Assembly (NCBI GenBank): GCA_036504445.1 | Contig: DASXVE010000006.1 | Location: 1-64,000, forward strand | DNA length: 64,000 nt | Source: Candidatus Aquicultor sp. | GTDB taxonomy: Bacteria; Actinomycetota; Aquicultoria; Aquicultorales; Aquicultoraceae | Reading direction: 5' to 3' | In this document: piece after piece, positions 1 to 64,000 of the stretch | Layout: the number at the start of each line of letters is the position of its first letter | How positions within the stretch are numbered: the stretch's first letter is position 1 | Translations under genes and position numbers: made by a program | Notes under the pieces: generated by a model | Database searches by the model: none | Told to the model about the DNA's origin: nothing | Seen by the model: the letters and a program-made list of their open reading frames with translations, nothing else

Positions 1-1
1 A

Positions 2-232
2 ATAACTAAGCGAGGAAGTAAGCTCGGCAGGACAACACTCGTACAGTGTACGTTAATAGCCATTCGCTATTCCGAGTACTTAAAAGCGTTTTACGACAAG
101 CTCAAAGCGAAGAAAGGTTCGGGCAAGGCCATTATTGCTACGGCAAAAAAGCTGCTTGGCATCATCTATCAGACCCTGAAGAACAAGTGGGTCTTTGAGG
201 ATTTCAGCAACTTTGTGCTGAGATCGACATAA
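2..232 (+). mobile_element. IS110-family transposase, C-terminal fragment
   Basis: An open frame enters from the left edge and ends at TAA 230-232, giving 76 residues. It reads ITKRGSKLGRTTLVQ near the start and WVFEDFSNF near the end, which resembles the C-terminal (IS116/IS110/IS902) part of IS110-type transposases. That region carries the catalytic serine domain of these site-specific-recombinase-like enzymes. The upstream part lies outside the window, so I cannot say whether the element is complete. It flanks the XRE/ImmA module, with another IS on the far side, so the module sits in a mobile patch. Confidence 0.75.
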
Positions 233-271
233 AAATGTAAGTTGGAGTAGATTTCTTTCATAGGAGAATTA

Positions 272-931
272 ATGGATAGCAAAGCGCTTGAGCAGTTAGT
301 TTTGAAGTATTTAACCGCACCATTTTTGAAGAGTGTCACCGAAGCAGTCTATCTTGCAAGACGTGATGGTTGGGAAGAATCTCGGCAGGCGTTTGAAGAG
401 ACGGAAGCAGAAAACATCAGGGGCTTTTACACTAGAGCGAAGTTAGAAGGGCTTCTTCGCGATGTAGCAGATAGATATGGCCTCCAATCAGAAGTTAAGA
501 AAGCGCCGAAACAGCCATGGAATCATACTGAAATAACAAGCGGGCCTGTTACTCTAACCGCTGCAACAGTATCCGCTCCGTGTGCGATGGTAGATGCATG
601 CGACTACAGAAGAGGTCTTGCCAGGACTGCTCAGGGGCAGCTATTCAATCCAGACCCTCCATATGTCATTCCCAGCGAAGACGACCCTGATCGCTGTTAC
701 GTAATACTAACACACAGTCGTTATCGGGGGCTTCGAGATGATTATCGAGAGAACGGACACCTTCCGGGGTCTATCTATCTGGTCTGGCCAGCGGCGGACT
801 TTGATTGCTATGTTCATGATATTAACCTAATGGAAGCCTATCCTGATATTGCCAGGAGATATGTACCGAAGCATTGGGATGAGGAAGCGATTTTAGAATA
901 TCTCAGGAAATCAAAGAAAGGTATTGTTTAA
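272..931 (+). CDS. Unknown 219-aa protein, partner of XRE/ImmA regulator
   Basis: I do not recognise this protein. It is soluble, with no signal peptide or membrane segment. Residues 1-75 are helical and charged, and residues 130-215 look like an alpha/beta domain rich in aromatic and acidic residues (YVILTHSRYRGLRDDYRE, then SIYLVWPAADFD). The start ATG follows the ribosome-binding site AGGAGAATTA. The stop lies two bases before the ATG of the XRE/ImmA gene, so the two are almost certainly co-transcribed. XRE/ImmA proteins are often encoded beside a target or partner (toxin-antitoxin, prophage control, ICE control). A role as toxin, antitoxin or ImmA substrate is inference only. Confidence 0.7.
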   Translation: MDSKALEQLVLKYLTAPFLKSVTEAVYLARRDGWEESRQAFEETEAENIRGFYTRAKLEGLLRDVADRYGLQSEVKKAPKQPWNHTEITSGPVTLTAATVSAPCAMVDACDYRRGLARTAQGQLFNPDPPYVIPSEDDPDRCYVILTHSRYRGLRDDYRENGHLPGSIYLVWPAADFDCYVHDINLMEAYPDIARRYVPKHWDEEAILEYLRKSKKGIV

Positions 932-933
932 TA

Positions 934-2157
934 ATGAAGACAGGAACACCGGGGTTTGTTGGCGCACGCCTTAGGGAAGCTCGGGAGGCTCGCGGAATAA
1001 CGGCCGCTTCACTGTCTGAACTTTCAGGTGTGTCACCGCAAGCAATCTCACAGTATGAAAATGGTGCGTGCTCGCCTAATTCAAAAACGCTAGAAACCAT
1101 GGCGAGTGCGCTAAACATGCCACTACCGTTTTTTACTGCACCATCAAGGTCATTGGAAGGCGACACAATCTTCTTTCGCTCTATGAGTGCGGCAACTATT
1201 AGGGCGAGAACTAGCGCAAAGTGGAAGGTGAAGTGGTTAATAGACATTGCAATGCATATTGGGCAGTTTATATCCTCACCTGCTGCTAATCTGCCAGATT
1301 TAGGGTTGCCAACTGACCCGCTGCTTATTTCTGATGACGACATTGAGAACGCTGCTCAGGATGCAAGGCGTTATTGGGGCATGGGAGACTCACCAATAGG
1401 GAATATGATTCTGCTGCTTGAGAATCAAGGAGTATTCACGGCTCGGCTAGAGCTAGGTGCGGAATCATTAGATAGTCTATCAATGCTTGATCCTGAAGAT
1501 GGTCGGCCTTACATCATATTGGGCACAGATAAGGGTACAGCCGTAAGGTGGCGATTTGACGCGGCGCATGAGCTTGGGCATCTTCTTCTGCATCAGCATG
1601 TAAATAAGCGGATTCTTGCAAGAACTGCTGACTTTAAGAGGATAGAGGAGCAGGCGCACCGTTTTGCCGCAGCATTTCTTCTCCCAATGGAGCCTTTCTG
1701 TGAGGACTTATTCGCAGTATCTCTTGATGCAATGCGGGCAATGAAGCCCAGGTGGAAGGTATCTATTGCGCTGATGATTATGCGTGCGCGGCAGGCTGGT
1801 TTTCTATCAGAGGAGGCTGAGAAGCGTCTTTGGACTAACCTTAGTCGCCGTCAATGGCGACGGCAAGAGCCATATGACCTCGAGATGCCAGCAGAAGAGC
1901 CTCGACTCTTACGTCGTGCAACCGAGATGCTTCTATCGTCAGGTATGCAGACCATAGAAGACTTGACCGCAAATACACAGCTATCTAGTGCGGATATAGA
2001 GAGGTTGGTTGGTTTTCCTTTAGGGTACTTGACTAATGACTTTACACCTATAAACATAATACAACGTCAACCTATAAATACGCCCAGCCAAAGTGGGGCT
2101 AGCGCCCGCGTAATTCAGTTGAAATCCCGTAAGAATGAAACTGACCATAATGCTTGA
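934..2157 (+). CDS. XRE-family HTH regulator with ImmA/IrrE metallopeptidase domain
   Basis: Residues 8-65 form an XRE-type helix-turn-helix (ARLREAREARGITAASLSEL, then PQAISQYENG). Residues about 130-260 form an ImmA/IrrE (COG2856) zinc peptidase domain with HELGH at 212-216 and a downstream EEQAHRFAAAFLLP helix supplying the likely third zinc ligand. In known cases, such as ICEBs1 ImmA and Deinococcus IrrE, such enzymes cleave a repressor to switch on mobile-element or stress genes. Here DNA binding and protease are on one chain, as in stand-alone toxin-antitoxin-like or phage-derived regulators. The gene is coupled to the 219-aa gene just upstream and its last codons lie about 20 bp from an IS end. 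Confidence 0.88.
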   Translation: MKTGTPGFVGARLREAREARGITAASLSELSGVSPQAISQYENGACSPNSKTLETMASALNMPLPFFTAPSRSLEGDTIFFRSMSAATIRARTSAKWKVKWLIDIAMHIGQFISSPAANLPDLGLPTDPLLISDDDIENAAQDARRYWGMGDSPIGNMILLLENQGVFTARLELGAESLDSLSMLDPEDGRPYIILGTDKGTAVRWRFDAAHELGHLLLHQHVNKRILARTADFKRIEEQAHRFAAAFLLPMEPFCEDLFAVSLDAMRAMKPRWKVSIALMIMRARQAGFLSEEAEKRLWTNLSRRQWRRQEPYDLEMPAEEPRLLRRATEMLLSSGMQTIEDLTANTQLSSADIERLVGFPLGYLTNDFTPINIIQRQPINTPSQSGASARVIQLKSRKNETDHNA

Positions 2158-2177
2158 TAATGCCTAACAGCTCAAGT

Positions 2178-3045
2178 ATAATGGTCAGTATGAACAAGCT
2201 ATCAGTCGAGAAGCGAGCACAAATAATAGGATGCCTAGTAGAGGGAATGAGTATTCGCGGTACTGTTCGAATAACCGGAGCCGCTAAGAATACCGTAACC
2301 AAGCTGCTTGTCGATCTCGGTAATGCTTGCTCAGACTATCAAGACAAAGTAATGCACGACCTGCCATGTAAGAAGCTCCAGTTTGATGAAATCTGGAGCT
2401 TTGTCTATGCCAAGCAGAAAAACGTACCGGAAGAGCACCAGGGCGAATATGGCTATGGCGACGTGTGGACGTGGGTAGCACTAGATGCTGACACCAAGCT
2501 CGTTCCGTCTTGGTTGGTCGGAGAGCGCAACACCGCAGATGCTAGAGCATTTGTCGCTGACGTCGCATCGAGGCTTCGCAACAAAGTACAGCTCACCACA
2601 GACGGTTACAAACCCTACCTTGAGGCTATCGAGAAGAGCTTCGGTGGGGATATCGACTATGCAGTACTTCATAAGCTCTACGGAACCGAACCTGAAACAC
2701 AAAAGCGCTACTCACCGGCACACTGTATCGGTGCGGAGGTAAAGGTTATCGCTGGAAACCCAGATATAAAATACGCTTCGACATCTTACGTCGAGCGCCA
2801 GAACCTTACAATGCGTATGGGAATGAGAAGGTTTACACGACTCACAAACGCCTTCTCCAAGAAAGCGGAGAACTTAGCACATGCGGTTAGTCTCCACTTC
2901 ATGTATTACAACTTCGCTAGACCGCATAAGACTCTATCTGGTCCTTACAAGACGACTCCCGCTATGGCTGCTGGTATAGCGGACCATGTTTGGACGCTCG
3001 AAGAGATTGCAAAATTGTTGGATTGAAACTGACCCACTACCGGAT
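2178..3045 (+). mobile_element. IS1-like insertion sequence, single-ORF type
   Basis: The element contains one transposase gene. Imperfect terminal inverted repeats share the core GGTCAGT: left end near TATAATGGTCAGTATGAA (from about 2178), and right end, read inward, near TAGTGGGTCAGTTTCAA (about 3022-3040). The size of about 870 bp fits single-ORF IS1 relatives. I could not define a target-site duplication, so the exact ends are uncertain by about 10 bp. A further copy of the right-end motif, TGAAACTGACC, lies at 2136-2146 just outside the left end. Confidence 0.6.
2190..3026 (+). CDS. IS1-family DDE transposase
   Basis: This transposase has an N-terminal helix-turn-helix (SIRGTVRITGAAKNTVTKLL). 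Its DDE catalytic core has Asp in LQFDEIWSF, Asp in QLTTDGYKPY and Glu in TSYVERQNLTMRMG. This matches the single-frame IS1 relatives found in archaea and anaerobes, not the frameshifted E. coli IS1. I chose the ATG at 2190 (MNKLSVEKRA) because it lies inside the left terminal repeat; an earlier in-frame ATG at 2154 would lie outside the element. The frame is intact, so the element may still be active. Confidence 0.85.
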   Translation: MNKLSVEKRAQIIGCLVEGMSIRGTVRITGAAKNTVTKLLVDLGNACSDYQDKVMHDLPCKKLQFDEIWSFVYAKQKNVPEEHQGEYGYGDVWTWVALDADTKLVPSWLVGERNTADARAFVADVASRLRNKVQLTTDGYKPYLEAIEKSFGGDIDYAVLHKLYGTEPETQKRYSPAHCIGAEVKVIAGNPDIKYASTSYVERQNLTMRMGMRRFTRLTNAFSKKAENLAHAVSLHFMYYNFARPHKTLSGPYKTTPAMAAGIADHVWTLEEIAKLLD

Positions 3046-3056
3046 ACTGCTGTTTC

Positions 3057-3085
3057 TTGACACAAGCAATCTCCGGGTGTACTAT
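3057..3085 (+). promoter_or_regulatory. Promoter for the guaB3 operon
   Basis: A perfect -35 box TTGACA at 3057-3062 is followed by a 17-bp spacer and TACTAT at 3080-3085. It lies just right of the IS1-like element and points at guaB3. The transcript would carry a leader of about 145 nt that includes a terminator-like hairpin. A second -10-like TATAAT at 3201-3206 has no good -35 box. Confidence 0.7.
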
Positions 3086-3167
3086 AGTCAAAATTTTATC
3101 CATGAATCGAGCACCTATGATCAGAGTCATCAGTTGAATAATTCTGTACGCGACACCCAGAAGCTAG

Positions 3168-3199
3168 CCCCTAGAGGGCGCAAAGCGCTGGGGTTTTTT
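3168..3199 (+). terminator. Terminator-like hairpin in the guaB3 leader
   Basis: CCCC (3168-3171) pairs with GGGG (3190-3193), an inner GCGC/GCGC stem closes on an AAA loop (3178-3188), and six T follow at 3194-3199. It lies between the TTGACA promoter at 3057 and the guaB3 start at 3239, so it may attenuate transcription. It could also terminate upstream transcripts if guaB3 uses the TATAAT at 3201. Confidence 0.5.
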
Positions 3200-3238
3200 G
3201 TATAATCATATATACCACTACTTTTTACGGGAGGACGT

Positions 3239-4396
3239 ATGGAAATAGAGATAGGGCGAGGCAAACGAGGAAGACGTGCATATGGTTTTGACGACATCGC
3301 GATCGTGCCGAGTAGGCGCACGCGCGACCCTGAAGACATTGATATAGCCTGGGATTTTGCGGGGCACAAATTCGAATTGCCGCTTCTGGCGTCAGCAATG
3401 GATGGCGTCGTAAGCCCGAGTCTTGCGATTGCGCTCGGTAAGCTGGGCGGCCTGGCGGTTTTAAATCTCGAAGGATTGCAGACGCGCTACGAGGACACCG
3501 CTCCTATCTTTGAGAAAATTGCCGGCTACTCGAAAGAGGATGCGACGCGCGGCCTCCAGGAGATTTACAAAGAGCCCGTTAAAGAAGCGCTTATTGCGAA
3601 ACGGATCAAGGAGATCAAAGATGGCGGCGTTATCGCTGCGGCGTCCCTTACCCCTCAGAAGGTCGAGAAATATTACAGGATCGCGCTCAAGGCCGGTCTT
3701 GATATCTTAATTATCCAGGGAACGGTTGTTAGCGCCGAGCATGTCAGTACTATGGTCGAGCCGCTAAATCTTAAGAAATTCATCAGCGAACTCGATATCC
3801 CGGTCATAGTCGGCGGTTGCGCATCGTACTCCGGCGCGCTCCACCTCATGAGAACCGGCGCGGCCGGAGTTCTCGTCGGGGTTGGCCCTGGTGCCGCCTG
3901 CACGACCAGGCGCGTGCTCGGCCTTGGCGTGCCGCAGGCAACGGCTATTGCCGATGCGGCTGCGGCCAGAATGACGTATCTTGAGGAAAGCGGCCGGTAT
4001 TGCCAGGTTATAGCCGACGGCGGTATGCGCTACGGCGGCGACATATCCAAGGCGATAGTGTGCGGCGCGGATTCCGTGATGATCGGCTCGCCGATCGCCA
4101 GCGCACAGGAAGCGCCGGGTCTCGGTTATCACTGGGGCATGGCAACGTTCCATCCAACGCTTCCAAGAGGGACGCGTGTGTATGCCGGTCACAAATATTC
4201 ACTCGAGCAGCTGTTGCTGGGGCCTGCAAACGAAAACAACGGAACTCTCAATTTGTTTGGCGCACTTCGCACCTCGATGGCGACATGCGGCTATCAAAAT
4301 ATTAAAGAATTTCAGAAAGCTGAGGTCATGGTTGCACCATCACTGCAGACCGAGGGTAAAGTGCTTCAGCAATCGCAAGGCGTCGGAATGGCGTAA
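3239..4396 (+). CDS. guaB3: GuaB3 family IMP dehydrogenase-related protein
   Basis: This is a 385-residue TIM-barrel protein of the IMPDH/GMP reductase family without the CBS pair found in true IMPDH. The N-terminus EIEIGRGKRGRRAYGFDDIA is typical of the GuaB3 branch of Actinobacteria and Cyanobacteria. Visible features are the phosphate-binding GVGPGAACTTRRVLG loop with the catalytic-site Cys, and the later DGGMRYGGDISKAI segment. It lies directly before guaA (12 bp), consistent with purine nucleotide metabolism. GuaB3 proteins have been linked to GMP reduction in some bacteria, but the activity here is inferred. ATG follows GGGAGG. Confidence 0.9.
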   Translation: MEIEIGRGKRGRRAYGFDDIAIVPSRRTRDPEDIDIAWDFAGHKFELPLLASAMDGVVSPSLAIALGKLGGLAVLNLEGLQTRYEDTAPIFEKIAGYSKEDATRGLQEIYKEPVKEALIAKRIKEIKDGGVIAAASLTPQKVEKYYRIALKAGLDILIIQGTVVSAEHVSTMVEPLNLKKFISELDIPVIVGGCASYSGALHLMRTGAAGVLVGVGPGAACTTRRVLGLGVPQATAIADAAAARMTYLEESGRYCQVIADGGMRYGGDISKAIVCGADSVMIGSPIASAQEAPGLGYHWGMATFHPTLPRGTRVYAGHKYSLEQLLLGPANENNGTLNLFGALRTSMATCGYQNIKEFQKAEVMVAPSLQTEGKVLQQSQGVGMA

Positions 4397-4408
4397 GGAG
4401 AATCAATA

Positions 4409-5953
4409 TTGGCATCATTAAACGAAAACCAGACAGTTCTTGTTGTAGATTACGGGGCGCAGTATGCTCAGCTCATCGCGCGTCGTGTGCGCGAGTGCAA
4501 AGTATACTCGGAGATCGTACCGCACGATATCTCGATAGAAGCGCTTAAGGCAAAAAACCCGACCGGCCTGATATTATCGGGCGGTCCGGCGAGCGTATAT
4601 GCGGATAAAGCTCCGGCGGTAAACCCGGCCTTTTTCGAGCTCGGCGTGCCGATTTTGGGCATATGTTACGGTATGCAGCTGATGGCGCATACGCTGGGTG
4701 GCGAGGTAGCTCGCACAGGAAACCGGGAATACGGTAAGACAGACCTGGTTGTTGATGCCGATAACGGTCTTTTCAGGGATCTTCCCCTGAACCAGATTGT
4801 ATGGATGAGCCATCAGGATGCGGTCAAAAATGTACCCGCCGGTTTTATGGTTACGGCGCACACGAACAGCGCCCCGGTCGCGGCGATGGTAGATCCTGCC
4901 AAGAAACTCTACGGAGTGCAGTTTCATCCGGAGGTAGTGCACACCGAATACGGTATGAGCGTGCTCAAGCATTTTCTCTACGATGCATGTGAATGTGCGC
5001 CGAATTGGACGATGGTTTCAATTATTGAAGAAGCGGTCGATAAAATTAAGAAGCAGGTAGGGGATAATAAAGTCGTCTGCGGTTTAAGCGGCGGCGTCGA
5101 TTCCGCAGTTGCGGCTATTATGGTTCATAAGGCCATCGGCGACAACTTGACCTGTATTTTTGTCGACCACGGTCTGCTTCGCAAGGGCGAGGCGGAGAAG
5201 GTCGAAGAGACCTTCAAGAAACATTTCCACATAAATCTTATCCACGTACAAGCGCAAGACCGGTTCTTAACCAAACTCGAAGACGTAACCGATCCCGAGC
5301 GCAAACGCAAAATTATCGGTGAGGAGTTTATCCGCGTCTTCGAGGAAGAGGCTATAAAATTCCATGATGCGAAATACCTTGTACAAGGCACACTGTATCC
5401 GGATGTTATTGAAAGCGGCACCAGAGACGCCGCAAAGATAAAAACACACCACAATGTGGGCGGCCTGCCGGAGGATATGGAACTCGAGCTGGTCGAGCCG
5501 CTGCGTGCGCTTTTTAAAGATGAAGTGCGCGCCGTCGGCGAAGAACTTGGCCTTCCGGAAGAGATCGTATGGCGCCACCCATTCCCGGGGCCGGGCTTAG
5601 CTGTTCGCATTATTGGCGAAATAACTCTAGAGCGGCTGGATGTCCTGCGCGACGCCGACGCGATTTTCGAAGAGGAAATTAAGCGTGCCGGTTTATACCG
5701 CGTAATCTGGCAATCGTTTGCGGTGTTGCCGTGCGTAAAAAGTGTCGGGGTTATGGGCGATGAGCGCACATACGCCTATCCCATAATTCTGCGTGCTGTG
5801 ACCAGCGAGGATGCTATGACTGCCGATTGGGCGCGCATCCCGTTTGATATACTTGAGAAGATATCGAATCGTATTATCAACGAGGTCGATTACGTAAATC
5901 GCGTTGCCTATGATATTAGCTCGAAGCCGCCGGCAACGATTGAATGGGAATAG
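4409..5953 (+). CDS. guaA: GMP synthase (glutamine-hydrolysing)
   Basis: GuaA converts XMP to GMP using ATP and glutamine. The class I glutamine amidotransferase domain occupies residues 8-190, with the triad Cys86 (GICYGMQ), His173 and Glu175 (FHPEV). The ATP pyrophosphatase domain carries the P-loop SGGVDS at 227-232, followed by the C-terminal dimerisation domain ending KPPATIEWE. The length of 514 aa is normal. The start is TTG at 4409, set by AAGGAG at 4395-4400, which overlaps the guaB3 stop. The order guaB3-guaA then chorismate mutase-aroF with short gaps suggests one operon. Confidence 0.97.
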
Positions 5954-5962
5954 GGAGGGCTT

Positions 5963-6232
5963 ATGAGCGACAAAGCGTTGAAGGAGATTTACGATCTGCG
6001 TGCAAGAATCGATGAGATCGATCGGGGAATAGTTGAGCGCCTTAACGACCGGGCAAAGCTATCGCTCGATATTCGGGAAATCAAAGAAGAGAACAGCATC
6101 CAGCTCTACGATCCGGGCCGGGAAGAGGCAATCTTCCAAAATGTAACGACGCAAAACGACGGGCCGCTGTATGATGACGATTTGCGCGGGGTATTCGAAG
6201 CGATATTGCGCGCAATGAAGAGCCTGGATTAG
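5963..6232 (+). CDS. Chorismate mutase, AroQ type
   Basis: This 89-aa all-helical protein of the AroQ/type II class rearranges chorismate to prephenate on the way to Phe and Tyr. Visible active-site signatures are RARIDEIDRGIVERLNDRAKL in helix 1 and DPGREEAIF at the start of helix 2. It is a free-standing domain. In Bacillus-like species the same domain is fused to DAHP synthase, which here is the next gene 9 bp downstream, so the two may form a complex. ATG follows GGGAGGGC. Confidence 0.9.
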   Translation: MSDKALKEIYDLRARIDEIDRGIVERLNDRAKLSLDIREIKEENSIQLYDPGREEAIFQNVTTQNDGPLYDDDLRGVFEAILRAMKSLD

Positions 6233-6241
6233 GAGGTTAAC

Positions 6242-7006
6242 GTGATAACGAATCGCGATCTTACCGTCATTTCAGGACCTTGTGCAATTGAGAGTGAAGA
6301 GCAAGTGATGGAGGTAGCAAAGGCTGTCTCAGAGCTTGGGCTTACATATTTGAGGGGCGGCGCGTTTAAGCCCCGGACCTCCCCGTACAGCTTCCAGGGT
6401 CTCGCAGAAGAAGGCTTGCGATTTCTATCGCGCGCCGCAAAAGAGTACGGGCTTCAAGCGGTAACCGAGGTCATGGATACCGAACACGTCGAGCTGGTTC
6501 TGCGCTATGTCGACGTGATTCAGGTCGGTACGAGGAACATGGCAAATTTCTCACTATTAAAGAAGATAGGCCAGCTCACAGCTGAGAGACAGGTGCCGGT
6601 GGTTTTCAAGCGCGGCATGTCGGCGACTATTGACGAGTGGTTGCTTGCATCGGAGTATATAACGACAGCCGGTAACCCAAATGTAATTCTCTGCGAGCGA
6701 GGCATCCGTACCTTCGAAACCGCAACACGCTTTACCCTGGATCTCGGTGCGGTGCCGGTTGTGAAGAAACTCAGCTCCCACCCGATTATCGTAGATATCA
6801 GCCACGCGATGGGGCACAGCGACTATATTATCCCGATGAGCAGGGCTGCCGCAGCCGTAGGTGCTGACGGCCTGATGATCGAAGTTCATCCAAATCCAAA
6901 GAAGGCGCTCTGTGATGGTGCGCAGTCGCTGACACCGGAGCAAATGAAGCAGCTGGTAAATGAAGTAAGGCCAATTTGCAAGGTTATAGGTAAGCAGCTC
7001 GTGTAG
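6242..7006 (+). CDS. aroF: 3-deoxy-7-phosphoheptulonate (DAHP) synthase, class I-beta
   Basis: This enzyme condenses phosphoenolpyruvate and erythrose 4-phosphate, the first step of the shikimate pathway. It is a compact TIM barrel of 254 aa of the KDO8PS-like I-beta class. Visible motifs are [22 protein letters not shown], the [11 protein letters not shown] strand, FKRGMS, and metal-binding Cys, His and Asp in ILCERG and DISHAMGHS. It lacks the N-terminal ferredoxin-like regulatory domain of Thermotoga homologues, so feedback control may depend on the chorismate mutase gene just upstream. The start is GTG at 6242 after GGAGGT. Confidence 0.94.
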
Positions 7007-7157
7007 TATTTGCGCTTAGATTTAAATGGCAGCGTTTACGTAGAAGCCATTCTTTAAGGTGCTTGCTAAGCTTGCGAAGCATAGCCATATAGCTAGTTGA
7101 TACACCTTAGGGATTAGTCTGAACAAATATTTGATAACTTATAATTATTAACGTTGA

Positions 7158-7183
7158 GCCGCCATTAACGGGCGGCTTTTTTT
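7158..7183 (+). terminator. Rho-independent terminator of the gua/aro operon
   Basis: GCCGCC pairs with GGCGGC around a 7-nt loop, followed by seven T. It lies 150 bp after aroF. No T tract exists on the other strand, so it serves the plus-strand operon only. Confidence 0.9.
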
Positions 7184-7189
7184 ATGCAA

Positions 7190-7537
7190 CTACTCTTCGT
7201 CACCGAATCGGTGCCGGTAGACCAAGATATCAACATCCTCCAGCGTTACCAATCCCTCGGAAACCATCTCGTCTAAGATAGGCAGAAACGCGTTAATTCT
7301 GTCTTCACGGTCGACTATCTCGATTACGATGGGGAGGTCATCGCTCAGGCGGAGAATTCGCATTGTATGGATGCGGCTATGGGCGCCGAACCCCTCAACG
7401 CCGCGCAACATCGTTGCGCCGGCTAAGCCTTCTTCGCGCGCTCGTTCGATGATTGCCGAATACAGCGGTTTCTGATGGTACTGATCGGATTCGCCGATAA
7501 AGATACGAACCAGCTTACCGGAACCGGTGATTTTCAT
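7190..7537 (-). CDS. DUF190 family protein
   Basis: This small 115-aa alpha/beta protein has the DUF190 hallmarks: N-terminal KLVRIFIGESDQYHQKPLY, then GLAGATMLRGVEGFGAHSRI and LPIVIEIVDREDRI. DUF190 proteins resemble PII-like folds and are regularly encoded next to crcB fluoride channels, as here with an 8-bp gap, suggesting a role in fluoride export or its control. The exact function is unknown. A GGAGG-type site precedes its ATG. Confidence 0.9.
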   Translation of the reverse strand: MKITGSGKLVRIFIGESDQYHQKPLYSAIIERAREEGLAGATMLRGVEGFGAHSRIHTMRILRLSDDLPIVIEIVDREDRINAFLPILDEMVSEGLVTLEDVDILVYRHRFGDEE

Positions 7538-7545
7538 GTAGCCTC

Positions 7546-7917
7546 CTAGATATTGCGCCCGATCATTATGCCAATATATACCCCTAGAAGCGACAACAGC
7601 ACGCTCGCCACGATGTTGGCGGTTGCAAGCAGAAAGCTCCCGCTCTCGATAAGGTTCATCGTCTCCAGGCTGAATGTTGAGAATGTGGTGTAGGCGCCGA
7701 GAAACCCAATCGCGAAAAACGGGCGCCAGAATCCCGCCACACCGAGACGTTCCATGGAAACGGCGAAGAACAAACCAAGCAGAAACGAGCCGGTCACGTT
7801 AATAACGAACGTGCCCCACGGGAAGACGAAGCGCCCGGAACCCATAATCCAGCCGCCGACCAGGTATCGTGTTATAGCGCCAAGGAACCCACCGATTCCA
7901 ACATAAAGCAGTTTAAT
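7546..7917 (-). CDS. crcB: Fluoride channel CrcB/Fluc, probable ATT start
   Basis: Fluc channels are four-helix membrane proteins that act as inverted dimers to export fluoride. The clear C-terminal part shows TFVINVTGSFLLG and GAYTTFSTFS with the conserved Asn and Phe-box residues. The first ATG (7845) would give only 99 aa and would cut off the conserved first helix. The same frame continues upstream as LLYVGIGGFLGAITRYLVGG, a textbook CrcB N-terminus, back to a stop with no ATG, GTG or TTG. The likely start is ATT at 7915-7917, after GGGAGCGAG, giving 123 aa, the usual length. The gene pairs with DUF190. Confidence 0.85.
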   Translation of the reverse strand: MKLLYVGIGGFLGAITRYLVGGWIMGSGRFVFPWGTFVINVTGSFLLGLFFAVSMERLGVAGFWRPFFAIGFLGAYTTFSTFSLETMNLIESGSFLLATANIVASVLLSLLGVYIGIMIGRNI

Positions 7918-7954
7918 TATTCTCGCTCCCGGGATAGTCGATATAGCCGTAATC

Positions 7955-7978
7955 GCATGGTCCTATTATATACCATGC
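7955..7978 (-). promoter_or_regulatory. Inverted repeat around a -10 box upstream of crcB
   Basis: GCATGGT (7955-7961) and ACCATGC (7972-7978) form a perfect 7+7 inverted repeat. The 10-bp spacer holds TATAAT when read on the minus strand (7970-7965). A repressor binding here would cover the crcB promoter. The -35 region is weak. I looked for a fluoride riboswitch and did not see one. Confidence 0.55.
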
Positions 7979-8015
7979 GGTGCATAAAACTTTAGAAATA
8001 CATATAGCGTTGCGC

Positions 8016-8072
8016 TATAATAGGAGGGCGCCGGCAATAATAAGGGTCCCATTTGCAGACCCTTATTTTTTT
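8016..8072 (+). terminator. Promoter-like box followed by strong terminator in the pcrA leader
   Basis: AATAAGGGTC (8039-8048) pairs perfectly with GACCCTTATT (8058-8067), followed by a T tract to 8072. A TATAAT lies at 8016-8021. No plus-strand gene precedes it, because crcB runs the other way. It therefore terminates either a very short transcript or an attenuated pcrA leader. pcrA starts 73 bp further on. Confidence 0.7.
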
Positions 8073-8144
8073 CGGTCATTTATAATTACAGACGACGATA
8101 TACCGCAGCAACGTAACGAGATAATTAACACGAGGTCATAATAG

Positions 8145-10247
8145 ATGCTAGATAATTTAAACCCGGTTCAATCCGAAGCAGTACAACATACGGACGGCCC
8201 GCTTTTGGTTGTGGCAGGTGCGGGGAGCGGTAAGACGAGAGTGCTTACCTACCGGATCGCCTACCTTATCAAGGAGAAAGGCGTCAATCCGCTCAACATA
8301 CTTGCAATAACCTTTACCAATAAAGCGGCGAACGAGATGAAAGAGCGCGTCGCCCTTCTCGTCGGCAGGATAAGCCGTGCGATGTGGGTGAGCACGTTTC
8401 ATTCGACGTGCGTTCGAATCCTGCGTGCGGAGGCCGACCGGCTCGGCTACAGCAGCAACTTCGTCATCTACGATGATAAGGATTCAACCCGTCTTGTCAC
8501 GTACTGCATGCGCGATCTTAACATAGACAACAAGCGTTACCCGGCCTCGAAGATAGCAAACGCGATCTCGGACGCAAAAAACGAGCTCATCGATGCCGAG
8601 ACGTTCGCCATGCGCGCGATAACACACCCCGAGCGCGTGGTAGCCGATGTATATAAGCTGTACCAGGAACGTATCTACCAGAGCAACGCTATGGATTTCG
8701 ACGACCTTATTATGAACGCGGTCAGTCTCTTTAAGCTCTTTCCGTCGGTTCGCGAGACGTACCAGGAGAAGTTTCAGTACATCCTCATAGATGAGTATCA
8801 GGATACCAACCTCGCGCAGTACGAACTGGTGCGCACGCTCGCCGGCAAACACCGCAACCTCTGTGTCGTCGGCGACGAAGATCAAAGTATCTATAAATTC
8901 CGCGGGGCGGACATCCGCAACATCTTGGAATTTGAAAACGATTACCCGGATGCCAACGTGATAAAGCTCGAACAAAACTATCGCTCGACAAAAACGATTC
9001 TCAAAGCGGCGAATTTCGTGATGCAGAACAACCGCACGCGCAAACCCAAAGCTCTGTGGACCGAGAATGAAGAGGGCGAACTAATCGTCCGTTCCCAGAG
9101 CGAAAACGAGCACGAAGAGGCGACGTTCGTGGCGACCGAAATCGAGCAAATGGTAAAAACAGGTACCAAGTACAGAGATATGGCCGTTTTTTACCGCACA
9201 AACGCCCAGTCGCGTGTGCTTGAAGAGATATTTCTGCGTTTCGGCGTTCCCTACCGGATCATCGGCGGTCTTAAATTCTACGACCGCGCCGAGATCAAAG
9301 ACATTCTTGCATACTTGCGCGTGCTCTATAATCCGCTCGACGCCGTAAGTTTTAAGCGCATTATTAATGTGCCGAAGCGCGGGTTAGGCGATACCACGAT
9401 CGCAAAGATAGACGCTTTTGCGCTCCGCAACAACGTCAGTTTTTATGATGCGCTGGTTAAGGTCGATGAGATACATGACCTTTCAACAGCGGCAACTAAA
9501 AATATCAAAAAGTTTCTAGTGCTCCTTGATGAGCTGCAGGGTATCAAAGAGAAAGAGACGCTTGAGAACATCACAAAAGCTTTGCTCGATCTAACGGGGT
9601 ATCTCGCATCATACGAGGCGGAAGGTACAATAGAAGCCCAGGGTAAAGCTGAGAACGTTCGAGAATTCCTCGGCGTTATAAAAGAGTTCGAGGACAGCCG
9701 GGATGAAACATCGCTCGATGAGTTCTTGGAAGAGATTTCGTTAATTGCGGATATCGACAACTACGACGACGAGCAGAATTCCGTTACCTTAATGACCGTG
9801 CACAACGCTAAAGGGCTTGAATTTAACGTTGTCTTCATCGTCGGCTTGGAGGAAGGCATTTTCCCTCATATTCGCTCGATGACCGAGCCCGCCGAACTAG
9901 AAGAGGAGCGCCGGCTCTTTTATGTGGGCGTTACTCGCGCGATGAAACAGCTGTATCTATGCAATGCCTGGTCGAGAAACCTCTGGGGCGGCGTTAACTA
10001 CAATTCGCCGTCACGGTTTATCAACGAGATACCGGCCGACCTGATGACGAGCGGGGAGCAGGTCGACACCAAGGCGTTGCCGCCGTCTGAAATCGGTGAG
10101 TTTGTCGCCGGCGATACCGTATACCACAAGAAATTCGGTGAAGGCCGCGTGCTGTCCGTTAAGGGACCCGATCAGGTAAGTGTATTGTTTGCCGTCGAAG
10201 GTGAAAAAACGCTGCTCCTAAAATACGCACCGTTAGAAAAACGGTAG
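8145..10247 (+). CDS. pcrA: ATP-dependent DNA helicase PcrA/UvrD
   Basis: This superfamily 1A 3'-5' helicase acts in repair and plasmid or replication-fork maintenance. Visible motifs are Q-motif LNPVQSEAV, Walker A AGAGSGKT (residues 24-31), Ia TFTNKAANEM, Walker B LIDEYQDTN, III GDEDQSIYKFRGA, IV EQNYRST, V TVHNAKGLEF and VI RRLFYVGVTRA. The C-terminus (about 650-700) has the PcrA Tudor-like segment VYHKKFGEGRVLSV that binds RNA polymerase in Bacillus. The length of 700 aa is typical. The DUF166 gene follows with no gap. Confidence 0.97.
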   Translation: MLDNLNPVQSEAVQHTDGPLLVVAGAGSGKTRVLTYRIAYLIKEKGVNPLNILAITFTNKAANEMKERVALLVGRISRAMWVSTFHSTCVRILRAEADRLGYSSNFVIYDDKDSTRLVTYCMRDLNIDNKRYPASKIANAISDAKNELIDAETFAMRAITHPERVVADVYKLYQERIYQSNAMDFDDLIMNAVSLFKLFPSVRETYQEKFQYILIDEYQDTNLAQYELVRTLAGKHRNLCVVGDEDQSIYKFRGADIRNILEFENDYPDANVIKLEQNYRSTKTILKAANFVMQNNRTRKPKALWTENEEGELIVRSQSENEHEEATFVATEIEQMVKTGTKYRDMAVFYRTNAQSRVLEEIFLRFGVPYRIIGGLKFYDRAEIKDILAYLRVLYNPLDAVSFKRIINVPKRGLGDTTIAKIDAFALRNNVSFYDALVKVDEIHDLSTAATKNIKKFLVLLDELQGIKEKETLENITKALLDLTGYLASYEAEGTIEAQGKAENVREFLGVIKEFEDSRDETSLDEFLEEISLIADIDNYDDEQNSVTLMTVHNAKGLEFNVVFIVGLEEGIFPHIRSMTEPAELEEERRLFYVGVTRAMKQLYLCNAWSRNLWGGVNYNSPSRFINEIPADLMTSGEQVDTKALPPSEIGEFVAGDTVYHKKFGEGRVLSVKGPDQVSVLFAVEGEKTLLLKYAPLEKR

Positions 10248-11078
10248 GTGGTAATCATCGAACTCTACGTTATCTCTGCAGGGGCCGCCCCGGCCGTCAA
10301 GCAAGGGGAGAGTCAATACCTCCTGCAGTTCGACAAAAACTACGCGCTGCGCTTTTTGGCGCATCTCAAAAATACCGATAAGCTCTGCACGGCATGTGGA
10401 GAAGACTGTGTAAAATGCCGGGTGAAGCTGGTACCTGACTTTTCAAACCGCATTGCCGGACACCTTCAACTGCCGGTTCTGACGAATCAGTTCATCGATG
10501 ACCCCGATGACTACCTGCACGGTCTGCTGCCGGTACATGATATAACCATTGCGATAAATATTCACAACGACCTGCTGGTTGAAATCCCGAGGCTTGCCGC
10601 ACAGGCGGGAAGCAAGGCTCTCATCGTGCCGGTCGAGCATCCCGATTGGCTCGGCAGGTGGACAAAAGAAGAACTTGAAGAAGCATGCAAGACGATGGGC
10701 TTAGAATTCGCCGCGCCAAAACCTTTCTGTAATCTTACCGCCGACCCCGATTCGTATATCGGCAGGTTCATGAACGAGTTTCGGATTGGCAGACCCATCT
10801 TAGACCTTACCGTAGAAAACGGCGTCATCAAAAAGGCGGATGTTGTGCAAAGCGCTCCGTGTGGTGCCACGTACTATCTTGCCCGCATCCTCGAAAGCCG
10901 CAAGGCTGATGAAACCATTATACAGGTCGCATGCAAGGGTCTCTCAAGCTATCCATGCACCGCAAGCACCAAGATCGACTCCGAATTTAAAGACAGCATC
11001 ACCCATGCGGCCAACTATATTATGATAGATATCCTCAATGACCGCTTAGGGCTGAGCAATACGGCCGCAAACAGATAA
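10248..11078 (+). CDS. DUF166 family protein
   Basis: This 276-aa cytosolic protein fits DUF166, a family common in methanogens and some anaerobic bacteria and of unknown biochemical role. It is Cys-rich: CTACGEDCVKC near residue 50, APCGATYY near 205 and GLSSYPCTASTKID near 230 suggest metal or iron-sulfur binding. The GTG start abuts the pcrA stop, so translation is probably coupled, although no functional link to the helicase is known. Old database labels calling DUF166 a thymidylate synthase should not be trusted. Confidence 0.75.
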   Translation: MVIIELYVISAGAAPAVKQGESQYLLQFDKNYALRFLAHLKNTDKLCTACGEDCVKCRVKLVPDFSNRIAGHLQLPVLTNQFIDDPDDYLHGLLPVHDITIAINIHNDLLVEIPRLAAQAGSKALIVPVEHPDWLGRWTKEELEEACKTMGLEFAAPKPFCNLTADPDSYIGRFMNEFRIGRPILDLTVENGVIKKADVVQSAPCGATYYLARILESRKADETIIQVACKGLSSYPCTASTKIDSEFKDSITHAANYIMIDILNDRLGLSNTAANR

Positions 11079-11199
11079 ATCTCCATAGTATCCGATTATA
11101 CTCCTACCCCGAATCATGGTGCCGTCATTTTGCTTGGCATATCTATCGGATTTGAAAATATGGGTATAAGTAATGCAGATGAATTGGGGAGGGTCGATC

Positions 11200-11553
11200 A
11201 TGGCTAGACCTGAACGCAGAATGGATGAGGAGCAATATCCGACACGAAGCCCGGTTGGAAGAGTGGTTGAGCCGATGAGCGTTGCGGCAGTCTTAAGTAC
11301 GGTATTTGGTGTTCTAGCAATATTGGCGAGCGTGACTAACCTGGGAGGCATAATCGGGCCTGTCGCAGGCATTATTCTGGCAGTTATTGCGGTAATTTTG
11401 GGTGCGGTTGGTCTTGGACAAACACTCTCCGGTGTTAGATCGGGGACGATTTGGGCTGTAATTGGAATTATCCTTGGTTTAGTTGCTGCAGTACTCGGCA
11501 TTTTGGCGGTAGCGTTTGGAATCGGAGTTTCATTAATACGGATTGTTACCTAA
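11200..11553 (+). CDS. Small glycine-rich membrane protein, DUF4190-like
   Basis: A cytosolic tail of about 32 residues (RPERRMDEEQYPT) is followed by three closely spaced hydrophobic helices rich in Gly, Ile and Val. This pattern resembles small DUF4190-type membrane proteins. I chose ATG 11200 because GGGGAGGG lies directly upstream; an earlier in-frame ATG at 11173 has no site. The gene is monocistronic with its own terminator. Function unknown. Confidence 0.7.
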   Translation: MARPERRMDEEQYPTRSPVGRVVEPMSVAAVLSTVFGVLAILASVTNLGGIIGPVAGIILAVIAVILGAVGLGQTLSGVRSGTIWAVIGIILGLVAAVLGILAVAFGIGVSLIRIVT

Positions 11554-11611
11554 AAAGATTTAAAAAAGTGCTAAAGTTTTTCGCTATAGGTGCCGATATA
11601 TATTAAGTAGA

Positions 11612-11635
11612 AGCGCCACAACGTGGCGCTTTTTA
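11612..11635 (+). terminator. Rho-independent terminator
   Basis: AGCGCCAC (11612-11619), loop AAC, GTGGCGCT (11623-11630), then TTTTATTT. It ends the small membrane protein transcript. Confidence 0.85.
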
Positions 11636-11690
11636 TTTCCGTCTCCCGAGGGTGAGAACAAGGGATAGGCTAATTACGAGCACCTTTATG

Positions 11691-11906
11691 CTAACCAACA
11701 ACCTCGTACCCGATATCTCTCATTTTGTGCTTAATCTCAATCTCACTCGTGAAATCCGTGTTGTATGTAACCGTGACCATCTTGTTGTCTCTATCGACCT
11801 GAACACTTTCTATGCCGGCTTGTCCTCTAAGACCGCCTTCGATCGCACCGACACAGTGGTCGCAGCTTATTTCCGGGGCAAAGAGCTTTACCGTTGTTGT
11901 GGCCAT
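11691..11906 (-). CDS. Heavy-metal-associated (HMA) domain protein, CopZ-like
   Basis: This single 71-aa ferredoxin-fold HMA domain has a metal-binding loop that reads EISCDHCVGAIE, so the two Cys are spaced CxxC with Asp-His between them. CopZ-like chaperones usually have MxCxxC; here Ile-Ser replaces Met-x, so the metal preference (copper, zinc or other) is uncertain. It lies 67 bp downstream of sufB on the same strand and could be in the same transcript. Delivery of metal to a partner is inferred from the fold. Confidence 0.85.
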   Translation of the reverse strand: MATTTVKLFAPEISCDHCVGAIEGGLRGQAGIESVQVDRDNKMVTVTYNTDFTSEIEIKHKMRDIGYEVVG

Positions 11907-11973
11907 ATACTATCCCTCCAAATACTCTTCCTGGTGTTTTATGCCACTCAACGACTTCACTCTAAACGTCGCG

Positions 11974-13209
11974 TTACATAAAGCCCTTCTCACCGGTTTC
12001 GACAGCTTTTTGAACGGCTGCCTCGAGGTGCGGCGGCAAACCCATAATGCCGACATCTAAGAAACCACGGATGATCGTCGATTTTGCTTCGTCTTCGCTT
12101 AAGCCGCGCGCCATGAGGTATTCGATCTCTTCCTTGGCGATCTTGCCGACCGCAGCTTCGTGCGACATCTCGACATCAGCGACGCGGCCCTCAAGCTCGG
12201 GCACGGCCGCTACGATACCGGTTTCCGTAAGGATAAGGCCGTTGCACTCCATATGCGCTTTAACACCGGGGACCTCGCCGATCATATGCCCGCGGGAAAT
12301 AACCGTCCCGCCGGTAGAAATGGTGCGTGAGATGATCTCGGCTTTGGCGCCGGGGGCCCTAAGCCAGGTGCGGGCACCGCTGTCGACATGGCTGCCTTCA
12401 GGCACGGCGATGATCGAGTTGAAGCTGGCTGTGGCGTTTCTGCCGTTTAGATAGGCGTTCGGGTACATCTGAAGCGAGTGCGCTTTGCGAAGCAGGATGT
12501 AGTTCGACAGATACACACCGCCTTCTTCGATGATGATACCGGTGCGCGGCCGTACCGCGACGTTCTCGTTCCAACCGTGGATCATCGTAAACGAGACCTT
12601 GGCTCCTTTTTTAATAAAGAACTCGGAAACGCCGAGATGGATACCTTCTTTAACGTGCGGTCCCGTTGTACAGCCGGTGATAATATGAAGCTCTGAGCCT
12701 TCCTCGGCTATTATGATGTTGTGGACGTTTTGGGCGAATTGCTCTTCCCGTAGGTAGAGGCATGCCTGCAGCGGAAATGTCGTTTTTACGCCGGGCAGCG
12801 TTCTGATGAAGTATCCGTCGTTCTGGTGCAGCTGCACGTGCGCGGTATATTTATCCTGGTCGACATTTACCGCTTTCCACCAGTAGTCCTCGAGCCAGTC
12901 GTATTTCTCAAGGGCTTCTCTAGTGCCCATGACCTCGACGCCTTCCTGCATCGAACGGCGATGCGATACGCTGACGTCATGTTGCACGAAACTGCCGGAG
13001 CGCTGGGATTCTTTAGTATCGACGCCGACGGCGTAGAGACGCTCTTTCTCGTCCTTTGGAAGCGTATCCAGGTTTTCGACGTAGGCCTGACCCTGGGATA
13101 CCTTAATATATTTCGTCAGATCTATGTCTTCGCCAAACGGCGCTTTTTTATCGATTGCGGCGTGCGCACGCACATTTAATTCTTCTAGCATACCGGACAA
13201 ATTGCGCAT
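11974..13209 (-). CDS. sufB: SufB/SufD-type Fe-S cluster assembly scaffold
   Basis: This single beta-helix SufB/D protein of 411 aa is the scaffold on which Fe-S clusters form together with the SufC ATPase. The C-terminal core shows SHVDSGARTWLRAPGAKAEI, HMECNGLI with a conserved Cys, and VEMSHEAAVGKIAKEEIEYL with the conserved His and Glu. Only one SufB/D gene is present and no SufS, SufU or SufD is nearby, so this looks like the minimal SMS-type SufCB pair of archaea and anaerobes. The start is either ATG 13209 (25-bp overlap with sufC) or ATG 13191, where ATGCTAG joins stop and start. Confidence 0.92.
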   Translation of the reverse strand: MRNLSGMLEELNVRAHAAIDKKAPFGEDIDLTKYIKVSQGQAYVENLDTLPKDEKERLYAVGVDTKESQRSGSFVQHDVSVSHRRSMQEGVEVMGTREALEKYDWLEDYWWKAVNVDQDKYTAHVQLHQNDGYFIRTLPGVKTTFPLQACLYLREEQFAQNVHNIIIAEEGSELHIITGCTTGPHVKEGIHLGVSEFFIKKGAKVSFTMIHGWNENVAVRPRTGIIIEEGGVYLSNYILLRKAHSLQMYPNAYLNGRNATASFNSIIAVPEGSHVDSGARTWLRAPGAKAEIISRTISTGGTVISRGHMIGEVPGVKAHMECNGLILTETGIVAAVPELEGRVADVEMSHEAAVGKIAKEEIEYLMARGLSEDEAKSTIIRGFLDVGIMGLPPHLEAAVQKAVETGEKGFM

Positions 13210-13910
13210 TCATCATACCCACTTTCTTTGATGTGTTTGAGCATATCTCTAGGGTTTCCCGAGCAAGAGACCTTGCCGTTGATTAGGATATGTCCTCTGT
13301 CGGCTTCCACGTAATCGAGAATATAGCCGGTGTGCGTGATGATAAGCCCCGAATTTACGCGTTTCCGCTTCATGCCTTTTTGCAGCAGCTTATTGATTGC
13401 TCGCCCCAAAAGCGATATGTTCTCGAGATCGACACCCGATTCCGGCTCGTCGAGGAGGACGAATTTTGGTTCTTGCGCCATAAGCTGTGCGAGCTCGGAA
13501 CGCTTAATCTCTCCTCCAGAGAACCCGTCGTTAACATCGCGGCTTAAAAGGTAACCGAGGTTTACCTCGTTTGCAATTGCGTCGATATCGACACCGTCGC
13601 GTGCCGAGAGCTCGATGATTTGGTGGGTCCTCAAGCCCTTTATCGTCGGCGGGCGTTGGAAACTCATCCCGATGCCTTTTCGGGCTCTTTCATGAAGCGG
13701 CATATACGTAACATCTTCACCGTTGAAAATGATTTTGCCCGCGGTGACTTTATATTCCGGGAATCCCATGATCGCCATCAAGAGTGTGGTTTTCCCGGCC
13801 CCGTTCGGGCCGAACAGCACGTGCGTTTGCGCTTCATCTATCTGCAGGTTAACTCCGTGGAGGATTTCCTTACCGGATACCTCTACTTTTAAATCCATAA
13901 GTTCAAGCAT
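13185..13910 (-). CDS. sufC: SufC ABC-type ATPase for Fe-S assembly
   Basis: This 241-aa ABC ATPase energises the SufB scaffold. It has Walker A GPNGAGKTT, a Q-loop in MSFQRPP, signature FSGGEIKRSEL and Walker B FVLLDEPESGVD, the last two being SufC-specific variants. The C-terminus carries the unusual Cys-containing tail ECAICPVC, which could bind metal. I chose the ATG at 13910 because AGGAGAT precedes it; an in-frame ATG at 13940 has no such site. It is first gene of the operon, with promoter at 13985-14014. Confidence 0.94.
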   Translation of the reverse strand: MLELMDLKVEVSGKEILHGVNLQIDEAQTHVLFGPNGAGKTTLLMAIMGFPEYKVTAGKIIFNGEDVTYMPLHERARKGIGMSFQRPPTIKGLRTHQIIELSARDGVDIDAIANEVNLGYLLSRDVNDGFSGGEIKRSELAQLMAQEPKFVLLDEPESGVDLENISLLGRAINKLLQKGMKRKRVNSGLIITHTGYILDYVEADRGHILINGKVSCSGNPRDMLKHIKESGYDECAICPVC

Positions 13911-13937
13911 AGCATCTCCTTTCTGCGATACTCGCTG

Positions 13938-14014
13938 CATGAGCGCACGTAAACTTAGTTGCGCACGCTCATGAATATTATTGAATTATAGCTGTTACGG
14001 GCTGAATTCATCAA
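13938..14014 (-). promoter_or_regulatory. suf operon promoter and inverted-repeat operator
   Basis: On the minus strand TTGATG (14014-14009) and TATAAT (13990-13985) are separated by 18 bp and point at sufC. Directly downstream CATGAGCG (13938-13945) and CGCTCATG (13966-13973) form a perfect 8+8 inverted repeat in the 5' leader. It could be an operator for an iron-sulfur-sensing regulator or an mRNA hairpin. The rest of 13974-14254 holds nothing else that I recognise. Confidence 0.65.
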
Positions 14015-14254
14015 TCAACATGCATGTGGTTATATACCCGGCAACCGCTTATTTAAATCACTAATCACGGCTGTAGCGGGTAAATAATGGATATTATGCC
14101 GGTGATATACGCCTCACAGTAGTGTTATTGGGCACATCATAATCCGCAGGATTAACGCTTATAAGAATAGCTAAGAGGGTACATACCCATATGTAAGAAA
14201 TGTCGATTATGTGTACATAAATAGACGGGTATCGTGAATCCGGCGGAGGATACT

Positions 14255-14668
14255 ATGAAGCTTCATGTCGAGTGGGTAGATAACCTGCAATTTGTTGGCG
14301 CGGGCGAACGTAAGATGACAGTTGTGATGGACTCGCTTCCCGAGCATGGCGGTGAAGGTGCGGGTTTTCGCCCTACGGAATTGCTCTTGCTCTCCTTGGC
14401 CGGCTGCACGGCGATTGATATTATCAGCATCTTGGAGAAACAGCACCATAGCGTAACTTCATTTAGTGTCGAGGTCGAGGGCATTCAGCAGGATCAATAC
14501 CCGAAAAGGTTTACGCAAATCGAATTAACCTACAGAATAACCGGCGATAGCATCAGCGAATCGGCATTGAAGCGGGCTATCGAATTATCGGAAGAAAAGT
14601 ATTGTTCGGTGCGGGCGACGCTTTTAAACGCACCCAAGATAGAATCTCGATATGAGGTTGTGCCATAG
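14255..14668 (+). CDS. OsmC/Ohr-family peroxiredoxin-like protein
   Basis: OsmC-type proteins reduce organic hydroperoxides with two active-site cysteines. Here the first is in SLAGCTAIDI (about residue 51) and the second in EEKYCSVRATL (about 118), with the family Glu-Gly segment GAGFRPTELLL before the first. I chose ATG 14255 because GGAGGAT precedes it. The gene stands alone, divergent from the suf operon, which fits a link to oxidative stress in an anaerobe, although this is inferred. Confidence 0.9.
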   Translation: MKLHVEWVDNLQFVGAGERKMTVVMDSLPEHGGEGAGFRPTELLLLSLAGCTAIDIISILEKQHHSVTSFSVEVEGIQQDQYPKRFTQIELTYRITGDSISESALKRAIELSEEKYCSVRATLLNAPKIESRYEVVP

Positions 14669-14805
14669 ATCGTAGGCGCAAGGAATAGATCTCAAACAGG
14701 GCTTTGTTTGAAAATCTATTACAAACGGTCATTAGTACGTTAACTCCTCATGTTTAAAGTGAGAGATGTTTTGCAATAAATAGAGGAAGTAATTTACAAA
14801 AACCG

Positions 14806-14858
14806 AAAGGAGCTGTATTGCCGAGCAAGCCGTGTTTCTACTTGTTCGGTAAGAACTT
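14806..14858 (+). promoter_or_regulatory. Leader hairpin between a Shine-Dalgarno site and the BY-kinase start
   Basis: AAAGGAG (14806-14812) lies 46 nt before the ATG at 14859, too far for normal use. CCGAGCAAG (14821-14829) pairs with CTTGTTCGG (14841-14849), one G-U pair, and folding it would shorten the gap. An in-frame TAA at 14850 rules out an earlier start. Translational control is inference. Confidence 0.45.
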
Positions 14859-16256
14859 ATGGATAAATCAACCGATACCGACTTAATCGAAAGTTTGCAT
14901 ATATTAGGCAAGCGAAAAGGCTTGATACTAATAGTGACTTTGCTATGTATGCTTGCCGCCGCCATAATATCGTCGAGAATGATACCAGTATATGAAACAT
15001 CGGCCAAATTGTTGGTTGCCCACAGGCCGGCTGCATCGTCGAATCAGACAACCGCTGATCCGTATCAATCCGTATTATTGGATGAGAGGCTGGCAAAAAC
15101 ATTCAGCGAGCTTTTAAACGGACAAGTCGTCGCAAATGAGGTTATTAAACGACTTAAGCTAAATACGGGCTCGGGGGATCTTCTCAAAAGGATAACTGCG
15201 GCGCCAATTATCGATACCCAGCTTATACAGGTAACAGTCAAGGACACTAATCCCAAGAGAGCCACCGACATTACAAACATGTTAGGCATAGTTTTATCGG
15301 AGAGGATTAAAGACATTCAATCGTTTTCATCCTCAGAACCGGTGACGTTCATACGATTGGTAGAACCTGCCACACAGCCGATATATCCGGTGCAACCGAA
15401 GCCCGCACTCTATCTAGTGATCAGCATGCTCGCAGGGTTGATGTTCAGTTCGGGCTTGGCTTTTCTACTCGAGCGATTGGATACATCAGTAAAGGTCGCC
15501 CCCGAAATTGAACGTTTAACGGGGCTGTCCGCTCTGGGCACTATTCCGGTAATGACTAATAGAAGGGCAGTGGGTAAACAAGAGGCAAACTCGGTTGTTC
15601 TGGAGGCATTTAGAAGCCTGCGCACTAATATCCAGTATTTCAATTTCGATCAATCGACCAAGGTAATCCTTGTGTCGAGCGCAGGCCCGAAAGAAGGCAA
15701 AACTACGGTAAGCGCGAACCTGGCGATAATGCTCGCCAAGGGAGGCCAGAAGGTTATGTTTATTGACTGCGACTTCAGAAAACCACAAGCGCATACTGTT
15801 CTTAACGTAAAAAATGAGGTCGGCCTTTCGAACATATTAGCGAGCAAGGTAGATGCAAGGGGTGCGGTTGTGAGCACTCAAATCGAAGGGCTCGATATGA
15901 TACCGAGCGGCCTGATTCCTCCTAATCCTGCCGAAATGCTTGGATCCACCCGCATGAAGGATTTTCTTATGAGCTTAAGGACATCGTATGATTTCATTAT
16001 TATCGACTCACCGCCGATTCTTGCGGTGACGGATGCCGCGGTAGTTGCACCGAACGTGGACGGGGTCTTGCTGGTCACGCGTTATGGGCAAACTAAGAAG
16101 CATGCTCTTATCAGTGCAAAAGCCGCGTTTGAAAAGATAGGCGCCCGTATGCTGGGCATTGTCATTAACCATGTGATGCCGGGTAACGGATACGACTATA
16201 ACTATATCCGGTACGAAACACATCCGAGTGGAGCCCCGGCCCGAAGAGCTTCTTAG
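14859..16256 (+). CDS. Polysaccharide co-polymerase/tyrosine autokinase (Wzz + BY-kinase)
   Basis: This controls chain length in Wzx/Wzy-dependent polysaccharide synthesis. The Wzz part has two membrane helices (about 21-38 and 184-204) and a proline-rich segment IYPVQPKPA before the second. The cytoplasmic BY-kinase has Walker A GPKEGKTT (276-283), Walker A' FIDCDFRKP and Walker B DFIIIDSPP. The C-terminal tail has four tyrosines (445, 447, 449, 452) as autophosphorylation sites. Fusion of both parts is the form seen in Proteobacteria and some others, while many Firmicutes split them. It heads the polysaccharide locus. Confidence 0.92.
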   Translation: MDKSTDTDLIESLHILGKRKGLILIVTLLCMLAAAIISSRMIPVYETSAKLLVAHRPAASSNQTTADPYQSVLLDERLAKTFSELLNGQVVANEVIKRLKLNTGSGDLLKRITAAPIIDTQLIQVTVKDTNPKRATDITNMLGIVLSERIKDIQSFSSSEPVTFIRLVEPATQPIYPVQPKPALYLVISMLAGLMFSSGLAFLLERLDTSVKVAPEIERLTGLSALGTIPVMTNRRAVGKQEANSVVLEAFRSLRTNIQYFNFDQSTKVILVSSAGPKEGKTTVSANLAIMLAKGGQKVMFIDCDFRKPQAHTVLNVKNEVGLSNILASKVDARGAVVSTQIEGLDMIPSGLIPPNPAEMLGSTRMKDFLMSLRTSYDFIIIDSPPILAVTDAAVVAPNVDGVLLVTRYGQTKKHALISAKAAFEKIGARMLGIVINHVMPGNGYDYNYIRYETHPSGAPARRAS

Positions 16257-17096
16257 CTAACGCTTTATCATAAACTCTTCGAGAGCGGCGTCCCAAGGAC
16301 GCATAAAGTCGCCAATTGTAAGCTCAAGTGCCATGTTCCGGAGCGCCGAAAACCCCGGCCGCTTTGCCGGTCGATTAAGTGCCTGGGTGGTGATAGGCTC
16401 CACTACAATATCATTTCTGCCTGCAAGCTCTAGTATTTTGCTTGCGAAACCGAACCAGGAGACTTCACCCTTATTAACCATATGGTATGTTCCGTAGTTT
16501 TGGGTGGCTAAAAGCTTGAGAATTCCTCGCGCTGCGTCTTTCGTATAGGTGGGCGAACCTACTTGGTCGCTCACTATCTGTAGTCTATCCTTCTCATCGG
16601 CCAACCGCAGTATGGTTTTGACGAAGTTGTTGCCATGCTCCCCATACAGCCAAGCGATCCGCACTACGTAGAATTTATTGAGGAGCGCACGTACGATTTG
16701 CTCTCCGGCATACTTTGACGCGCCGTAGACCGCTAGCGGGTTCGGCATATCCCACTCCAGATACCGTTCACCCTTCTTACCGTCAAAGACAAAATCGGTG
16801 CTTATGTAAAGCATCGGTATATCCAGAGCTTGGCAGCCAAGCGCAATGTTTTGCGTGCCCACCGCATTTACTTTATACGCTAAAGCGACGTTAGTCTCAC
16901 ACCCGTCGACATTAGTGAACGCTGCTGCGTGGACCACGATATCGGGATTGATTCTTGCGATGTTTTTGCCGGTTACTACATTATCCGTTACGTCGAAACC
17001 ATCTATGTCGACGCCGATTACGTCATGCTTAGCAGAAAAGGCGGCGAGCAGATCGGTGCCAAGCATTCCCTTAGCGCCGGTTACAAGTATCTTCAC
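16257..17096 (-). CDS. rfbD: dTDP-4-dehydrorhamnose reductase
   Basis: This SDR-family enzyme makes dTDP-L-rhamnose in the last step of the pathway. It shows the N-terminal nucleotide site VTGAKGMLG and the catalytic YGASKYAGE (YxxxK). The length of 279 aa is normal. It is convergent with the BY-kinase (stops touch) and divergent from rfbA, B and C, so the four rhamnose genes are split over two strands, sharing the 200-bp region 17097-17297 for two promoters. Confidence 0.95.
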   Translation of the reverse strand: MKILVTGAKGMLGTDLLAAFSAKHDVIGVDIDGFDVTDNVVTGKNIARINPDIVVHAAAFTNVDGCETNVALAYKVNAVGTQNIALGCQALDIPMLYISTDFVFDGKKGERYLEWDMPNPLAVYGASKYAGEQIVRALLNKFYVVRIAWLYGEHGNNFVKTILRLADEKDRLQIVSDQVGSPTYTKDAARGILKLLATQNYGTYHMVNKGEVSWFGFASKILELAGRNDIVVEPITTQALNRPAKRPGFSALRNMALELTIGDFMRPWDAALEEFMIKR

Positions 17097-17297
17097 GAGC
17101 GGTCTCCTTTACTTAGGTTGTGATATTTATATCCATTCTTACTTTCAACCAATCACAGCACTACTCTTGCAACAGAGCGCAGGACGCTAGATAGCCGGGC
17201 CTTTAAGATTTAGTAAATGCATGTTTTGGGAATAACAAGACGTGCAAATGTCGGAAACATAGGTAAATTTCAACGTCGAAGGCTCGGAGGATGATTA

Positions 17298-18362
17298 ATG
17301 AAAGGCTTAATCCTTAGCGGTGGAAGCGGCACGCGTCTACGACCGATTACGTTTACGAGTGCGAAACAATTAGTACCCGTCGCCAACAAACCTATTCTCT
17401 TTTATGCGATCGAAACCGTTAGAGATGCGGGCATAAAAGACATTGGAATCGTAGTTGGCGATACGAAAGGAGAGGTCATGCATGCCGTTGGTGATGGCAG
17501 CCGGTTTGGAGTCACTATCACCTATATCGAGCAAGAAGCCCCTTTGGGTCTGGCGCATGCCGTAAAAATCTCCCAGGACTTTATCGGCGAGGACGATTTC
17601 GTCATGTTCCTTGGGGATAACATGATAAAAGACGGTATCAACGGTCTCGTTGAAGCATTTAACAGCAATAAACCCAACTGCCAGATACTCTTAGCTCACG
17701 TTAAAAACCCGCAGCAGTTCGGTGTGGCCGAGCTGGGCGACGGAAAGGTGAAAAGACTCGTTGAGAAACCTAAGAACCCTCCGTCGGATCTGGCGTTAGT
17801 CGGCGTCTACATGTTCGACAAGAACATATTCAAGGCGGTGAATGAGATCACGCCGTCCCGACGCAATGAACTCGAGATCACCGACGCCATCCAGTACCTG
17901 GTGGGGAACGGCTATGATGTGCACCCGCATGTTATCAGCGGCTGGTGGAAAGACACCGGAAAGCTTGAGGATATGTTGGAAGCCAACCGGATAATGCTTG
18001 AAGACATCGAGCCCAGAATCGACGGTATTATAGGCGAAAACACCCGGCTTTACGGGCGTGTTGTTGTGGAAGAAGACGCCGAGATTCATGATTCCGTGAT
18101 TCGCGGGCCTGCGATTATCGGCAAGAACAGCAAGGTTTTGCACAGCTATATCGGCCCCTTCACCTCGGTTCACGATAACGTGACGATAACCGGAAGCGAG
18201 ATCGAGCACTCGATAATACTGGCCGACTGCATAATCGATGCGATTGGCAGCCGCATTGAGGACAGCCTTTTAGGTAGAAATGTAACGGTTCATCGAAGCG
18301 AGCAGCGGCCCAAAGCGTACCGGCTGATGGTCGGCGATAACAGCGAGGTTGAAGTGGCGTAG
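17298..18362 (+). CDS. rfbA: Glucose-1-phosphate thymidylyltransferase, long form
   Basis: This makes dTDP-glucose from dTTP and glucose 1-phosphate. The nucleotidyltransferase signature LSGGSGTRLRPITFTSAKQL and the MFLGDNMIKDG metal site are visible. The 354-aa length and the C-terminal left-handed beta-helix repeats (about 250-340, e.g. DSVIRGPAIIGKN) mark the long actinobacterial/archaeal type rather than the 290-aa RmlA. It is followed by rfbC and rfbB in the same orientation. ATG is preceded by GGAGGAT. Confidence 0.95.
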   Translation: MKGLILSGGSGTRLRPITFTSAKQLVPVANKPILFYAIETVRDAGIKDIGIVVGDTKGEVMHAVGDGSRFGVTITYIEQEAPLGLAHAVKISQDFIGEDDFVMFLGDNMIKDGINGLVEAFNSNKPNCQILLAHVKNPQQFGVAELGDGKVKRLVEKPKNPPSDLALVGVYMFDKNIFKAVNEITPSRRNELEITDAIQYLVGNGYDVHPHVISGWWKDTGKLEDMLEANRIMLEDIEPRIDGIIGENTRLYGRVVVEEDAEIHDSVIRGPAIIGKNSKVLHSYIGPFTSVHDNVTITGSEIEHSIILADCIIDAIGSRIEDSLLGRNVTVHRSEQRPKAYRLMVGDNSEVEVA

Positions 18363-18424
18363 ATAACTTGTTTGTACTGGCCCATGCATGGGGAAGTTTG
18401 ATGGTCTAAGAGGAGGCTGATAAC

Positions 18425-18880
18425 GTGATAGACGGTGTGAAGCAAAAAAAGCTGCGAGTGATTCCGGACGAGCGCGGTCGTTTGATGGAGATGCTTAGAA
18501 GTGATGACGACCTTTTTGAAAAGTTCGGTCAGATATATGTAACAACGACCTATCCAGGTGTTGTTAAGGGCTGGCATATGCATAAAAAGCAGGTAGATAA
18601 CATCGCCTGTGTTAAGGGGATGCTAAAGCTCGCCCTCTACGACGGACGGGAGGGTTCCGCAACCGAGGGTGAGGTCAACGAGTTTTTCATCGGCGAGCAC
18701 AACCCGACGCTCATTCATGTGCCGAATGAGGTATATCACGGTTGGAAATGCATAAGTGATAACGAAGCGATGGTGGTAAATGCACCGACGGAGCTGTATA
18801 ACTACAGCGAGCCCGACGAGCACCGCCTTCCACACGATACGGATGAGATTCCGTATGACTGGTCGCTTAAGCATGGATAG
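18425..18880 (+). CDS. rfbC: dTDP-4-dehydrorhamnose 3,5-epimerase
   Basis: This cupin-fold epimerase acts between RfbB and RfbD. At 151 aa it is shorter than the classical 180-aa RmlC. The catalytic His lies in GVVKGWHMHKKQ and the Tyr in ELYNYSEPDEHRLP, with the metal-free cupin core between. The start is GTG at 18425 after AGGAGG. Its position between rfbA and rfbB supports the rhamnose role over related sugar epimerases. Confidence 0.9.
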   Translation: MIDGVKQKKLRVIPDERGRLMEMLRSDDDLFEKFGQIYVTTTYPGVVKGWHMHKKQVDNIACVKGMLKLALYDGREGSATEGEVNEFFIGEHNPTLIHVPNEVYHGWKCISDNEAMVVNAPTELYNYSEPDEHRLPHDTDEIPYDWSLKHG

Positions 18881-18910
18881 TAATACCTATTATATTCAGG
18901 GGGTTTTATT

Positions 18911-19876
18911 TTGAAGCTGTTCATTACCGGCGGGGCGGGCTTTATCGGCTCCAACTTTATCCGTTATATGCTCGCAAAATATCCCGATTATCAGATAGTA
19001 AACTTCGACAAGCTTACCTATGCGGGCAACTTACAAAATCTGAGCGAGGTCGAAGAAGCCCCGCATTACTCTTTTATTAAAGGTGATATATGTGATACAA
19101 GAGCTGTTCTGGCTGCGATGAAGGGTGCGGATGCGGTAGTAAACTTTGCTGCGGAAAGCCACGTCGACCGCTCCATATCATCAGCGAAAGAGTTCTTAAC
19201 AACCAATGTTCTTGGATGTGAAACGCTTCTAAGTGTGGCACGCGACCTGGGAATCACCAGGTTTCTTCATGTATCGACCGACGAGGTCTACGGGAGCATA
19301 ACAGAGGGTTCATTTAAAGAGACCGACAAGCTGGAGCCGAGCAGCCCTTACTCTTCCAGTAAAGCCGCTGCCGACCTACTTTGCCTGGCCCATTTAACTA
19401 CGTTCGGCACCCCGGTGCTAATCACCCGAAGCTCGAACAATTTTGGCCCGTACCAGTATCCGGAAAAGCTGATTCCGCTGTTTGTGACCAACCTCCTCGC
19501 CGACGTGCCGGTGCCTATTTACGGTGACGGCAAGAACGTTCGCGATTGGTGTTTTGTTGAAGATAACTGCTACGGCATTGACGTCGTGCTGCGCAAGGGC
19601 AAAATCGGTGATATATATAACATCGGTGCGGGCAACGAGGTAACGAATCTCGAGATTACCGAGACTATTCTAAATCATCTCAGCAAACCAAAATCCCTTA
19701 TGAATTTTGTCGAGGACCGCCTTGGCCATGATCGCAGATACTCGATAGACACGAGCAAGGTGCGCGCACTTGGCTGGGCGCCCGCATATGGCTTTTCCGA
19801 AGCGATGAGCATGACTATCGACTGGTACAAACGAAACGAGCGGTGGTGGCGCTCGATTAGCGCACGGGCGGCCTAA
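18911..19876 (+). CDS. rfbB: dTDP-glucose 4,6-dehydratase
   Basis: This extended SDR enzyme converts dTDP-glucose to dTDP-4-keto-6-deoxyglucose. It has the NAD site ITGGAGFIGSNF, the catalytic STDEVYGS (Asp-Glu) and YSSSKAAADLL (YxxxK), and the VRDWCFVEDNC substrate loop. At 321 aa it is slightly short but complete. The start is TTG at 18911, 30 bp after rfbC, behind CAGGGGG. No clear terminator follows. Confidence 0.95.
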   Translation: MKLFITGGAGFIGSNFIRYMLAKYPDYQIVNFDKLTYAGNLQNLSEVEEAPHYSFIKGDICDTRAVLAAMKGADAVVNFAAESHVDRSISSAKEFLTTNVLGCETLLSVARDLGITRFLHVSTDEVYGSITEGSFKETDKLEPSSPYSSSKAAADLLCLAHLTTFGTPVLITRSSNNFGPYQYPEKLIPLFVTNLLADVPVPIYGDGKNVRDWCFVEDNCYGIDVVLRKGKIGDIYNIGAGNEVTNLEITETILNHLSKPKSLMNFVEDRLGHDRRYSIDTSKVRALGWAPAYGFSEAMSMTIDWYKRNERWWRSISARAA

Positions 19877-20173
19877 AGCTTCAAAGGCGCTTTGCAGGTA
19901 AGCCTATCGCCGGGCAGAAATGTATTCTTTTTGTAAAACGCAATCAACATGCATATACAAATGTATGCCTATCCTGACCAGGAATAATAGCGCATGATAG
20001 CGCATTTCCACAAGCCGAAGTCAAGCAAGCCCTCATTTCTTGATAACAATTTTCCCTATGCTACTGTATTAAATGGCGGCCATACCACAGTAAATGCGCC
20101 GTGTCTTAAGACTGGTTTTCGCTTAGTAGCACACCAAGTGTGCATATGTAACATGTAAGGATAGGAGTGTTTT
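19877..20173. other. Intergenic region before the secreted beta-helix gene
   Basis: No gene seen. It holds a short imperfect palindrome around 19953-19970 (GCATA...TATGC) and a direct repeat ATAGCGCAT at 19987-19995 and 19997-20005, spaced by one helical turn. I looked for a c-di-GMP riboswitch, common before secreted envelope proteins, and did not find its conserved core. Confidence 0.5.
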
Positions 20174-22000
20174 ATGCAAGTAGGGAAAACACAGAAGAGA
20201 CAACGATTTTGGAGGGTTTTAAAAGACGTGAAGTACACACCAAATCATCTAGCACAAGTGGCTCGGAAAAAGTGGATCAAGAAGCCTGTAGTTGCCATAG
20301 TGGCAATGGTCGTAGCTACCCAGCTAACGTTTCCGGTTTTAAATTCTTCAGCGGCAACTTGTACCAACACCGCGGCTACAACCAACAACACGGTTGTAGC
20401 GACAGCGGCAGACGCAACAGTGACTCCATCATCTGTTGCAGCTACCACTGAAACACCAAGTATTCCAGAAGTTCCCAGTATCGTAACCGTTTCGTATCCC
20501 GCAGGATGGAATATGGTTGCGGTTGGCAATGGTGTTGATCTAGGCACCCAGCTGTATGCCTATAATGCTAAGACTGGGACGTATGACAAAGCTGACCCAG
20601 CCGTTATGGGAGCCGGATATTGGGCGTTCTTCTCGAAAGAAACAACGGTAACTATGAACATGAAGTCTACCGGCGAAGCTGCAACAGAGCTTCAAGCAGG
20701 CTGGAACATGGTTGGAAACCCGTTTGACGATGATGCTCTGGTCCCGACCGGCTATGATGCTTATGTCTACAAACAAGCAACAAAGCAGTATAAGTTGACA
20801 ACAACTATTCCTGCAGGTTCCTGTGCTTGGATTAACTCGTCGGTTCCAAAAACGATAACGCTTAAGAAAGAAACCCAGACCGCACCGGTCGATACGACCA
20901 CAAACACCGGTACTGGTAATACAACAGGAACGACAGGAACGGGAACCACAACATCAACGGGTTCCGGATCAAGTGACGGTGGCCAGTATGTGATCACGGG
21001 TGCGACTGTTAATGCTGCCGATTACGGCGCAAAAGGCGATGGTTCCGATAGCACCGGCGCTTTGCAGTCTGCGCTTAATGCTTCAGTCGGCAAAACGCTT
21101 GTTATCCCCAAAGGATCCACATTCGTCAGCGGTACGCTCGATGTGCCGTCAAATGTAACGATTGCAGGCGGGGGTACCATCAAGAAGAGAGCCGGCAGCG
21201 GGCGACACCTGCTTCGGATAGGCGGCAAGTCTAATATCGCGATTCATGATGTCACACTCGATGGCAATGCGAGCGCATTCGGCTTCGATGAATTCCATCA
21301 TATCGTGTGGCTTGCACAAAGCTCGAAAGTCACGTTCGACGGCGTAACATTCGCGAATCCGGTTTCCGACGGTATTAACGTAACCCGTCAGCCGGATCAG
21401 CCAGGAACGGGCTGTGCCGATATCGTGATCAAGAACGATCGTTTCACCGGCAACATGACGAATCGCTGCGGCGTATCGGTCGATTGCGGCGAGCGCATCA
21501 CCATCAGCGGTAATTACTTTTACCGGATGGGCAAAGACAATATGCCTGGCGCCATCGACTTCGAGCCGGTCGCCTCGGGCGATTACTCAAGAGACAGCGT
21601 AGTCGAGAATAATACCATTGTCGGCAGCGCTTCAGCACCGAATGAGCCAATGGGCATCGCCCTTCAAAACGGTAATGTCTACCAGCATAAAAACATCAAG
21701 ATTATCGGCAACAAAATTACCGGTAAGTACCGCCACGGTATCGTTGTCTTTGGCGGCGGCACCGGCATTGTAATTCAAGGCAATACGGTCCGCAATATTG
21801 ATAGCGTCATCAGCCGTGATGTCGATACTCCTTGCGGTATCAGCACGACCAATACACAGGGGACCATCCAGGGCAACACCGTAAGCGATGTTGCGGGTTA
21901 TGGTATCAGGTGCGTCGGTGGCAGCAGTGATATTAGTGGCGGCAATAATAATATTAACAACACTTCGCTCTCAGCAATCATGGGCACGATAAAAAATTAA
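20174..22000 (+). CDS. Secreted right-handed beta-helix (pectate-lyase-like) protein
   Basis: This 608-aa exported protein has a long basic N-terminal region and a hydrophobic signal/anchor at about 37-60 ending LNSSAAT. A Thr/Ala-rich linker follows, then two copies of a domain of about 65 residues starting AGWNMV (110 and 175), then a Thr/Gly linker (240-268). The C-terminal parallel beta-helix starts VNAADYGAKGDGSDSTGALQ (about 279), the usual opening of phage-tail-spike, pectate-lyase and epimerase folds. Location in the polysaccharide locus suggests it binds, cuts or epimerises the polymer. I see no catalytic motif that decides between these. Confidence 0.82.
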   Translation: MQVGKTQKRQRFWRVLKDVKYTPNHLAQVARKKWIKKPVVAIVAMVVATQLTFPVLNSSAATCTNTAATTNNTVVATAADATVTPSSVAATTETPSIPEVPSIVTVSYPAGWNMVAVGNGVDLGTQLYAYNAKTGTYDKADPAVMGAGYWAFFSKETTVTMNMKSTGEAATELQAGWNMVGNPFDDDALVPTGYDAYVYKQATKQYKLTTTIPAGSCAWINSSVPKTITLKKETQTAPVDTTTNTGTGNTTGTTGTGTTTSTGSGSSDGGQYVITGATVNAADYGAKGDGSDSTGALQSALNASVGKTLVIPKGSTFVSGTLDVPSNVTIAGGGTIKKRAGSGRHLLRIGGKSNIAIHDVTLDGNASAFGFDEFHHIVWLAQSSKVTFDGVTFANPVSDGINVTRQPDQPGTGCADIVIKNDRFTGNMTNRCGVSVDCGERITISGNYFYRMGKDNMPGAIDFEPVASGDYSRDSVVENNTIVGSASAPNEPMGIALQNGNVYQHKNIKIIGNKITGKYRHGIVVFGGGTGIVIQGNTVRNIDSVISRDVDTPCGISTTNTQGTIQGNTVSDVAGYGIRCVGGSSDISGGNNNINNTSLSAIMGTIKN

Positions 22001-22027
22001 TTGAGCCTTGTAGTAGAAAGTAATCCC

Positions 22028-22057
22028 AAAAGGGGGCCATTTTGGCCCCTTTTTTTG
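22028..22057 (+). terminator. Rho-independent terminator
   Basis: AAAGGGG-GCC pairs with GGCCCCTTT around a short loop and runs into seven T. It ends the beta-helix gene transcript. Confidence 0.9.
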
Positions 22058-22358
22058 TTTTCAAACCCGCACGGCTAAGACTGTCCTTCACGTGAATACA
22101 TCACTCGTAACGCTCACATATCCACTCATTTTCGGCAGTAATGACATGGTAGGCCAATGTTTAAGGTCACGCCATATGGAAAAACATATACATGAACTAG
22201 TTAAGCCTACAATAGCTATGAGCTAGGCATTATCGGGTAGAGCATACCTGATTAAGAAGCCGGCTGTAGTGTGAGCGAAAGAACCTGCTGGAAGGTGAGA
22301 TAACTGCAATACAAGCGAATTTGCCATTTTGTTTTAAGTCGCAACGGAGTGATTTTTC
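22058..22358. other. Intergenic region before the flippase gene
   Basis: About 300 bp with no gene seen. A TACAAT-like -10 box lies near 22209 and the start of the flippase at 22359 has CGGAGTG upstream. The region must carry the promoter of the long glycosyltransferase operon; I could not fix its -35 box and recognise no RNA element. Confidence 0.4.
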
Positions 22359-23888
22359 ATGTCGGAATATAACTCTCGCGAGTTAACGCGCGGCACCCTT
22401 CTAGCACGGAATACCATCCTTAACATCACAGGACAAGTCCTTCCTATGGTGGTCGCCGTTTTCGCTATACCGCTTCTGGTTAAGGGGCTCGGCACAGAGC
22501 GCTTCGGATTGCTGACCTTGATATGGGCGATTGTCGGGTATTTCAGCATATTCGATCTAGGGCTCGGACGCGCCCTGACCAAGCTCGTGGCCGAAAAACT
22601 GGCGTCTGAACAATCAAACGAAATCCCGTCCTTGTTTTGGACGTCGGTATCGTTGATGTTTCTTTTAGGGCTGGTAAGTGCGGCAGTGTTAGCTATATCT
22701 ACGCCGTGGCTGGTCCGCGACGTCCTGGGAATTTCTAAGAAACTACAACCGGAAGCGCTTCTTTGCTGCTACCTTCTGGCAATATCCATGCCAATTGTCA
22801 TCAGTACCATGGGCTTGAGTGGTTTTCTTGAAGCGCACCAGCGGTTTCCGGTAATCAACGCTATTCGCGTGCCGATGGGCATTTTTACCTTTATAAGCCC
22901 TCTCGTGATGCTGTATTTCTATAAGGGCCTCGTGCCCGTAGTAGCAATTCTCGTTTTTGGCCGATTGGTGGCCTGGCTGGCCTATGCAATGTCATGCTTG
23001 ACTATGGTGCCTCAGTTGCGGCGGCGCATTATCATAAATTATCGCCTGGTCTCGTTTTTGTTCAAATTCGGGGGCTGGATCACGGTAAGCAATACCATCA
23101 GCCCGGTCTTACTCTACCTCGACCGGTTTCTAATCGCGGCTTTAGTGTCCACCGTTGCCGTGGCCTACTACGCAACACCTTACGATTTAATGATGAGAAC
23201 CCTGATTATTTCAACCGCATTTGTCGGCGTGCTATTTCCGGCGTTTACGACGAGCTTTACACAAGACCGTGAACGGGCGTTGAAACTTTTCATGAGGGCA
23301 ATTAAGTATATTTTCCTGCTTATGTTTCCGCTGACGTTTTTTGTTATTATATTTGCTCGCGAAGGCCTCAACCTCTGGCTTGGCGCTGAGTTCGCTACGC
23401 ACAGCACGCGCGTTCTTCAATACTTGGCTGTAGGCATTTTTGCTAACAGCCTGGCACAGGTGCCCGTGAGCCTCATCCAAGGCATGGGGCGTCCGGACCT
23501 GACGGCGAAACTGCACCTTATCGAACTTCCTCTTTACGTGGGGTTTGTGGTTTTAATGATACGGTCATTCGGCGTGGAGGGTGCGGCTATCGCTTGGATG
23601 CTGCGTGTAACCATCGATATGCTGTTTCTTTTTACCGTACTTCGAGTGGTATTAAGGCAGGATGCGCTACGGTTAGGAAGGGCGGCACTCGTCTTTACGA
23701 CTGCCGGGCTATTGCTTGTTCTTGCTTTTGCACAGTTAGGAGCCGCTCTCAAGGCGATGTTTCTTATGATCGTATTTATAACCTTTGTGCTGACGGCTTG
23801 GTTCCGGCTATTAGCGCCGGAGGAGCGCTCGCTTATTCAGGGCTGGTTGCGGTTGCCATCGTATTCTCAAGGACCGGAGGCTAAATAA
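22359..23888 (+). CDS. wzx: Polysaccharide flippase, Wzx/MOP superfamily
   Basis: This 509-aa integral membrane protein of the MOP/MATE-like polysaccharide transporter family has about 12-14 hydrophobic helices and the N-terminal signature NTILNITGQVLPMVVAVFAIPLLV. It would flip lipid-linked repeat units to the outer membrane face. It is the first gene of a tightly packed operon (22359-31975) that includes the polymerase and glycosyltransferases, so its substrate is the sugar assembled by the downstream enzymes. Confidence 0.88.
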   Translation: MSEYNSRELTRGTLLARNTILNITGQVLPMVVAVFAIPLLVKGLGTERFGLLTLIWAIVGYFSIFDLGLGRALTKLVAEKLASEQSNEIPSLFWTSVSLMFLLGLVSAAVLAISTPWLVRDVLGISKKLQPEALLCCYLLAISMPIVISTMGLSGFLEAHQRFPVINAIRVPMGIFTFISPLVMLYFYKGLVPVVAILVFGRLVAWLAYAMSCLTMVPQLRRRIIINYRLVSFLFKFGGWITVSNTISPVLLYLDRFLIAALVSTVAVAYYATPYDLMMRTLIISTAFVGVLFPAFTTSFTQDRERALKLFMRAIKYIFLLMFPLTFFVIIFAREGLNLWLGAEFATHSTRVLQYLAVGIFANSLAQVPVSLIQGMGRPDLTAKLHLIELPLYVGFVVLMIRSFGVEGAAIAWMLRVTIDMLFLFTVLRVVLRQDALRLGRAALVFTTAGLLLVLAFAQLGAALKAMFLMIVFITFVLTAWFRLLAPEERSLIQGWLRLPSYSQGPEAK

Positions 23889-24893
23889 GTGGATGATCTT
23901 GTAGCGAGTCGATCTAAAGAGGCAAAGGTAGGGATCGTAATTCTTAACTGGAACAACTACAAAGATACAGCCCGTTGTCTTCGCTCGCTGGAGTGCGTCG
24001 ACTATCGCAGCTATGTCATCTACTTGGTCGATAATGGCTCGACCGATGATTCGATGAGCACGCTGATGGCCCAATTCTCAAAACGAGACATTGAGTTCAT
24101 TCTGAACGGCGAGAACTTAGGTTTTGCTGCGGGCTGCAACCGCGGTATCGCGCGTGCGCTAGACGATAATTGCGACTACGTACTGCTTCTGAACAATGAT
24201 TGCGTCGTCAAGGACACGGCTTTTCTCACAACAGCCGTAGAGTTCGCCGAGCATCACCCCGAGTTCGGCATCTTTGGCGGAAAGATACTGTTTTGGCCGG
24301 ATACGCAGCGGATATGGAGCGTTGGGGGCAGCATATCGAATTGGGGCAATGAAACATACATCGGCTTCAATGAGGTCGACGAAGGCCAATATGAAACAGC
24401 GGAAGAACGGAGTTTTATATCCGGCGCGCTCATGCTTATAAAACGGGAAGTCTTTTCTGCGATCGGTCTCTTGCCGGACGTCTATTTCTTCGGCCTCGAG
24501 GACTGGGAATACTCTACGAGAGCGATTCGAGCCGGCTATAAGTTAGCGTATAATCCAAAGTTCACCGTTTGCCATGAGGCAAATCATTCTCACGACACTA
24601 CCGATCCCGTGTATGTGTATAACTATACCTTATCTAAAATCATCTACAAAAAGCGTAACTTGCCCCGGTATCGTTTTGCCGCCTGGGGTTTCGCGTACAA
24701 AACGTATCTCCATGCTTTTTTCTCGCTTAAGTACAGGGCGCAAAAGCAAAAGTACGTACCCGGCATTAGCGCGCGCATGATCCGGCAAAGCATGCTTCAG
24801 GCGCTTTCGGATTCGAATAGAATCGACAGGATCACAGAAGATACATTGCTTGATTTCCGGCGAAATTTTGAGAAAAAGGATCCACTTAAATGA
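23889..24893 (+). CDS. Glycosyltransferase family 2
   Basis: This GT-A fold enzyme adds sugar to the lipid-linked chain. It shows VGIVILNWNNYKDTARCLRSL at the N-terminus, VDNGSTDDS, and the metal-binding region around LLNNDCVV, followed by FFGLEDWEYSTRA. This is the WcaA/rhamnosyltransferase-like group, so rhamnose transfer is plausible given the rfb genes, but donor and linkage cannot be read from sequence. The start is GTG at 23889. Its end overlaps the next gene by four bases (ATGA). Confidence 0.88.
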   Translation: MDDLVASRSKEAKVGIVILNWNNYKDTARCLRSLECVDYRSYVIYLVDNGSTDDSMSTLMAQFSKRDIEFILNGENLGFAAGCNRGIARALDDNCDYVLLLNNDCVVKDTAFLTTAVEFAEHHPEFGIFGGKILFWPDTQRIWSVGGSISNWGNETYIGFNEVDEGQYETAEERSFISGALMLIKREVFSAIGLLPDVYFFGLEDWEYSTRAIRAGYKLAYNPKFTVCHEANHSHDTTDPVYVYNYTLSKIIYKKRNLPRYRFAAWGFAYKTYLHAFFSLKYRAQKQKYVPGISARMIRQSMLQALSDSNRIDRITEDTLLDFRRNFEKKDPLK

Positions 24894-26170
24894 GCGAACA
24901 AAGACTAAGTACACTCGATGCGATTCGGTGGTTGGGATGTTTGCAGCTAGCCCTGATGCCGATCGTATCTTTAGCTGATAGAATCGAGCTCTTCAACATA
25001 GCGGGGCTCTCCATTAGGCCGGTTGATGTACTTTTTGTTCTAGCGTGCCTAACCTTAGCGGCTTATATACTCATGCTCGGCAAGATACCGAAGACCCTGC
25101 CTCTGTTTTTGTACGTGCTCGCTCTTTATGCACTTCTTTCCTTAACCAGCTTCGCATTCTTAGTTGGGTATGACGTCGATTGGGCTACGTTTTCTCGTTT
25201 TATTGAGACGATGCTCTGGGGTGGTCTTGCTCTAACGTTTATTAAATCGATGCAGGACTTAAAAGACTTCACCAATAACTTGGCCATTGCCGGGTCCGCT
25301 ATCGGCATTTATTCACTTTACCTATATGTAACGGTACCCGGGCTTCATCAAATCGCCGGTTTTATCTCGTATGCCGGCGGCGAAGGTCTCAAATACCAGG
25401 CAAGTTATAACGAAATAGGTGCTGTGCACGCGCTTGCCTGCATCTTGTTGCTTCATAACATAGTTGCACCGGATCCTCGCGAGGAGAAAAGAAATCTTCG
25501 CCCGGTATATTCTGTAACGTTACTTGCCTTTAACCTTATCGGTTTAGCGCTGACTCAGTCCCGCAGCGCAATGTTGGCATTCTTTGCCACGGCGCTCATT
25601 TTGTCTCTGGTGCTGGTGAAGAGGTCTGCGACTGAAGGAAGGCGGACAAAGCGCGCGGCAGTATTGCTGATACTGGTTATGAGTATTGCTATCACCTTAA
25701 GCTATTTTATCTCCCAAGACCTAACGATAAATCGGTTTACTGAGTCTTTTACCCAGGGAACGGTCGCACGTTCATCGATAGAAGGGCGCTTTGACCTATG
25801 GATACGAAGTTTAAACATGTGGCTTTCAGACCCGGTTGCCTTTCTTTTCGGTTTTGGCAACAATACATTCCATCAACTTTTAAATGCGACCACATCTGAT
25901 AGTTTCTTTCTGGACCATGGCGTATCCGACGGCTTACTTGGGCTTATCATATTGCTTGCTCTCATCGTCGGGCCCGTTCTGAAGATTCAACGAATGGAAA
26001 GATACTCGAGACTTGTTCGTATTGCGCTGCTGGTTACGTGCATAGCGCTCATAGTTTCCCTAACCGGAAACGTGCTGGTAGACCCATTTTACGGGGGCTT
26101 AACATTTACTATACTATATGGCGCACTATCAGTAGCTATGCACTATAGAACAACGGGAGCGGCCGGATGA
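24890..26170 (+). CDS. O-antigen ligase/polymerase-like membrane protein (Wzy candidate)
   Basis: This 426-aa protein has about 11-12 membrane helices and a larger outer loop near residues 270-330. The segment LALTQSRSAMLAFF is the Wzy_C/O-antigen-ligase type signature. With Wzx before it and the Wzz/BY-kinase nearby it is the natural polymerase of the locus. Sequence alone cannot exclude a ligase role. It overlaps its neighbours by ATGA on both sides, indicating strict translational coupling. Confidence 0.8.
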   Translation: MSEQRLSTLDAIRWLGCLQLALMPIVSLADRIELFNIAGLSIRPVDVLFVLACLTLAAYILMLGKIPKTLPLFLYVLALYALLSLTSFAFLVGYDVDWATFSRFIETMLWGGLALTFIKSMQDLKDFTNNLAIAGSAIGIYSLYLYVTVPGLHQIAGFISYAGGEGLKYQASYNEIGAVHALACILLLHNIVAPDPREEKRNLRPVYSVTLLAFNLIGLALTQSRSAMLAFFATALILSLVLVKRSATEGRRTKRAAVLLILVMSIAITLSYFISQDLTINRFTESFTQGTVARSSIEGRFDLWIRSLNMWLSDPVAFLFGFGNNTFHQLLNATTSDSFFLDHGVSDGLLGLIILLALIVGPVLKIQRMERYSRLVRIALLVTCIALIVSLTGNVLVDPFYGGLTFTILYGALSVAMHYRTTGAAG

Positions 26171-27297
26171 AAGTAGTTTTGATCCCAGCATCGCCAGAGC
26201 GTGTCGGCGTCGGGGTGCATGTTCTCAATCTTGCATCCTTGCTTCATGATGCCGGTCTGTTAGACGTGGTAATATGCCCCGGCGAAGGATGGCTGACCGA
26301 ACAGCTTGAAGATGAGCGGTTGCCGTTCACAACGCTCGCAATTTCTTTTAAACCGGCTCAGTTTATAAGCTCGAATATACGGCTGTTTAGATACCTAAAG
26401 TCACGGCCTTCTGCCAGTGTCGTTCACGTTCACGGCCGTTTCCCGCTTTTCGTCTCCTCATTATCGATGGTCCTTTCTGAGAACTTGGCTTTTGTAAGCA
26501 CCGTGCATCAGTTTTCAGATTCAGAAGGTTCCGGTTTAGAGAATCAAAAAACCGGAATCGAGACGTTTCTTCTTAAGAGGTTGCGGCGCATATGCTGTGT
26601 TTCCGAGGCGCTCAGGGTGCAGGTTATCACCCGTTTAGGGGAAGATCATAGGGCAAAGATCGACTATATTCCAAATTGGATTCGACCGGTTGAGTCGCGG
26701 CAGGGAGATGTCGACCGCATGACAGTTGACGACAACAGGCATGCGTCTAAGAAGCATATTAAGATCTGCACGGTCGGTCGGCTTGTAAGAGACAAAGGGT
26801 TCGATGTACTGATTGAAGCCATGGCTGTTTTACACCAGAGAGGTTTTGAGGCGAGCTGCCATATATTTGGTGCGGGCTTAGATGAGGAACACCTGGCGAA
26901 TCTGATAGGCGAGCGCGGACTATCAGGTATCGTTGAGCTCAAGGGCAGGTGCTCTGATATCCAGAGAACCCTTCCCGCTTATGATCTGCTTGTTATCCCT
27001 TCGAGAAGCGAGTCGTTCAGCCTTGTTGCCCTGGAGGGATTTAACGCAGGACTGCCGATAATAGCGAGCGACATACCGGGCTTAAACGAAACGGTTCTGG
27101 CCGATACAACAGGCCTTCTCTTCGAAAAAGAAAATGTTGAAGCGCTTGTAGACTGTATCATGCGTGTTACGGCATCCGATGATTTGGCTAGAGCCCTGAT
27201 TCTTAACGGCAATAAGTTCCTGCAAGATTATATTCCCAGCGAGCAGCTTCTCGCTAAGTTTATTAGATTTTACAAGGAAGCGTATGAGAAAAATTAA
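26167..27297 (+). CDS. Glycosyltransferase family 4
   Basis: This GT-B fold enzyme has an N-terminal acceptor domain (GVGVHVLNLA), a hinge with VGRLVRDKGFDVLIEAM and a donor site with IPSRSESFSLVALEGFNAGLPI, which contains the family E-x7-E motif. The 376-aa length is standard. It transfers an unidentified sugar during repeat-unit assembly on the cytoplasmic side. It overlaps the polymerase gene upstream and the next GT downstream by 14 bp. Confidence 0.88.
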   Translation: MKVVLIPASPERVGVGVHVLNLASLLHDAGLLDVVICPGEGWLTEQLEDERLPFTTLAISFKPAQFISSNIRLFRYLKSRPSASVVHVHGRFPLFVSSLSMVLSENLAFVSTVHQFSDSEGSGLENQKTGIETFLLKRLRRICCVSEALRVQVITRLGEDHRAKIDYIPNWIRPVESRQGDVDRMTVDDNRHASKKHIKICTVGRLVRDKGFDVLIEAMAVLHQRGFEASCHIFGAGLDEEHLANLIGERGLSGIVELKGRCSDIQRTLPAYDLLVIPSRSESFSLVALEGFNAGLPIIASDIPGLNETVLADTTGLLFEKENVEALVDCIMRVTASDDLARALILNGNKFLQDYIPSEQLLAKFIRFYKEAYEKN

Positions 27298-28402
27298 TGT
27301 TTTACTATTAACCCGATACAGCCGGTCCGGCTCTAGCAGCCGTCTGCGTTTTTATCAGTACTTACCGGCACTGAACGCAGAGTCCATTAACGTCACTATT
27401 GCACCTTTGCTTAGCGACGGTTATATCGACGATCTTTATAGCGGCCGGAAGAAAAGCGTGGCGCCGATTCTCAGCAGCTACCTCCGGCGTATCCGGGATG
27501 TTCTCAAGAGCAAGCAATTCGATGTTTTATGGATTGAAAAGGAGATTATCCCGTGGGCGCCTGCATGGGCGGAAGCGATTCTGGCTCGCCTAAAGGTGCC
27601 GTATGTTGTTGATTATGATGACGCTACGTTTCACGCCTATGATACGAATACCAATCCGGTGATCCGCAGGCTATTAAACAAGAAGATTGATCATGTGATG
27701 AAAAACGCCTCACTGGTTGTTGCCGGAAATGAATATATAGCGGAGCGGGCACGTACGGCAGGGGCTAGACGTATCGAGTGGATGCCTACGGTTATCGACC
27801 TCAATCGTTATCCATTAATGCAAGCACCACCCAATCAGGTTTTTACGATCGGGTGGATCGGCGCACCGGTTACCGCACGGTATTTGGAGCTGGTACAACC
27901 CGCGCTAGCTGAAATCTGCAAAGATGGGAATGCGCGATTGGTACTTGTAGGGGCCGGGAATATAAAGCTGTCGGACGTTCCGACTAAAGCGCTGTGCTGG
28001 TCTGAGGAGACGGAGGTTTCGGAGATTCAGGGTTTTAATGTTGGAATTATGCCCCTGGCCAACAATCATTGGGAACGCGGTAAATGCGGGTATAAATTGA
28101 TCCAGTATATGGCGTGCGCAAAGCCCATAGTTGCTTCACCGATCGGGATAAATCAGCGCATAGTAGCACACGGGGTAAACGGGTTTTTAGCGAGCACCAA
28201 AGAAGATTGGGTCGAGGCGTTACGTGAACTGCGCGATAAGCCCGCATTACAAGAAACAATGGGAAAGGCAGGCCGAGCGCAAGTAGAAAAGCGATATTGC
28301 CTGCAAGTAACGGCGGCTGATATGGCGGCGTTACTCCGTTCGGTGGTTATCCCGGATGCCGGAGAAAAGACGGTGCTAAAGAAGGAGGGAAGGGCAGCGT
28401 GA
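27284..28402 (+). CDS. Glycosyltransferase, GT-B fold, family 4-like
   Basis: This 372-aa GT-B protein starts INVLLLTRYSRSGSSSRLRF, with VDYDDATFHAY in the N-terminal domain and a donor-binding segment GIMPLANNHWERGKCGYKLIQYMACAKPIVASP. The E-x7-E pattern of classical GT4 is altered here to a K-rich GKCGYKLIQYM form seen in a subgroup near WbnK-like enzymes. It overlaps the previous gene by 14 bp and the next by 4 bp. Confidence 0.85.
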   Translation: MRKINVLLLTRYSRSGSSSRLRFYQYLPALNAESINVTIAPLLSDGYIDDLYSGRKKSVAPILSSYLRRIRDVLKSKQFDVLWIEKEIIPWAPAWAEAILARLKVPYVVDYDDATFHAYDTNTNPVIRRLLNKKIDHVMKNASLVVAGNEYIAERARTAGARRIEWMPTVIDLNRYPLMQAPPNQVFTIGWIGAPVTARYLELVQPALAEICKDGNARLVLVGAGNIKLSDVPTKALCWSEETEVSEIQGFNVGIMPLANNHWERGKCGYKLIQYMACAKPIVASPIGINQRIVAHGVNGFLASTKEDWVEALRELRDKPALQETMGKAGRAQVEKRYCLQVTAADMAALLRSVVIPDAGEKTVLKKEGRAA

Positions 28403-30090
28403 ACAGGTTCATGAAGCGAGCTATGGATATTATCGGATCGGCGATCGGGATAGTTGTTTTGTCTCCCGTTCTGGCGGCAACAGCGATAGCCGTACTGTAT
28501 TTCATAGGGTGGCCTATATTGTTTACTCAGGTAAGGCCAGGCATGAACGCTATGCCCTTCACAATATATAAGTTTCGCACGATGACGAACCAACGGGATA
28601 AAAACGGCGATTTGCTTCCCGACGACGATCGTCTGACTAAAGCCGGGCGTTTTTTACGGCACTGGAGTTTAGACGAACTGCCGCAGCTGTTTAATGTTCT
28701 TAAAGGAGATATGAGCCTCGTTGGGCCCCGGCCGACACTTACACAATATGTGGCGAGATACACTCCGGAGCAGATGCGGCGGTTCGAAGTGAAACCGGGC
28801 ATGACAGGATTGGCACAGGTAAATGGTCGAAACGCGCTTCTTTTTAGCGAGCGTCTCAAATATGATATCGAATACGTAAAGAGTTTTAATGTAGTGAAAG
28901 ACCTTCAGATTATCCTATTGACCGTATATAAATTATTGTTTAAGCGCCTTGATGATGGGGCCGGGCAGGATGCCGTCTCGGTAGATGATATCGGCCTTAG
29001 CAGTTCCAGCCATTCTGCTATCATGCAGCAAACACACTGGCAGAAACGGCATAGAGCGCAGAGTGGCGGTCACGTTCTACTGCCGAATGGCGGTAGATGG
29101 GTAGGGTTAGCATTGCAATTAAAACAGACTATGCGCGACACAGCAGCGTTATCTGATAGTAAGCTTATCGTTGCAGATAAGGACGAGCTGACTCCGGCAA
29201 GTTGTTTTGCCGATGAGACGCTGGTTCTGCCGGCCTTTAATGAGCCTGACTTTATCGAGCGTCTTGAAGATGCTTGTATGCGGTTCGGCGTGGGCATTGT
29301 TATTCCCACGATGGATTTAGCACTCAGTAGGATTGCACCCCATAAGCAGCGTTTTGCCGAAGAGGGTATAACGGTGGCATGTCCTGAACCGCACCTCGTT
29401 GACTTATGCCTGGATAAACTGCAATTTGCCGCATTTATTGAAGAGGAAGCACTTCCGCAACCCAAGACATATGCGAAAGCTGAGCTGGATTTTGCAGACT
29501 ACCCCATCTTTTATAAACCGAAACGCGGATTCGGCTCACAGGGGTGCGGAACCTGCAAATCCGTTGCAGAGGCGAAACAACTATTGAATGCTAATCCGGA
29601 TATCATCTTTCAGCAGTTTATCGATGCCAAGGAAGTCAGCGTCGACGCGTATATCACATCTACCGGGGCATGTAATGTGTGCGTACCGCGCATACGCGAT
29701 AAAGTCATAGGCGGCGAAGCGTATATTTCGCATACAATTGGCTCTCGACTCGTACGGGACGTCGCATACCGCCTGATCGATTCGCTGTCACGCCGGGGCT
29801 TGCGGGGCCCCTTAAATATTCAGATGTTCGTGCAGGGCGATAAACCCACATTAATTGAGGTTAATACGAGAATCGGATCGGCCACTGTTCTAGCCAACAT
29901 CGCCAGCCGTGGAAGGCTCTTTTCCTCATTACTCTTGGAGGCCTGCGGGGAACAGGCTGGCGGTGATCCGGATGATTACATAGAGAACGTCCGCCTCTAT
30001 CGTTTTTTGGGTGATGTTTTCCACGTTGGTTCTGAAGTTATCGAGGTAATACCTTCTGGGAGCCGGGTTCATGATAAGCAGGTTGTTTAA
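28399..30090 (+). CDS. Phosphoglycosyl transferase (PglC/WcaJ type) fused to ATP-grasp ligase domain
   Basis: Residues 1-185 are a monotopic phosphoglycosyl transferase: a re-entrant hydrophobic N-terminus, KFRTM, the catalytic Asp92-Glu93 in SLDELPQLFNVLKGDMSLVG and PGMTGLAQVNGR. Such enzymes load the first sugar phosphate onto undecaprenyl phosphate. After a linker, residues 223-540 form a carbamoyl-phosphate-synthase/PylC-like ATP-grasp unit. It has FYKPKRGFGSQG (ATP lysines 373 and 375), QQFIDAKEVSVDAY and LIEVNTRIGSATV (metal ligands Glu487 and Asn489). ATP-grasp enzymes join a carboxylate to an amine or thiol. The frame is continuous with no sign of a sequencing join. The GTG start overlaps the upstream gene. 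Confidence 0.88.
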   Translation: MNRFMKRAMDIIGSAIGIVVLSPVLAATAIAVLYFIGWPILFTQVRPGMNAMPFTIYKFRTMTNQRDKNGDLLPDDDRLTKAGRFLRHWSLDELPQLFNVLKGDMSLVGPRPTLTQYVARYTPEQMRRFEVKPGMTGLAQVNGRNALLFSERLKYDIEYVKSFNVVKDLQIILLTVYKLLFKRLDDGAGQDAVSVDDIGLSSSSHSAIMQQTHWQKRHRAQSGGHVLLPNGGRWVGLALQLKQTMRDTAALSDSKLIVADKDELTPASCFADETLVLPAFNEPDFIERLEDACMRFGVGIVIPTMDLALSRIAPHKQRFAEEGITVACPEPHLVDLCLDKLQFAAFIEEEALPQPKTYAKAELDFADYPIFYKPKRGFGSQGCGTCKSVAEAKQLLNANPDIIFQQFIDAKEVSVDAYITSTGACNVCVPRIRDKVIGGEAYISHTIGSRLVRDVAYRLIDSLSRRGLRGPLNIQMFVQGDKPTLIEVNTRIGSATVLANIASRGRLFSSLLLEACGEQAGGDPDDYIENVRLYRFLGDVFHVGSEVIEVIPSGSRVHDKQVV

Positions 30091-30784
30091 AGGCATTATA
30101 TTTGATTTAGACGATACGCTGTATCGCGAAATAGATTTCTTCAGAAGCGGTTTTTCTGAAGTTGCGCGCAAGCTGGAAGCGCGAGGCGTCGGCAACTCAC
30201 GCGACACCTGCGGCTTGCTTGAAGACATTCTTTTTAATGAAGGCCGGGATTTCATTTTTGAAAAAGCCGCTGTACGCTTAGGGTTTTCCGAATCTTGGGT
30301 GAGGGAGCTTGTCGAATTGTTTCGTGAGCACATTCCGAGCATCGAGTTGGCAGATGATGCAAAGAGGGTACTGCCCTTATTAAAGCGCACGTACTTGTTG
30401 GGCTGTGTTACCGATGGGCACGCTCGGGTGCAGCGCAGGAAAATTGAAGCGCTCGGTGTCGCCCCGTTATTTGATGCCGTCGTTGTAGCCGATGACCTTG
30501 GCCGCGGGCACTGGAAGCCAGACCCGCTGCCTTTTAAGGTTTGCTGCGGCCAACTCGGATTAACGACCGGCGAGACGGTTTACGTGGGCGATAACGTAGA
30601 AAGAGACATCCAAGGAGCGAAAAATTTGGGCATGCGGAGCGTTTTGCTCCGCCGCGAGGATGCATACTTTACCTTGCGTCCGGCAAGCACAGAACATAGC
30701 GCAGATGTAGAGATAACTACGCTTTATCAATTAGGAGATGCGCTAGCCAGGCTTTTGTATAAGAGCATACGAAGTTATAAGTAG
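30071..30784 (+). CDS. HAD-superfamily phosphatase
   Basis: This is a class I HAD hydrolase of 237 aa with all four motifs: I FDLDDTLYR, II VTDG, III in GHWKPDPLPF and IV VYVGDNVERDIQGAKN. It likely removes phosphate from a sugar or amino-acid derivative. It overlaps the ATP-grasp fusion gene by 20 bp, so the two are made together. A phosphatase paired with an ATP-grasp ligase suggests processing of an acyl-phosphate or phospho-sugar substrate, but the substrate is unknown. Confidence 0.85.
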   Translation: MISRLFKGIIFDLDDTLYREIDFFRSGFSEVARKLEARGVGNSRDTCGLLEDILFNEGRDFIFEKAAVRLGFSESWVRELVELFREHIPSIELADDAKRVLPLLKRTYLLGCVTDGHARVQRRKIEALGVAPLFDAVVVADDLGRGHWKPDPLPFKVCCGQLGLTTGETVYVGDNVERDIQGAKNLGMRSVLLRREDAYFTLRPASTEHSADVEITTLYQLGDALARLLYKSIRSYK

Positions 30785-30799
30785 ATGGAAGGATAAGCA

Positions 30800-31975
30800 A
30801 TGGAAGGAAATGCAGCTGAATGCAGATCACCACGTGTAAAGCATGCAGAGGTATGGCTGGGCGCTGGTTTCGATACACAAGCCGGTGAGAATCATGAATA
30901 TAAAGAATACGGATCTGATTTTCATTTACTATTAACAGACCAGGCAAATGATATAGCTGAACAACCATGGCATAAGAACGGATTGCTTTTTGGGACCGGA
31001 CGAGATGCGTTTCGTGCATTGCTTACATACGGTATGAAGGAACGTGGATGGCGACGTTTTTTAGTCCCCAGCTACTTTTGTCAAAGAGTCGTCGCTTCGT
31101 TTCTGACGACCGGCATTGACGTAGTCGCGTATGAGGATAACCCGACCCTGCCAGCCCCAAGGTGTGAAAACATTGAGCTGAAATCAGGCGACGTAGTTCT
31201 TGCGGTTAACTATTTTGGTCTGCGCCCGGCTACGGATATCAAAGCTATTTATGGGAATGACATAGAGGTAATCGAGGATCATACGCATGATCCGTGGTCC
31301 GATTGGGCTTATAACAGTACGGCAGACTGGTGCGTGGTGTCTTTAAGAAAAATGCTGCCGGCACCCGACGGCGGGGTACTGTGGTCGCCTGCCGGCCATC
31401 CAATGCCTTATCCGACAAAGCTAAGCGACGGCCACAGACAAGCATCGCTTGAGAAGCTCGCAGCAATGTCGCTTAAAGGCCTCTACTTGAATAATCAGTC
31501 TATTAACAAGGAAGTTTTTCTCCGGCTTGCCAGGTCTGGTGAGGCGCAGATTGCCTCGGGTGAAATATCCGGCATTTCTGATTGGAGCGGGAGTATGCTC
31601 AATATATTCCCAACACAACTGTGGCGCCGGCAGAGGCGGTTAAACTATCAGGCATTATATGATGTATTAGCAGATGTCTCATGGCTTACTATGTTTAGGG
31701 CTGAAGAGAATATAGGTAGTTGCCCGTTTTCGGGCATAGTCGTATTTAATACACCCGGACGGCGGGCATATATACAACAGAAGCTGATTGACTCGCATAT
31801 CTATACCGCGGTTTTATGGCCGCTCGAAAATCCGGCAGTTAAGGGAATCGACCAGGCGGGCTTAGATCTTAGTCGCAGGATGATATCGGTCTATTGCGAT
31901 ATGCGCTACAGCACAAAAGATATGTCTTACGTAGGCTCACGCATCAAAGAGATCGGTGCTTCGTATCGCGAGTAA
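30800..31975 (+). CDS. Divergent DegT/DnrJ/EryC1/StrS-like PLP protein
   Basis: This 391-aa protein with an aminotransferase-like fold is only distantly related to sugar aminotransferases. The core shows GTGRDAFRALL (cofactor phosphate turn), SYFCQRVVASF, VIEDHTHDP (Asp160, expected to contact the pyridine nitrogen) and VVSLRKMLPAPDGG (Lys184, the candidate Schiff-base lysine; StrS-type enzymes have S-x-x-x-K-x-x-x-x-G-x-G-G). The match is convincing in order and spacing but the residues between differ from DegT enzymes. Amination of a keto-sugar is possible, as is a non-transaminase role. Confidence 0.7.
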   Translation: MEGNAAECRSPRVKHAEVWLGAGFDTQAGENHEYKEYGSDFHLLLTDQANDIAEQPWHKNGLLFGTGRDAFRALLTYGMKERGWRRFLVPSYFCQRVVASFLTTGIDVVAYEDNPTLPAPRCENIELKSGDVVLAVNYFGLRPATDIKAIYGNDIEVIEDHTHDPWSDWAYNSTADWCVVSLRKMLPAPDGGVLWSPAGHPMPYPTKLSDGHRQASLEKLAAMSLKGLYLNNQSINKEVFLRLARSGEAQIASGEISGISDWSGSMLNIFPTQLWRRQRRLNYQALYDVLADVSWLTMFRAEENIGSCPFSGIVVFNTPGRRAYIQQKLIDSHIYTAVLWPLENPAVKGIDQAGLDLSRRMISVYCDMRYSTKDMSYVGSRIKEIGASYRE

Positions 31976-32063
31976 GCAATATGTTTTTGAACGTATGGCA
32001 TCGCAGCCTTAATACCGGTAAAAAGCTGTGTTGAGTCCGCATGCGGCTGAAAGGGGGATACGT

Positions 32064-33119
32064 GTGACAGCTGAGTTCATAACACCGGATGATAAACGAT
32101 GGGTTAAGTTCTTAGAACAAACCACGTACGATTTTTACCACCTCCCGGAATATGTAGAACTAACCGCTCAATATGAAGGTGGTATGCCGGTTGCATTTTA
32201 TGCGGAAGCCGGCGATTACAAGTTCTTAGCGCCTCTTCTAATACGCGGCGTACCTGCTGTTTTAGAAGCGCCACACCAGTGGTATGATGCCGCTTCACCA
32301 TACGGGTATCCGACACCGTTAATAACCCCGTTCGCCGATGCCCCCGCCCTTGATAGTTTCTTTAGGTCTTTTAAAGAGGTCGGAGTCCAATCGGGCATAG
32401 TGAGTGCGTTTTTTCGATTGCACCCGCTGTTAAGTCTTCCAACAGAGCAAATGGCTCAATATGGCTTGCTGGTAGCTCATGGTCAAACCGTCTATATCGA
32501 TCTGTCACAGTCCATGGAAGAGTTGTGGACGCAGAAAGATCGCGACCATAAAAGAGACATTAAACGGCTTGTTGGGGCGGGATTTTCGGCCAGAATCGAT
32601 GATTGGGATCTTTATGATAGTTTCATTGCACACTACCGGGAAACGATGGAGCGAGTGTCGGCCAGCGAATCATATTTCTTTCCCAACAGCTATTTTTACG
32701 ATTTTAAGTCTGTGTTGGGAAGCGCGTGCCATTTATGCTCGGTTTTGACCGATGACGGCAACGTCGCGTCATCAGTCTTATTCACTACCGTTAACGGCAT
32801 TGTTCAATACCACCTCTCCGCGACTTTGGGCGCATACAATAAACTTGCGCCGTCAAAGCTTGCCTTTGAAACGGCATGTATCTGGTCGAAAGAACATGGC
32901 AATAAGTACGCTCACCTTGGCGGAGGGGTTGGCGGTAAAAAAGACTCGCTCTTTAGATATAAGTCCGGGTTTTCGAAACGGCGGGCCGATTTTTATACGT
33001 TTAGGATGATCCTGGAAGGACAACGGTATGCCGATCTTACAAATCGCTGGCGAAATCGGGTCCAGCCTGAGGGCTTGAGCGATGACTTCTTCCCTGATTA
33101 CCGAAAAAACTGCGCTTGA
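32064..33119 (+). CDS. FemAB/GNAT-like acyl- or aminoacyltransferase
   Basis: This 351-aa protein resembles the FemAB-related GNAT (PF13480-like) group. It has an N-terminal half with FYHLPEYVELTAQYEGG and LAPLLIRGVP, a DHKRDIKRLVGAGFSARI helix, and a C-terminal GNAT core VASSVLFTTVNGIVQYHLSAT with GGGVGGKKDSLFRYKSGFS. Members transfer acyl groups or amino acids from aminoacyl-tRNA. I chose GTG 32064, with AAAGGGGG just upstream, over an earlier start at 32028 without a site. Its place after the ATP-grasp, HAD and DegT-like genes suggests decoration of the glycan. Confidence 0.75.
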   Translation: MTAEFITPDDKRWVKFLEQTTYDFYHLPEYVELTAQYEGGMPVAFYAEAGDYKFLAPLLIRGVPAVLEAPHQWYDAASPYGYPTPLITPFADAPALDSFFRSFKEVGVQSGIVSAFFRLHPLLSLPTEQMAQYGLLVAHGQTVYIDLSQSMEELWTQKDRDHKRDIKRLVGAGFSARIDDWDLYDSFIAHYRETMERVSASESYFFPNSYFYDFKSVLGSACHLCSVLTDDGNVASSVLFTTVNGIVQYHLSATLGAYNKLAPSKLAFETACIWSKEHGNKYAHLGGGVGGKKDSLFRYKSGFSKRRADFYTFRMILEGQRYADLTNRWRNRVQPEGLSDDFFPDYRKNCA

Positions 33120-33178
33120 GATGACATCAACCGGCGGAAAGAGATATGTCCGTCTACCCAGAGAGGGGATTCAGATAC

Positions 33179-34336
33179 ATGCGATTGCTTATACTTACCA
33201 CAATAGCACCGACCATCCGGGGCTTTCTTATGCCGTTTGCCCAGCATTTTCGCAATCTGGGCTGGCAGGTCGACGCTATGGCCAATGGCGTTTCCAACTG
33301 CGATGATTGCCGGGCTAACTTCGATAACATATGGGAGGTGGCATGGTCTCGTAGTCCATTAGACGTAAATAACTTCAGCCGTTCTATCAACCGTGTCCAA
33401 TCCCTCGTACGGCAGAATAAATATGATATTGTCCACGTACACACACCGGTTGCGTCATTTGTAGCCAGACTGGCCTTACGAGAAGTTCGGCTACAGGGCA
33501 AACTCAAGGTTGTCTATACCGCACACGGTTTCCACTTTTACAAAGGCGGTTCGCCGCTTAAGAATACGGCCTTTCGTAGTCTGGAAAAACTGGCCGGCCG
33601 TTGGACCGATTATCTTGTGGTTATGAATCAGGAAGACAGAGAGGCGGCATTACGATACCGTATTGTTGCCCCCGATCGCGTACGGTATATGCCGGGGATC
33701 GGTATAGATACGGCGCTTTATAATGCAGAGCAAATAACCGAACCGGCGATCGCCGCAGTAAGGTCGGAGATCGGCCTAGGGAAGAACGAGCCGCTTTTTG
33801 TTATGGTGGCGGAGTTCATTCGGCGCAAGCGACACAAGGTCGTACTGCAGGCATTTGCCCGCTTAGCGCATCGGAGAGCCCACCTTGCCCTGGTCGGCGA
33901 CGGCCCGTTGATGGACGAACAACGTGCGCTCGCCCAAGAATTGGGTATCGTGGAGCGGGTCCATTTCATGGGGCATCGCAATGACGTATCTACTATCATG
34001 AGAAGCTCGGTTGCGACACTATTGCCTTCTGTGCAGGAAGGTCTTCCTCGTTGCGTTATGGAATCGATGAGCCTGAAAACTCCGGTTATTGGGTCGGATA
34101 TTCGCGGAACCCGGGATTTATTATGCGATGATTGCGGTCTATTAGTAAGAGCAGGGGACATAGAAGGTTTCGCACGCGCCATGTCGTGGATACTTGCGAA
34201 CCCTGATAAGGCGCGCGCTATGGGGTTTCGCGGCCACGCAAAGATAGTAACCGGGTTTGATACGAGGAATATTGTTGCGCTCCACGAGCGCCTCTACGCG
34301 GACGCTGTAGGAGAAGAGCTACCGTTTGCCGGCTAG
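33179..34336 (+). CDS. Glycosyltransferase family 4
   Basis: This GT-B enzyme has N-terminal RLLILTTIAPTIRGFLMPFA, then YTAHGFHFYKGG and HKVVLQAF, and the donor site LLPSVQEGLPRCVMESMSLKTPVIGSD with the E-x7-E pattern. It resembles capsular GT4 enzymes that act with PglC-type initiating transferases (PglA-like second-sugar enzymes). I chose ATG 33179, preceded by GAGGGGA, over the earlier in-frame ATG 33146. It is convergent with the methyltransferase gene and overlaps it by four bases. Confidence 0.88.
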   Translation: MRLLILTTIAPTIRGFLMPFAQHFRNLGWQVDAMANGVSNCDDCRANFDNIWEVAWSRSPLDVNNFSRSINRVQSLVRQNKYDIVHVHTPVASFVARLALREVRLQGKLKVVYTAHGFHFYKGGSPLKNTAFRSLEKLAGRWTDYLVVMNQEDREAALRYRIVAPDRVRYMPGIGIDTALYNAEQITEPAIAAVRSEIGLGKNEPLFVMVAEFIRRKRHKVVLQAFARLAHRRAHLALVGDGPLMDEQRALAQELGIVERVHFMGHRNDVSTIMRSSVATLLPSVQEGLPRCVMESMSLKTPVIGSDIRGTRDLLCDDCGLLVRAGDIEGFARAMSWILANPDKARAMGFRGHAKIVTGFDTRNIVALHERLYADAVGEELPFAG

Positions 34337-35091
34337 CGCTTCGTGCAGATTATATACAACCCACCCTCTACGCCTTTTTTTGCAAGCTGTTTGTAGGAAT
34401 TAAAGAACTTGTCTTCTCGGATAAACAGGGTTGAGGAGAGCGCAATTATATCGAAACCATGCCGGTCTAAAAGTTCGTATGCTTCCTGTACGGTGAACCA
34501 ATAGGCGTATGGGCCGCCATCCAAGAGGGCCCTGTAGTTGAGCTTATCGTCAACCTTTAGAAAGGGTAAGCACTGGGGTGATCGATCCGAGCCTCGAAGC
34601 CCTCTGAACGCCCTGAGATACTTTACATAAGCGCTGGTGATAAGACTCTTGTACCTATAATCTATGCATAAAAACGAAAATATAGCCGTTCCCCCGGTCT
34701 TGAGAATTCGGAACGCTTCGCTTACGGCGTTCTCCCTGCCGGTGCTATCGGTTATTGCGGATAAAATCTGCTGGATGTAGAGGATTTGGCTAAAGAACTC
34801 ATCGGGGTAATCAAGGTCGATGGCGTCTTGCACATCAAACGTTATACTGCACGATTCATCCCGGTTTCTTGCCGCCGCAATCATGTTCGGCGCAAAATCA
34901 AAGCCGTACAGGGATGTAAAACCGAGGTCTCTTAATGCTAATGGAATTCTACCGCCACCCGTCCCGGCATCGACGGTTTTGGCATTCGAATCGAGATACT
35001 CCCTGATAACGTGCTGCTCGTCGGGCAGCAAGCCGGCTTCCTTTGCCCACTTATCGACCTCTACTTCGTTGTAAACCTTGTAGGAATCCAT
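34333..35091 (-). CDS. SAM-dependent class I methyltransferase
   Basis: This Rossmann-type methyltransferase of 252 aa has motif I VDAGTGGGRIPLAL and the acidic loop YGFDFAPNMI, then SITFDVQDAIDLDYP. The C-terminal region (LDRHGFDIIALSST) is typical of small-molecule or glycan methyltransferases. It is encoded in the polysaccharide locus on the minus strand, so sugar O-methylation is a reasonable guess. The substrate is not known. Confidence 0.82.
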   Translation of the reverse strand: MDSYKVYNEVEVDKWAKEAGLLPDEQHVIREYLDSNAKTVDAGTGGGRIPLALRDLGFTSLYGFDFAPNMIAAARNRDESCSITFDVQDAIDLDYPDEFFSQILYIQQILSAITDSTGRENAVSEAFRILKTGGTAIFSFLCIDYRYKSLITSAYVKYLRAFRGLRGSDRSPQCLPFLKVDDKLNYRALLDGGPYAYWFTVQEAYELLDRHGFDIIALSSTLFIREDKFFNSYKQLAKKGVEGGLYIICTKR

Positions 35092-35289
35092 CCAACCTCC
35101 AATGCTTCGTACGTTAATACCTTTTAGTTTGTTCTATGAATAAAGAGCTGCCGGCAAAAATGAGCTCAACAGAGCGGTCAACATAATGGTTTATTCCGAA
35201 ATGATTGTATGGATAAACCCTTCGTTTTGCTGTTGTTTATCTCCAGTTTTACCTAGAGCTACCATGGGTCTGCTAACCGCATATGAGAA

Positions 35290-37128
35290 TTACGCCGCCG
35301 GGAAAAGATAATTATTGTTGAGATACTCCGAAAAACGCTTTGCATCTCCTCTAATAACCGCGTCTTCGAGCTCGTTGAGGAACGCCGTTAGTATGTTTTC
35401 ATTGAGCTTGCTTGATACCTTAAAGATTTGCGGATGATCCGTCTTCTTTGCAATCTCTTCTTGTGCGAACAGTTCCTCATAGAGCTTCTCGCCCGGTCTC
35501 AAGCCGGTGAATTTTATCGGTACGTCCCGTCCCGGCTCTAAACCCGATAACCTGATGACGCTCATTGCTAAATCGACGATCCGCAGCGGCTCGCCCATAT
35601 CAAGAACAAAAACTTCACCGCCTCTACCCATGGCTGTTGCTTGAATGACGAGGTGCACCGCTTCCTGAATAGTCATAAAGTATCTGGTAATATCCGGGTG
35701 TGTAACCGTTATGGGCTCTCCCTTACTAATCTGGCGCTTGAATTTCGGTATTACGCTTCCATTGCTGCCCAGTACGTTGCCGAACCGGACGGCCATAAAT
35801 TTAGAGGCACAATCCGGTTCCCTGGCTGCAGCTCGTATTGATTGCTCTGCCAGGTGCTTTGATAAACCCATAATACTTGTTGGGTTAACTGCTTTATCGG
35901 TCGATATCAGCGTCAGCCGTTTAATATGATGGTGTTTAGTTTCCTCGATTAGCACACGCGTACCGAGAAAGTTGTTTTCCATTGCTTCAATCGGATGCCG
36001 CTCCATCATAGGTACATGTTTATATGCGGCCGCATGAAAGACGATATCCGGTTCGTAACGAGTAAATATCCTGCTCACGGCGTGGCTGTCTCTCACATCC
36101 ATGACGCGGGCTTCAAATATCGTTCTATGACCGTTCAGCGAAGAAAAAATTTCCTCCTCCAGATGATACAAACCGTTTTCCGAGATATCGGTGGCGATTA
36201 CTTTCTTTGGACGGAGCATCAGCGCTTGCCTGCAGATCTCAGAACCAATCGACCCGGCGGCCCCCGTTATAAGGATTACGTGTTTCTCATACTGTTTGAC
36301 TGTCCCCATAAGGTCGATCTCGGCCTCTTTTCTACCGAGAACTTCCTTAGGGTCGATATCACGTATTTGGGATACGCTCACTTTGCCGTCGACAAGTTCC
36401 GCGATATCCGGGATAGTTTTGCAAGGGATGCCCAGCTCACGGCATTCACACGCGAGGCCTTGCCGTTTGCTGCTCTCAGCCGACGGCATAGCCATGATGA
36501 TCTCGTCGGCAGGGTAGTCGGCCATGATGCCCGGGATCATTCTTGCGCTGCCGACGACCTTGACCCCGTGGATCATAAGGCCTCGTTTTGATAGATTATC
36601 ATCCAGGAATGCCACCGGTTTGTATCCCATATCCGGGTTACACTGCATCTGCTTAACGAGCATACTGCCGGCCTGCCCGGCCCCAACAATAATGACGCGT
36701 TTTTGTTCGATGCTATGATTACTCATCTGTGCTCTTAAAGTCGGCAATAAGTCTTGCTTCGCCCTGACGAGAAACCTGCTGGCTCCGATAAAGGCGGACG
36801 TTAGAAGCCAATCGATAATGAGAATACCCCTGGGCAGCTCGATGCTCTGAATCAAGAAAACCGCGCAAAGGAGTAGAAGAGTAGCTGCCAGTACACCTTG
36901 TGCGATTCTCATGAGTTCTTTTAAGCTCGCATATTGCCACAGCTGGCTGTAAAACCCGGAGAACTTAAAGACGGCGATTTTAATAACGATTGCGAGTGGA
37001 AGCAAAAGAAAGAGCGATGTCATATACACAGGCTTGATATCTGTGCCGAACCTCAGCAAAAACGCCAAAAATAATGCTAGGCCGATAAGGAATGCATCGC
37101 TTATTATATATACATATCTCCTGATCAT
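35290..37128 (-). CDS. CapD/FlaA1-type nucleotide-sugar 4,6-dehydratase, membrane form
   Basis: The N-terminal 110 residues have four membrane helices, then a CoA-binding-like Rossmann region (VIIVGAGQAGSMLV). The SDR dehydratase domain starts ILITGAAGSIGSEICRQ at about 285. The catalytic region reads AAAYKHVPMMERHP and STDKAVNPTSIMGLSKHLAE, with Met in place of the usual Tyr, as known in PglF/CapD/FlaA1 enzymes. The usual reaction is UDP-GlcNAc to UDP-4-keto-6-deoxy-GlcNAc. Together with a PglC-type transferase and a DegT-like protein this points to an amino-deoxy sugar such as a bacillosamine or fucosamine derivative. Confidence 0.92.
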   Translation of the reverse strand: MIRRYVYIISDAFLIGLALFLAFLLRFGTDIKPVYMTSLFLLLPLAIVIKIAVFKFSGFYSQLWQYASLKELMRIAQGVLAATLLLLCAVFLIQSIELPRGILIIDWLLTSAFIGASRFLVRAKQDLLPTLRAQMSNHSIEQKRVIIVGAGQAGSMLVKQMQCNPDMGYKPVAFLDDNLSKRGLMIHGVKVVGSARMIPGIMADYPADEIIMAMPSAESSKRQGLACECRELGIPCKTIPDIAELVDGKVSVSQIRDIDPKEVLGRKEAEIDLMGTVKQYEKHVILITGAAGSIGSEICRQALMLRPKKVIATDISENGLYHLEEEIFSSLNGHRTIFEARVMDVRDSHAVSRIFTRYEPDIVFHAAAYKHVPMMERHPIEAMENNFLGTRVLIEETKHHHIKRLTLISTDKAVNPTSIMGLSKHLAEQSIRAAAREPDCASKFMAVRFGNVLGSNGSVIPKFKRQISKGEPITVTHPDITRYFMTIQEAVHLVIQATAMGRGGEVFVLDMGEPLRIVDLAMSVIRLSGLEPGRDVPIKFTGLRPGEKLYEELFAQEEIAKKTDHPQIFKVSSKLNENILTAFLNELEDAVIRGDAKRFSEYLNNNYLFPAA

Positions 37129-37561
37129 CCTATAACCATCCTACCCCTAAAGCAGACAAATAACCGGTAATTAATGTGATTCTCGTCTCGTTTGATAAAC
37201 GATAAGATAGCTGAATCGAGTTAAGTTTATCCGTATATGGCGGCCTTAAACGTAAAAGCAGTCTTCGCGGAAAGGCGGAAATCTTTGTGATGGTTGAGCT
37301 TTCTAGGTGAACATCTTACATGAAGCTTTATTACCTGCGCTAACTTGAAGATTCGCTTTGTCTAGAAGCATTAACGCCTAGTAAAGCCATTTTTACAAAT
37401 GTTGAAGCACCTCAATAGTATTATTGAGGAGTTGGCAGAAAGGTGGCACTCCCGTCTAAGGTTGCATTAGAACTTAACCATCCGAAGGTTTTAGCACGTC
37501 ATTATTGAGAAATAAATCAAGAGTACTTAAGTGTAGGCATCACAGTTTCTTTGATTGAGAT
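37129..37561. other. Long intergenic region with a short perfect hairpin
   Basis: No coding frame that I would accept lies in these 433 bp. CCTCAATA (37410-37417) and TATTGAGG (37422-37429) form a perfect 8-bp stem on a GTAT loop without a T tract. AACC (near 37475) and GGTT (near 37486) flank a second possible small stem. The region separates the dehydratase (minus) from the next gene (plus), so both promoters should be here. Confidence 0.5.
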
Positions 37562-38083
37562 ATGAGAAGATCAGATTCGTTCGTTATAAGGCTCGCTATA
37601 TATGCTGCGGCCGCTGTGCTTGTGTTGGCGGCTGTTCTACTTGCCGTTAGCGTTGCCCGAGAGGTTACGTGGAAATCTAAACTGAGCGACACAGCGCTGG
37701 TTGAAGAAGGGCTTAAAGCCTCGGCCTCTCTGACCGATTTCACGCAAGGGCGGCAGGCAAATGAACCATCGGTAGATTACGATAACTGGAATAAGTCGGT
37801 GCAGCGCCTGACTCTATATACCCAGGAAAGCCAGAATCTCTATGATCGGGATTATGGTCCGAGAATTGCTTTTCTCAGAGACGAATTTGCACACCGCGGG
37901 TTTTCTGACCAGGAACTCGATCAGGCCTATCAAAACCCCGTCAACTATATCGGTTTGCGCACTGTTGCAGTGAGATTAGGCGTTCTGTCATACAAACTTA
38001 AAGAATCAATTCGCATCAAAGGAAAACAAAATTATCCGTCTACAAATACTGAAGGTCCTCCAGGTCCACCGCAAACCCGCTAG
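37562..38083 (+). CDS. Membrane-anchored protein of unknown function
   Basis: A 173-aa protein with one N-terminal membrane helix (about 9-32, rich in Ala, Val and Leu) and an outer, highly charged helical domain (SLTDFTQGRQANEPSVDYDNWN, then QESQNLYDRDYGPRIAFL) that may form a coiled coil. The C-terminal tail is proline-rich (GPPGPPQTR). I do not recognise the family. It stands alone between the polysaccharide locus and the tRNA gene. Confidence 0.65.
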   Translation: MRRSDSFVIRLAIYAAAAVLVLAAVLLAVSVAREVTWKSKLSDTALVEEGLKASASLTDFTQGRQANEPSVDYDNWNKSVQRLTLYTQESQNLYDRDYGPRIAFLRDEFAHRGFSDQELDQAYQNPVNYIGLRTVAVRLGVLSYKLKESIRIKGKQNYPSTNTEGPPGPPQTR

Positions 38084-38181
38084 CATTGGTGCTTGTCCGC
38101 TTGGGTTGCCGGGGTGCCAGCCAAATTGCTGGTTTAATCGTGAAAACGTTTAACGTATTTGAAGCCGGGGAATTCATAAGT

Positions 38182-38253
38182 GGCGACGTAGCCGAGTGGC
38201 AAGGCAATGGCTCGCAAGGTCATTTTACACTGGTTCGACTCCAGTCGTCGCCT
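38182..38253 (+). tRNA. tRNA-Cys (anticodon GCA) with C33
   Basis: A 72-nt tRNA with acceptor GGCGACG/CGTCGCC, D arm GCC...GGC with G18-G19, anticodon stem ATGGC/GTCAT, a five-base variable loop and T arm ACTGG-TTCGACT-CCAGT. The anticodon GCA lies at 38214-38216 and the discriminator is U73, the main Cys identity element. CCA is not encoded. The anticodon loop reads TCGCAAG, so the almost universal U33 is C33 (38213), and T32 faces G38. A strong terminator follows 30 bp downstream. Confidence 0.88.
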
Positions 38254-38282
38254 CAAAACCCAGTGATTTGCTAACTGCCGCT

Positions 38283-38327
38283 AAACCTTAAAGGGCATCC
38301 GTATAGATGGATGCCCTTTAAGGTTTT
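38283..38327 (+). terminator. Strong terminator of the tRNA-Cys transcript
   Basis: Eighteen perfectly paired bases (38283-38300 with 38309-38326) close on an 8-nt loop and end in TTTT. It isolates the tRNA from the T-box operon that starts 30 bp further on. Confidence 0.92.
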
Positions 38328-38357
38328 ACGCAGTATGCATATTAGTTTGAGCACATA

Positions 38358-38387
38358 TTGACAACCGTTTCGTGCTCGTGCTAGCTT
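38358..38387 (+). promoter_or_regulatory. Promoter of the T-box/hcyA operon
   Basis: TTGACA at 38358-38363, an 18-bp spacer, then TAGCTT at 38382-38387. Transcription would start near 38394, just before the T-box stem I. Confidence 0.6.
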
Positions 38388-38393
38388 AAAACA

Positions 38394-38749
38394 AGAGCAG
38401 TAATTTACAGTTATTGACAGTTAGATGCGCTGACGGGAATGAGTAGGCTGAAAAGCCGGCCGTACTAGCGACCCGGGTCAGGTGAAAGCCGGGCGGCGGC
38501 GAAGCCGAACATGGTCCTCGAGCTTCCGGAAGAACAGGTACGCCAATGACACGCATACTTTGGTTGTGTGCCGGGGCATCCCAGTAGAACCGGACGGTGC
38601 CAGCCGTTATTGGGTTAAGTGCAGTTTTAATAATGCAGTGGTTCTTTATCAAGCGCCGGTCACTATAAGGTGCGGTCGCTGCGCTATCAGCTGAACGTGG
38701 GTGGTACCGCGGGAGTTTCTCTCGTCCCATATGGGATGAGAGTTTTTTT
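38394..38749 (+). promoter_or_regulatory. T-box riboswitch, predicted tRNA-Met specific, transcriptional
   Basis: This leader carries the invariant T-box sequence TGGGTGGTACCGCG at 38698-38711 and the 5' stem I strand GGGAATGAGTAGG near 38434-38446. The distal loop GGTGAAAG is at 38481-38488 and the specifier region GAAC-ATG-G at 38507-38514. The terminator follows (38719-38742, T tract 38743-38749). ATG as specifier means tRNA-Met. The T-box bulge TGGT has U at its last position, which pairs with A73 as in tRNA-Met and not with U73 of the nearby tRNA-Cys. Uncharged tRNA would stabilise the antiterminator and switch on hcyA/hcyB. Confidence 0.9.
38719..38749 (+). terminator. T-box terminator
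   Basis: CTCTCGTCCCAT and ATGGGATGAGAG (one G-U pair) fold back on each other and run into seven T. It competes with the antiterminator that uses the T-box sequence at 38698-38711. Confidence 0.9.
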
Positions 38750-38795
38750 ATTTCTTTTAATAATTTCTAAAAGTATTTACGAAAGGGAGGTAAAC

Positions 38796-39968
38796 ATGGC
38801 CGTAACAAAAACTTATGAAGAAATCAACGAGAAGATACGGCGCGGTGAAGCGGTAGTTGTAACCGCAGAAGAAATCATCGACATCGTACAGGAGGAAGGC
38901 GTCGCCATGGCGACAAAAAAAGTCGATGTCATCACGACGGGGACTTTCGGGCCGATGTGCTCGAGCGGCGCGTTTCTTAACTTCGGCCATAGCGAGCCCC
39001 CGATCAGGATGGCTAAAATCTGGCTGAACGACGTACCGGCGTACGGAGGGCTCGCCGCAGTCGATACCTATATCGGCGCTACCGAACCGTCTGAAACAGT
39101 GGGCATGGCCTATGGCGGCGCCCACGTTATCGAGGACCTCATCAGCGGCAAGACGATTAAGCTCGAAGCCGAATCGTACGGGACCGATTGCTATCCGAGA
39201 AAAGAGCTTCTCACATATATTAATAAAGATACGATAAACGAGGCATATCTCTTCAACCCGAGAAATGCCTATCAGAATTACGCGGTCGCGGTAAACTCGT
39301 CCGCCCGCATCCTGTACACATACATGGGTACGCTTTTGCCGCGCCTCGGCAATGCGACTTACAGCACGTCAAGCCAGCTCAGCCCGTTGATAAACGACCC
39401 GTATTACCGGACCATCGGTATTGGAACCAGGGTATTTATCGGTGGTGCGCCGGGTTACGTTGCCTGGAACGGTACGCAGTTCAACTCGAACCAGGTGCGA
39501 GGCGATAATGGAGTACCGCTGTCATCGGCGGGAACGCTTGCGCTTATCGGCAATCTAAAAGAGATGAGCCCCGATTTTATCAGGGCGGCCACCTTCCACA
39601 ACTACGGCACGACCATGTTTGTGGGCGTCGGCGTCCCGATACCGGTGCTCGACGAGGATATCCTTCAAAAGGCTGCGATTAGCGATAAAGATATTTACAC
39701 ATCGATTTACGATTACAGTATCCCATCGCGTTCACGGCCGGTGTTGGGCAGGGTAAGCTATGCCGAGCTTAGAAGCGGCAAAATTGAAATAAACGGGAAG
39801 ACAGTTCGAACCGCACCTGTGGCAAGCTATAGCAAGGCGAGAAAGATTGCGGAGACCCTAAAAGGCTGGATACAGCAGGGGGATTTCTATCTCCAACAGC
39901 CGATCGAGGGTTTCTCAACGGAGCAATCCGTCAAGCCACTTGAGATCGTAGCAGAGGGGGAGATTTAA
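38796..39968 (+). CDS. hcyA: Homocysteine biosynthesis protein (DUF39)
   Basis: Proteins of this family convert aspartate semialdehyde plus sulfide to homocysteine in methanogens and some anaerobic bacteria, bypassing acetyl- or succinyl-homoserine. The N-terminal TTGTFGPMCSSGAFLNFGH holds the Cys (residue 55) that is essential in the archaeal protein. The 390-aa length is normal. I chose ATG 38796, preceded by AGGGAGGT, since a longer frame from 38670 would overlap the T-box terminator. It is followed directly by its ferredoxin partner and controlled by the T-box upstream. Confidence 0.93.
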   Translation: MAVTKTYEEINEKIRRGEAVVVTAEEIIDIVQEEGVAMATKKVDVITTGTFGPMCSSGAFLNFGHSEPPIRMAKIWLNDVPAYGGLAAVDTYIGATEPSETVGMAYGGAHVIEDLISGKTIKLEAESYGTDCYPRKELLTYINKDTINEAYLFNPRNAYQNYAVAVNSSARILYTYMGTLLPRLGNATYSTSSQLSPLINDPYYRTIGIGTRVFIGGAPGYVAWNGTQFNSNQVRGDNGVPLSSAGTLALIGNLKEMSPDFIRAATFHNYGTTMFVGVGVPIPVLDEDILQKAAISDKDIYTSIYDYSIPSRSRPVLGRVSYAELRSGKIEINGKTVRTAPVASYSKARKIAETLKGWIQQGDFYLQQPIEGFSTEQSVKPLEIVAEGEI

Positions 39969-40376
39969 GTGGCGAAGAAGAAAATCGTCCTGCACTATCC
40001 GGAAGAGCGGGTGGAGAGCCCGACAACGTATCACCTAGTAAAGGATTTCGATCTCGTGCCGATTATCCTTCGCGCGCAGATTGATGAGAACGAAGGCACG
40101 CTTGTCGTCGATTTGGAAGGTTCGCCCGAGCAGATCGCTAAAGGCATTGAATACCTGCGTGAACAAAACATTCGCGTCCAGGAAGCGATAAAAGATATCG
40201 TCGTAGACACCGAGAGGTGTGTAAGTTGCGGTTCGTGCACCGGCGTGTGCCGTGCCGGTGCACTGACGATAGGCGCACAAAGCGACTGGAATCTTGTATT
40301 TGACCAGGAGAAATGCGTGTTCTGCGAACTTTGCATTAACACCTGTCCAATACGCGCTATTAAAGTCCAGTTCTAG
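39969..40376 (+). CDS. hcyB: NIL-domain ferredoxin, homocysteine synthesis partner
   Basis: Residues 1-75 form a NIL domain (also found in methionine importers). Residues 80-135 carry two classical 4Fe-4S sites, CVSCGSCTGVC (Cys84, 87, 90, 94) and CVFCELCINTC (Cys116, 119, 122, 126). The protein partners the DUF39 enzyme, and in methanogens both are needed for homocysteine formation. The GTG start abuts the hcyA stop, so the two are translated together. Confidence 0.93.
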   Translation: MAKKKIVLHYPEERVESPTTYHLVKDFDLVPIILRAQIDENEGTLVVDLEGSPEQIAKGIEYLREQNIRVQEAIKDIVVDTERCVSCGSCTGVCRAGALTIGAQSDWNLVFDQEKCVFCELCINTCPIRAIKVQF

Positions 40377-40467
40377 AGACAGGGCGGCTAGTATTCGGCG
40401 CATAAATAGCCCGGTAAAAGGGTATAGTAATCAGAACAAAATCTGTCGATAATAGTATATTTAATGC

Positions 40468-40497
40468 GCAGAGAACCCGATCGCTCGGGTTCTCTGC
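40468..40497. terminator. Long hairpin after hcyB, without T tract
   Basis: GCAGAGAACCCGA pairs perfectly with TCGGGTTCTCTGC (13 bp) around TCGC. No T run follows on either strand, so it is either a factor-dependent terminator, an mRNA-stabilising end of hcyAB or part of a leader of the next gene. Confidence 0.55.
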
Positions 40498-40591
40498 AAA
40501 ACTACGCAGCCGCAGGTTTTCTGTATAATTACATAACAACTTGTTTATGAATGGCGACATGTGAAGCCAATGACGTAAGTGAGGAACGATT

Positions 40592-41650
40592 ATGACATTA
40601 GATGCTAAGTGCAGGGCGACTGCAATTGGGAGCGTGCCGCATACGGATGTTGATGCGGCATGTAAATTGGTTTTCGATTCGCTGCCGGAAATTCCGATGT
40701 GGCCGCAGCTGCCAAATGTAAACTATAAAGAGAGCATTTATGTGCAGTACTCCGAGGGCATGCCGGGCCTTGTCGTTGATGAACCCGAGCGCCGGGTCTG
40801 GTTTGACTCGACCGGTGACGTGATTAGCGAGCTCGACCGGCTTTTTCAGGCGTATATGAATGATGACGTTGAAGCGCTGGCGATAAGCCCGCAGTACGCG
40901 CAAGGCCTTTACGCATTTCTCGACTTGCTGAAAACCGGTGAACATCCGGCGATAAGTATGCTCAAAGGCCATATTATTGGGCCTCTTACCATTGGATATA
41001 CTGTAGCAGATCAGAATAAGAAACCCGGCATCTACGATGAGGTTATTCGCGAGGGCATAATAAAGACGCTTGTCATGAAAGCGAAATGGCAGGTAAAGAA
41101 GTTTAAAGAGGTTCGTCCCGATTTGCCGGCGCTTATCTTTATCGATGATCCCTCTATCATGTCGATCGGGTCTGCACTTGTCAGCATGAACCGGGATGAC
41201 GTCATCGGATACCTTAATGAAATCATCGACGCCGTCGACGCCTTTACGGGGATTCACTGCTGCGGCAATACCGACTGGAGCGTTCTCGCGGCTACAAATA
41301 CCGATGTTATAAGCTTTGACGCATACGAGTATAGCGAGACACTCGCACTCTACCCCAATGAGATGAAGGCATTTCTCAACCGTGGAGGCGTATTGGCGTG
41401 GGGCATCGTACCATCCGGCTTGCCAACACCGACCCAAGTTGCGGATGAGACCGTCGAATCGCTCGCCAGGCGGCTTGAAGCCGGGATGCAGCTTCTCGTC
41501 GACCGGGGAATCGATAAGGAGCTTATCCTCCGCCAAGCGTTGATTACGCCGAATTGCGGCACCGGGACTATGCAACCCAGCATGGCCGAGCGCACGTTTA
41601 CTTTGACGCACGGCGTTTCAAATACGATGCGTGAACGCTATTTCGGGTAA
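40592..41650 (+). CDS. MetE/UROD-like zinc methyltransferase (core methionine synthase-like)
   Basis: This 352-aa TIM barrel corresponds to the C-terminal catalytic domain of cobalamin-independent methionine synthase. It has AIGSVPHTDVD at the start and zinc-ligand candidates in GIHCCGNTDW (His222, Cys223/224) and TPNCGTG (Cys322). It lacks the N-terminal MetE domain. Core-MetE proteins transfer methyl groups from a corrinoid protein to homocysteine. Location just after hcyA/hcyB, whose product is homocysteine, fits methionine formation. A TATAAT at 40524-40529 may be its own -10 box. The family also includes corrinoid methyltransferases with other substrates. Confidence 0.8.
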   Translation: MTLDAKCRATAIGSVPHTDVDAACKLVFDSLPEIPMWPQLPNVNYKESIYVQYSEGMPGLVVDEPERRVWFDSTGDVISELDRLFQAYMNDDVEALAISPQYAQGLYAFLDLLKTGEHPAISMLKGHIIGPLTIGYTVADQNKKPGIYDEVIREGIIKTLVMKAKWQVKKFKEVRPDLPALIFIDDPSIMSIGSALVSMNRDDVIGYLNEIIDAVDAFTGIHCCGNTDWSVLAATNTDVISFDAYEYSETLALYPNEMKAFLNRGGVLAWGIVPSGLPTPTQVADETVESLARRLEAGMQLLVDRGIDKELILRQALITPNCGTGTMQPSMAERTFTLTHGVSNTMRERYFG

Positions 41651-41672
41651 AAGTATATAGCTACATAAGAAC

Positions 41673-41882
41673 CTATTCGTTAGCGGCTTTTTTACGCTTA
41701 CCCGATTCGTGCTCAGCTTTCTGCTCGGCACTGTTGGTTTTGGGGCTGATGTAGCGCACGTTGTCGGTTGTGTCGGGCTTTCGCGTCCGAAATTTGCCGG
41801 TCATGGCGGCATAAAAAAGACGTGACGTGAGCCCGATAAAGAAACCGATTACAAACAAGATTAAGATAGTTGATATATCCAT
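41673..41882 (-). CDS. Small single-pass membrane protein
   Basis: A 69-aa protein with one N-terminal membrane helix (ISTILILFVIGFFIGLTSRLFY) and a basic, polar cytoplasmic tail rich in Lys and Glu. ATG at 41882 follows GAGG at a good distance. No family recognised. It points away from its neighbours and may be monocistronic. Confidence 0.6.
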   Translation of the reverse strand: MDISTILILFVIGFFIGLTSRLFYAAMTGKFRTRKPDTTDNVRYISPKTNSAEQKAEHESGKRKKAANE

Positions 41883-42079
41883 ACAATCGCCTCATGACTA
41901 TAATCCTACAAATCTTACGCCGGAGCGACATCGGCCCTTATGTGCCTGCCGGTATGCTCGTGAGCTGCAATTACTATACCTATTATATTTCCAGCAAGGC
42001 GTCATTTAATTCGCTCATGCGGATAAAGTTGTATAATTGACGTGAGTCTGAGAAGATAGACCGATATGAAGGGATATAG

Positions 42080-42874
42080 ATGTCCAAAGATAAAGATTCT
42101 ATAAATTTAACAAATAGTGATAACGGCTTAACCAAGGCTAATAGGGCAGTATATCAGAAGCTCCGCGACTGCCAGGTGCCGGAGATGATCGCCGTAAAGC
42201 CAGCATACCATCTTGCCCAAATGTACGTGCAGGCGCAGGACTTCATCGTAAAATCAAACGACCTTACTAAGCTTACGGAAACAACTAAAATTGCTGAAAA
42301 GGTCGTTGAAATTCGTGAGTCGGTCAAGACCTTAAAGCACTTTTCCGAACAGTTCGGCCGCAGCTACTATGTGCTCATGGACAAGTTGACCGCCCTTACC
42401 GATGGTTGGCTTAGTGAAGAGGTCGAGCGCGGGGAAGATCTGGACGCCGTTGATTCCGTATTAGATGGCCTGCAATCGCCGGATCTTTCGGAAGGTTTGA
42501 AAGACGAGCTCGTCTCTCATACCCGTAAACAATATAGCGCGGTCGTCAAGCAGCTTATTGCCAAGGGCTGCCCGGAAGACGCCGCCAACTATTTTGCCGA
42601 GAATGTGTTCGAGCTCAAGATTGAGGCGCATAATCTGATAGCGCTTGTCGATCACTTGATTTCGCTCGATGACGATTTCGAAGATCTCGTGTTTGATGTT
42701 GAAGAAACGCTGGTCGAGATTTCCATTCCGTGGGTCGGATTTAGCCCGGGCGAGACGGCGCATGCACTCTGGCATATCGGCAACCACGATGAGGACAACT
42801 TCTTCTTTATGGGCTTCTTGGGATGGTCGCTCGCCATCTTAGAATCACTTCAGGAGAATACCGAAGACCTTTAG
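42080..42874 (+). CDS. Uncharacterised acidic helical protein
   Basis: A 264-aa soluble, acidic, all-helical protein (LTETTKIAEKVVEIRESVKTLKHF; DDDFEDLVFDVEETLVEI) ending in the aromatic FFFMGFLGWSLAILESL. I do not recognise it. It lies 3 bp before the endonuclease III gene, on the same strand, so a shared transcript is likely. No signal peptide or membrane helix is evident. Its short N-terminal stretch is Asp/Asn-rich and likely disordered. Confidence 0.7.
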   Translation: MSKDKDSINLTNSDNGLTKANRAVYQKLRDCQVPEMIAVKPAYHLAQMYVQAQDFIVKSNDLTKLTETTKIAEKVVEIRESVKTLKHFSEQFGRSYYVLMDKLTALTDGWLSEEVERGEDLDAVDSVLDGLQSPDLSEGLKDELVSHTRKQYSAVVKQLIAKGCPEDAANYFAENVFELKIEAHNLIALVDHLISLDDDFEDLVFDVEETLVEISIPWVGFSPGETAHALWHIGNHDEDNFFFMGFLGWSLAILESLQENTEDL

Positions 42875-42877
42875 GGT

Positions 42878-43684
42878 GTGAAATTAGCCGGTAGGCCGCC
42901 AACTATGCACGACACCATCAACTACGCGGAAGCGCTGCGAATACTCGAGAATTCATTCGAACTGTACGTCTGGTCTGAAAACCTGACAGCTTTTGAAGTG
43001 CTCATCTCAACTATCCTGTCGCAAAAAACCGAGCGCAAGAATAAAGAAACAGCTTTTCTTGCGCTCAAGCAACGGATAGGGGTTACGCCCGAACGATTAG
43101 CGGCAGCACAGGTTATGGATATTGCCGACGCCATTCGTCCGGCCGGTCTTTTCCGTTCGAAAGCGCCGAAAATACAGGAGGTCGCGCAGATTGTTCTCGA
43201 GCGCTATGATGGCGATCTCTCGGTTGTACTTAAAATGTCGATGAATCACGCTCGAAAAGAGCTGATGAGATTGCCCGGCGTTGGGCTTAAGACCGCCGAT
43301 ATTCTCTTGAGCTTCGTGGCAAATCGGCCGGTCTTTGCGGTAGACGTTCATATCGAGCGAATCGGCAAACGCCGCGGTCTTGCGCCGCAAGCTGCCCGCT
43401 ACGAAGAAATCCGAGCGGCCTACGAGGCCGAAATATCGCCGGATGAGCGCGTGCGTACGCACAAAGCGCTTATCGAATTCGGCCGTGAAATCTGTACCGC
43501 GAGAAACCCCAATCACGATATCTGCCCGGTATCCGATTATTGCATGTATAACCGAAAACTTGATGATCCGAAGGTCGGGGATCAAACGAGTGTGTCATCT
43601 TCGGGGGTTATGGTCGTAACGATAGTTTTAAACACTTTCATTTGCGTGCTTCAGTCATCAAAGCGGATTCTTAACTGTTATTAA
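42878..43684 (+). CDS. nth: Endonuclease III-like DNA glycosylase
   Basis: This HhH-GPD base-excision-repair enzyme has the helix-hairpin-helix LMRLPGVGLKTAD with catalytic Lys138, and the catalytic Asp156 in FAVDVHIERI. The iron-sulfur motif normally reads C-x6-C-x2-C-x5-C; here it is Cys206-x6-His213-x2-Cys216-x5-Cys222, so one ligand is His. After residue 225 a tail of about 40 residues (e.g. VMVVTIVLNTFICVLQSS) is unlike any Nth I know. It ends about 120 bp before the restriction-modification island. The start is GTG at 42878; an internal ATG at 42905 is also possible. Confidence 0.88.
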   Translation: MKLAGRPPTMHDTINYAEALRILENSFELYVWSENLTAFEVLISTILSQKTERKNKETAFLALKQRIGVTPERLAAAQVMDIADAIRPAGLFRSKAPKIQEVAQIVLERYDGDLSVVLKMSMNHARKELMRLPGVGLKTADILLSFVANRPVFAVDVHIERIGKRRGLAPQAARYEEIRAAYEAEISPDERVRTHKALIEFGREICTARNPNHDICPVSDYCMYNRKLDDPKVGDQTSVSSSGVMVVTIVLNTFICVLQSSKRILNCY

Positions 43685-43808
43685 GACTATACCAATCAAC
43701 TTTGTTTAAGCACGATTCTTTAACGGCGAGGCAAGCAAGGCTCTGATATAATCATTCTATGATTTACTCATATGCAGCAAAGTAAAATATCGTTTTTTGG
43801 AGGTGCGG

Positions 43809-45431
43809 TTGCAAGTTCTTAATTACGGCACGGTTTTTACCAAACGGTGGGTGGTTGAGATGATCCTGGATCTTGCTGGCTACACTGCTGATCGAGATTT
43901 AGCACAAATGGTAGCCGTAGAGCCTTCTTGTGGAGATGGATCGTTTTTGGTTCCGATGGTTGAACGGCTCTCAAGATCCTGTAAAACACGCGGGAGAGCG
44001 ATTATAGATGCCAAGAACTCAATCCGTGCTTTTGAACTTCAAGAGTGTCACGCTGAAAAGGCAAATGAAGTGGTAAGCGCGACACTGATATCTGAGGGAT
44101 GGCCTGTCAACGATGTGCGGGAAGTTCTATCTAGCTGGATTAAACAGGCTGACTACTTACTCGAAGAACATCCTAAGGGAGAGGTTGATTTCGTAATTGG
44201 CAATCCCCCTTATATTAGAGCGCAAGAGATTCCTTCAAGCTGTAGAACTACATATATCAAAAACTGCAAGACTATGACAGAAGGTACGGATATTTATGTA
44301 GGTTTTTTTGAAGTGGGTCTTAGATCCCTAAAACCCGAAGGTGTTCTTGCTTTTATTTGCGCTGACAGATGGATGCGCAATGCATACGGAAAGCGACTTC
44401 GTAAGCTCATATCATTGCTTCATGCTGTTGATACAGTACTTGAGATGCATGGTGTCGATGCCTTTGCAGAAGAAGTATCCGCGTATCCTGCAATAACAAT
44501 TTTAAGAGCGGGCGTGCAAGGTTCAGTTGTAGTGGCAAGTGCTACACCTAATTTTAGTGCTGCGTCTGTACCATCGTTGCTTGGCTGGATTAAGAGCAAT
44601 AACCATGATTCGCTTAAATTGCCATCTATCGTTGCTGCTCGCTTGCAAGAATGGTCTTACGGTGATATGTTTTGGCCTACAGGATCGCCAGCACGATTAG
44701 CAGTTTTGGATGACCTTGAAAGACGTTTTGCGCCGCTGGAGGATGGTTTTACAGGAACAAAGGTTGGCATTGGCATTGCAACAGGGGCCGATAGAGTTTT
44801 CATAATACATGACAAGACGGTAGTGGAATCAGATCGATTATTACCATTGGTAATGACATCTCATATCCGGTCTGGGTTTCTTGAGTGGTCTAATACATGG
44901 TTGGTAAATCCTTGGAATGGCAATGGTGGACTTATTGAGCTAGATCGCTATCCACAACTTAAATGTTATCTAGAGAGCTCATCGAATCAATTAAAGCAAC
45001 GTCACATTATCAGTAAAGCGCCTGAAAAATGGTATCGTACGATTGATAAAATTGACTCTACTCTAGCCGTAAAGCCGAAATTGCTTTTTCAGGACATGAA
45101 AGCATCTATACAACCTGTTCTTGATCCCGGTGGCCTGTATCCTCATCACAACTTATATTGGGTTACTTCTGAGAAATGGGATTTAGAGGTTCTAGGTGGT
45201 CTACTTTTATCAAAGGTAGCTCAGATGTTTATCGAGTGTTATGCCGTACGCATGAGAGGCGGCACACTTCGCTTTCAGTCGCAGTACTTACGGCGGATTT
45301 GTGTTCCAGACCCAGACAACTTAAGCAATGAATTGAAGTTACATCTGACCCATGCGTTTCGTGAACGCAATGTTGAGTTAGCCACAACTGCTGCGATAAA
45401 AGCTTATGGCCTTACAGAGATGCCAGACTAG
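43809..45431 (+). CDS. N6-adenine DNA methyltransferase of a type II restriction-modification system
   Basis: This gamma-class m6A methyltransferase of 540 aa has the SAM motif I AVEPSCGDGSFLVP and the catalytic motif IV GNPPYIR, and a C-terminal target-recognition part (about 300-520). It is the Eco57I/PaeR7I-type arrangement. GGAGG at 43799-43803 sets the start at TTG 43809 (LQVLNYGTVF) rather than the TTG at 43797. The restriction gene follows by 9 bp. Predicted site, from the cognate nuclease, is CTCGAG. Codon use is more A/T-rich than its neighbours, a sign of transfer. Confidence 0.9.
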   Translation: MQVLNYGTVFTKRWVVEMILDLAGYTADRDLAQMVAVEPSCGDGSFLVPMVERLSRSCKTRGRAIIDAKNSIRAFELQECHAEKANEVVSATLISEGWPVNDVREVLSSWIKQADYLLEEHPKGEVDFVIGNPPYIRAQEIPSSCRTTYIKNCKTMTEGTDIYVGFFEVGLRSLKPEGVLAFICADRWMRNAYGKRLRKLISLLHAVDTVLEMHGVDAFAEEVSAYPAITILRAGVQGSVVVASATPNFSAASVPSLLGWIKSNNHDSLKLPSIVAARLQEWSYGDMFWPTGSPARLAVLDDLERRFAPLEDGFTGTKVGIGIATGADRVFIIHDKTVVESDRLLPLVMTSHIRSGFLEWSNTWLVNPWNGNGGLIELDRYPQLKCYLESSSNQLKQRHIISKAPEKWYRTIDKIDSTLAVKPKLLFQDMKASIQPVLDPGGLYPHHNLYWVTSEKWDLEVLGGLLLSKVAQMFIECYAVRMRGGTLRFQSQYLRRICVPDPDNLSNELKLHLTHAFRERNVELATTAAIKAYGLTEMPD

Positions 45432-45440
45432 GAGGATTAG

Positions 45441-46142
45441 GTGCCAGAATATAATTTTCGAGAAGCGGCAACAAAATGCTGGACGATAAGAGCGAATGCT
45501 GCAGAACGGCAAGCTGAAAAGGGAGTCGCAGATATGGGGCTTCGAGCAGAGGTTACATCTGGTAGACATATGGTTCCCTTGGAGAATCTTATCGCTCAAA
45601 TCTTTATTGACGCTGGTTTGCCTGAGTCAAGTTTATTTCTTAAGTCAAGGCTGGAACTACCCGGATATTTTAGAGCAGAGAAGCAGTGGGATATTGTAGC
45701 TGTGCATAAGGGTACTTTAGTGGCAGCAGTTGAGCTAAAATCCCAACTCGGATCATACGGAAAGAACTTGAATAATAGAGCCGAAGAGGCAATTGGCAAC
45801 GCCATGGATCTTGTTACAGCAGGTAAAGAAGACCTGCTAGGCCCAAGACCACCATGGCTTGGCTACGTCTTTGTCATGCAGGATGACGTAGAATCGTGCG
45901 CGCCGGTAGGGGTCAAGGAACCCCACTTCCCAGTCGACCGCGAGTTTAAAGATGCATCATGCCAGAAGCGGATTGCAATTATGTGCAGGCGTCTTCTTAT
46001 CCAACGTCTCTATAATGCTGCGTGGTTTGTCACTGGAAAACCAGAGGTAAGGACTGAGGATATCATGGAGCCTGATCTCGAGCTTATTTTTGCAAAGCTT
46101 ACCGCCGCAATTCGGGGTAGGGTTGGAGAAATACTCGCTTAA
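45441..46142 (+). CDS. PaeR7I/XhoI-like type II restriction endonuclease
   Basis: This 233-aa nuclease matches the XhoI/PaeR7I family: LELPGYFRAEKQWDIV, LVAAVELKSQLG (PD-(D/E)xK-type catalytic segment with Asp and Glu-x-Lys), and NNRAEEAIGNAMDL, an almost exact family signature. Family members cut CTCGAG. GTG 45441 follows AGGAGG. It is coupled to the methyltransferase upstream. CTCGAG sites are common in this window (for example 12031 and 15469), so they are presumably methylated rather than removed. Confidence 0.9.
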   Translation: MPEYNFREAATKCWTIRANAAERQAEKGVADMGLRAEVTSGRHMVPLENLIAQIFIDAGLPESSLFLKSRLELPGYFRAEKQWDIVAVHKGTLVAAVELKSQLGSYGKNLNNRAEEAIGNAMDLVTAGKEDLLGPRPPWLGYVFVMQDDVESCAPVGVKEPHFPVDREFKDASCQKRIAIMCRRLLIQRLYNAAWFVTGKPEVRTEDIMEPDLELIFAKLTAAIRGRVGEILA

Positions 46143-46499
46143 TAGCATGCAGGTTAGAGGGAAATGTAACGTTAGCAATCCTCTTCAGCGACTAACTGAA
46201 AGCCGTTCATTCTTAATATACTAATTAAGAAAACCAACGGATAGCATTTTCTGGTACTTAATGCCAATGCCAATTTCTATTTCAATGCTTGGATGGAGGT
46301 ACTTGGCAATTTCTCTTATCTTTATATGCACAAGCTCGCTCGGTAATATGGTGCCCACCGATTATATGATAAGTCTCGATTTCAAGGAAACTTAAGAAAC
46401 TAGAATTTCTCTAGTTCTAAATGAACCAGTTATTGGGTGAGGGTCAGTTTTTCATTTTTTCGGGTACAAACATCTATAAACCCGTAAGGCGGCGAGCTT
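46143..46499. other. Intergenic region between the restriction gene and DNA ligase
   Basis: About 357 bp, A/T-rich, with no gene seen. AACTAGA (46398-46404) and TCTAGTT (46410-46416) form a 7-bp hairpin. The stretch GAACCAGTTATTGGGTG near 46430 and the GGCGGCGAGC at 46488 precede the ligase start. It is probably the right border of the restriction island. Confidence 0.4.
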
Positions 46500-48308
46500 A
46501 TGCTATACCTTCTTTTAGCTCAGGCATTTCGAGACATAGAAGCTACAACGAAGAGAATTGCAATGACCGATTCTCTCGCAACACTGCTCCGCGAAACTCC
46601 GCCGCAAGACATTGCGAAGGTCGTCTATCTAATCCAGGGAAGACTGCATCCCAACTTCATGGGTATTGAGATCGGAATGGCCGAAAAGCTCGTTGTGCGC
46701 GCCGTAGCCAATGCAACCGGGTTATCGATAGATGATGTGCAAAACTACCTCAATGAAAGCGGCGATATCGGCTCAACAGCACAGATTGAGCTTGACAAGG
46801 CATTCCACGGAATCGAACAACCGGGGTTGGCGGCCCGGGTTGAACACGGGGAAGCACTGCAACCTCGCGGCCAAGCATTTACAGTTGCGGATGTATACGA
46901 AACGCTCAACGAAATTGCGACAATGTCGGGACCGGGAAGCACAGAGCGGAAAATCGTTGCGCTGAGCGTACTGCTTCGTAGGGCGACCCCACTCGAAGCG
47001 AAGTATATAGCGCGAACCGTAACCGGAAAACTGCGCCTTGGAATCGCCGATATGACGGTCCTCGATGCGCTGGCGCTGGTCTACGGCGGCGGCCCGGCAT
47101 CACGCCCTATAATCGAGCTCACGTACAATATCACATCGGACCTCGGGCTGGTGGCAGAGGCGCTTGAGCGTGGTGGTGTCGATGCACTGCGGGCATTTAC
47201 GGTTCAGGTTGGCATGCCTATTCGTCCGATGCTTGCCGAGCGACTTGGAACACCTGCCGATATCCTCGCCAGGATGGGGGGCGAATGCATTGCCGAATAC
47301 AAGTATGATGGTGAGCGCGTTCAGGTTCACAAGAACGGCGACACTGTGCTACTGTTCTCACGCCGTCTTGAGAATATAACGAGCCAGTATCCCGATATAG
47401 CCGAGATTATTCGCAGTACCATAACGGCTGACACCGCGATACTTGAAGGCGAAATTGTAGCCGTTGACCCCGAAACCGGTGAGAACCGTCCGTTTCAGGA
47501 GCTCATGCGCCGGCGCAGAAAACGTAATATTGCCGGGATGGCGCAAGAGCTTCCGGCGTCGATTTTCTTTTTCGACAGCCTCTTTGTCGATGGTCGTGAT
47601 CTTACCGGAATGCCGTTTTTGGAGCGTCGTCGTGAACTCGAGCGTATTATAATGCCGTCAGATCGTTCACGCATTGTTGAATCTACCGTGGTCCATAGCA
47701 TTGATGAACTTGAAGTTTTTTTCGAGGCAGCCATCGAAAAAGGTACTGAGGGCATTGTATGTAAAGCGATTGGCCCTGAATCAACGTACCGGGCGGGTTC
47801 ACGGGGCTACCTCTGGATTAAATACAAGCGTGAGTATAGAAGCGAGATGACGGATACCGTCGACCTGGTGGTTGTTGGTGCATTCTACGGTCGGGGCAAG
47901 CGCGCCGGCGTATATGGTTCGCTTCTGATGGCGGTGTATTTGCCGGAGACCGATACCTTTAGAACCGTCACACGTCTCGGGGCCGGTTTTACGGATAAAG
48001 ACCTCGCCGAACTGCCGCGCATGCTTGAGCCTCATAAAATATCTCACAAGAATCCGCGAGTTGACGCCAAAGAGCACTCCGATGTCTGGTTTGTACCGGA
48101 GGCTGTACTTGAGGTAATCGGCGCGGAGATAACGATAAGCCCGCTGCACACCGCAGGTTTAAACATTTTCCGGCCGGGTAGCGGACTGGCGATTCGCTTC
48201 CCGCGTTTTACCGGCAAATATCGATTCGATAAGGCTCCTGAAGACGCGACGACCGAACAGGAGGTCATCGAGATGTATCAATCACGCATAAAGAAGATAG
48301 CATCTTAA
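46500..48308 (+). CDS. lig: ATP-dependent DNA ligase, archaeal type
   Basis: This 602-aa ligase joins DNA nicks using ATP. It has an N-terminal DNA-binding domain (IEATTKRIAMTDSLATLLRE), the adenylation motif I EYKYDGERVQVHK with the catalytic Lys, a motif ILEGEIVAVD, FFFDSLFVDG and IVCKAIGPESTYRAG, and a C-terminal OB fold with SPLHTAG. It resembles archaeal LigI-type enzymes more than the short bacterial LigB/C/D types. Most bacteria use the NAD ligase LigA, so this is likely a second, horizontally acquired ligase. It lies directly after the restriction island. Confidence 0.93.
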   Translation: MLYLLLAQAFRDIEATTKRIAMTDSLATLLRETPPQDIAKVVYLIQGRLHPNFMGIEIGMAEKLVVRAVANATGLSIDDVQNYLNESGDIGSTAQIELDKAFHGIEQPGLAARVEHGEALQPRGQAFTVADVYETLNEIATMSGPGSTERKIVALSVLLRRATPLEAKYIARTVTGKLRLGIADMTVLDALALVYGGGPASRPIIELTYNITSDLGLVAEALERGGVDALRAFTVQVGMPIRPMLAERLGTPADILARMGGECIAEYKYDGERVQVHKNGDTVLLFSRRLENITSQYPDIAEIIRSTITADTAILEGEIVAVDPETGENRPFQELMRRRRKRNIAGMAQELPASIFFFDSLFVDGRDLTGMPFLERRRELERIIMPSDRSRIVESTVVHSIDELEVFFEAAIEKGTEGIVCKAIGPESTYRAGSRGYLWIKYKREYRSEMTDTVDLVVVGAFYGRGKRAGVYGSLLMAVYLPETDTFRTVTRLGAGFTDKDLAELPRMLEPHKISHKNPRVDAKEHSDVWFVPEAVLEVIGAEITISPLHTAGLNIFRPGSGLAIRFPRFTGKYRFDKAPEDATTEQEVIEMYQSRIKKIAS

Positions 48309-48312
48309 TACC

Positions 48313-49860
48313 CTAATCGCTGTCTTCCTCAGGCAGATTTGCTAAGGCCGGTCCGTGGATGACTTCACCTTTAGCTGTAAAGCGTGAACCGTGACACGTA
48401 CAATCCCAGGTCAATTCAGCGTTGTTCCAGCTTAGCGGGCAGCCCAAATGCGTACAGTTTGGTGAGAGCTTGTAAACAGTGCCGTCTTCATCTTTGTGGA
48501 CGGCGACCTTTTTATGATCCACCAGAACGACCTCACCCTCACCTTTGTCGAGATCCTCGGGGTTTTTATGTTCGGGCTGCGAGATCACGCGCTTCGCATA
48601 TTGTTCAACGATATTGAGGCCTTCGCTGGCAAACCGTTTACCGAACGAGGAAAGCTCGTGCCGCGACGGGTTAAAGAATCCCTTCCAGGGATTATCACGC
48701 CCGAGGACCTCATCGGCGAGCAATATAGCCGAGGCGGTACTATTTGCCATGCCCCAACCGTCAAACCCTGTTGCAAGGTACACGTGATCCGTGTGCGGGG
48801 ATTTACCTATGTACGGTGCCGTATCGGCGGTGCGGTAATCCTCTGTCGACCAGTAGTAATCAATTGATTTTACGTCAAAACGTTCTTTGGCCTCATGTTC
48901 GATGTCGCGATAGTGTTTGAGTATATCTTTGCCCTGACCGGTTTTATGACTACCGCCGCCAATGATTAAGATTGTTCCTTTATCGGTCGGCTGATTACGC
49001 AGAGAGAAGTGCTCGCCGTCCTCTGTGTAATACATTCCTTCGGGTACATCGCCCCTTACGTAAACGCCCAGCGCATAAGCATAGTAAGGGTAAAGCCTCG
49101 CGAAAAACTGCCCCTTATCATAGAAGGGGAACGCGGTTGCCAAAACGACGTTCTTGCCCTTAATGGTGCCTTTGTTGGTAATTACCTCACACGGTTCGCC
49201 CTCAGCGATGTTCAGCGCTCTTGTGTTTTCAAAAATATAGCTGCCATCACCTGGTATTTCATTAGCTAGTGCAAGCAGATATTTTCTTGGATGAAATTGT
49301 CCTTGATTATGCAGTACCACCGCCGCCTTGATCGGAAACGGCAGGGGGGCTTCTTCTACATAGGAGACAGGCAGCCCGACCATTTGCGCGGCTTTTGCTT
49401 CGGCTTTTATCGCAGAAACATTATTCGCCTGCTCGGTATATGTATATGCGGGTGCGCGCTTGAAATCGCAATCGATGTGTTTGTGCTCGACAGTGTCGGC
49501 TATATGATCGATTCCTACCTGGTTAGCCTCTGCGTACGTACGGGCATCGTCAGCGGAAAAATACCGCAGCATCCGATGGTAATGCAATCCCTGTAGCGAG
49601 GTAATCTTTGCCGTGGTATGCCCTGTTACTCCCTTAAGGATTTGCCGCATTTCGATGACCGCAACAGTTTGACCGGCCTCTTTTAGCATACTCGCTACCG
49701 AGATACCGACGATACCACCGCCTAAAACGACCGAATCCACCTCAATACCTTGCTTAAGGCTCGGAAAATCGGTATCAGGAGTCGTTGCAATCCATAATGA
49801 TCGTGATTTACCTGGTATTATAGCTTCATTACCAGTAGAACCAGCACCTCTATTATCCAC
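48313..49860 (-). CDS. FAD-dependent oxidoreductase fused to Rieske domain
   Basis: A DAO-type flavoprotein domain (VDSVVLGGGIVGISVA near 42; then GHTTAKITSLQG) spans about 40-420. A C-terminal Rieske [2Fe-2S] domain has CTHLGC (Cys469, His471) and CTCHGSRF (Cys487, His490). This domain order is known in a family of uncharacterised bacterial proteins, where the Rieske domain may pass electrons to or from the flavin. The gene stands alone, back-to-back with the ligase (stop 4 bp from the ligase stop) and divergent from 50020. Confidence 0.9.
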   Translation of the reverse strand: MDNRGAGSTGNEAIIPGKSRSLWIATTPDTDFPSLKQGIEVDSVVLGGGIVGISVASMLKEAGQTVAVIEMRQILKGVTGHTTAKITSLQGLHYHRMLRYFSADDARTYAEANQVGIDHIADTVEHKHIDCDFKRAPAYTYTEQANNVSAIKAEAKAAQMVGLPVSYVEEAPLPFPIKAAVVLHNQGQFHPRKYLLALANEIPGDGSYIFENTRALNIAEGEPCEVITNKGTIKGKNVVLATAFPFYDKGQFFARLYPYYAYALGVYVRGDVPEGMYYTEDGEHFSLRNQPTDKGTILIIGGGSHKTGQGKDILKHYRDIEHEAKERFDVKSIDYYWSTEDYRTADTAPYIGKSPHTDHVYLATGFDGWGMANSTASAILLADEVLGRDNPWKGFFNPSRHELSSFGKRFASEGLNIVEQYAKRVISQPEHKNPEDLDKGEGEVVLVDHKKVAVHKDEDGTVYKLSPNCTHLGCPLSWNNAELTWDCTCHGSRFTAKGEVIHGPALANLPEEDSD

Positions 49861-49958
49861 TTTACATCCCCCACAATCTTTTAATCTACTAGCTTACTAT
49901 ATTTCTCAATGAGCTGCGGTGGAAACTTACGTGGATTTACCGCCAAAACCATCGCTTA

Positions 49959-49987
49959 TTGGATGAATTTTCTATAGAATATATAGT
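49959..49987 (+). promoter_or_regulatory. Promoter for the gene at 50020
   Basis: TTGGAT (49959-49964), a 17-bp spacer and TATAGT (49982-49987), with the start codon about 33 bp downstream. Confidence 0.7.
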
Positions 49988-50019
49988 ATGGTGTACTTTC
50001 ACTACCAAGGTGAAGATGA

Positions 50020-51360
50020 ATGATAGTAAAGAACAAGCTGCTCGGCTTCTTGTTAGTGACTACTATATTTGTTTTAGTACTACCGGCTGTAGCGTATGCT
50101 AATAGTGCAAATCTGGTAGGCACGGGCAAGAGTACTCATACTGAAAACTCACAAGATATCGCTGTCGAGAAACTGGTAACCCAGATTTGGCTGCATAAGG
50201 GATATGCAGAGGTAGAAGAGGTCTACCAGTTCTATAACACCGGTCAATCCCAAGACGTTACCATGGGTATCCCCGAACTTATCAACTCAAAGGCCTCGCT
50301 CAAGTACGGTATATACAACTTCCATGCCTATGTCGATGGAAAACCGATGGATTCGCAGATGGTAAAGACGAGCGATCAAACCATTGGCACAAATTACGGC
50401 AGTTTCAACTGGCATGTAAATAGCTTCTATATAAACGAGAGGCAACGCAGAATTGTCGTTCATAGGTATTGGGTACGAATCATCCCGTGGGAGAATAAGC
50501 TTACACTGCCGCTTGACCCTGCGTCGACGTGGAAAGGTAATATTGGTGAAGCATACATCGCAGTCTATCTAATGGGCGGCCTTACCGAACGCGATCTTGT
50601 ATATCCGGAGGGTTACGGTAATTACACAGGTAAATACTCGATCATGCCAACCGGATTTAGTACAAGCCCGAGCCAGATAACCTGGATGTTCAGCAACTAT
50701 AAACCTGCACGAAACTTGCAGATAGAAATTTTCCCGGACCCGGACTACATTCCCATCGAAGAAGCGCACGCTTCTGGAGCGCACTCCGAAGGTGACGTGG
50801 TTTACGCACTTAAAAATGTTCTCGATGCGGACCCGGCCACAGTCTGGGGCGAAGGCGGTCCGGGGCCCGGCGAATGGATTACACTAAAATTCCCCAAAAA
50901 GCAGTGGGTTCGTGAATTTCGAATTATCCCTGGATATGCCTCGCTCGAAGGCATGTTTCGGTATTACAATCGCCCGAAGAATATCACACTCGTGTTTCCA
51001 AAAGGGATAACGCAGCACTACCGCCTTAAGGATGAGCTTGAAATGCAGTACTTGCCGGTTCAGCCGGTGCAAACCGATAAAGTAATGATGCGAATTGACA
51101 GCGTCTATAAGGGGATTTATCCCGATGTGACATATGTTAGCGAAATCGAGGTCGGCCAGATCGGTACCAAGTCGAAAGTCGACCCGACATCATGGAAAAT
51201 CGGTCTCGATCAGCTTGAAGAAATGAAATTACGCCCACGCTATTCCATAACGGAACTCATAACTGTGGCAGTGACCGCTTTTGTATTTATCTTCATTCTA
51301 TGGCAAGTAATTGTTGCATATCGGCTTCGCAAGCAACGTGCGGAAAAAGAATCGGGGTAA
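50020..51360 (+). CDS. Secreted, membrane-anchored protein with glycan-binding-like domain
   Basis: The N-terminus is a signal peptide (LGFLLVTTIFVLVLPAVAYANS). Residues about 30-245 form an unknown beta-rich domain (EVEEVYQFYNTGQSQDVTMG), as in DUF4424-type proteins. Residues about 255-390 resemble a discoidin/NADase-type glycan-binding domain (LDADPATVWGEGGPGPGEWITLKF; NRPKNITLVF). One membrane helix (about 410-433) follows, with a short basic tail. It probably displays the outer domains on the cell surface. The nitroreductase gene follows 7 bp later. Confidence 0.75.
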   Translation: MIVKNKLLGFLLVTTIFVLVLPAVAYANSANLVGTGKSTHTENSQDIAVEKLVTQIWLHKGYAEVEEVYQFYNTGQSQDVTMGIPELINSKASLKYGIYNFHAYVDGKPMDSQMVKTSDQTIGTNYGSFNWHVNSFYINERQRRIVVHRYWVRIIPWENKLTLPLDPASTWKGNIGEAYIAVYLMGGLTERDLVYPEGYGNYTGKYSIMPTGFSTSPSQITWMFSNYKPARNLQIEIFPDPDYIPIEEAHASGAHSEGDVVYALKNVLDADPATVWGEGGPGPGEWITLKFPKKQWVREFRIIPGYASLEGMFRYYNRPKNITLVFPKGITQHYRLKDELEMQYLPVQPVQTDKVMMRIDSVYKGIYPDVTYVSEIEVGQIGTKSKVDPTSWKIGLDQLEEMKLRPRYSITELITVAVTAFVFIFILWQVIVAYRLRKQRAEKESG

Positions 51361-51367
51361 GGTTTTT

Positions 51368-51877
51368 GTGGACGCAATAGACGCAATTCTTTCCAGACGG
51401 AGCATACGGCGCTATACCGGTGAATCGGTGCCGAGTGAAACCATGGAATTACTGCTCAGAGCAGCGGTGAGCGCGCCTTCGGCAGGCAATCGGCAGCCGT
51501 GGCGCTTTATCGTTATAGACGATAAAGATATATTGCGGAAAATCCCGACCGTTCATCCTTATTCAAGCATGGTGCCGCAAGCGGCGGCGGCTATCCTCAT
51601 TTGCGCGGATCTTGCGCTTGAAAAGCATCCGGGCTACTGGGTGCAAGACTGTGCGGCGGCAACACAGAATATACTGGTTGCAGCCCGATCTTTGGGCTTG
51701 GGCTCGGTCTGGCTTGGTGTCTACCCGCGAGATGATCGGGTATCGGGCCTCAAGCGGCTTCTCGGCCTCCCTGAAAACATCATGCCCCTGTCACTTGTTC
51801 CCGTAGGGATTCCGGCTGAAGAAAAGCCGCCGTCGGACCGCTATAATCCCGAGCGAATACACCGGAACCGCTGGTAA
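51368..51877 (+). CDS. Nitroreductase family protein
   Basis: This 169-aa FMN-dependent nitroreductase-fold protein has AILSRRSIRRYTGE near the N-terminus, SAPSAGNRQPWRFIV (flavin-binding) and LGSVWLGVYP. GTG 51368, with a weak AAGG site upstream, gives the standard start; a longer frame from 51311 overlaps the gene before. Members reduce quinones, nitro compounds or flavins using NAD(P)H. The natural substrate is unknown. Confidence 0.9.
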   Translation: MDAIDAILSRRSIRRYTGESVPSETMELLLRAAVSAPSAGNRQPWRFIVIDDKDILRKIPTVHPYSSMVPQAAAAILICADLALEKHPGYWVQDCAAATQNILVAARSLGLGSVWLGVYPRDDRVSGLKRLLGLPENIMPLSLVPVGIPAEEKPPSDRYNPERIHRNRW

Positions 51878-52081
51878 TTTATGCGGCTTGAGCCCTCCCC
51901 TCAACCTGGCTCCTAAAACAGTTAAGGTCTTCCTCCGGAGCTGTTATTGTAATAGTTCTGCTGTAGTGCAGTTGCGCTTTGTGTGCTACCGTATTTATTA
52001 CGATGACTTATCTGTTTGCAATAATTTTAAGTATGGTTGGGAATATTACGGAGTAAAGATTATTAACTGGTGGTGTTATGA

Positions 52082-52582
52082 ATGACAGAATTTGGAGAAG
52101 TTGCGGATAAGATCATTAAGCAGCTCGGCGCTACAAACGTGGAAATGATATTCGGCGAGTCGAGGCAAATCGGCGACAAAGTTGTTATCCCCGTCGGCAA
52201 GATACAATACGGCTGGGGTGGCGGCGGCGGTCGTGGTGCCGCTTGCGGCAAGAAAGGCGAAGAAGCTACCGGACAACAGCCGGAAGGTGAAGGCCAGGGC
52301 ATGGGCATGGGCGTTGTGGTTAAACCGTTAGGCTACATAACAGTTACGTCCGATCGCGTAACCTATGAACCGATCATAGATTTTAGCCCGGTACTTATGA
52401 TCATGGCGCCGCTTCTCGGGCTCGCGTTACTTAAGTTTTTTGGATCGATGAAACACATGGCAAAGGGTGGATGTCGCTGCGGCAAGTGCATCTCAATGTG
52501 GAATAAGGGCTTTCCCATGGCCAAGTTCATGCACCATAAAGGTCATTCTCATCGCGCAAAAGGCTGGCATGAGCATAAGTAA
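52082..52582 (+). CDS. GerW/YtfJ-family protein
   Basis: The N-terminal half (VADKIIKQLGATNVEMIFGESRQIGDKVVIPVGKI and a Gly-rich stretch) is the GerW family signature, known from spore-germination proteins of Bacillus and also found in non-sporulating Actinobacteria. The C-terminus has one membrane helix (about 102-120) and a Cys/His-rich tail (KGGCRCGKCISMW, then HHKGHSHRAKGWHEH) that could bind metal. The tail is unusual for the family. Confidence 0.88.
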   Translation: MTEFGEVADKIIKQLGATNVEMIFGESRQIGDKVVIPVGKIQYGWGGGGGRGAACGKKGEEATGQQPEGEGQGMGMGVVVKPLGYITVTSDRVTYEPIIDFSPVLMIMAPLLGLALLKFFGSMKHMAKGGCRCGKCISMWNKGFPMAKFMHHKGHSHRAKGWHEHK

Positions 52583-52617
52583 ACAAGAGCGAATGTTTGC
52601 AATCGAGGGGAATTTCA

Positions 52618-53166
52618 GTGTCTCTAGAGGGTAAACGCGTTGCTTTCATAGTAGCACATGAATTCGACGAGAAGGAGTTCGCACAGCCTTATGAGCGCCT
52701 CGTAAGAGAAGGCGCTCATGCTGTAGTTATCGGGGTTGAGGCCGAGCAGCGGCTCATTAGCCATCACCGGCAAGAAGAGGTCATCACCGACATCGGTATA
52801 GATGATGCCTCAGCCGACAATTTTGACGCGGTCGTAATCCCGGGGGGTTATTCACCCGATAAGCTCCGCTTAAGCAAGGGTATGGTCGATTTTGTGCGCG
52901 ATATGTACGATCAGGGCAAGCTTATAGCTGCCATCTGTCATGCACCGGCGCTTCTCATTTCCGCCGATATTGTGCGCGGAAAAACGATGACCTCGTGGCC
53001 GTCAATCGCTATCGATCTTGCAAATGCGGGGGCTAACGTGATCGATGCGGAAGTTGTCATTGACGGCAACATAGTAACGTCGAGAAATGTCTCAGACCTT
53101 CCAGCGTTTATGCAGACCGTTGTAAATATCCTGGCCGGTAAAGCGCGAATGATTGCGGCAAGCTAG
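52618..53166 (+). CDS. DJ-1/PfpI/YhbO-type class I glutamine amidotransferase-like protein
   Basis: This 182-aa protein of the DJ-1 superfamily has VAFIVAHEFDEKEFAQPYE at the N-terminus, the nucleophile elbow AAICHAPALLI with Cys, and a Glu in the EKEF region. It resembles YhbO/PfpI deglycase- or protease-like stress proteins. I chose GTG 52618, which follows GAGGGG; an earlier ATG at 52597 has no site. Confidence 0.9.
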   Translation: MSLEGKRVAFIVAHEFDEKEFAQPYERLVREGAHAVVIGVEAEQRLISHHRQEEVITDIGIDDASADNFDAVVIPGGYSPDKLRLSKGMVDFVRDMYDQGKLIAAICHAPALLISADIVRGKTMTSWPSIAIDLANAGANVIDAEVVIDGNIVTSRNVSDLPAFMQTVVNILAGKARMIAAS

Positions 53167-53236
53167 CAAAGCGATATTTTTATTGTGCCGGGTTTCTCGA
53201 GTAGGGCACAACTAAACATGACCGGCGTTATCAAGT

Positions 53237-53614
53237 TTACTGTTTTGGATTTTGCGGTTGCCGTGGGCTTTGTTGCGACTCTCGTATATATCTAACTACC
53301 AAACTCGTTATGACCGGCATTACAATCGGTTGTATCCAGCTAGCGACCGAGCTACCTGAGCGCTGGTGCGTTTGTTGATTATTTCTATTGCCACCGCCGC
53401 CAAACAGGCGGCCTACGGCTCGAAACAACACACCCGAACCGAGCACAAACCCCACAGTTAACGCGCCCAGCGCGATTTCCAGGGGATAGGCATCGATTGT
53501 ATGACGCCAGTCCGTCACACGCTCGAACCGCTCTTCAAGCTGCTCGGCGGCCTCTGTTATGCGCTCACGCGTTTCTTCTATTTCTCTTCTGGTCTCGTCG
53601 GGTGTTTCAGCCAT
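53237..53614 (-). CDS. DUF3618-like membrane protein
   Basis: A 125-aa protein with an N-terminal amphipathic helix rich in Glu and Arg (ETPDETRREIEETRERITEA), a membrane helix (about 48-70) and a Gly/Asn/Gln-rich tail. It resembles the actinobacterial DUF3618 family. ATG at 53614 has a perfect AAGGAGG upstream, inside the end of the holin-like gene, so the two genes overlap by 37 bp. Last gene of a three-gene operon. Confidence 0.8.
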   Translation of the reverse strand: MAETPDETRREIEETRERITEAAEQLEERFERVTDWRHTIDAYPLEIALGALTVGFVLGSGVLFRAVGRLFGGGGNRNNQQTHQRSGSSVASWIQPIVMPVITSLVVRYIRESQQSPRQPQNPKQ

Positions 53615-54003
53615 TCAGCATCCTCCTTTAATGTTTCAACGGTTTGCGGAGCTGTCTGTATGCTCCTGAATCTATTAATTCCCATGTAGATTACAATAGC
53701 TCCAACCGCCAGGAACGCCAGTCCGACCAATGCCGCCGAGATCCAGGGCGTGATAAGCGCGGATAAAAGCACGATTAGAGCGAATCCTAAATAGCCGATC
53801 GCAAAAATAAGGAAGAATGCTCCCGCAGCGACTAACGCCACCGCGACCCCGGTCCGTTGAACCGTGTTGGATAGCTCCTCACGTAGTAATTGGAATTCTT
53901 CCTGGATAAGCCTGCTTGTATCCTGAACTATTTGCCTTATTAACTCAGCAGCCGATTTGCTTTCCGGTCGTTCATCGGGCGGTCTTGGTGCAGCCTGTGC
54001 CAT
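53578..54003 (-). CDS. Phage-holin-family (PF07332-like) membrane protein
   Basis: A 141-aa protein with an N-terminal amphipathic helix (AAELIRQIVQDTSRLIQEEFQLL) and two long membrane helices (about 52-100), ending in a cytoplasmic tail. This is the putative actinobacterial holin-X family, usually chromosomal and envelope-related, not a phage gene. ATG 54003 follows GGGAGGC. It shares an operon with the DUF3618-like protein and the small protein upstream. Confidence 0.82.
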   Translation of the reverse strand: MAQAAPRPPDERPESKSAAELIRQIVQDTSRLIQEEFQLLREELSNTVQRTGVAVALVAAGAFFLIFAIGYLGFALIVLLSALITPWISAALVGLAFLAVGAIVIYMGINRFRSIQTAPQTVETLKEDAEWLKHPTRPEEK

Positions 54004-54005
54004 GA

Positions 54006-54206
54006 TTAACGCCTCCCAAACAATATACCAAGCAGTAGTCCCGCAGCAAGCGCTCCTAAAATTGCGGGTACCGGGTTCTCACGAATAAAGGCCTCAGCTC
54101 TAGCAAGCTGCTCATCGAGCATATCTTCTATCTGTTGCATCTGCCGCGCTCTATCGTTTGAAGCGGTCTTGGGGACAAGCCTCGCCTCGCTGCCGGTTAC
54201 TCTCAT
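54006..54206 (-). CDS. Small DUF883/YqjD-like membrane protein
   Basis: A 66-aa protein with a helical soluble part (ASNDRARQMQQIEDMLDEQL) and a C-terminal membrane helix ending in GILFGRR, the GRR ending typical of YqjD/ElaB-like proteins. I chose ATG 54206, since AGGAGG precedes it. First gene of the three-gene operon. Confidence 0.75.
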   Translation of the reverse strand: MRVTGSEARLVPKTASNDRARQMQQIEDMLDEQLARAEAFIRENPVPAILGALAAGLLLGILFGRR

Positions 54207-54361
54207 AACTCCTCCTATAGTTGTGTTTTTATTTTTTATTCCCGCACCGAGAAATGACAAACTCTGTATAATACGGGGTACAAACCCGACTAGTACCGGA
54301 TATTCGTCCTATCGCATATTATAGCGCTTGTTGACCGGCCATATTCTAGAGAGGCGATACA

Positions 54362-55270
54362 ATGGAAAACGGCATGCTTCATGAAGCAATGTTTTATGAA
54401 AAAAGGGAAGAAGGTAATGTTAAATGCAAGCTTTGCCCGCAGCTTTGCCTGATCGAGCCCGATGATACCGGTTATTGCTTCATTCGAAAAAATATTGACG
54501 GCGTGCTCTATGCGGTTGAATACGGCCGCATCAGCTCCGCGCATCTCGACCCGATCGAGAAGAAGCCCCTCTACAATTTTCACCCCGGAACAACCGTTTT
54601 TTCAATCGGTGCCCTCGGGTGTAATTTGCGCTGTCCTTGGTGTCAGAATTGGAGTATATCTCAGCCCAGCGCAAACTTCCCATCCATGTCCATTGATGAA
54701 GTTACCGACCAGTTTACCGAGCGTATGGCACCTGAACAGGCGGTAGAGCTTGCGAAAAAGTTCGAAACGAGTAGTTGCATTGGTGTAGCGTACACATACA
54801 ACGAGCCGTTCACCTGGTATGAATATGTGCGTGATATCGCCGTACTGGTTAAAGAGGCAAGTTTGCACAACATAATGGTGACCAACGGCTACGTGTTGCC
54901 GGAGCCGCTAAAGGAGCTTCTTCCGCTGATTGATGCTATGAATATCGACGTAAAGGGGTTTAGTGAGTCGTTTTACCATACGCTAGGAGGGCATCTACGC
55001 CCCGTACTAAAAACTGCCGAGACCGCAAAGGAATTCTGCCACGTAGAAATTACGAACCTGATTATTCCCGGTCTCAACGATAGCAAAGAAGATTTTGAGA
55101 AGCTCACCAATTGGATTGCAGAATCACTCGGGTCCGATACGCCGCTTCATTTTTCCCGGTACTTCCCGTCGTATAAGTTGGCGACCGAGCCGACACCGAT
55201 AGAAACCTTGCGCCTTGCCGAACAAGTCGCTCGCGAGCGACTTGAATTTGTCTACCTCGGAAACATCTAG
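54362..55270 (+). CDS. amrS: AmmeMemoRadiSam system radical SAM enzyme (AmrS-like)
   Basis: This 302-aa radical SAM protein has the cluster motif GALGCNLRCPWCQNW (Cys87, Cys91, Cys94) and an N-terminal Cys-rich region (CKLCPQLC). The family is named for its co-occurrence with AMMECR1 and Memo proteins, neither of which is next to it here. The substrate is unknown. A terminator-like hairpin lies 28 bp after the stop. Confidence 0.9.
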   Translation: MENGMLHEAMFYEKREEGNVKCKLCPQLCLIEPDDTGYCFIRKNIDGVLYAVEYGRISSAHLDPIEKKPLYNFHPGTTVFSIGALGCNLRCPWCQNWSISQPSANFPSMSIDEVTDQFTERMAPEQAVELAKKFETSSCIGVAYTYNEPFTWYEYVRDIAVLVKEASLHNIMVTNGYVLPEPLKELLPLIDAMNIDVKGFSESFYHTLGGHLRPVLKTAETAKEFCHVEITNLIIPGLNDSKEDFEKLTNWIAESLGSDTPLHFSRYFPSYKLATEPTPIETLRLAEQVARERLEFVYLGNI

Positions 55271-55297
55271 CACAATTTGAAAATAGGCAACATATAG

Positions 55298-55328
55298 CGC
55301 TACCCGCATGCCGAAAATGTGGGTAGCG
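55298..55328. repeat. Hairpin after amrS
   Basis: CGCTACCCGCAT (55298-55309) pairs with ATGTGGGTAGCG (55317-55328), one G-U pair, on a 7-nt loop. No T tract follows, so termination is uncertain. Confidence 0.6.
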
Positions 55329-55416
55329 TGGTCTTATGTGAAGATAAACCGGGTTGTTTTCATCACCGCATTACTGGTCTGCATGATCAGCTATTAGCCT
55401 TTGACAACCTGAATTC

Positions 55417-55511
55417 GGCCTATCATGGTAGTACGTGTAATCAAGCTAACATAAGGTATAGTTATTATGGTGATGATAGGCCTTTATATTATGGTAAGCC
55501 TATGTTATACT
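55417..55511 (+). promoter_or_regulatory. Inverted repeats and -10 box before the PHP gene
   Basis: GGCCTATCAT (55417-55426) and ATGATAGGCC (55473-55482) form a perfect 10+10 inverted repeat 46 bp apart. A second, imperfect pair, AACATAAGG (55447-55455) and CCTATGTT (55499-55506), partly overlaps it. TTGACA lies at 55401-55406 but has no well-spaced -10. TATACT at 55506-55511 could be a -10 box. This may be an operator loop or an RNA fold; I recognise no known riboswitch. Confidence 0.5.
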
Positions 55512-55563
55512 ACTAACAAAGATTGCTGTCTAATAGAGTTCGGCAAGGCGTGGGAAGAAAACC

Positions 55564-56298
55564 ATGAGAAAATATAGGATAGACCTGCATAATCACACAC
55601 CGCTCATACCGACGGATTATAAAGGCGATCCCACTACCAGCGGCGCCGATATCGTTGATACCGCGCTGGCAAAAGGAATCGATGTTTTTGCGGTAACCGA
55701 TCATGTATCGGTCGGGTTCTTTTCGCACGTACAGCGTGCCGCCGCAAAAGCGCAGGCGATAACCGGTCGCAAACTGCTCGTCATTCCCGGGAGCGAGCTT
55801 AAGATAACCTGGCTGGGCGATGAAGTGCACCTCATAACGCTCTTTCCACCTGCGGATGCCGAGAGGCTTTTTGAAGAGCTCATGTTGTTCCTCGGGGCAG
55901 AAGCGTCAGAGCGCGCGCTCGATAACCTGCCCATGATCACAATTGAAATGGACCCGGCCATCGTCATCGACGAAGTCAGCTCGCTTGGCGGCATATGCCA
56001 TATCGCCCACGTCGACCGCTATTTCGGCAATTACCGTTTGATGGACCGACCGATTATCGACCGTCTGATAAGTGAAACGCCGATTGCCGCCGTCGAGGTT
56101 ATCGATATAAGCAATAGCCAGATGCTAAAGAGCAGGACAAACGGGGTTAGGCACATTCATTCGTCTGATTCTCACTGCAACGATGAGATAGGCAGGCGCT
56201 TTGCAGAGATTTTTATGCACGAATTAAGCTTCGAGGGTCTCAAAGATGCGCTGATGTCACCGGCAACATCACTTGAGCAAGAATCCTACGCAGGCTAA
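55564..56298 (+). CDS. PHP-domain phosphoesterase
   Basis: A 244-aa metal-dependent phosphoesterase domain with metal-binding RIDLHNHTPL and AVTDHVSVGF, then PGSELKITW, CHIAHVDRYFG and HSSDSHCNDEIG. These are the PHP His/Asp ligands. The substrate (nucleotides, sugar phosphates or lipid phosphates) is not known. It starts just after an unusual pair of inverted repeats, which may control it. Confidence 0.9.
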   Translation: MRKYRIDLHNHTPLIPTDYKGDPTTSGADIVDTALAKGIDVFAVTDHVSVGFFSHVQRAAAKAQAITGRKLLVIPGSELKITWLGDEVHLITLFPPADAERLFEELMLFLGAEASERALDNLPMITIEMDPAIVIDEVSSLGGICHIAHVDRYFGNYRLMDRPIIDRLISETPIAAVEVIDISNSQMLKSRTNGVRHIHSSDSHCNDEIGRRFAEIFMHELSFEGLKDALMSPATSLEQESYAG

Positions 56299-56320
56299 AC
56301 AGCACGCCCACGCCACAGTT

Positions 56321-57634
56321 TTACTTATCAACTTTAAACGCGTTTAGCGTTTTCGGCCAGTAGATTCCGTTAAAGGGTTGCAGCTTGGCGCTGTAGTACT
56401 TTATGCGGTCGGTCAGGTTCAAAATTGTGGGCATCATATCTTTACCGTCGATTCGTCCCAATCCACCGGACACACACGCCTTTTCGTTGAACTCCCGCAC
56501 CGAATCAGGCCAGGTATTTCGACCCAGCATGAGAAGTGGGACAGCTTCGCCGGAATGAAGCAAATCCGTGCCGCTCGGGGTACTGTGGTCGCCGGTAATA
56601 ATAATGAGGTTCTCATCGCTTAGCAGGGGGCTATCAAAGAGATAGCCGAGTGCCGCATCGAGTTCGCTGATAACGGCGCGCTTTAAAAGCGGGTTTTTCT
56701 CGTGAGCGGCGTGGTCGGGCCCTTTGGTATGCACGTGTACAAACTCGTAACCGTCATCGAATGCTTTTTCTGCCAGCTTGAGGCGGTTTACCAGGTCGTC
56801 TTGCCAGTCGGGCAGGTATTTAACGCCGATCCAATCCATGCCGAGCTCAGTCGCAATACCGTTATAGATGATTCCCGATGATATACTTGCCGCCTTGAAC
56901 CCGTAAAGCTTCTCGAACGGAATAAGCTCGCGCTTTCGACCGCACCATTTTATCAACAGGAAATTCGCCGGTAGCTTACCGTGCGCTTTTTGCTCCGCGT
57001 TAATCGAGTGATTCGAAAGCTCTTTGTAAACCAATTGCAAATACGCGTTCAGGCATGCGGCGGTTTTTGCCGCTTTTTTGGGCTCTTTGGTGCCCTCTAG
57101 CGGTTCGACCGTAATAATCGGTAAACCTTCGAGGTATGGATCCGCATCGGTGACGTCTTCACTTACATCGCCTCTCAGGTAGAGGATACCTTGTTTTTGC
57201 GAGTTAAATACAAACTCGCAGGAGACGCCGCCCAGCTCAAAACGGCCGATGTTCTCAGCCAGCTGTGCGCAGAAATTGTCTGCCATATCAATCGGGCGCT
57301 CGACCACAGTTAGTGAGCCGTCTTTTTGCTCTTCAACCGCGCAAAACAAACCTCGATACACAACCTCATCGGTTGAAAGAGGCATTCCCTCGCCGACAGT
57401 CTCGAACACACCTCTGCCCGGGTATTGTTCGAGCGGATAGCCGAAGATGACGAAATGAGCGACTTCGCTCCCCGGTGCAAGGCCCCGGCCAAGCGGCTGC
57501 AAAAGCCCGGTCATGCCAAGGCTTGCAAGTCTGTCGAGGTTCGGTGTATCTGCCGCCTCAAGGGGTGTCATATTGCCGATCTCCGGCCAGCAGCGGTCTG
57601 CAAGCCCATCCAGGATTATAAGTAGCGCTCTCAC
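56321..57634 (-). CDS. apgM: Cofactor-independent phosphoglycerate mutase, archaeal type
   Basis: This 437-aa enzyme of the alkaline-phosphatase superfamily has LLIILDGLADR at the N-terminus, TPLEAADTPNLDRLA (Thr/Ser nucleophile region), and the metal site GDHSTPSG with VHVHTKGPDHAAH. It interconverts 2- and 3-phosphoglycerate. The GTG start overlaps the stop of the gene upstream by four bases, so the two are coupled. Confidence 0.92.
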   Translation of the reverse strand: MRALLIILDGLADRCWPEIGNMTPLEAADTPNLDRLASLGMTGLLQPLGRGLAPGSEVAHFVIFGYPLEQYPGRGVFETVGEGMPLSTDEVVYRGLFCAVEEQKDGSLTVVERPIDMADNFCAQLAENIGRFELGGVSCEFVFNSQKQGILYLRGDVSEDVTDADPYLEGLPIITVEPLEGTKEPKKAAKTAACLNAYLQLVYKELSNHSINAEQKAHGKLPANFLLIKWCGRKRELIPFEKLYGFKAASISSGIIYNGIATELGMDWIGVKYLPDWQDDLVNRLKLAEKAFDDGYEFVHVHTKGPDHAAHEKNPLLKRAVISELDAALGYLFDSPLLSDENLIIITGDHSTPSGTDLLHSGEAVPLLMLGRNTWPDSVREFNEKACVSGGLGRIDGKDMMPTILNLTDRIKYYSAKLQPFNGIYWPKTLNAFKVDK

Positions 57635-58443
57635 GAAGCGGTTCCTCCTTGTAAGGTAATAACATTTTTTATGATCGCCCGGTAATCAATAGCCGGTATA
57701 TAGTTTCGCTCGCCTACACTATTTTTCAGCCACACATCGATTATCACCCGGCCGCAGGGGATGAGAAACTCATCCAGGTAACGCCGGTGCACCGCTTCAT
57801 CGTAAGGAACCGTACCGTCAATATTTTTAAAATTGCCGCTGTGCACGCATTTAAGCTGGCGCTGGCCTTGCTTCCAGCCGCTTCCGACGATAGCTTCAAT
57901 CTGCGCGTTATCATCGATATCCCGTACGGGTAAGAGCAGCGTGATGCCGGCATGCGCCAGTATATCCCGCTCAGCGTCAATTGTCGAAGCGGTTTGGCTC
58001 AGTTTAATACAGCCCTGGTGAAGATCACGCTCACCCGAGATAATCGGCGCTTTCCCGAGCGCCAAGGATAGCGGCACTCTGCATAAATGCATATAAAGAT
58101 GACATGCGAGGCACGGCGAAAACATTCCATGTCTGTCAAAAAGAACGGTACTATAGCGACCGTTAAGAGCAGCCCAGAGCGAAGGGTTTCCAAGCACGAT
58201 AAGATCGAGAACGGTGCAGTCGCCGCCGAGGCGTTCCTTGAGTACTTCGAGGTTGCCGTTGATAACATCCCAGTCACCATACTCGGTACCGGTATACACG
58301 GCTGTTGGCAGTATGACCTTGACGGCGTGCGTTTGACAGGCTGTAATAAGCGCCGCGATGCTGTCACGGCCGGCAATCTCACCAATCGCGAGACCCTTAG
58401 CGTCTCTAAGCGCTGCAATCCGTTGCGACGTTATCGAAGCCAA
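57631..58443 (-). CDS. PP-loop/HUP-like protein of unknown function
   Basis: The segment KGLAIGEIAGRDSIAALITAC resembles the SGGxDS ATP-pyrophosphatase loop with GRDS in its place, and HGMFSPCLACHLYMHLC has the Cys/His look of PP-loop tRNA- or nucleotide-modifying enzymes. The family is not known to me. The TTG at 58443 gives 270 aa. The frame continues upstream (QLILKDGNIEHP) to ATT 58515 with no standard start, so the true N-terminus is probably longer. The gene is directly upstream of and coupled to apgM. Confidence 0.6.
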   Translation of the reverse strand: MASITSQRIAALRDAKGLAIGEIAGRDSIAALITACQTHAVKVILPTAVYTGTEYGDWDVINGNLEVLKERLGGDCTVLDLIVLGNPSLWAALNGRYSTVLFDRHGMFSPCLACHLYMHLCRVPLSLALGKAPIISGERDLHQGCIKLSQTASTIDAERDILAHAGITLLLPVRDIDDNAQIEAIVGSGWKQGQRQLKCVHSGNFKNIDGTVPYDEAVHRRYLDEFLIPCGRVIIDVWLKNSVGERNYIPAIDYRAIIKNVITLQGGTAS

Positions 58444-58515
58444 CGGATGCTCTATGTTGCCGTCTTTTAGTATCAGCTGTCCGGTATCGATGGTGCTACC
58501 CCCGTTGTTCTCAAT

Positions 58516-58530
58516 TCACATATAATGTGA
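58516..58530. promoter_or_regulatory. Palindrome between the divergent genes at 58443 and 58757
   Basis: TCACAT-ATA-ATGTGA is a perfect 15-bp palindrome holding TATAAT on the plus strand (58521-58526). It lies at the upstream edge of the PP-loop-like gene and 230 bp before the molybdopterin gene, so it may act as an operator for either. The rest of 58531-58756 holds no gene. Confidence 0.5.
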
Positions 58531-58756
58531 TTATCGACACATTCCCCATCTTGTTAAGATGAAAATTTGCCGGTTCGAACCATTCTTAAGACGTTCTGTG
58601 CCTCACAATATTAATTACCATCTTAATATAAGATACATTAGATACCAATTTGTTTTTAATTGTCATACATATGCTGTTGTCGTTGCCCAAATTTTAGTAT
58701 CATTAGTAGAAATCGGTATGAGTATTAATCAGACGTAGCACGAACCGGAGCGGTGG

Positions 58757-60703
58757 ATGACAGAACGCCAGATAATCAAAACAACCTGTCCACGAGATTG
58801 TCCTGACACATGTGGTATTGATGCCTACGTCACAGCCGGAACGATCGTAGGTCTCTCAGGAGACAACTCCCACGCCATTACGCATAAATTCCTTTGCAGG
58901 AAAGCGCTCAATTTTGGAAAACGAGTCTACAGCCAGGATAGAGTGGTGCACCCGCTGCAAAAAGTGGATGGGAATTGGCAGCAAATCTCCTGGGGCGATG
59001 CGCTCGAAACAATTACCGATCGCATCAAATCCACGATTGATGAATTCGGCAGCCTGGCGATACTGCATTACCAGAGCGCCGGCTCTCTTGGCGCTCTTAA
59101 GATGCTCAACAAGCGGTTCTTTAACCTGATCGGCGGGGTAACCGAAGCTTCCGGGAGCTTGTGCGGCGGCGCCGGAATCGCAGGGCAAACACTCGATTTC
59201 GGCTACAGGACATGTCATGACCCACTCGATTTATTAAACTCAAAGTTTATTATTCTCTGGGGGCGCAACCCATCAGAGACAAACATCCATCTGGTACCGA
59301 TTCTTAAGGAAGCTCGATCAAGGGGTGCTCGCATAGTTCTGATCGACCCGGTAGCATCGGATACCTCCAAATTCTGCGACATGCATATCGCTCCCAGACC
59401 CGGGATGGACGGCTATCTGGCTATTGCGATGGCAAAAGTTATTACCGGCGAATGTTTGCACGACAGCGACTTCATTGATAATTACGGTCAAAATTACGAT
59501 GCCTATCAGGGTATTCTTAACTCAATATCACTTGAAGAGGCATCGGCGGCATGCGGCGTTGATATTAAACGCATTGAGCTGTGTGCCCGTCATTATGCGA
59601 AAGCCAAACCGGCGGCCATTGTTCTGGGTTGGGGCATGCAGCGCTATGAGTGGGGGGCGGAAACGTTTCGCTTTATCGATGCGCTCGGCGCAATTACAGG
59701 AAACATCGGTGTTTCCGGCGGAGGTGTGAGCCACGGGCGGGACGAAGCCGAATACTTCGACCAATCGGTAAAAGGCAAAGAATTTGCGAAACATACACGA
59801 AAAGTACGAAAGCCGATGCTCGGTGAAGCGCTTGGAAAGCTTAACGAGCCGCAGGTAAAGCTGGCGTTCATCAATGGAGCCAACCCGCTGAATCAATCGC
59901 CCGATCTCAAATCGGTAAAAAACGCCTTTAAGAAGATCGATTTTGTCGTCGTATTGGAACAGTTTATGACCGATACGGCCGAGAGCGCGGACATCGTACT
60001 TCCGGTTACCACGTATCTCGAGGAAGCTGATATCGTCGGTAGCTACTGGCATAGTTACGTTGGTCTCGTAAACCCTATTATCAAGCCAATCGGGGAGGCG
60101 AAATCCGATCTCGAGATTTACCAACTCCTCGCCGAGCGCCTTGGATTTGGCGCTGAGATGGGAGGCAGTCCTGAACAATGGATCAGACGGTTAATAAAAC
60201 CCCTGGAAAATGGCGGTATAACATTTAATTCGCTTAAAGCCGGAAACATGCGTATCCCGTTTATAGAAGACGTTCCGTTTTCAGACAAAAATTTCAAAAC
60301 GGACTCGGGCAAGTTCAATTTTGTAACAGAGTTTTCCAGACCCGTATTTGGATCGGATGAATACCCGCTCGTATTGCTTTCAACCCACTCCCGGCAGTGG
60401 ATGCATTCGCAAGTACTGCCGAACGAGCATAAAGAAAAGCTCACAGCACGTATACATCCAGTAACTGCAGGCAATTACGGTATCTCGGATGGCGAAACAG
60501 TCTTCATTGTCTCGTCCAAGGGCAAAGTGGCAGCACAGTTTTGTTGCACGGAAGGCGTGCGAGAAGGCGTCGTTGAGGTCAAACAAGGCCATTGGGCAAA
60601 ATATCACCAATCACTCAACCAGGTAACAGAAGCAATCATGAGCCGTGACGGTCAAAACGCCTGTTACTATCAAACCACTGTAAAACTTCAAAAAACTCGT
60701 TAG
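58757..60703 (+). CDS. Molybdopterin-dependent oxidoreductase, DMSO reductase family
   Basis: This 648-aa protein has an N-terminal 4Fe-4S site CPRDCPDTC with a later Cys47 (Cys11, 15, 19 and 47), and molybdopterin-binding segments FIILWGRNPSETN and GVSGGG. The metal ligand region reads ASGSLCGG with Cys136 as the likely ligand. The C-terminal cofactor domain includes VLLSTHSRQWMHSQ. No signal peptide and no membrane or Fe-S subunit genes are nearby, so a soluble single-subunit enzyme is likely. The substrate is unknown. ATG follows GGAGCGGTGG. Confidence 0.92.
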   Translation: MTERQIIKTTCPRDCPDTCGIDAYVTAGTIVGLSGDNSHAITHKFLCRKALNFGKRVYSQDRVVHPLQKVDGNWQQISWGDALETITDRIKSTIDEFGSLAILHYQSAGSLGALKMLNKRFFNLIGGVTEASGSLCGGAGIAGQTLDFGYRTCHDPLDLLNSKFIILWGRNPSETNIHLVPILKEARSRGARIVLIDPVASDTSKFCDMHIAPRPGMDGYLAIAMAKVITGECLHDSDFIDNYGQNYDAYQGILNSISLEEASAACGVDIKRIELCARHYAKAKPAAIVLGWGMQRYEWGAETFRFIDALGAITGNIGVSGGGVSHGRDEAEYFDQSVKGKEFAKHTRKVRKPMLGEALGKLNEPQVKLAFINGANPLNQSPDLKSVKNAFKKIDFVVVLEQFMTDTAESADIVLPVTTYLEEADIVGSYWHSYVGLVNPIIKPIGEAKSDLEIYQLLAERLGFGAEMGGSPEQWIRRLIKPLENGGITFNSLKAGNMRIPFIEDVPFSDKNFKTDSGKFNFVTEFSRPVFGSDEYPLVLLSTHSRQWMHSQVLPNEHKEKLTARIHPVTAGNYGISDGETVFIVSSKGKVAAQFCCTEGVREGVVEVKQGHWAKYHQSLNQVTEAIMSRDGQNACYYQTTVKLQKTR

Positions 60704-60838
60704 TTTCCTTAAAAACTCACTAATTTCCCTCAATATTCCCTGGAATTTGCCGAAAGATATAGGGATAGACGAATTGCGCGTAGCTTTAATGATTGAGCCA
60801 GTAGTCGATTAACTATCTTGCCAGGGGATGGAAGAGGT

Positions 60839-61867
60839 TTGACAAAAACTGTTAAAGAATTAAGAAAACAATACATGCGCATACATAGTCAGCGCTCATC
60901 TCTATCGAGGCTGGGCATAGCTACAGTAATCCTCGGGATTTCTTCCGTTGGCTTTGTTATTGCTCCAGCCTGGCTACCTCTCAACCAAGCCGTTAACCTT
61001 CGTTTTGGATGTGCTTCAGTGATCGTATTCGTATTCGGATCAGCGGTTTCTCATATACTGACAACGCGACTGATCATGAAATCGATGAATATGATGGCCG
61101 AAGAACTCACCCAGGTTGCCGCCTCTGGTGACTACAAAAAGCGTATCCAAGCTATAGGCGGCATAGCCGGTCCTTTAGTTTTAGAGATCAACCACTTACT
61201 TAAAACAACCGATGACAATAACGAGCGCATAGTTGAAATGACCGATATTATTTACCAGCGCGAGCAGGAAAACCAGGTTCTATGGCTTGAGATCGAGCAT
61301 AACCTCTGTCTTGCAAAGGAAGATGCCGAACGCGACGGGCTCACAAATCTATATAATCGCAAGTGCGTTGACCAGAGATTTGAATACGAGCTCGAAAAAG
61401 CCAAGCATGCCGGTTACCCGGTATCGGCGCTTATGGCGGATCTAGATCACTTTAAGCATGTCAATGATACCTACGGTCACCAGGTTGGCGATGAGGTATT
61501 GAAGATATTTGCGGAGACACTATGGCATTCGGTGCGCGTAGATGATATTGCAGCCCGTTATGGTGGAGAAGAATTCATAGTCGTCCTACCTAATACGGCG
61601 ATAGAGGACGCTATGCATGTTGCCTCTCGTATTAATGCCGAGTTTACAAAAGCGGTCGAGCGCGAGCTTTCGGATGTAGACGGGCTCAGTTGTACGGTAA
61701 GTATCGGCGTTGCTGATTGCCCGGCGCATGCACAAACCAAAGACGACCTCGTTGCGGCAGCAGATGCCGCGCTCTTCGACGCTAAAGAACATGGCCGAAA
61801 TCGTGTCGTGTATTACGGGGACATGCATCCCGATCAAAGCGCCCTACATAATAAGAAAAGCGCATAG
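60839..61867 (+). CDS. Membrane-bound diguanylate cyclase (GGDEF)
   Basis: Two membrane helices (about 20-42 and 48-68), a coiled-coil linker (DIIYQREQENQVLWLEIEHN) and a GGDEF domain with LYNRKCVDQRF, DLDHFKHVND and the active-site RYGGEEF. GGEEF is catalytically competent, so c-di-GMP synthesis is expected. No EAL domain. The TTG start at 60839 is a moderate-confidence choice; TTG 60818 and other in-frame starts are possible. It may regulate the surface polymer or motility. Confidence 0.88.
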   Translation: MTKTVKELRKQYMRIHSQRSSLSRLGIATVILGISSVGFVIAPAWLPLNQAVNLRFGCASVIVFVFGSAVSHILTTRLIMKSMNMMAEELTQVAASGDYKKRIQAIGGIAGPLVLEINHLLKTTDDNNERIVEMTDIIYQREQENQVLWLEIEHNLCLAKEDAERDGLTNLYNRKCVDQRFEYELEKAKHAGYPVSALMADLDHFKHVNDTYGHQVGDEVLKIFAETLWHSVRVDDIAARYGGEEFIVVLPNTAIEDAMHVASRINAEFTKAVERELSDVDGLSCTVSIGVADCPAHAQTKDDLVAAADAALFDAKEHGRNRVVYYGDMHPDQSALHNKKSA

Positions 61868-61891
61868 TCCTGCTAGGTTATCGATGCTTTA

Positions 61892-62902
61892 TTAGGTTAA
61901 AAGACCCGCATTCCGCTGCTGAGATAATGCCTCGTTTAGGAATTTGCTAATATCTTTATTTGTACGACGGGCGCCGATCGCGCCGATATGACCGCATTGG
62001 TAGCGCTGAATCCTCGGTTTCCCCCAGGCATCCCACAACCGTTCAATCGATTCGCACGGAATAAATGAATCGTGCCGGGCTTCGGCAAGGAAGATGCGCT
62101 CTGCCGGCACGAGCGGCTTATTATATTGGAGCTCCCACTGTGCGAGCAGGTGAGCGGCATGCCTATCCGATTCTTTTTCCAGCCCCGCCGCAATTACACC
62201 GGTTTTCGTATCTGCACGTGTTTCTGCTACAGAGCCTTTGAAAAGCTGCAACGGTGAGGTTACCGGCGCCAGCAGTATTGCGTAGTTAACCTTACGGACC
62301 GCTGTAGCGACTAAACCCGCTACATATGCGCCAAGGTTGAATCCCAATAACCCGATTTTCTGTTCACCATTACCGGTCAGCCAGGTTATAAGAGCCAAGA
62401 CGTCTTTTACCGCCTGTTGCAGCGCTTCGAATACGTCGCGCGGGTTACCGCTCACGAACTGTTTACCGCTTGCCGATCGCTTCACGGAACGCTCCATATG
62501 ATATGGCAGTGTTATCAACACACAGTCATGGCCCTGCTTTGTGAGGTTAAGCGCATGGGCCTCGGCCCGCTTATAACGGCGTTCAAATAAACCGTGCAGG
62601 ATAATAATAGTTGACTTAGGCAGACCGTTCTTGTGTTTGAAGTAATGGCCGAATACTGTGTTGTTCGTTGTAGATGCTGTTGTGATCTTGCTGGGAAATG
62701 CAAATTGGAATACATCCAGCGGTCCTTGTGCGGCCGTGTGCTTAAGGAAAATCTTCGGTGTTTTAAGGACTCTTTTCGGTGGATGCGGAAGCTTTTCAAT
62801 GAAATCCAGGCCCAAATTGTCGAATCCGTTTAACCCGGCCCGTCGGGGTGAAACCGATGGCATACTTACCTTATCCAGTGTGTGGGCGATGATTTTATTC
62901 AT
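61892..62902 (-). CDS. Alpha/beta hydrolase
   Basis: A 336-aa alpha/beta hydrolase-fold protein with STIIILHGLFERR (oxyanion HG), the nucleophile region IGLLGFNLGAYVAG, where Asn replaces the expected Ser of GxSxG, and a late His in YQCGHIGAIG. The change at the nucleophile position (G-F-N-L-G) suggests it may be inactive or use another nucleophile. I chose ATG 62902 (MNKIIAHTLD) after AGAGAGAG; a longer frame starts at 63022. Confidence 0.8.
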   Translation of the reverse strand: MNKIIAHTLDKVSMPSVSPRRAGLNGFDNLGLDFIEKLPHPPKRVLKTPKIFLKHTAAQGPLDVFQFAFPSKITTASTTNNTVFGHYFKHKNGLPKSTIIILHGLFERRYKRAEAHALNLTKQGHDCVLITLPYHMERSVKRSASGKQFVSGNPRDVFEALQQAVKDVLALITWLTGNGEQKIGLLGFNLGAYVAGLVATAVRKVNYAILLAPVTSPLQLFKGSVAETRADTKTGVIAAGLEKESDRHAAHLLAQWELQYNKPLVPAERIFLAEARHDSFIPCESIERLWDAWGKPRIQRYQCGHIGAIGARRTNKDISKFLNEALSQQRNAGLLT

Positions 62903-63220
62903 GCAACGACTCTCTCTGTAATCTAAAAGACTCACTTTGGTAGAGTGGCCTACGTGTTGGTTAGTGAGCCAGGCAGCCGGTATCCGAATACTATTGTTAA
63001 CAAATAAAGCAGATAATATCAACGAGCATTTTTACCGGATTTAAAGTTGAGTTATTAAATTTGCAGGTAAAAGTTAAGTAATAGAGAAAAGCAATTAAGA
63101 AAAGTGATAAATTCGGTCAAGGTCGGCAAGTGGCAGATAATCGACCTATATAATAGTAAGCTATCGAGACATCAAGTTGTAGAGCCATAGAATTAAAGAA
63201 TTATAGAGTACGGGGGCATA

Positions 63221-63523
63221 ATGAATATACCCAAGTGGATTAATCTTGCATTAAGTATACTTGCTTTCATCGTTGTAATTGTCAGGATTCGGTATGGACT
63301 AAAAGCATATGGCGCCCGTAAGAGTATTTTTGGTGGGAACAAACGCTACTTAAGGATCGGGCTTATCGCAAATGTTGGATATGCCATTGTCGCCTTTCTT
63401 CTTTCCGCTTATTTTCTCCTCCTTTATATGGGAAGCAGCGCTGCAACGCCCGTTTTTGAGGTAATGCTGCTCCTTCTTCTGGTCGTACTCATAGTTGAAG
63501 CGACGTTTAAACATAGGGGATAG
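63221..63523 (+). CDS. Small membrane protein
   Basis: A 100-aa protein with three hydrophobic stretches (LALSILAFIVVIVRI; IGLIANVGYAIVAFLLSAYFLLLYM; VMLLLLLVVLIVEATF) and a short basic loop between the first two. ATG follows GGGGGCAT. Family not recognised. A TATAAT at 63149-63154 may be its -10 box. Confidence 0.7.
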   Translation: MNIPKWINLALSILAFIVVIVRIRYGLKAYGARKSIFGGNKRYLRIGLIANVGYAIVAFLLSAYFLLLYMGSSAATPVFEVMLLLLLVVLIVEATFKHRG

Positions 63524-63625
63524 GGGTATAATCATCCCAATACCGGGGAATAGTAACTATGTTACAATTGCAACTTCGTAGTTACATATAATTGCGTTAA
63601 ATACCAAATATTTACTAAATATGTG

Positions 63626-63654
63626 TTGACATTATTTAATTTTATATATACCAT
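63626..63654 (+). promoter_or_regulatory. Promoter for the terminal operon
   Basis: TTGACA (63626-63631), a 17-bp A/T-rich spacer and TACCAT (63649-63654), with alternate TATATA overlapping. It points at the 22-codon ORF and the gene after it. Confidence 0.6.
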
Positions 63655-63663
63655 AGGGGGTAT

Positions 63664-63732
63664 ATGGCAGCACAGCCTCAACAGGCAAGCTGTAAAACCC
63701 AATGCCCAATGGGCACTATCGATAAGCGGTAG
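63664..63732 (+). CDS. 22-residue peptide with Cys-x3-Cys
   Basis: ATG GCA GCA at 63664 follows GGGGGT (63656-63661), a strong ribosome-binding site, and the frame ends at TAG 63730-63732. The peptide is MAAQPQQASCKTQCPMGTID plus KR. Its stop is immediately followed by AGGAGGGA, the site for the next gene, so translation may be coupled. It could be a leader peptide or a small metal-binding protein; no family recognised. Confidence 0.55.
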   Translation: MAAQPQQASCKTQCPMGTIDKR

Positions 63733-63744
63733 GAGGGATTGCTA

Positions 63745-64000
63745 GTGTCGAGTACAGAGAATAACTTGGCTGAGCTAACCGAGCGGAATTCTGAACGGCT
63801 TAGGGAATACCATGACAGGGTTAAAACCTTAACGAAAGGCGAGCTTGCAGATGAGCTTGAGAACCTGAAAGATGAGCTTGCCGACGAAGAAGGCGAGATG
63901 CGGTTAATCATTGGACAGACAGGCGTTCACATCAATGCCAAACAGGTCGACGCGTATCGTGAGTCGTTTGCGCGTGAAATGGACTTTATAAAGAAGAAGA
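63745..64000 (+). CDS. Coiled-coil protein, partial at the window edge
   Basis: GTG 63745 follows AGGAGGGA. The visible 85 residues are highly charged, start SSTENNLAELTERNSERLRE and include a heptad-like region ELADELENLKDELADEEGEM, then RLIIGQTGVHINAKQVDAYR. The gene runs off the right edge. Not recognised. Confidence 0.7.
   Translation, partial: MSSTENNLAELTERNSERLREYHDRVKTLTKGELADELENLKDELADEEGEMRLIIGQTGVHINAKQVDAYRESFAREMDFIKKK

Follow-up and report, generated by a model that had tools for sequence, protein, structure and literature searches.

The closest known counterpart of the fusion protein reported here is PglB2 of Neisseria, an 'ATP grasp/phosphorglycosyl-transferase' (PMC11130364) whose N-terminal domain is a phosphoglycosyl transferase (PGT) and which makes glyceramido-acetamido trideoxyhexose (GATDH) (PMC11130364, PMC6959607). 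PglB2 works with a dehydratase and a transaminase that supply the 4-amino sugar (PMC11130364, PMC6959607), the acid being glycerate, and ORF8 is inserted together with pglB2 in Neisseria. Neisseria PglB is likewise a bifunctional initiating enzyme that combines 4-amine acylation with sugar loading, but it has an acetyltransferase domain in place of the ATP-grasp ligase.

We analyzed a 64,000-nucleotide stretch of a Candidatus Aquicultor genome (contig DASXVE010000006.1, positions 1 to 64,000; hereafter the window), in which a single open frame at 28399-30090 on the plus strand encodes a 563-amino acid protein that joins a PglC-type PGT to an ATP-grasp ligase of the PRK12767/2pn1 type. An earlier reading of the sequence alone had taken this combination to be unknown, a claim that fails because PglB2, as described, matches it in architecture and in the type of chemistry proposed: both proteins carry an N-terminal monotopic PGT and a C-terminal ATP-grasp domain on one polypeptide. 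However, the setting of the window gene differs: it belongs to a polysaccharide locus, and the genes after it are HAD, DegT-like and FemAB-like. By analogy, we regard the fusion as a distant variant of the PglB2-type design with unusual partner genes and not as a new kind of enzyme. We consider it reasonably probable that the fusion is bifunctional and starts glycan synthesis for a Wzx/Wzy-type polysaccharide locus, coupling ATP-dependent acylation of a UDP-4-amino-sugar, on its 4-amino nitrogen, with transfer to undecaprenyl phosphate (Und-P).

Domains and continuity of the fusion protein

28399 to 28947, plus strand: PglC-type monotopic phosphoglycosyl transferase domain (residues 1-183)
28948 to 29064, plus strand: inter-domain linker (residues 184-222), in frame and coding-like
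29065 to 30090, plus strand: ATP-grasp ligase domain, PRK12767/2pn1-type (residues 223-563)

The N-terminal half is an intact PglC-type transferase, as had been proposed. Bac_transf (PF02397) matches residues 6-180 at 205.7 bits, PglC structures 8g1n/8e37 are matched at E 2e-59, and the catalytic DE pair (D92/E93) is intact. In the C-terminal half, PylC-like_N (PF21360) covers residues 250-326 and ATP-grasp_3 (PF02655) residues 337-493, and the structure model of this half (pLDDT 91.4) has 2pn1 as its best fold match (TM 0.79/0.87). The model covers the ATP-grasp half only; separate PGT and ATP-grasp rows were misaligned against the full fusion. Alignment of conserved columns with relatives shows that Lys340, Lys373, Glu412, Asn489 and Arg491 are kept, including the conserved lysines and the Asn/Arg metal and substrate motif of the 2pn1/PRK12767 branch, and that the full set of nucleotide and metal residues is retained. 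The sequence-only reading had named Lys373/375, Glu487 and Asn489 as the marks of an intact domain. Lys373, Glu487 and Asn489 are indeed present, and Lys373 and Asn489 are invariant across the relatives aligned, but position 375 is not conserved: 13 of 14 relatives have Arg where the window protein has Lys. It is Lys340 that provides the other conserved lysine.

Two features of this half count against a PglB2-type reading. Its identity to unfused relatives is 22-27%, and the loop after Asn489 carries the changes F492I, G494S, P497V and G504R, at positions that are kept in 14-15 of 15 relatives. In addition, the best of the NCBIfam models PRK12767.1-4 scores 182.5 bits, missing its curated cut-off of 390 by a wide margin, and several ATP-grasp relatives lie away from any PGT, one setting being a PseC-containing cluster (L076). 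Unrelated partners and a poorly conserved pocket had been named beforehand as grounds for doubting the proposal, and these relatives and the altered loop go part of the way in that direction. It is therefore conceivable, though we think it unlikely, that the fusion is real and its ATP-grasp half is catalytically weakened or acts on another substrate, for example by joining an amino acid to a different sugar or, once transfer has taken place, to the lipid-linked one. Nevertheless, retention of all the nucleotide and metal residues, and the presence of unfused PGT-ATP-grasp gene pairs in 12 of 25 genome loci, argue against this alternative.

The fusion was seen in one assembly. Among 397 genomes of the same phylum no other PGT-ATP-grasp fusion was found: long-open-frame ATP-grasp matches in four genomes (G285, G209, G138 and G382), checked as fusion candidates, were not joined to a PGT. 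A scan of genome contigs with the fusion protein returned matches to the PGT domain only, and a search of a plasmid collection listed no fused protein. Furthermore, in a genome of the same family (G004) the two halves are parted by a single TAA. Loss of such a stop codon, or of a short gap between two ordinary neighboring genes, through a sequencing or assembly error could conceivably have produced the open frame. However, the linker of about 39 codons is coding-like in frame (codon-usage score of 0.10, versus -0.14 and -0.90 off frame), and its sole internal ATG (29023) is not preceded by an SD-like or other obvious ribosome-binding sequence. One polypeptide is thus the simplest reading, and with PglB2 as a natural precedent for the fused state we consider an artefact very improbable. 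A one-off assembly join, which had been raised as a possible objection, does not fit in the strong sense, since many genomes have PGT and ATP-grasp genes side by side, even if none but this one showed them fused.

The polysaccharide locus and PGT-ATP-grasp-HAD cassettes

14859 to 28402, no single strand: remaining polysaccharide locus (Wzz/kinase-like, RmlD, NTP_transferase (RmlA-like), RmlC-like, RmlB, beta-helix protein, Wzx-like, GT2, Wzy-like and two GT4 genes)
30071 to 30784, plus strand: HAD-type phosphatase (PF13419, 81.5 bits), overlapping the fusion gene by 20 bases
33146 to 34336, plus strand: GT4 glycosyltransferase, whose orthologue adjoins the PGT in G004 and G008
35290 to 37128, minus strand: PglF/WbpM-type nucleotide-sugar 4,6-dehydratase (PF02719, 377 bits, and CoA_binding_3)

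The HAD protein has all four motifs intact (DLDDT, VTDG, WKPD and GDNVERD), which upholds its reading as a HAD phosphatase, and a homologue lies immediately 3' of the ATP-grasp gene in seven other loci. Orthologues of the GT4 gene were found beside the PGT in L066 and L068 (480 and 509 bits), and L073 has a match of 463 bits; this enzyme probably adds the second sugar. The PglF-type gene, homologues of which sit within PGT-ATP-grasp cassettes L077 and L079, is the likely source of a UDP-4-keto sugar. The putative partner transaminase is encoded in trans, unlike in the PglB2 precedent: a DegT orthologue that is 70.5% identical to the cassette DegT of G004 lies on another contig of the window genome (C19:108678-109787). 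This location and the opposite strand of the PglF-type gene make the substrate assignment an indirect one.

Complete cassettes with these functions are present in Bacillota and Bacteroidota. In Priestia filamentosa the contiguous order is PglF-DegT-PGT-ATP-grasp-HAD, and in Phocaeicola it is PGT-ATP-grasp-HAD-DegT-PglF, also contiguous. In G004, from the same family as the window genome, the order is GT4c-PGT-ATP-grasp-HAD-DegT. These cassettes, and that of G049, share functions and order with the window from PGT through HAD, but their PGT and ATP-grasp genes are separate and a standard DegT replaces the DegT-like/FemAB-like pair. Where the ATP-grasp gene is absent, a GNAT takes its place (G001, with a PseH match, G003 and Priestia megaterium), as would be expected if both acylate the 4-amine.

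The PglB2-type reading is thus supported by the domains and their residues, the PglB2 precedent, the recurring cassettes, the DegT on C19 and the GNAT replacement. From these we infer an order of reactions in which the PglF-type dehydratase would first form UDP-4-keto-6-deoxy-GlcNAc and the DegT transaminase would convert it into a UDP-4-amino sugar. The ATP-grasp half would then use ATP to join a carboxylic acid, which is glycerate in the Neisseria precedent, to the 4-amine, and the PGT half would transfer the sugar-1-phosphate onto undecaprenyl phosphate. On this reading one protein handles the initiating sugar of a surface polysaccharide twice: it puts the sugar on its lipid carrier and probably also links an acid to it. 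An amide-forming step on the first sugar, coupled to Und-P loading, was what the sequence-only reading had suggested, and that part agrees with the domains, the cassettes and PglB2. The most likely role of the HAD protein would be to remove phosphate from the acid before ligation or from the acyl group after it, and its recurrence hints, in a way that can be tested, at the acid donor. Starting a glycan by ATP-driven acylation and lipid loading is probably not limited to protein glycosylation in Neisseria; such initiation is probably a widespread polysaccharide option, mostly divided over a pair of genes, with a HAD protein as a frequent partner.

The DegT-like and FemAB-like genes

30800 to 31975, plus strand: very divergent DegT-superfamily PLP (fold type I) protein
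32028 to 33119, plus strand: FemAB/Acetyltransf_6-type acyl- or aminoacyl-transferase

The DegT-like protein has no match in Pfam, with PF01041 (cut-off 19.8 bits) giving none even at E 10, and no sequence match in the PDB, where a profile search gave chance matches only. It is tied to the DegT/DnrJ/EryC1/StrS family solely by intermediates and fold: homologues in G016 match PF01041 (E 2.4e-19 and 8e-8), and in a fold comparison its structure model hit sugar transaminases as well as NifS-like proteins, with a probability of 1.00. Both predicted active-site residues are present, and the Schiff-base lysine, Lys184, is invariant in six homologues, but the PLP-ring aspartate, Asp160, is Asn in a close homologue (G006). 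The neighboring transferase, proposed as FemAB/GNAT-like, proved FemAB-like by a profile match to FemX (4ii9, E 2.5e-8); PF13480 is matched by all four family members (best E 1.3e-16), the window protein alone reaching 21.1 against a cut-off of 22.

The genes from the fusion to the FemAB-like gene share a strand and are tightly spaced, with an overlap or short gaps, which would suit one pathway-specific unit building a new amino-acylated sugar, as first proposed. However, the conserved-looking module of four genes did not hold up: the full set was found together nowhere else among the loci compared, and its halves recur separately. In Priestia megaterium (Bacillota) and in the relatives G001, G003 and G006, the DegT-like and FemAB-like genes occur together but ATP-grasp is missing; G016 has related pairs, and many loci have ATP-grasp and HAD without the pair. 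A single unit is accordingly improbable. The DegT-like and FemAB-like genes are a separate recurring pair, and the window combines two modification sets. A literature search found no description of this pair as a modification set, and its PLP member is the protein that escapes Pfam.

The pair may constitute a second modification set, separable from the first, which would introduce another amine and/or an acyl or aminoacyl group. More speculatively, and on present evidence rather doubtfully, both sets could act on one lipid-linked sugar, with ATP-grasp and HAD ligating not glycerate but some different hydroxy or phosphorylated acid, after which the DegT-like and FemAB-like proteins would aminate and aminoacylate the sugar, to give a doubly N-acylated first sugar that has so far not been described. 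The sets of Priestia megaterium, G001 and G003 resemble the window in having the same divergent DegT-like and FemAB-like genes 3' of the PGT, but in them the GNAT occupies the place of the window's ATP-grasp and HAD. A related set in Deinococcus proteolyticus has its PGT fused to a GT4, and its DegT gene encodes a 320-amino acid PF01041 member that the DegT-like profile does not match.

The phosphoglycosyl transferase/ATP-grasp fusion

The module opens with a gene that carries both a PglC-type phosphoglycosyl transferase (PGT) half and an ATP-grasp half, and this gene is followed by an intact HAD gene (20-base overlap), a DegT-like gene and then a FemAB-like gene.

28399-30090, + strand, fusion gene, GTG start, 563 aa
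Fusion residues 6-180, match to Bac_transf
Fusion residues 250-326, match to PylC-like_N
Fusion residues 337-493, match to ATP-grasp_3

The nearest solved relative of the PGT half is PglC (8g1n, E 2e-59), and that of the ATP-grasp half is 2pn1, a stand-alone 'carbamoylphosphate synthase large subunit'-like ATP-grasp protein. D92/E93, K373, E487, N489 and R491 are all found in the fusion protein. Among 15 relatives, N489 and R491 are invariant, as are K340 and K373 wherever the position is present; 13 of 14 relatives have Arg at position 375.

An assembly error could conceivably generate an open frame of this kind, an explanation that we consider very unlikely. The linker scores 0.10 bits per codon in frame, which is coding-like (0.05 marks the 5% quantile for windows that are truly coding and -0.006 the 95% quantile for those read off frame), and no SD-like sequence lies 5' of its sole internal ATG. 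Across 397 phylum genomes, no other PGT/ATP-grasp fusion was found. The family also includes genome G004, where a single TAA, with a GTG immediately after it, divides the counterparts of the two halves. The window fusion can thus have originated when a stop that parted two neighbouring genes was lost.

Pairing in other genomes and proposed chemistry

A whole-genome search that used just the ATP-grasp half as query collected 25 loci. A PGT is located directly upstream, within 600 bases and on the same strand, at 12 of these (window included), and HAD directly downstream at five; four plasmid loci (L077-L080) were excluded from the counts, having been chosen for matching.

Priestia filamentosa, complete cassette PglF-DegT-PGT-ATP-grasp-HAD
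Phocaeicola massiliensis, complete cassette PGT-ATP-grasp-HAD-DegT-PglF
G004 and genome G049, complete cassette PGT-ATP-grasp-HAD-DegT
Segatella copri, same genes as the complete cassettes, two short glycosyltransferase genes interposed
Leisingera, ATP-grasp-HAD

The PGT-ATP-grasp-HAD locus of a Segatella copri plasmid (L078, 713-4611) also encodes an alanine racemase, together with an acyl carrier protein and a protein for amino-acid adenylation, which may point to chemistry involving alanine. A second, unfused ATP-grasp relative in the window genome (L076, contig C25, 8255-9271) sits in a sugar cluster that includes a PseC-like transaminase. In genome G209 (L120, 51-2678), an open frame of 875 aa ends in a same-branch ATP-grasp; the first ~580 residues of this frame matched no Pfam family and are possibly a long spurious frame 5' of the real start.

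The sequence-only reading had proposed the fusion combination as novel. Judged from published descriptions, PglB2, the bifunctional Neisseria enzyme of the GATDH pathway, already has the same architecture and presumed chemistry, and therefore that main novelty claim fails. New here are the apparently distant sequence, a polysaccharide setting outside Neisseria, the association with HAD and the joining to the DegT-like/FemAB pair.

ATP-grasp enzymes convert a carboxylate to an acyl phosphate that is passed to a nucleophile, usually an amine. A PglF-type dehydratase together with a DegT transaminase would supply a 4-amino sugar; the window encodes a PglF/WbpM-type dehydratase (35290-37128), and contig C19 of the same genome carries a 70.5% identical orthologue of the standard DegT found in the cassette of G004. 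The GT4 gene after the module is the orthologue of the GT4 adjoining PGT in G004 and a further genome, G008. On a 4-amino sugar, the simplest reaction for the ATP-grasp half would be 4-N-acylation; the same reaction, with glyceryl as the acyl group, is the one put forward for PglB2 (PMC6959607, PMC11130364). The presence of the HAD partner hints that the acid or acyl intermediate may be phosphorylated, as in phosphoglycerate, and the loop at 492-504, altered relative to unfused relatives, suggests that the acid may differ from theirs.

The DegT-like/FemAB pair

Pfam gives no match for the DegT-like protein, even with the threshold at E 10; its homologues in genome G016 match PF01041. The structure predicted for it (pLDDT 73) matches sugar transaminases of fold type I as well as NifS-like proteins. 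The (S)(L/P)RK motif holding Lys184 is kept in all eight relatives compared, and Asp160 is replaced by Asn in genome G006. A DegT-like gene is followed by a FemAB/Acetyltransf_6 gene in the window, G001, G003, G006 and Priestia megaterium, where the DegT-like protein is annotated 'hypothetical protein', and the two adjoin at two loci in G016. The members of this recurring DegT-like PLP family that were scanned, in four loci, have no Pfam match, and each adjoins a FemAB/Acetyltransf_6 gene.

L148, 5890-6987, DegT-like
L067, 9251-10360, DegT-like
L069, 10149-11249, DegT-like
L071, 10456-11556, DegT-like

Several DegT-like/FemAB loci have GNAT instead of ATP-grasp and HAD; the G001 GNAT in this place matches PseH. 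A comparable set in Deinococcus proteolyticus comprises GT4-PGT, GNAT, a truncated DegT and a FemAB-like gene; its 320-aa DegT matches PF01041 and not the DegT-like profile. In Cetobacterium PglF-DegT-PGT is directly followed by a FemAB-like gene. Given that the ATP-grasp/HAD and DegT-like/FemAB sets are found apart elsewhere, the window is a combination of two gene sets.

At the same initiation step, a GT4-type glycosyltransferase is fused to the PGT N-terminus in three genomes.

L067, 7298-9208, GT4-PGT fusion (G006)
L074, 784-2625, GT4-PGT fusion (G030)
L149, 2470-4305, GT4-PGT fusion (Deinococcus proteolyticus)

Host lineage and other window features

The best rRNA matches of the 16S RNA in the plasmid collection show ~67-68% identity over ~70% of its length, with the best bit scores among the matches listed being to Arthrobacter and Nonomuraea, and the host lineage looks deep-branching. 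The gene itself (L147, contig C23 of the window genome, 2046-3729) measures ~1684 bases, exceeding the model by roughly 150, and is distant from every rRNA gene compared. Elsewhere in the window, a 608-aa beta-helix protein, possibly a polysaccharide-acting enzyme, is encoded between the rhamnose genes and a Wzx-like flippase, and a methylase gene is located beyond the polysaccharide locus.

20174-22000, beta-helix protein
43797-45431, Eco57I-type restriction-modification methylase
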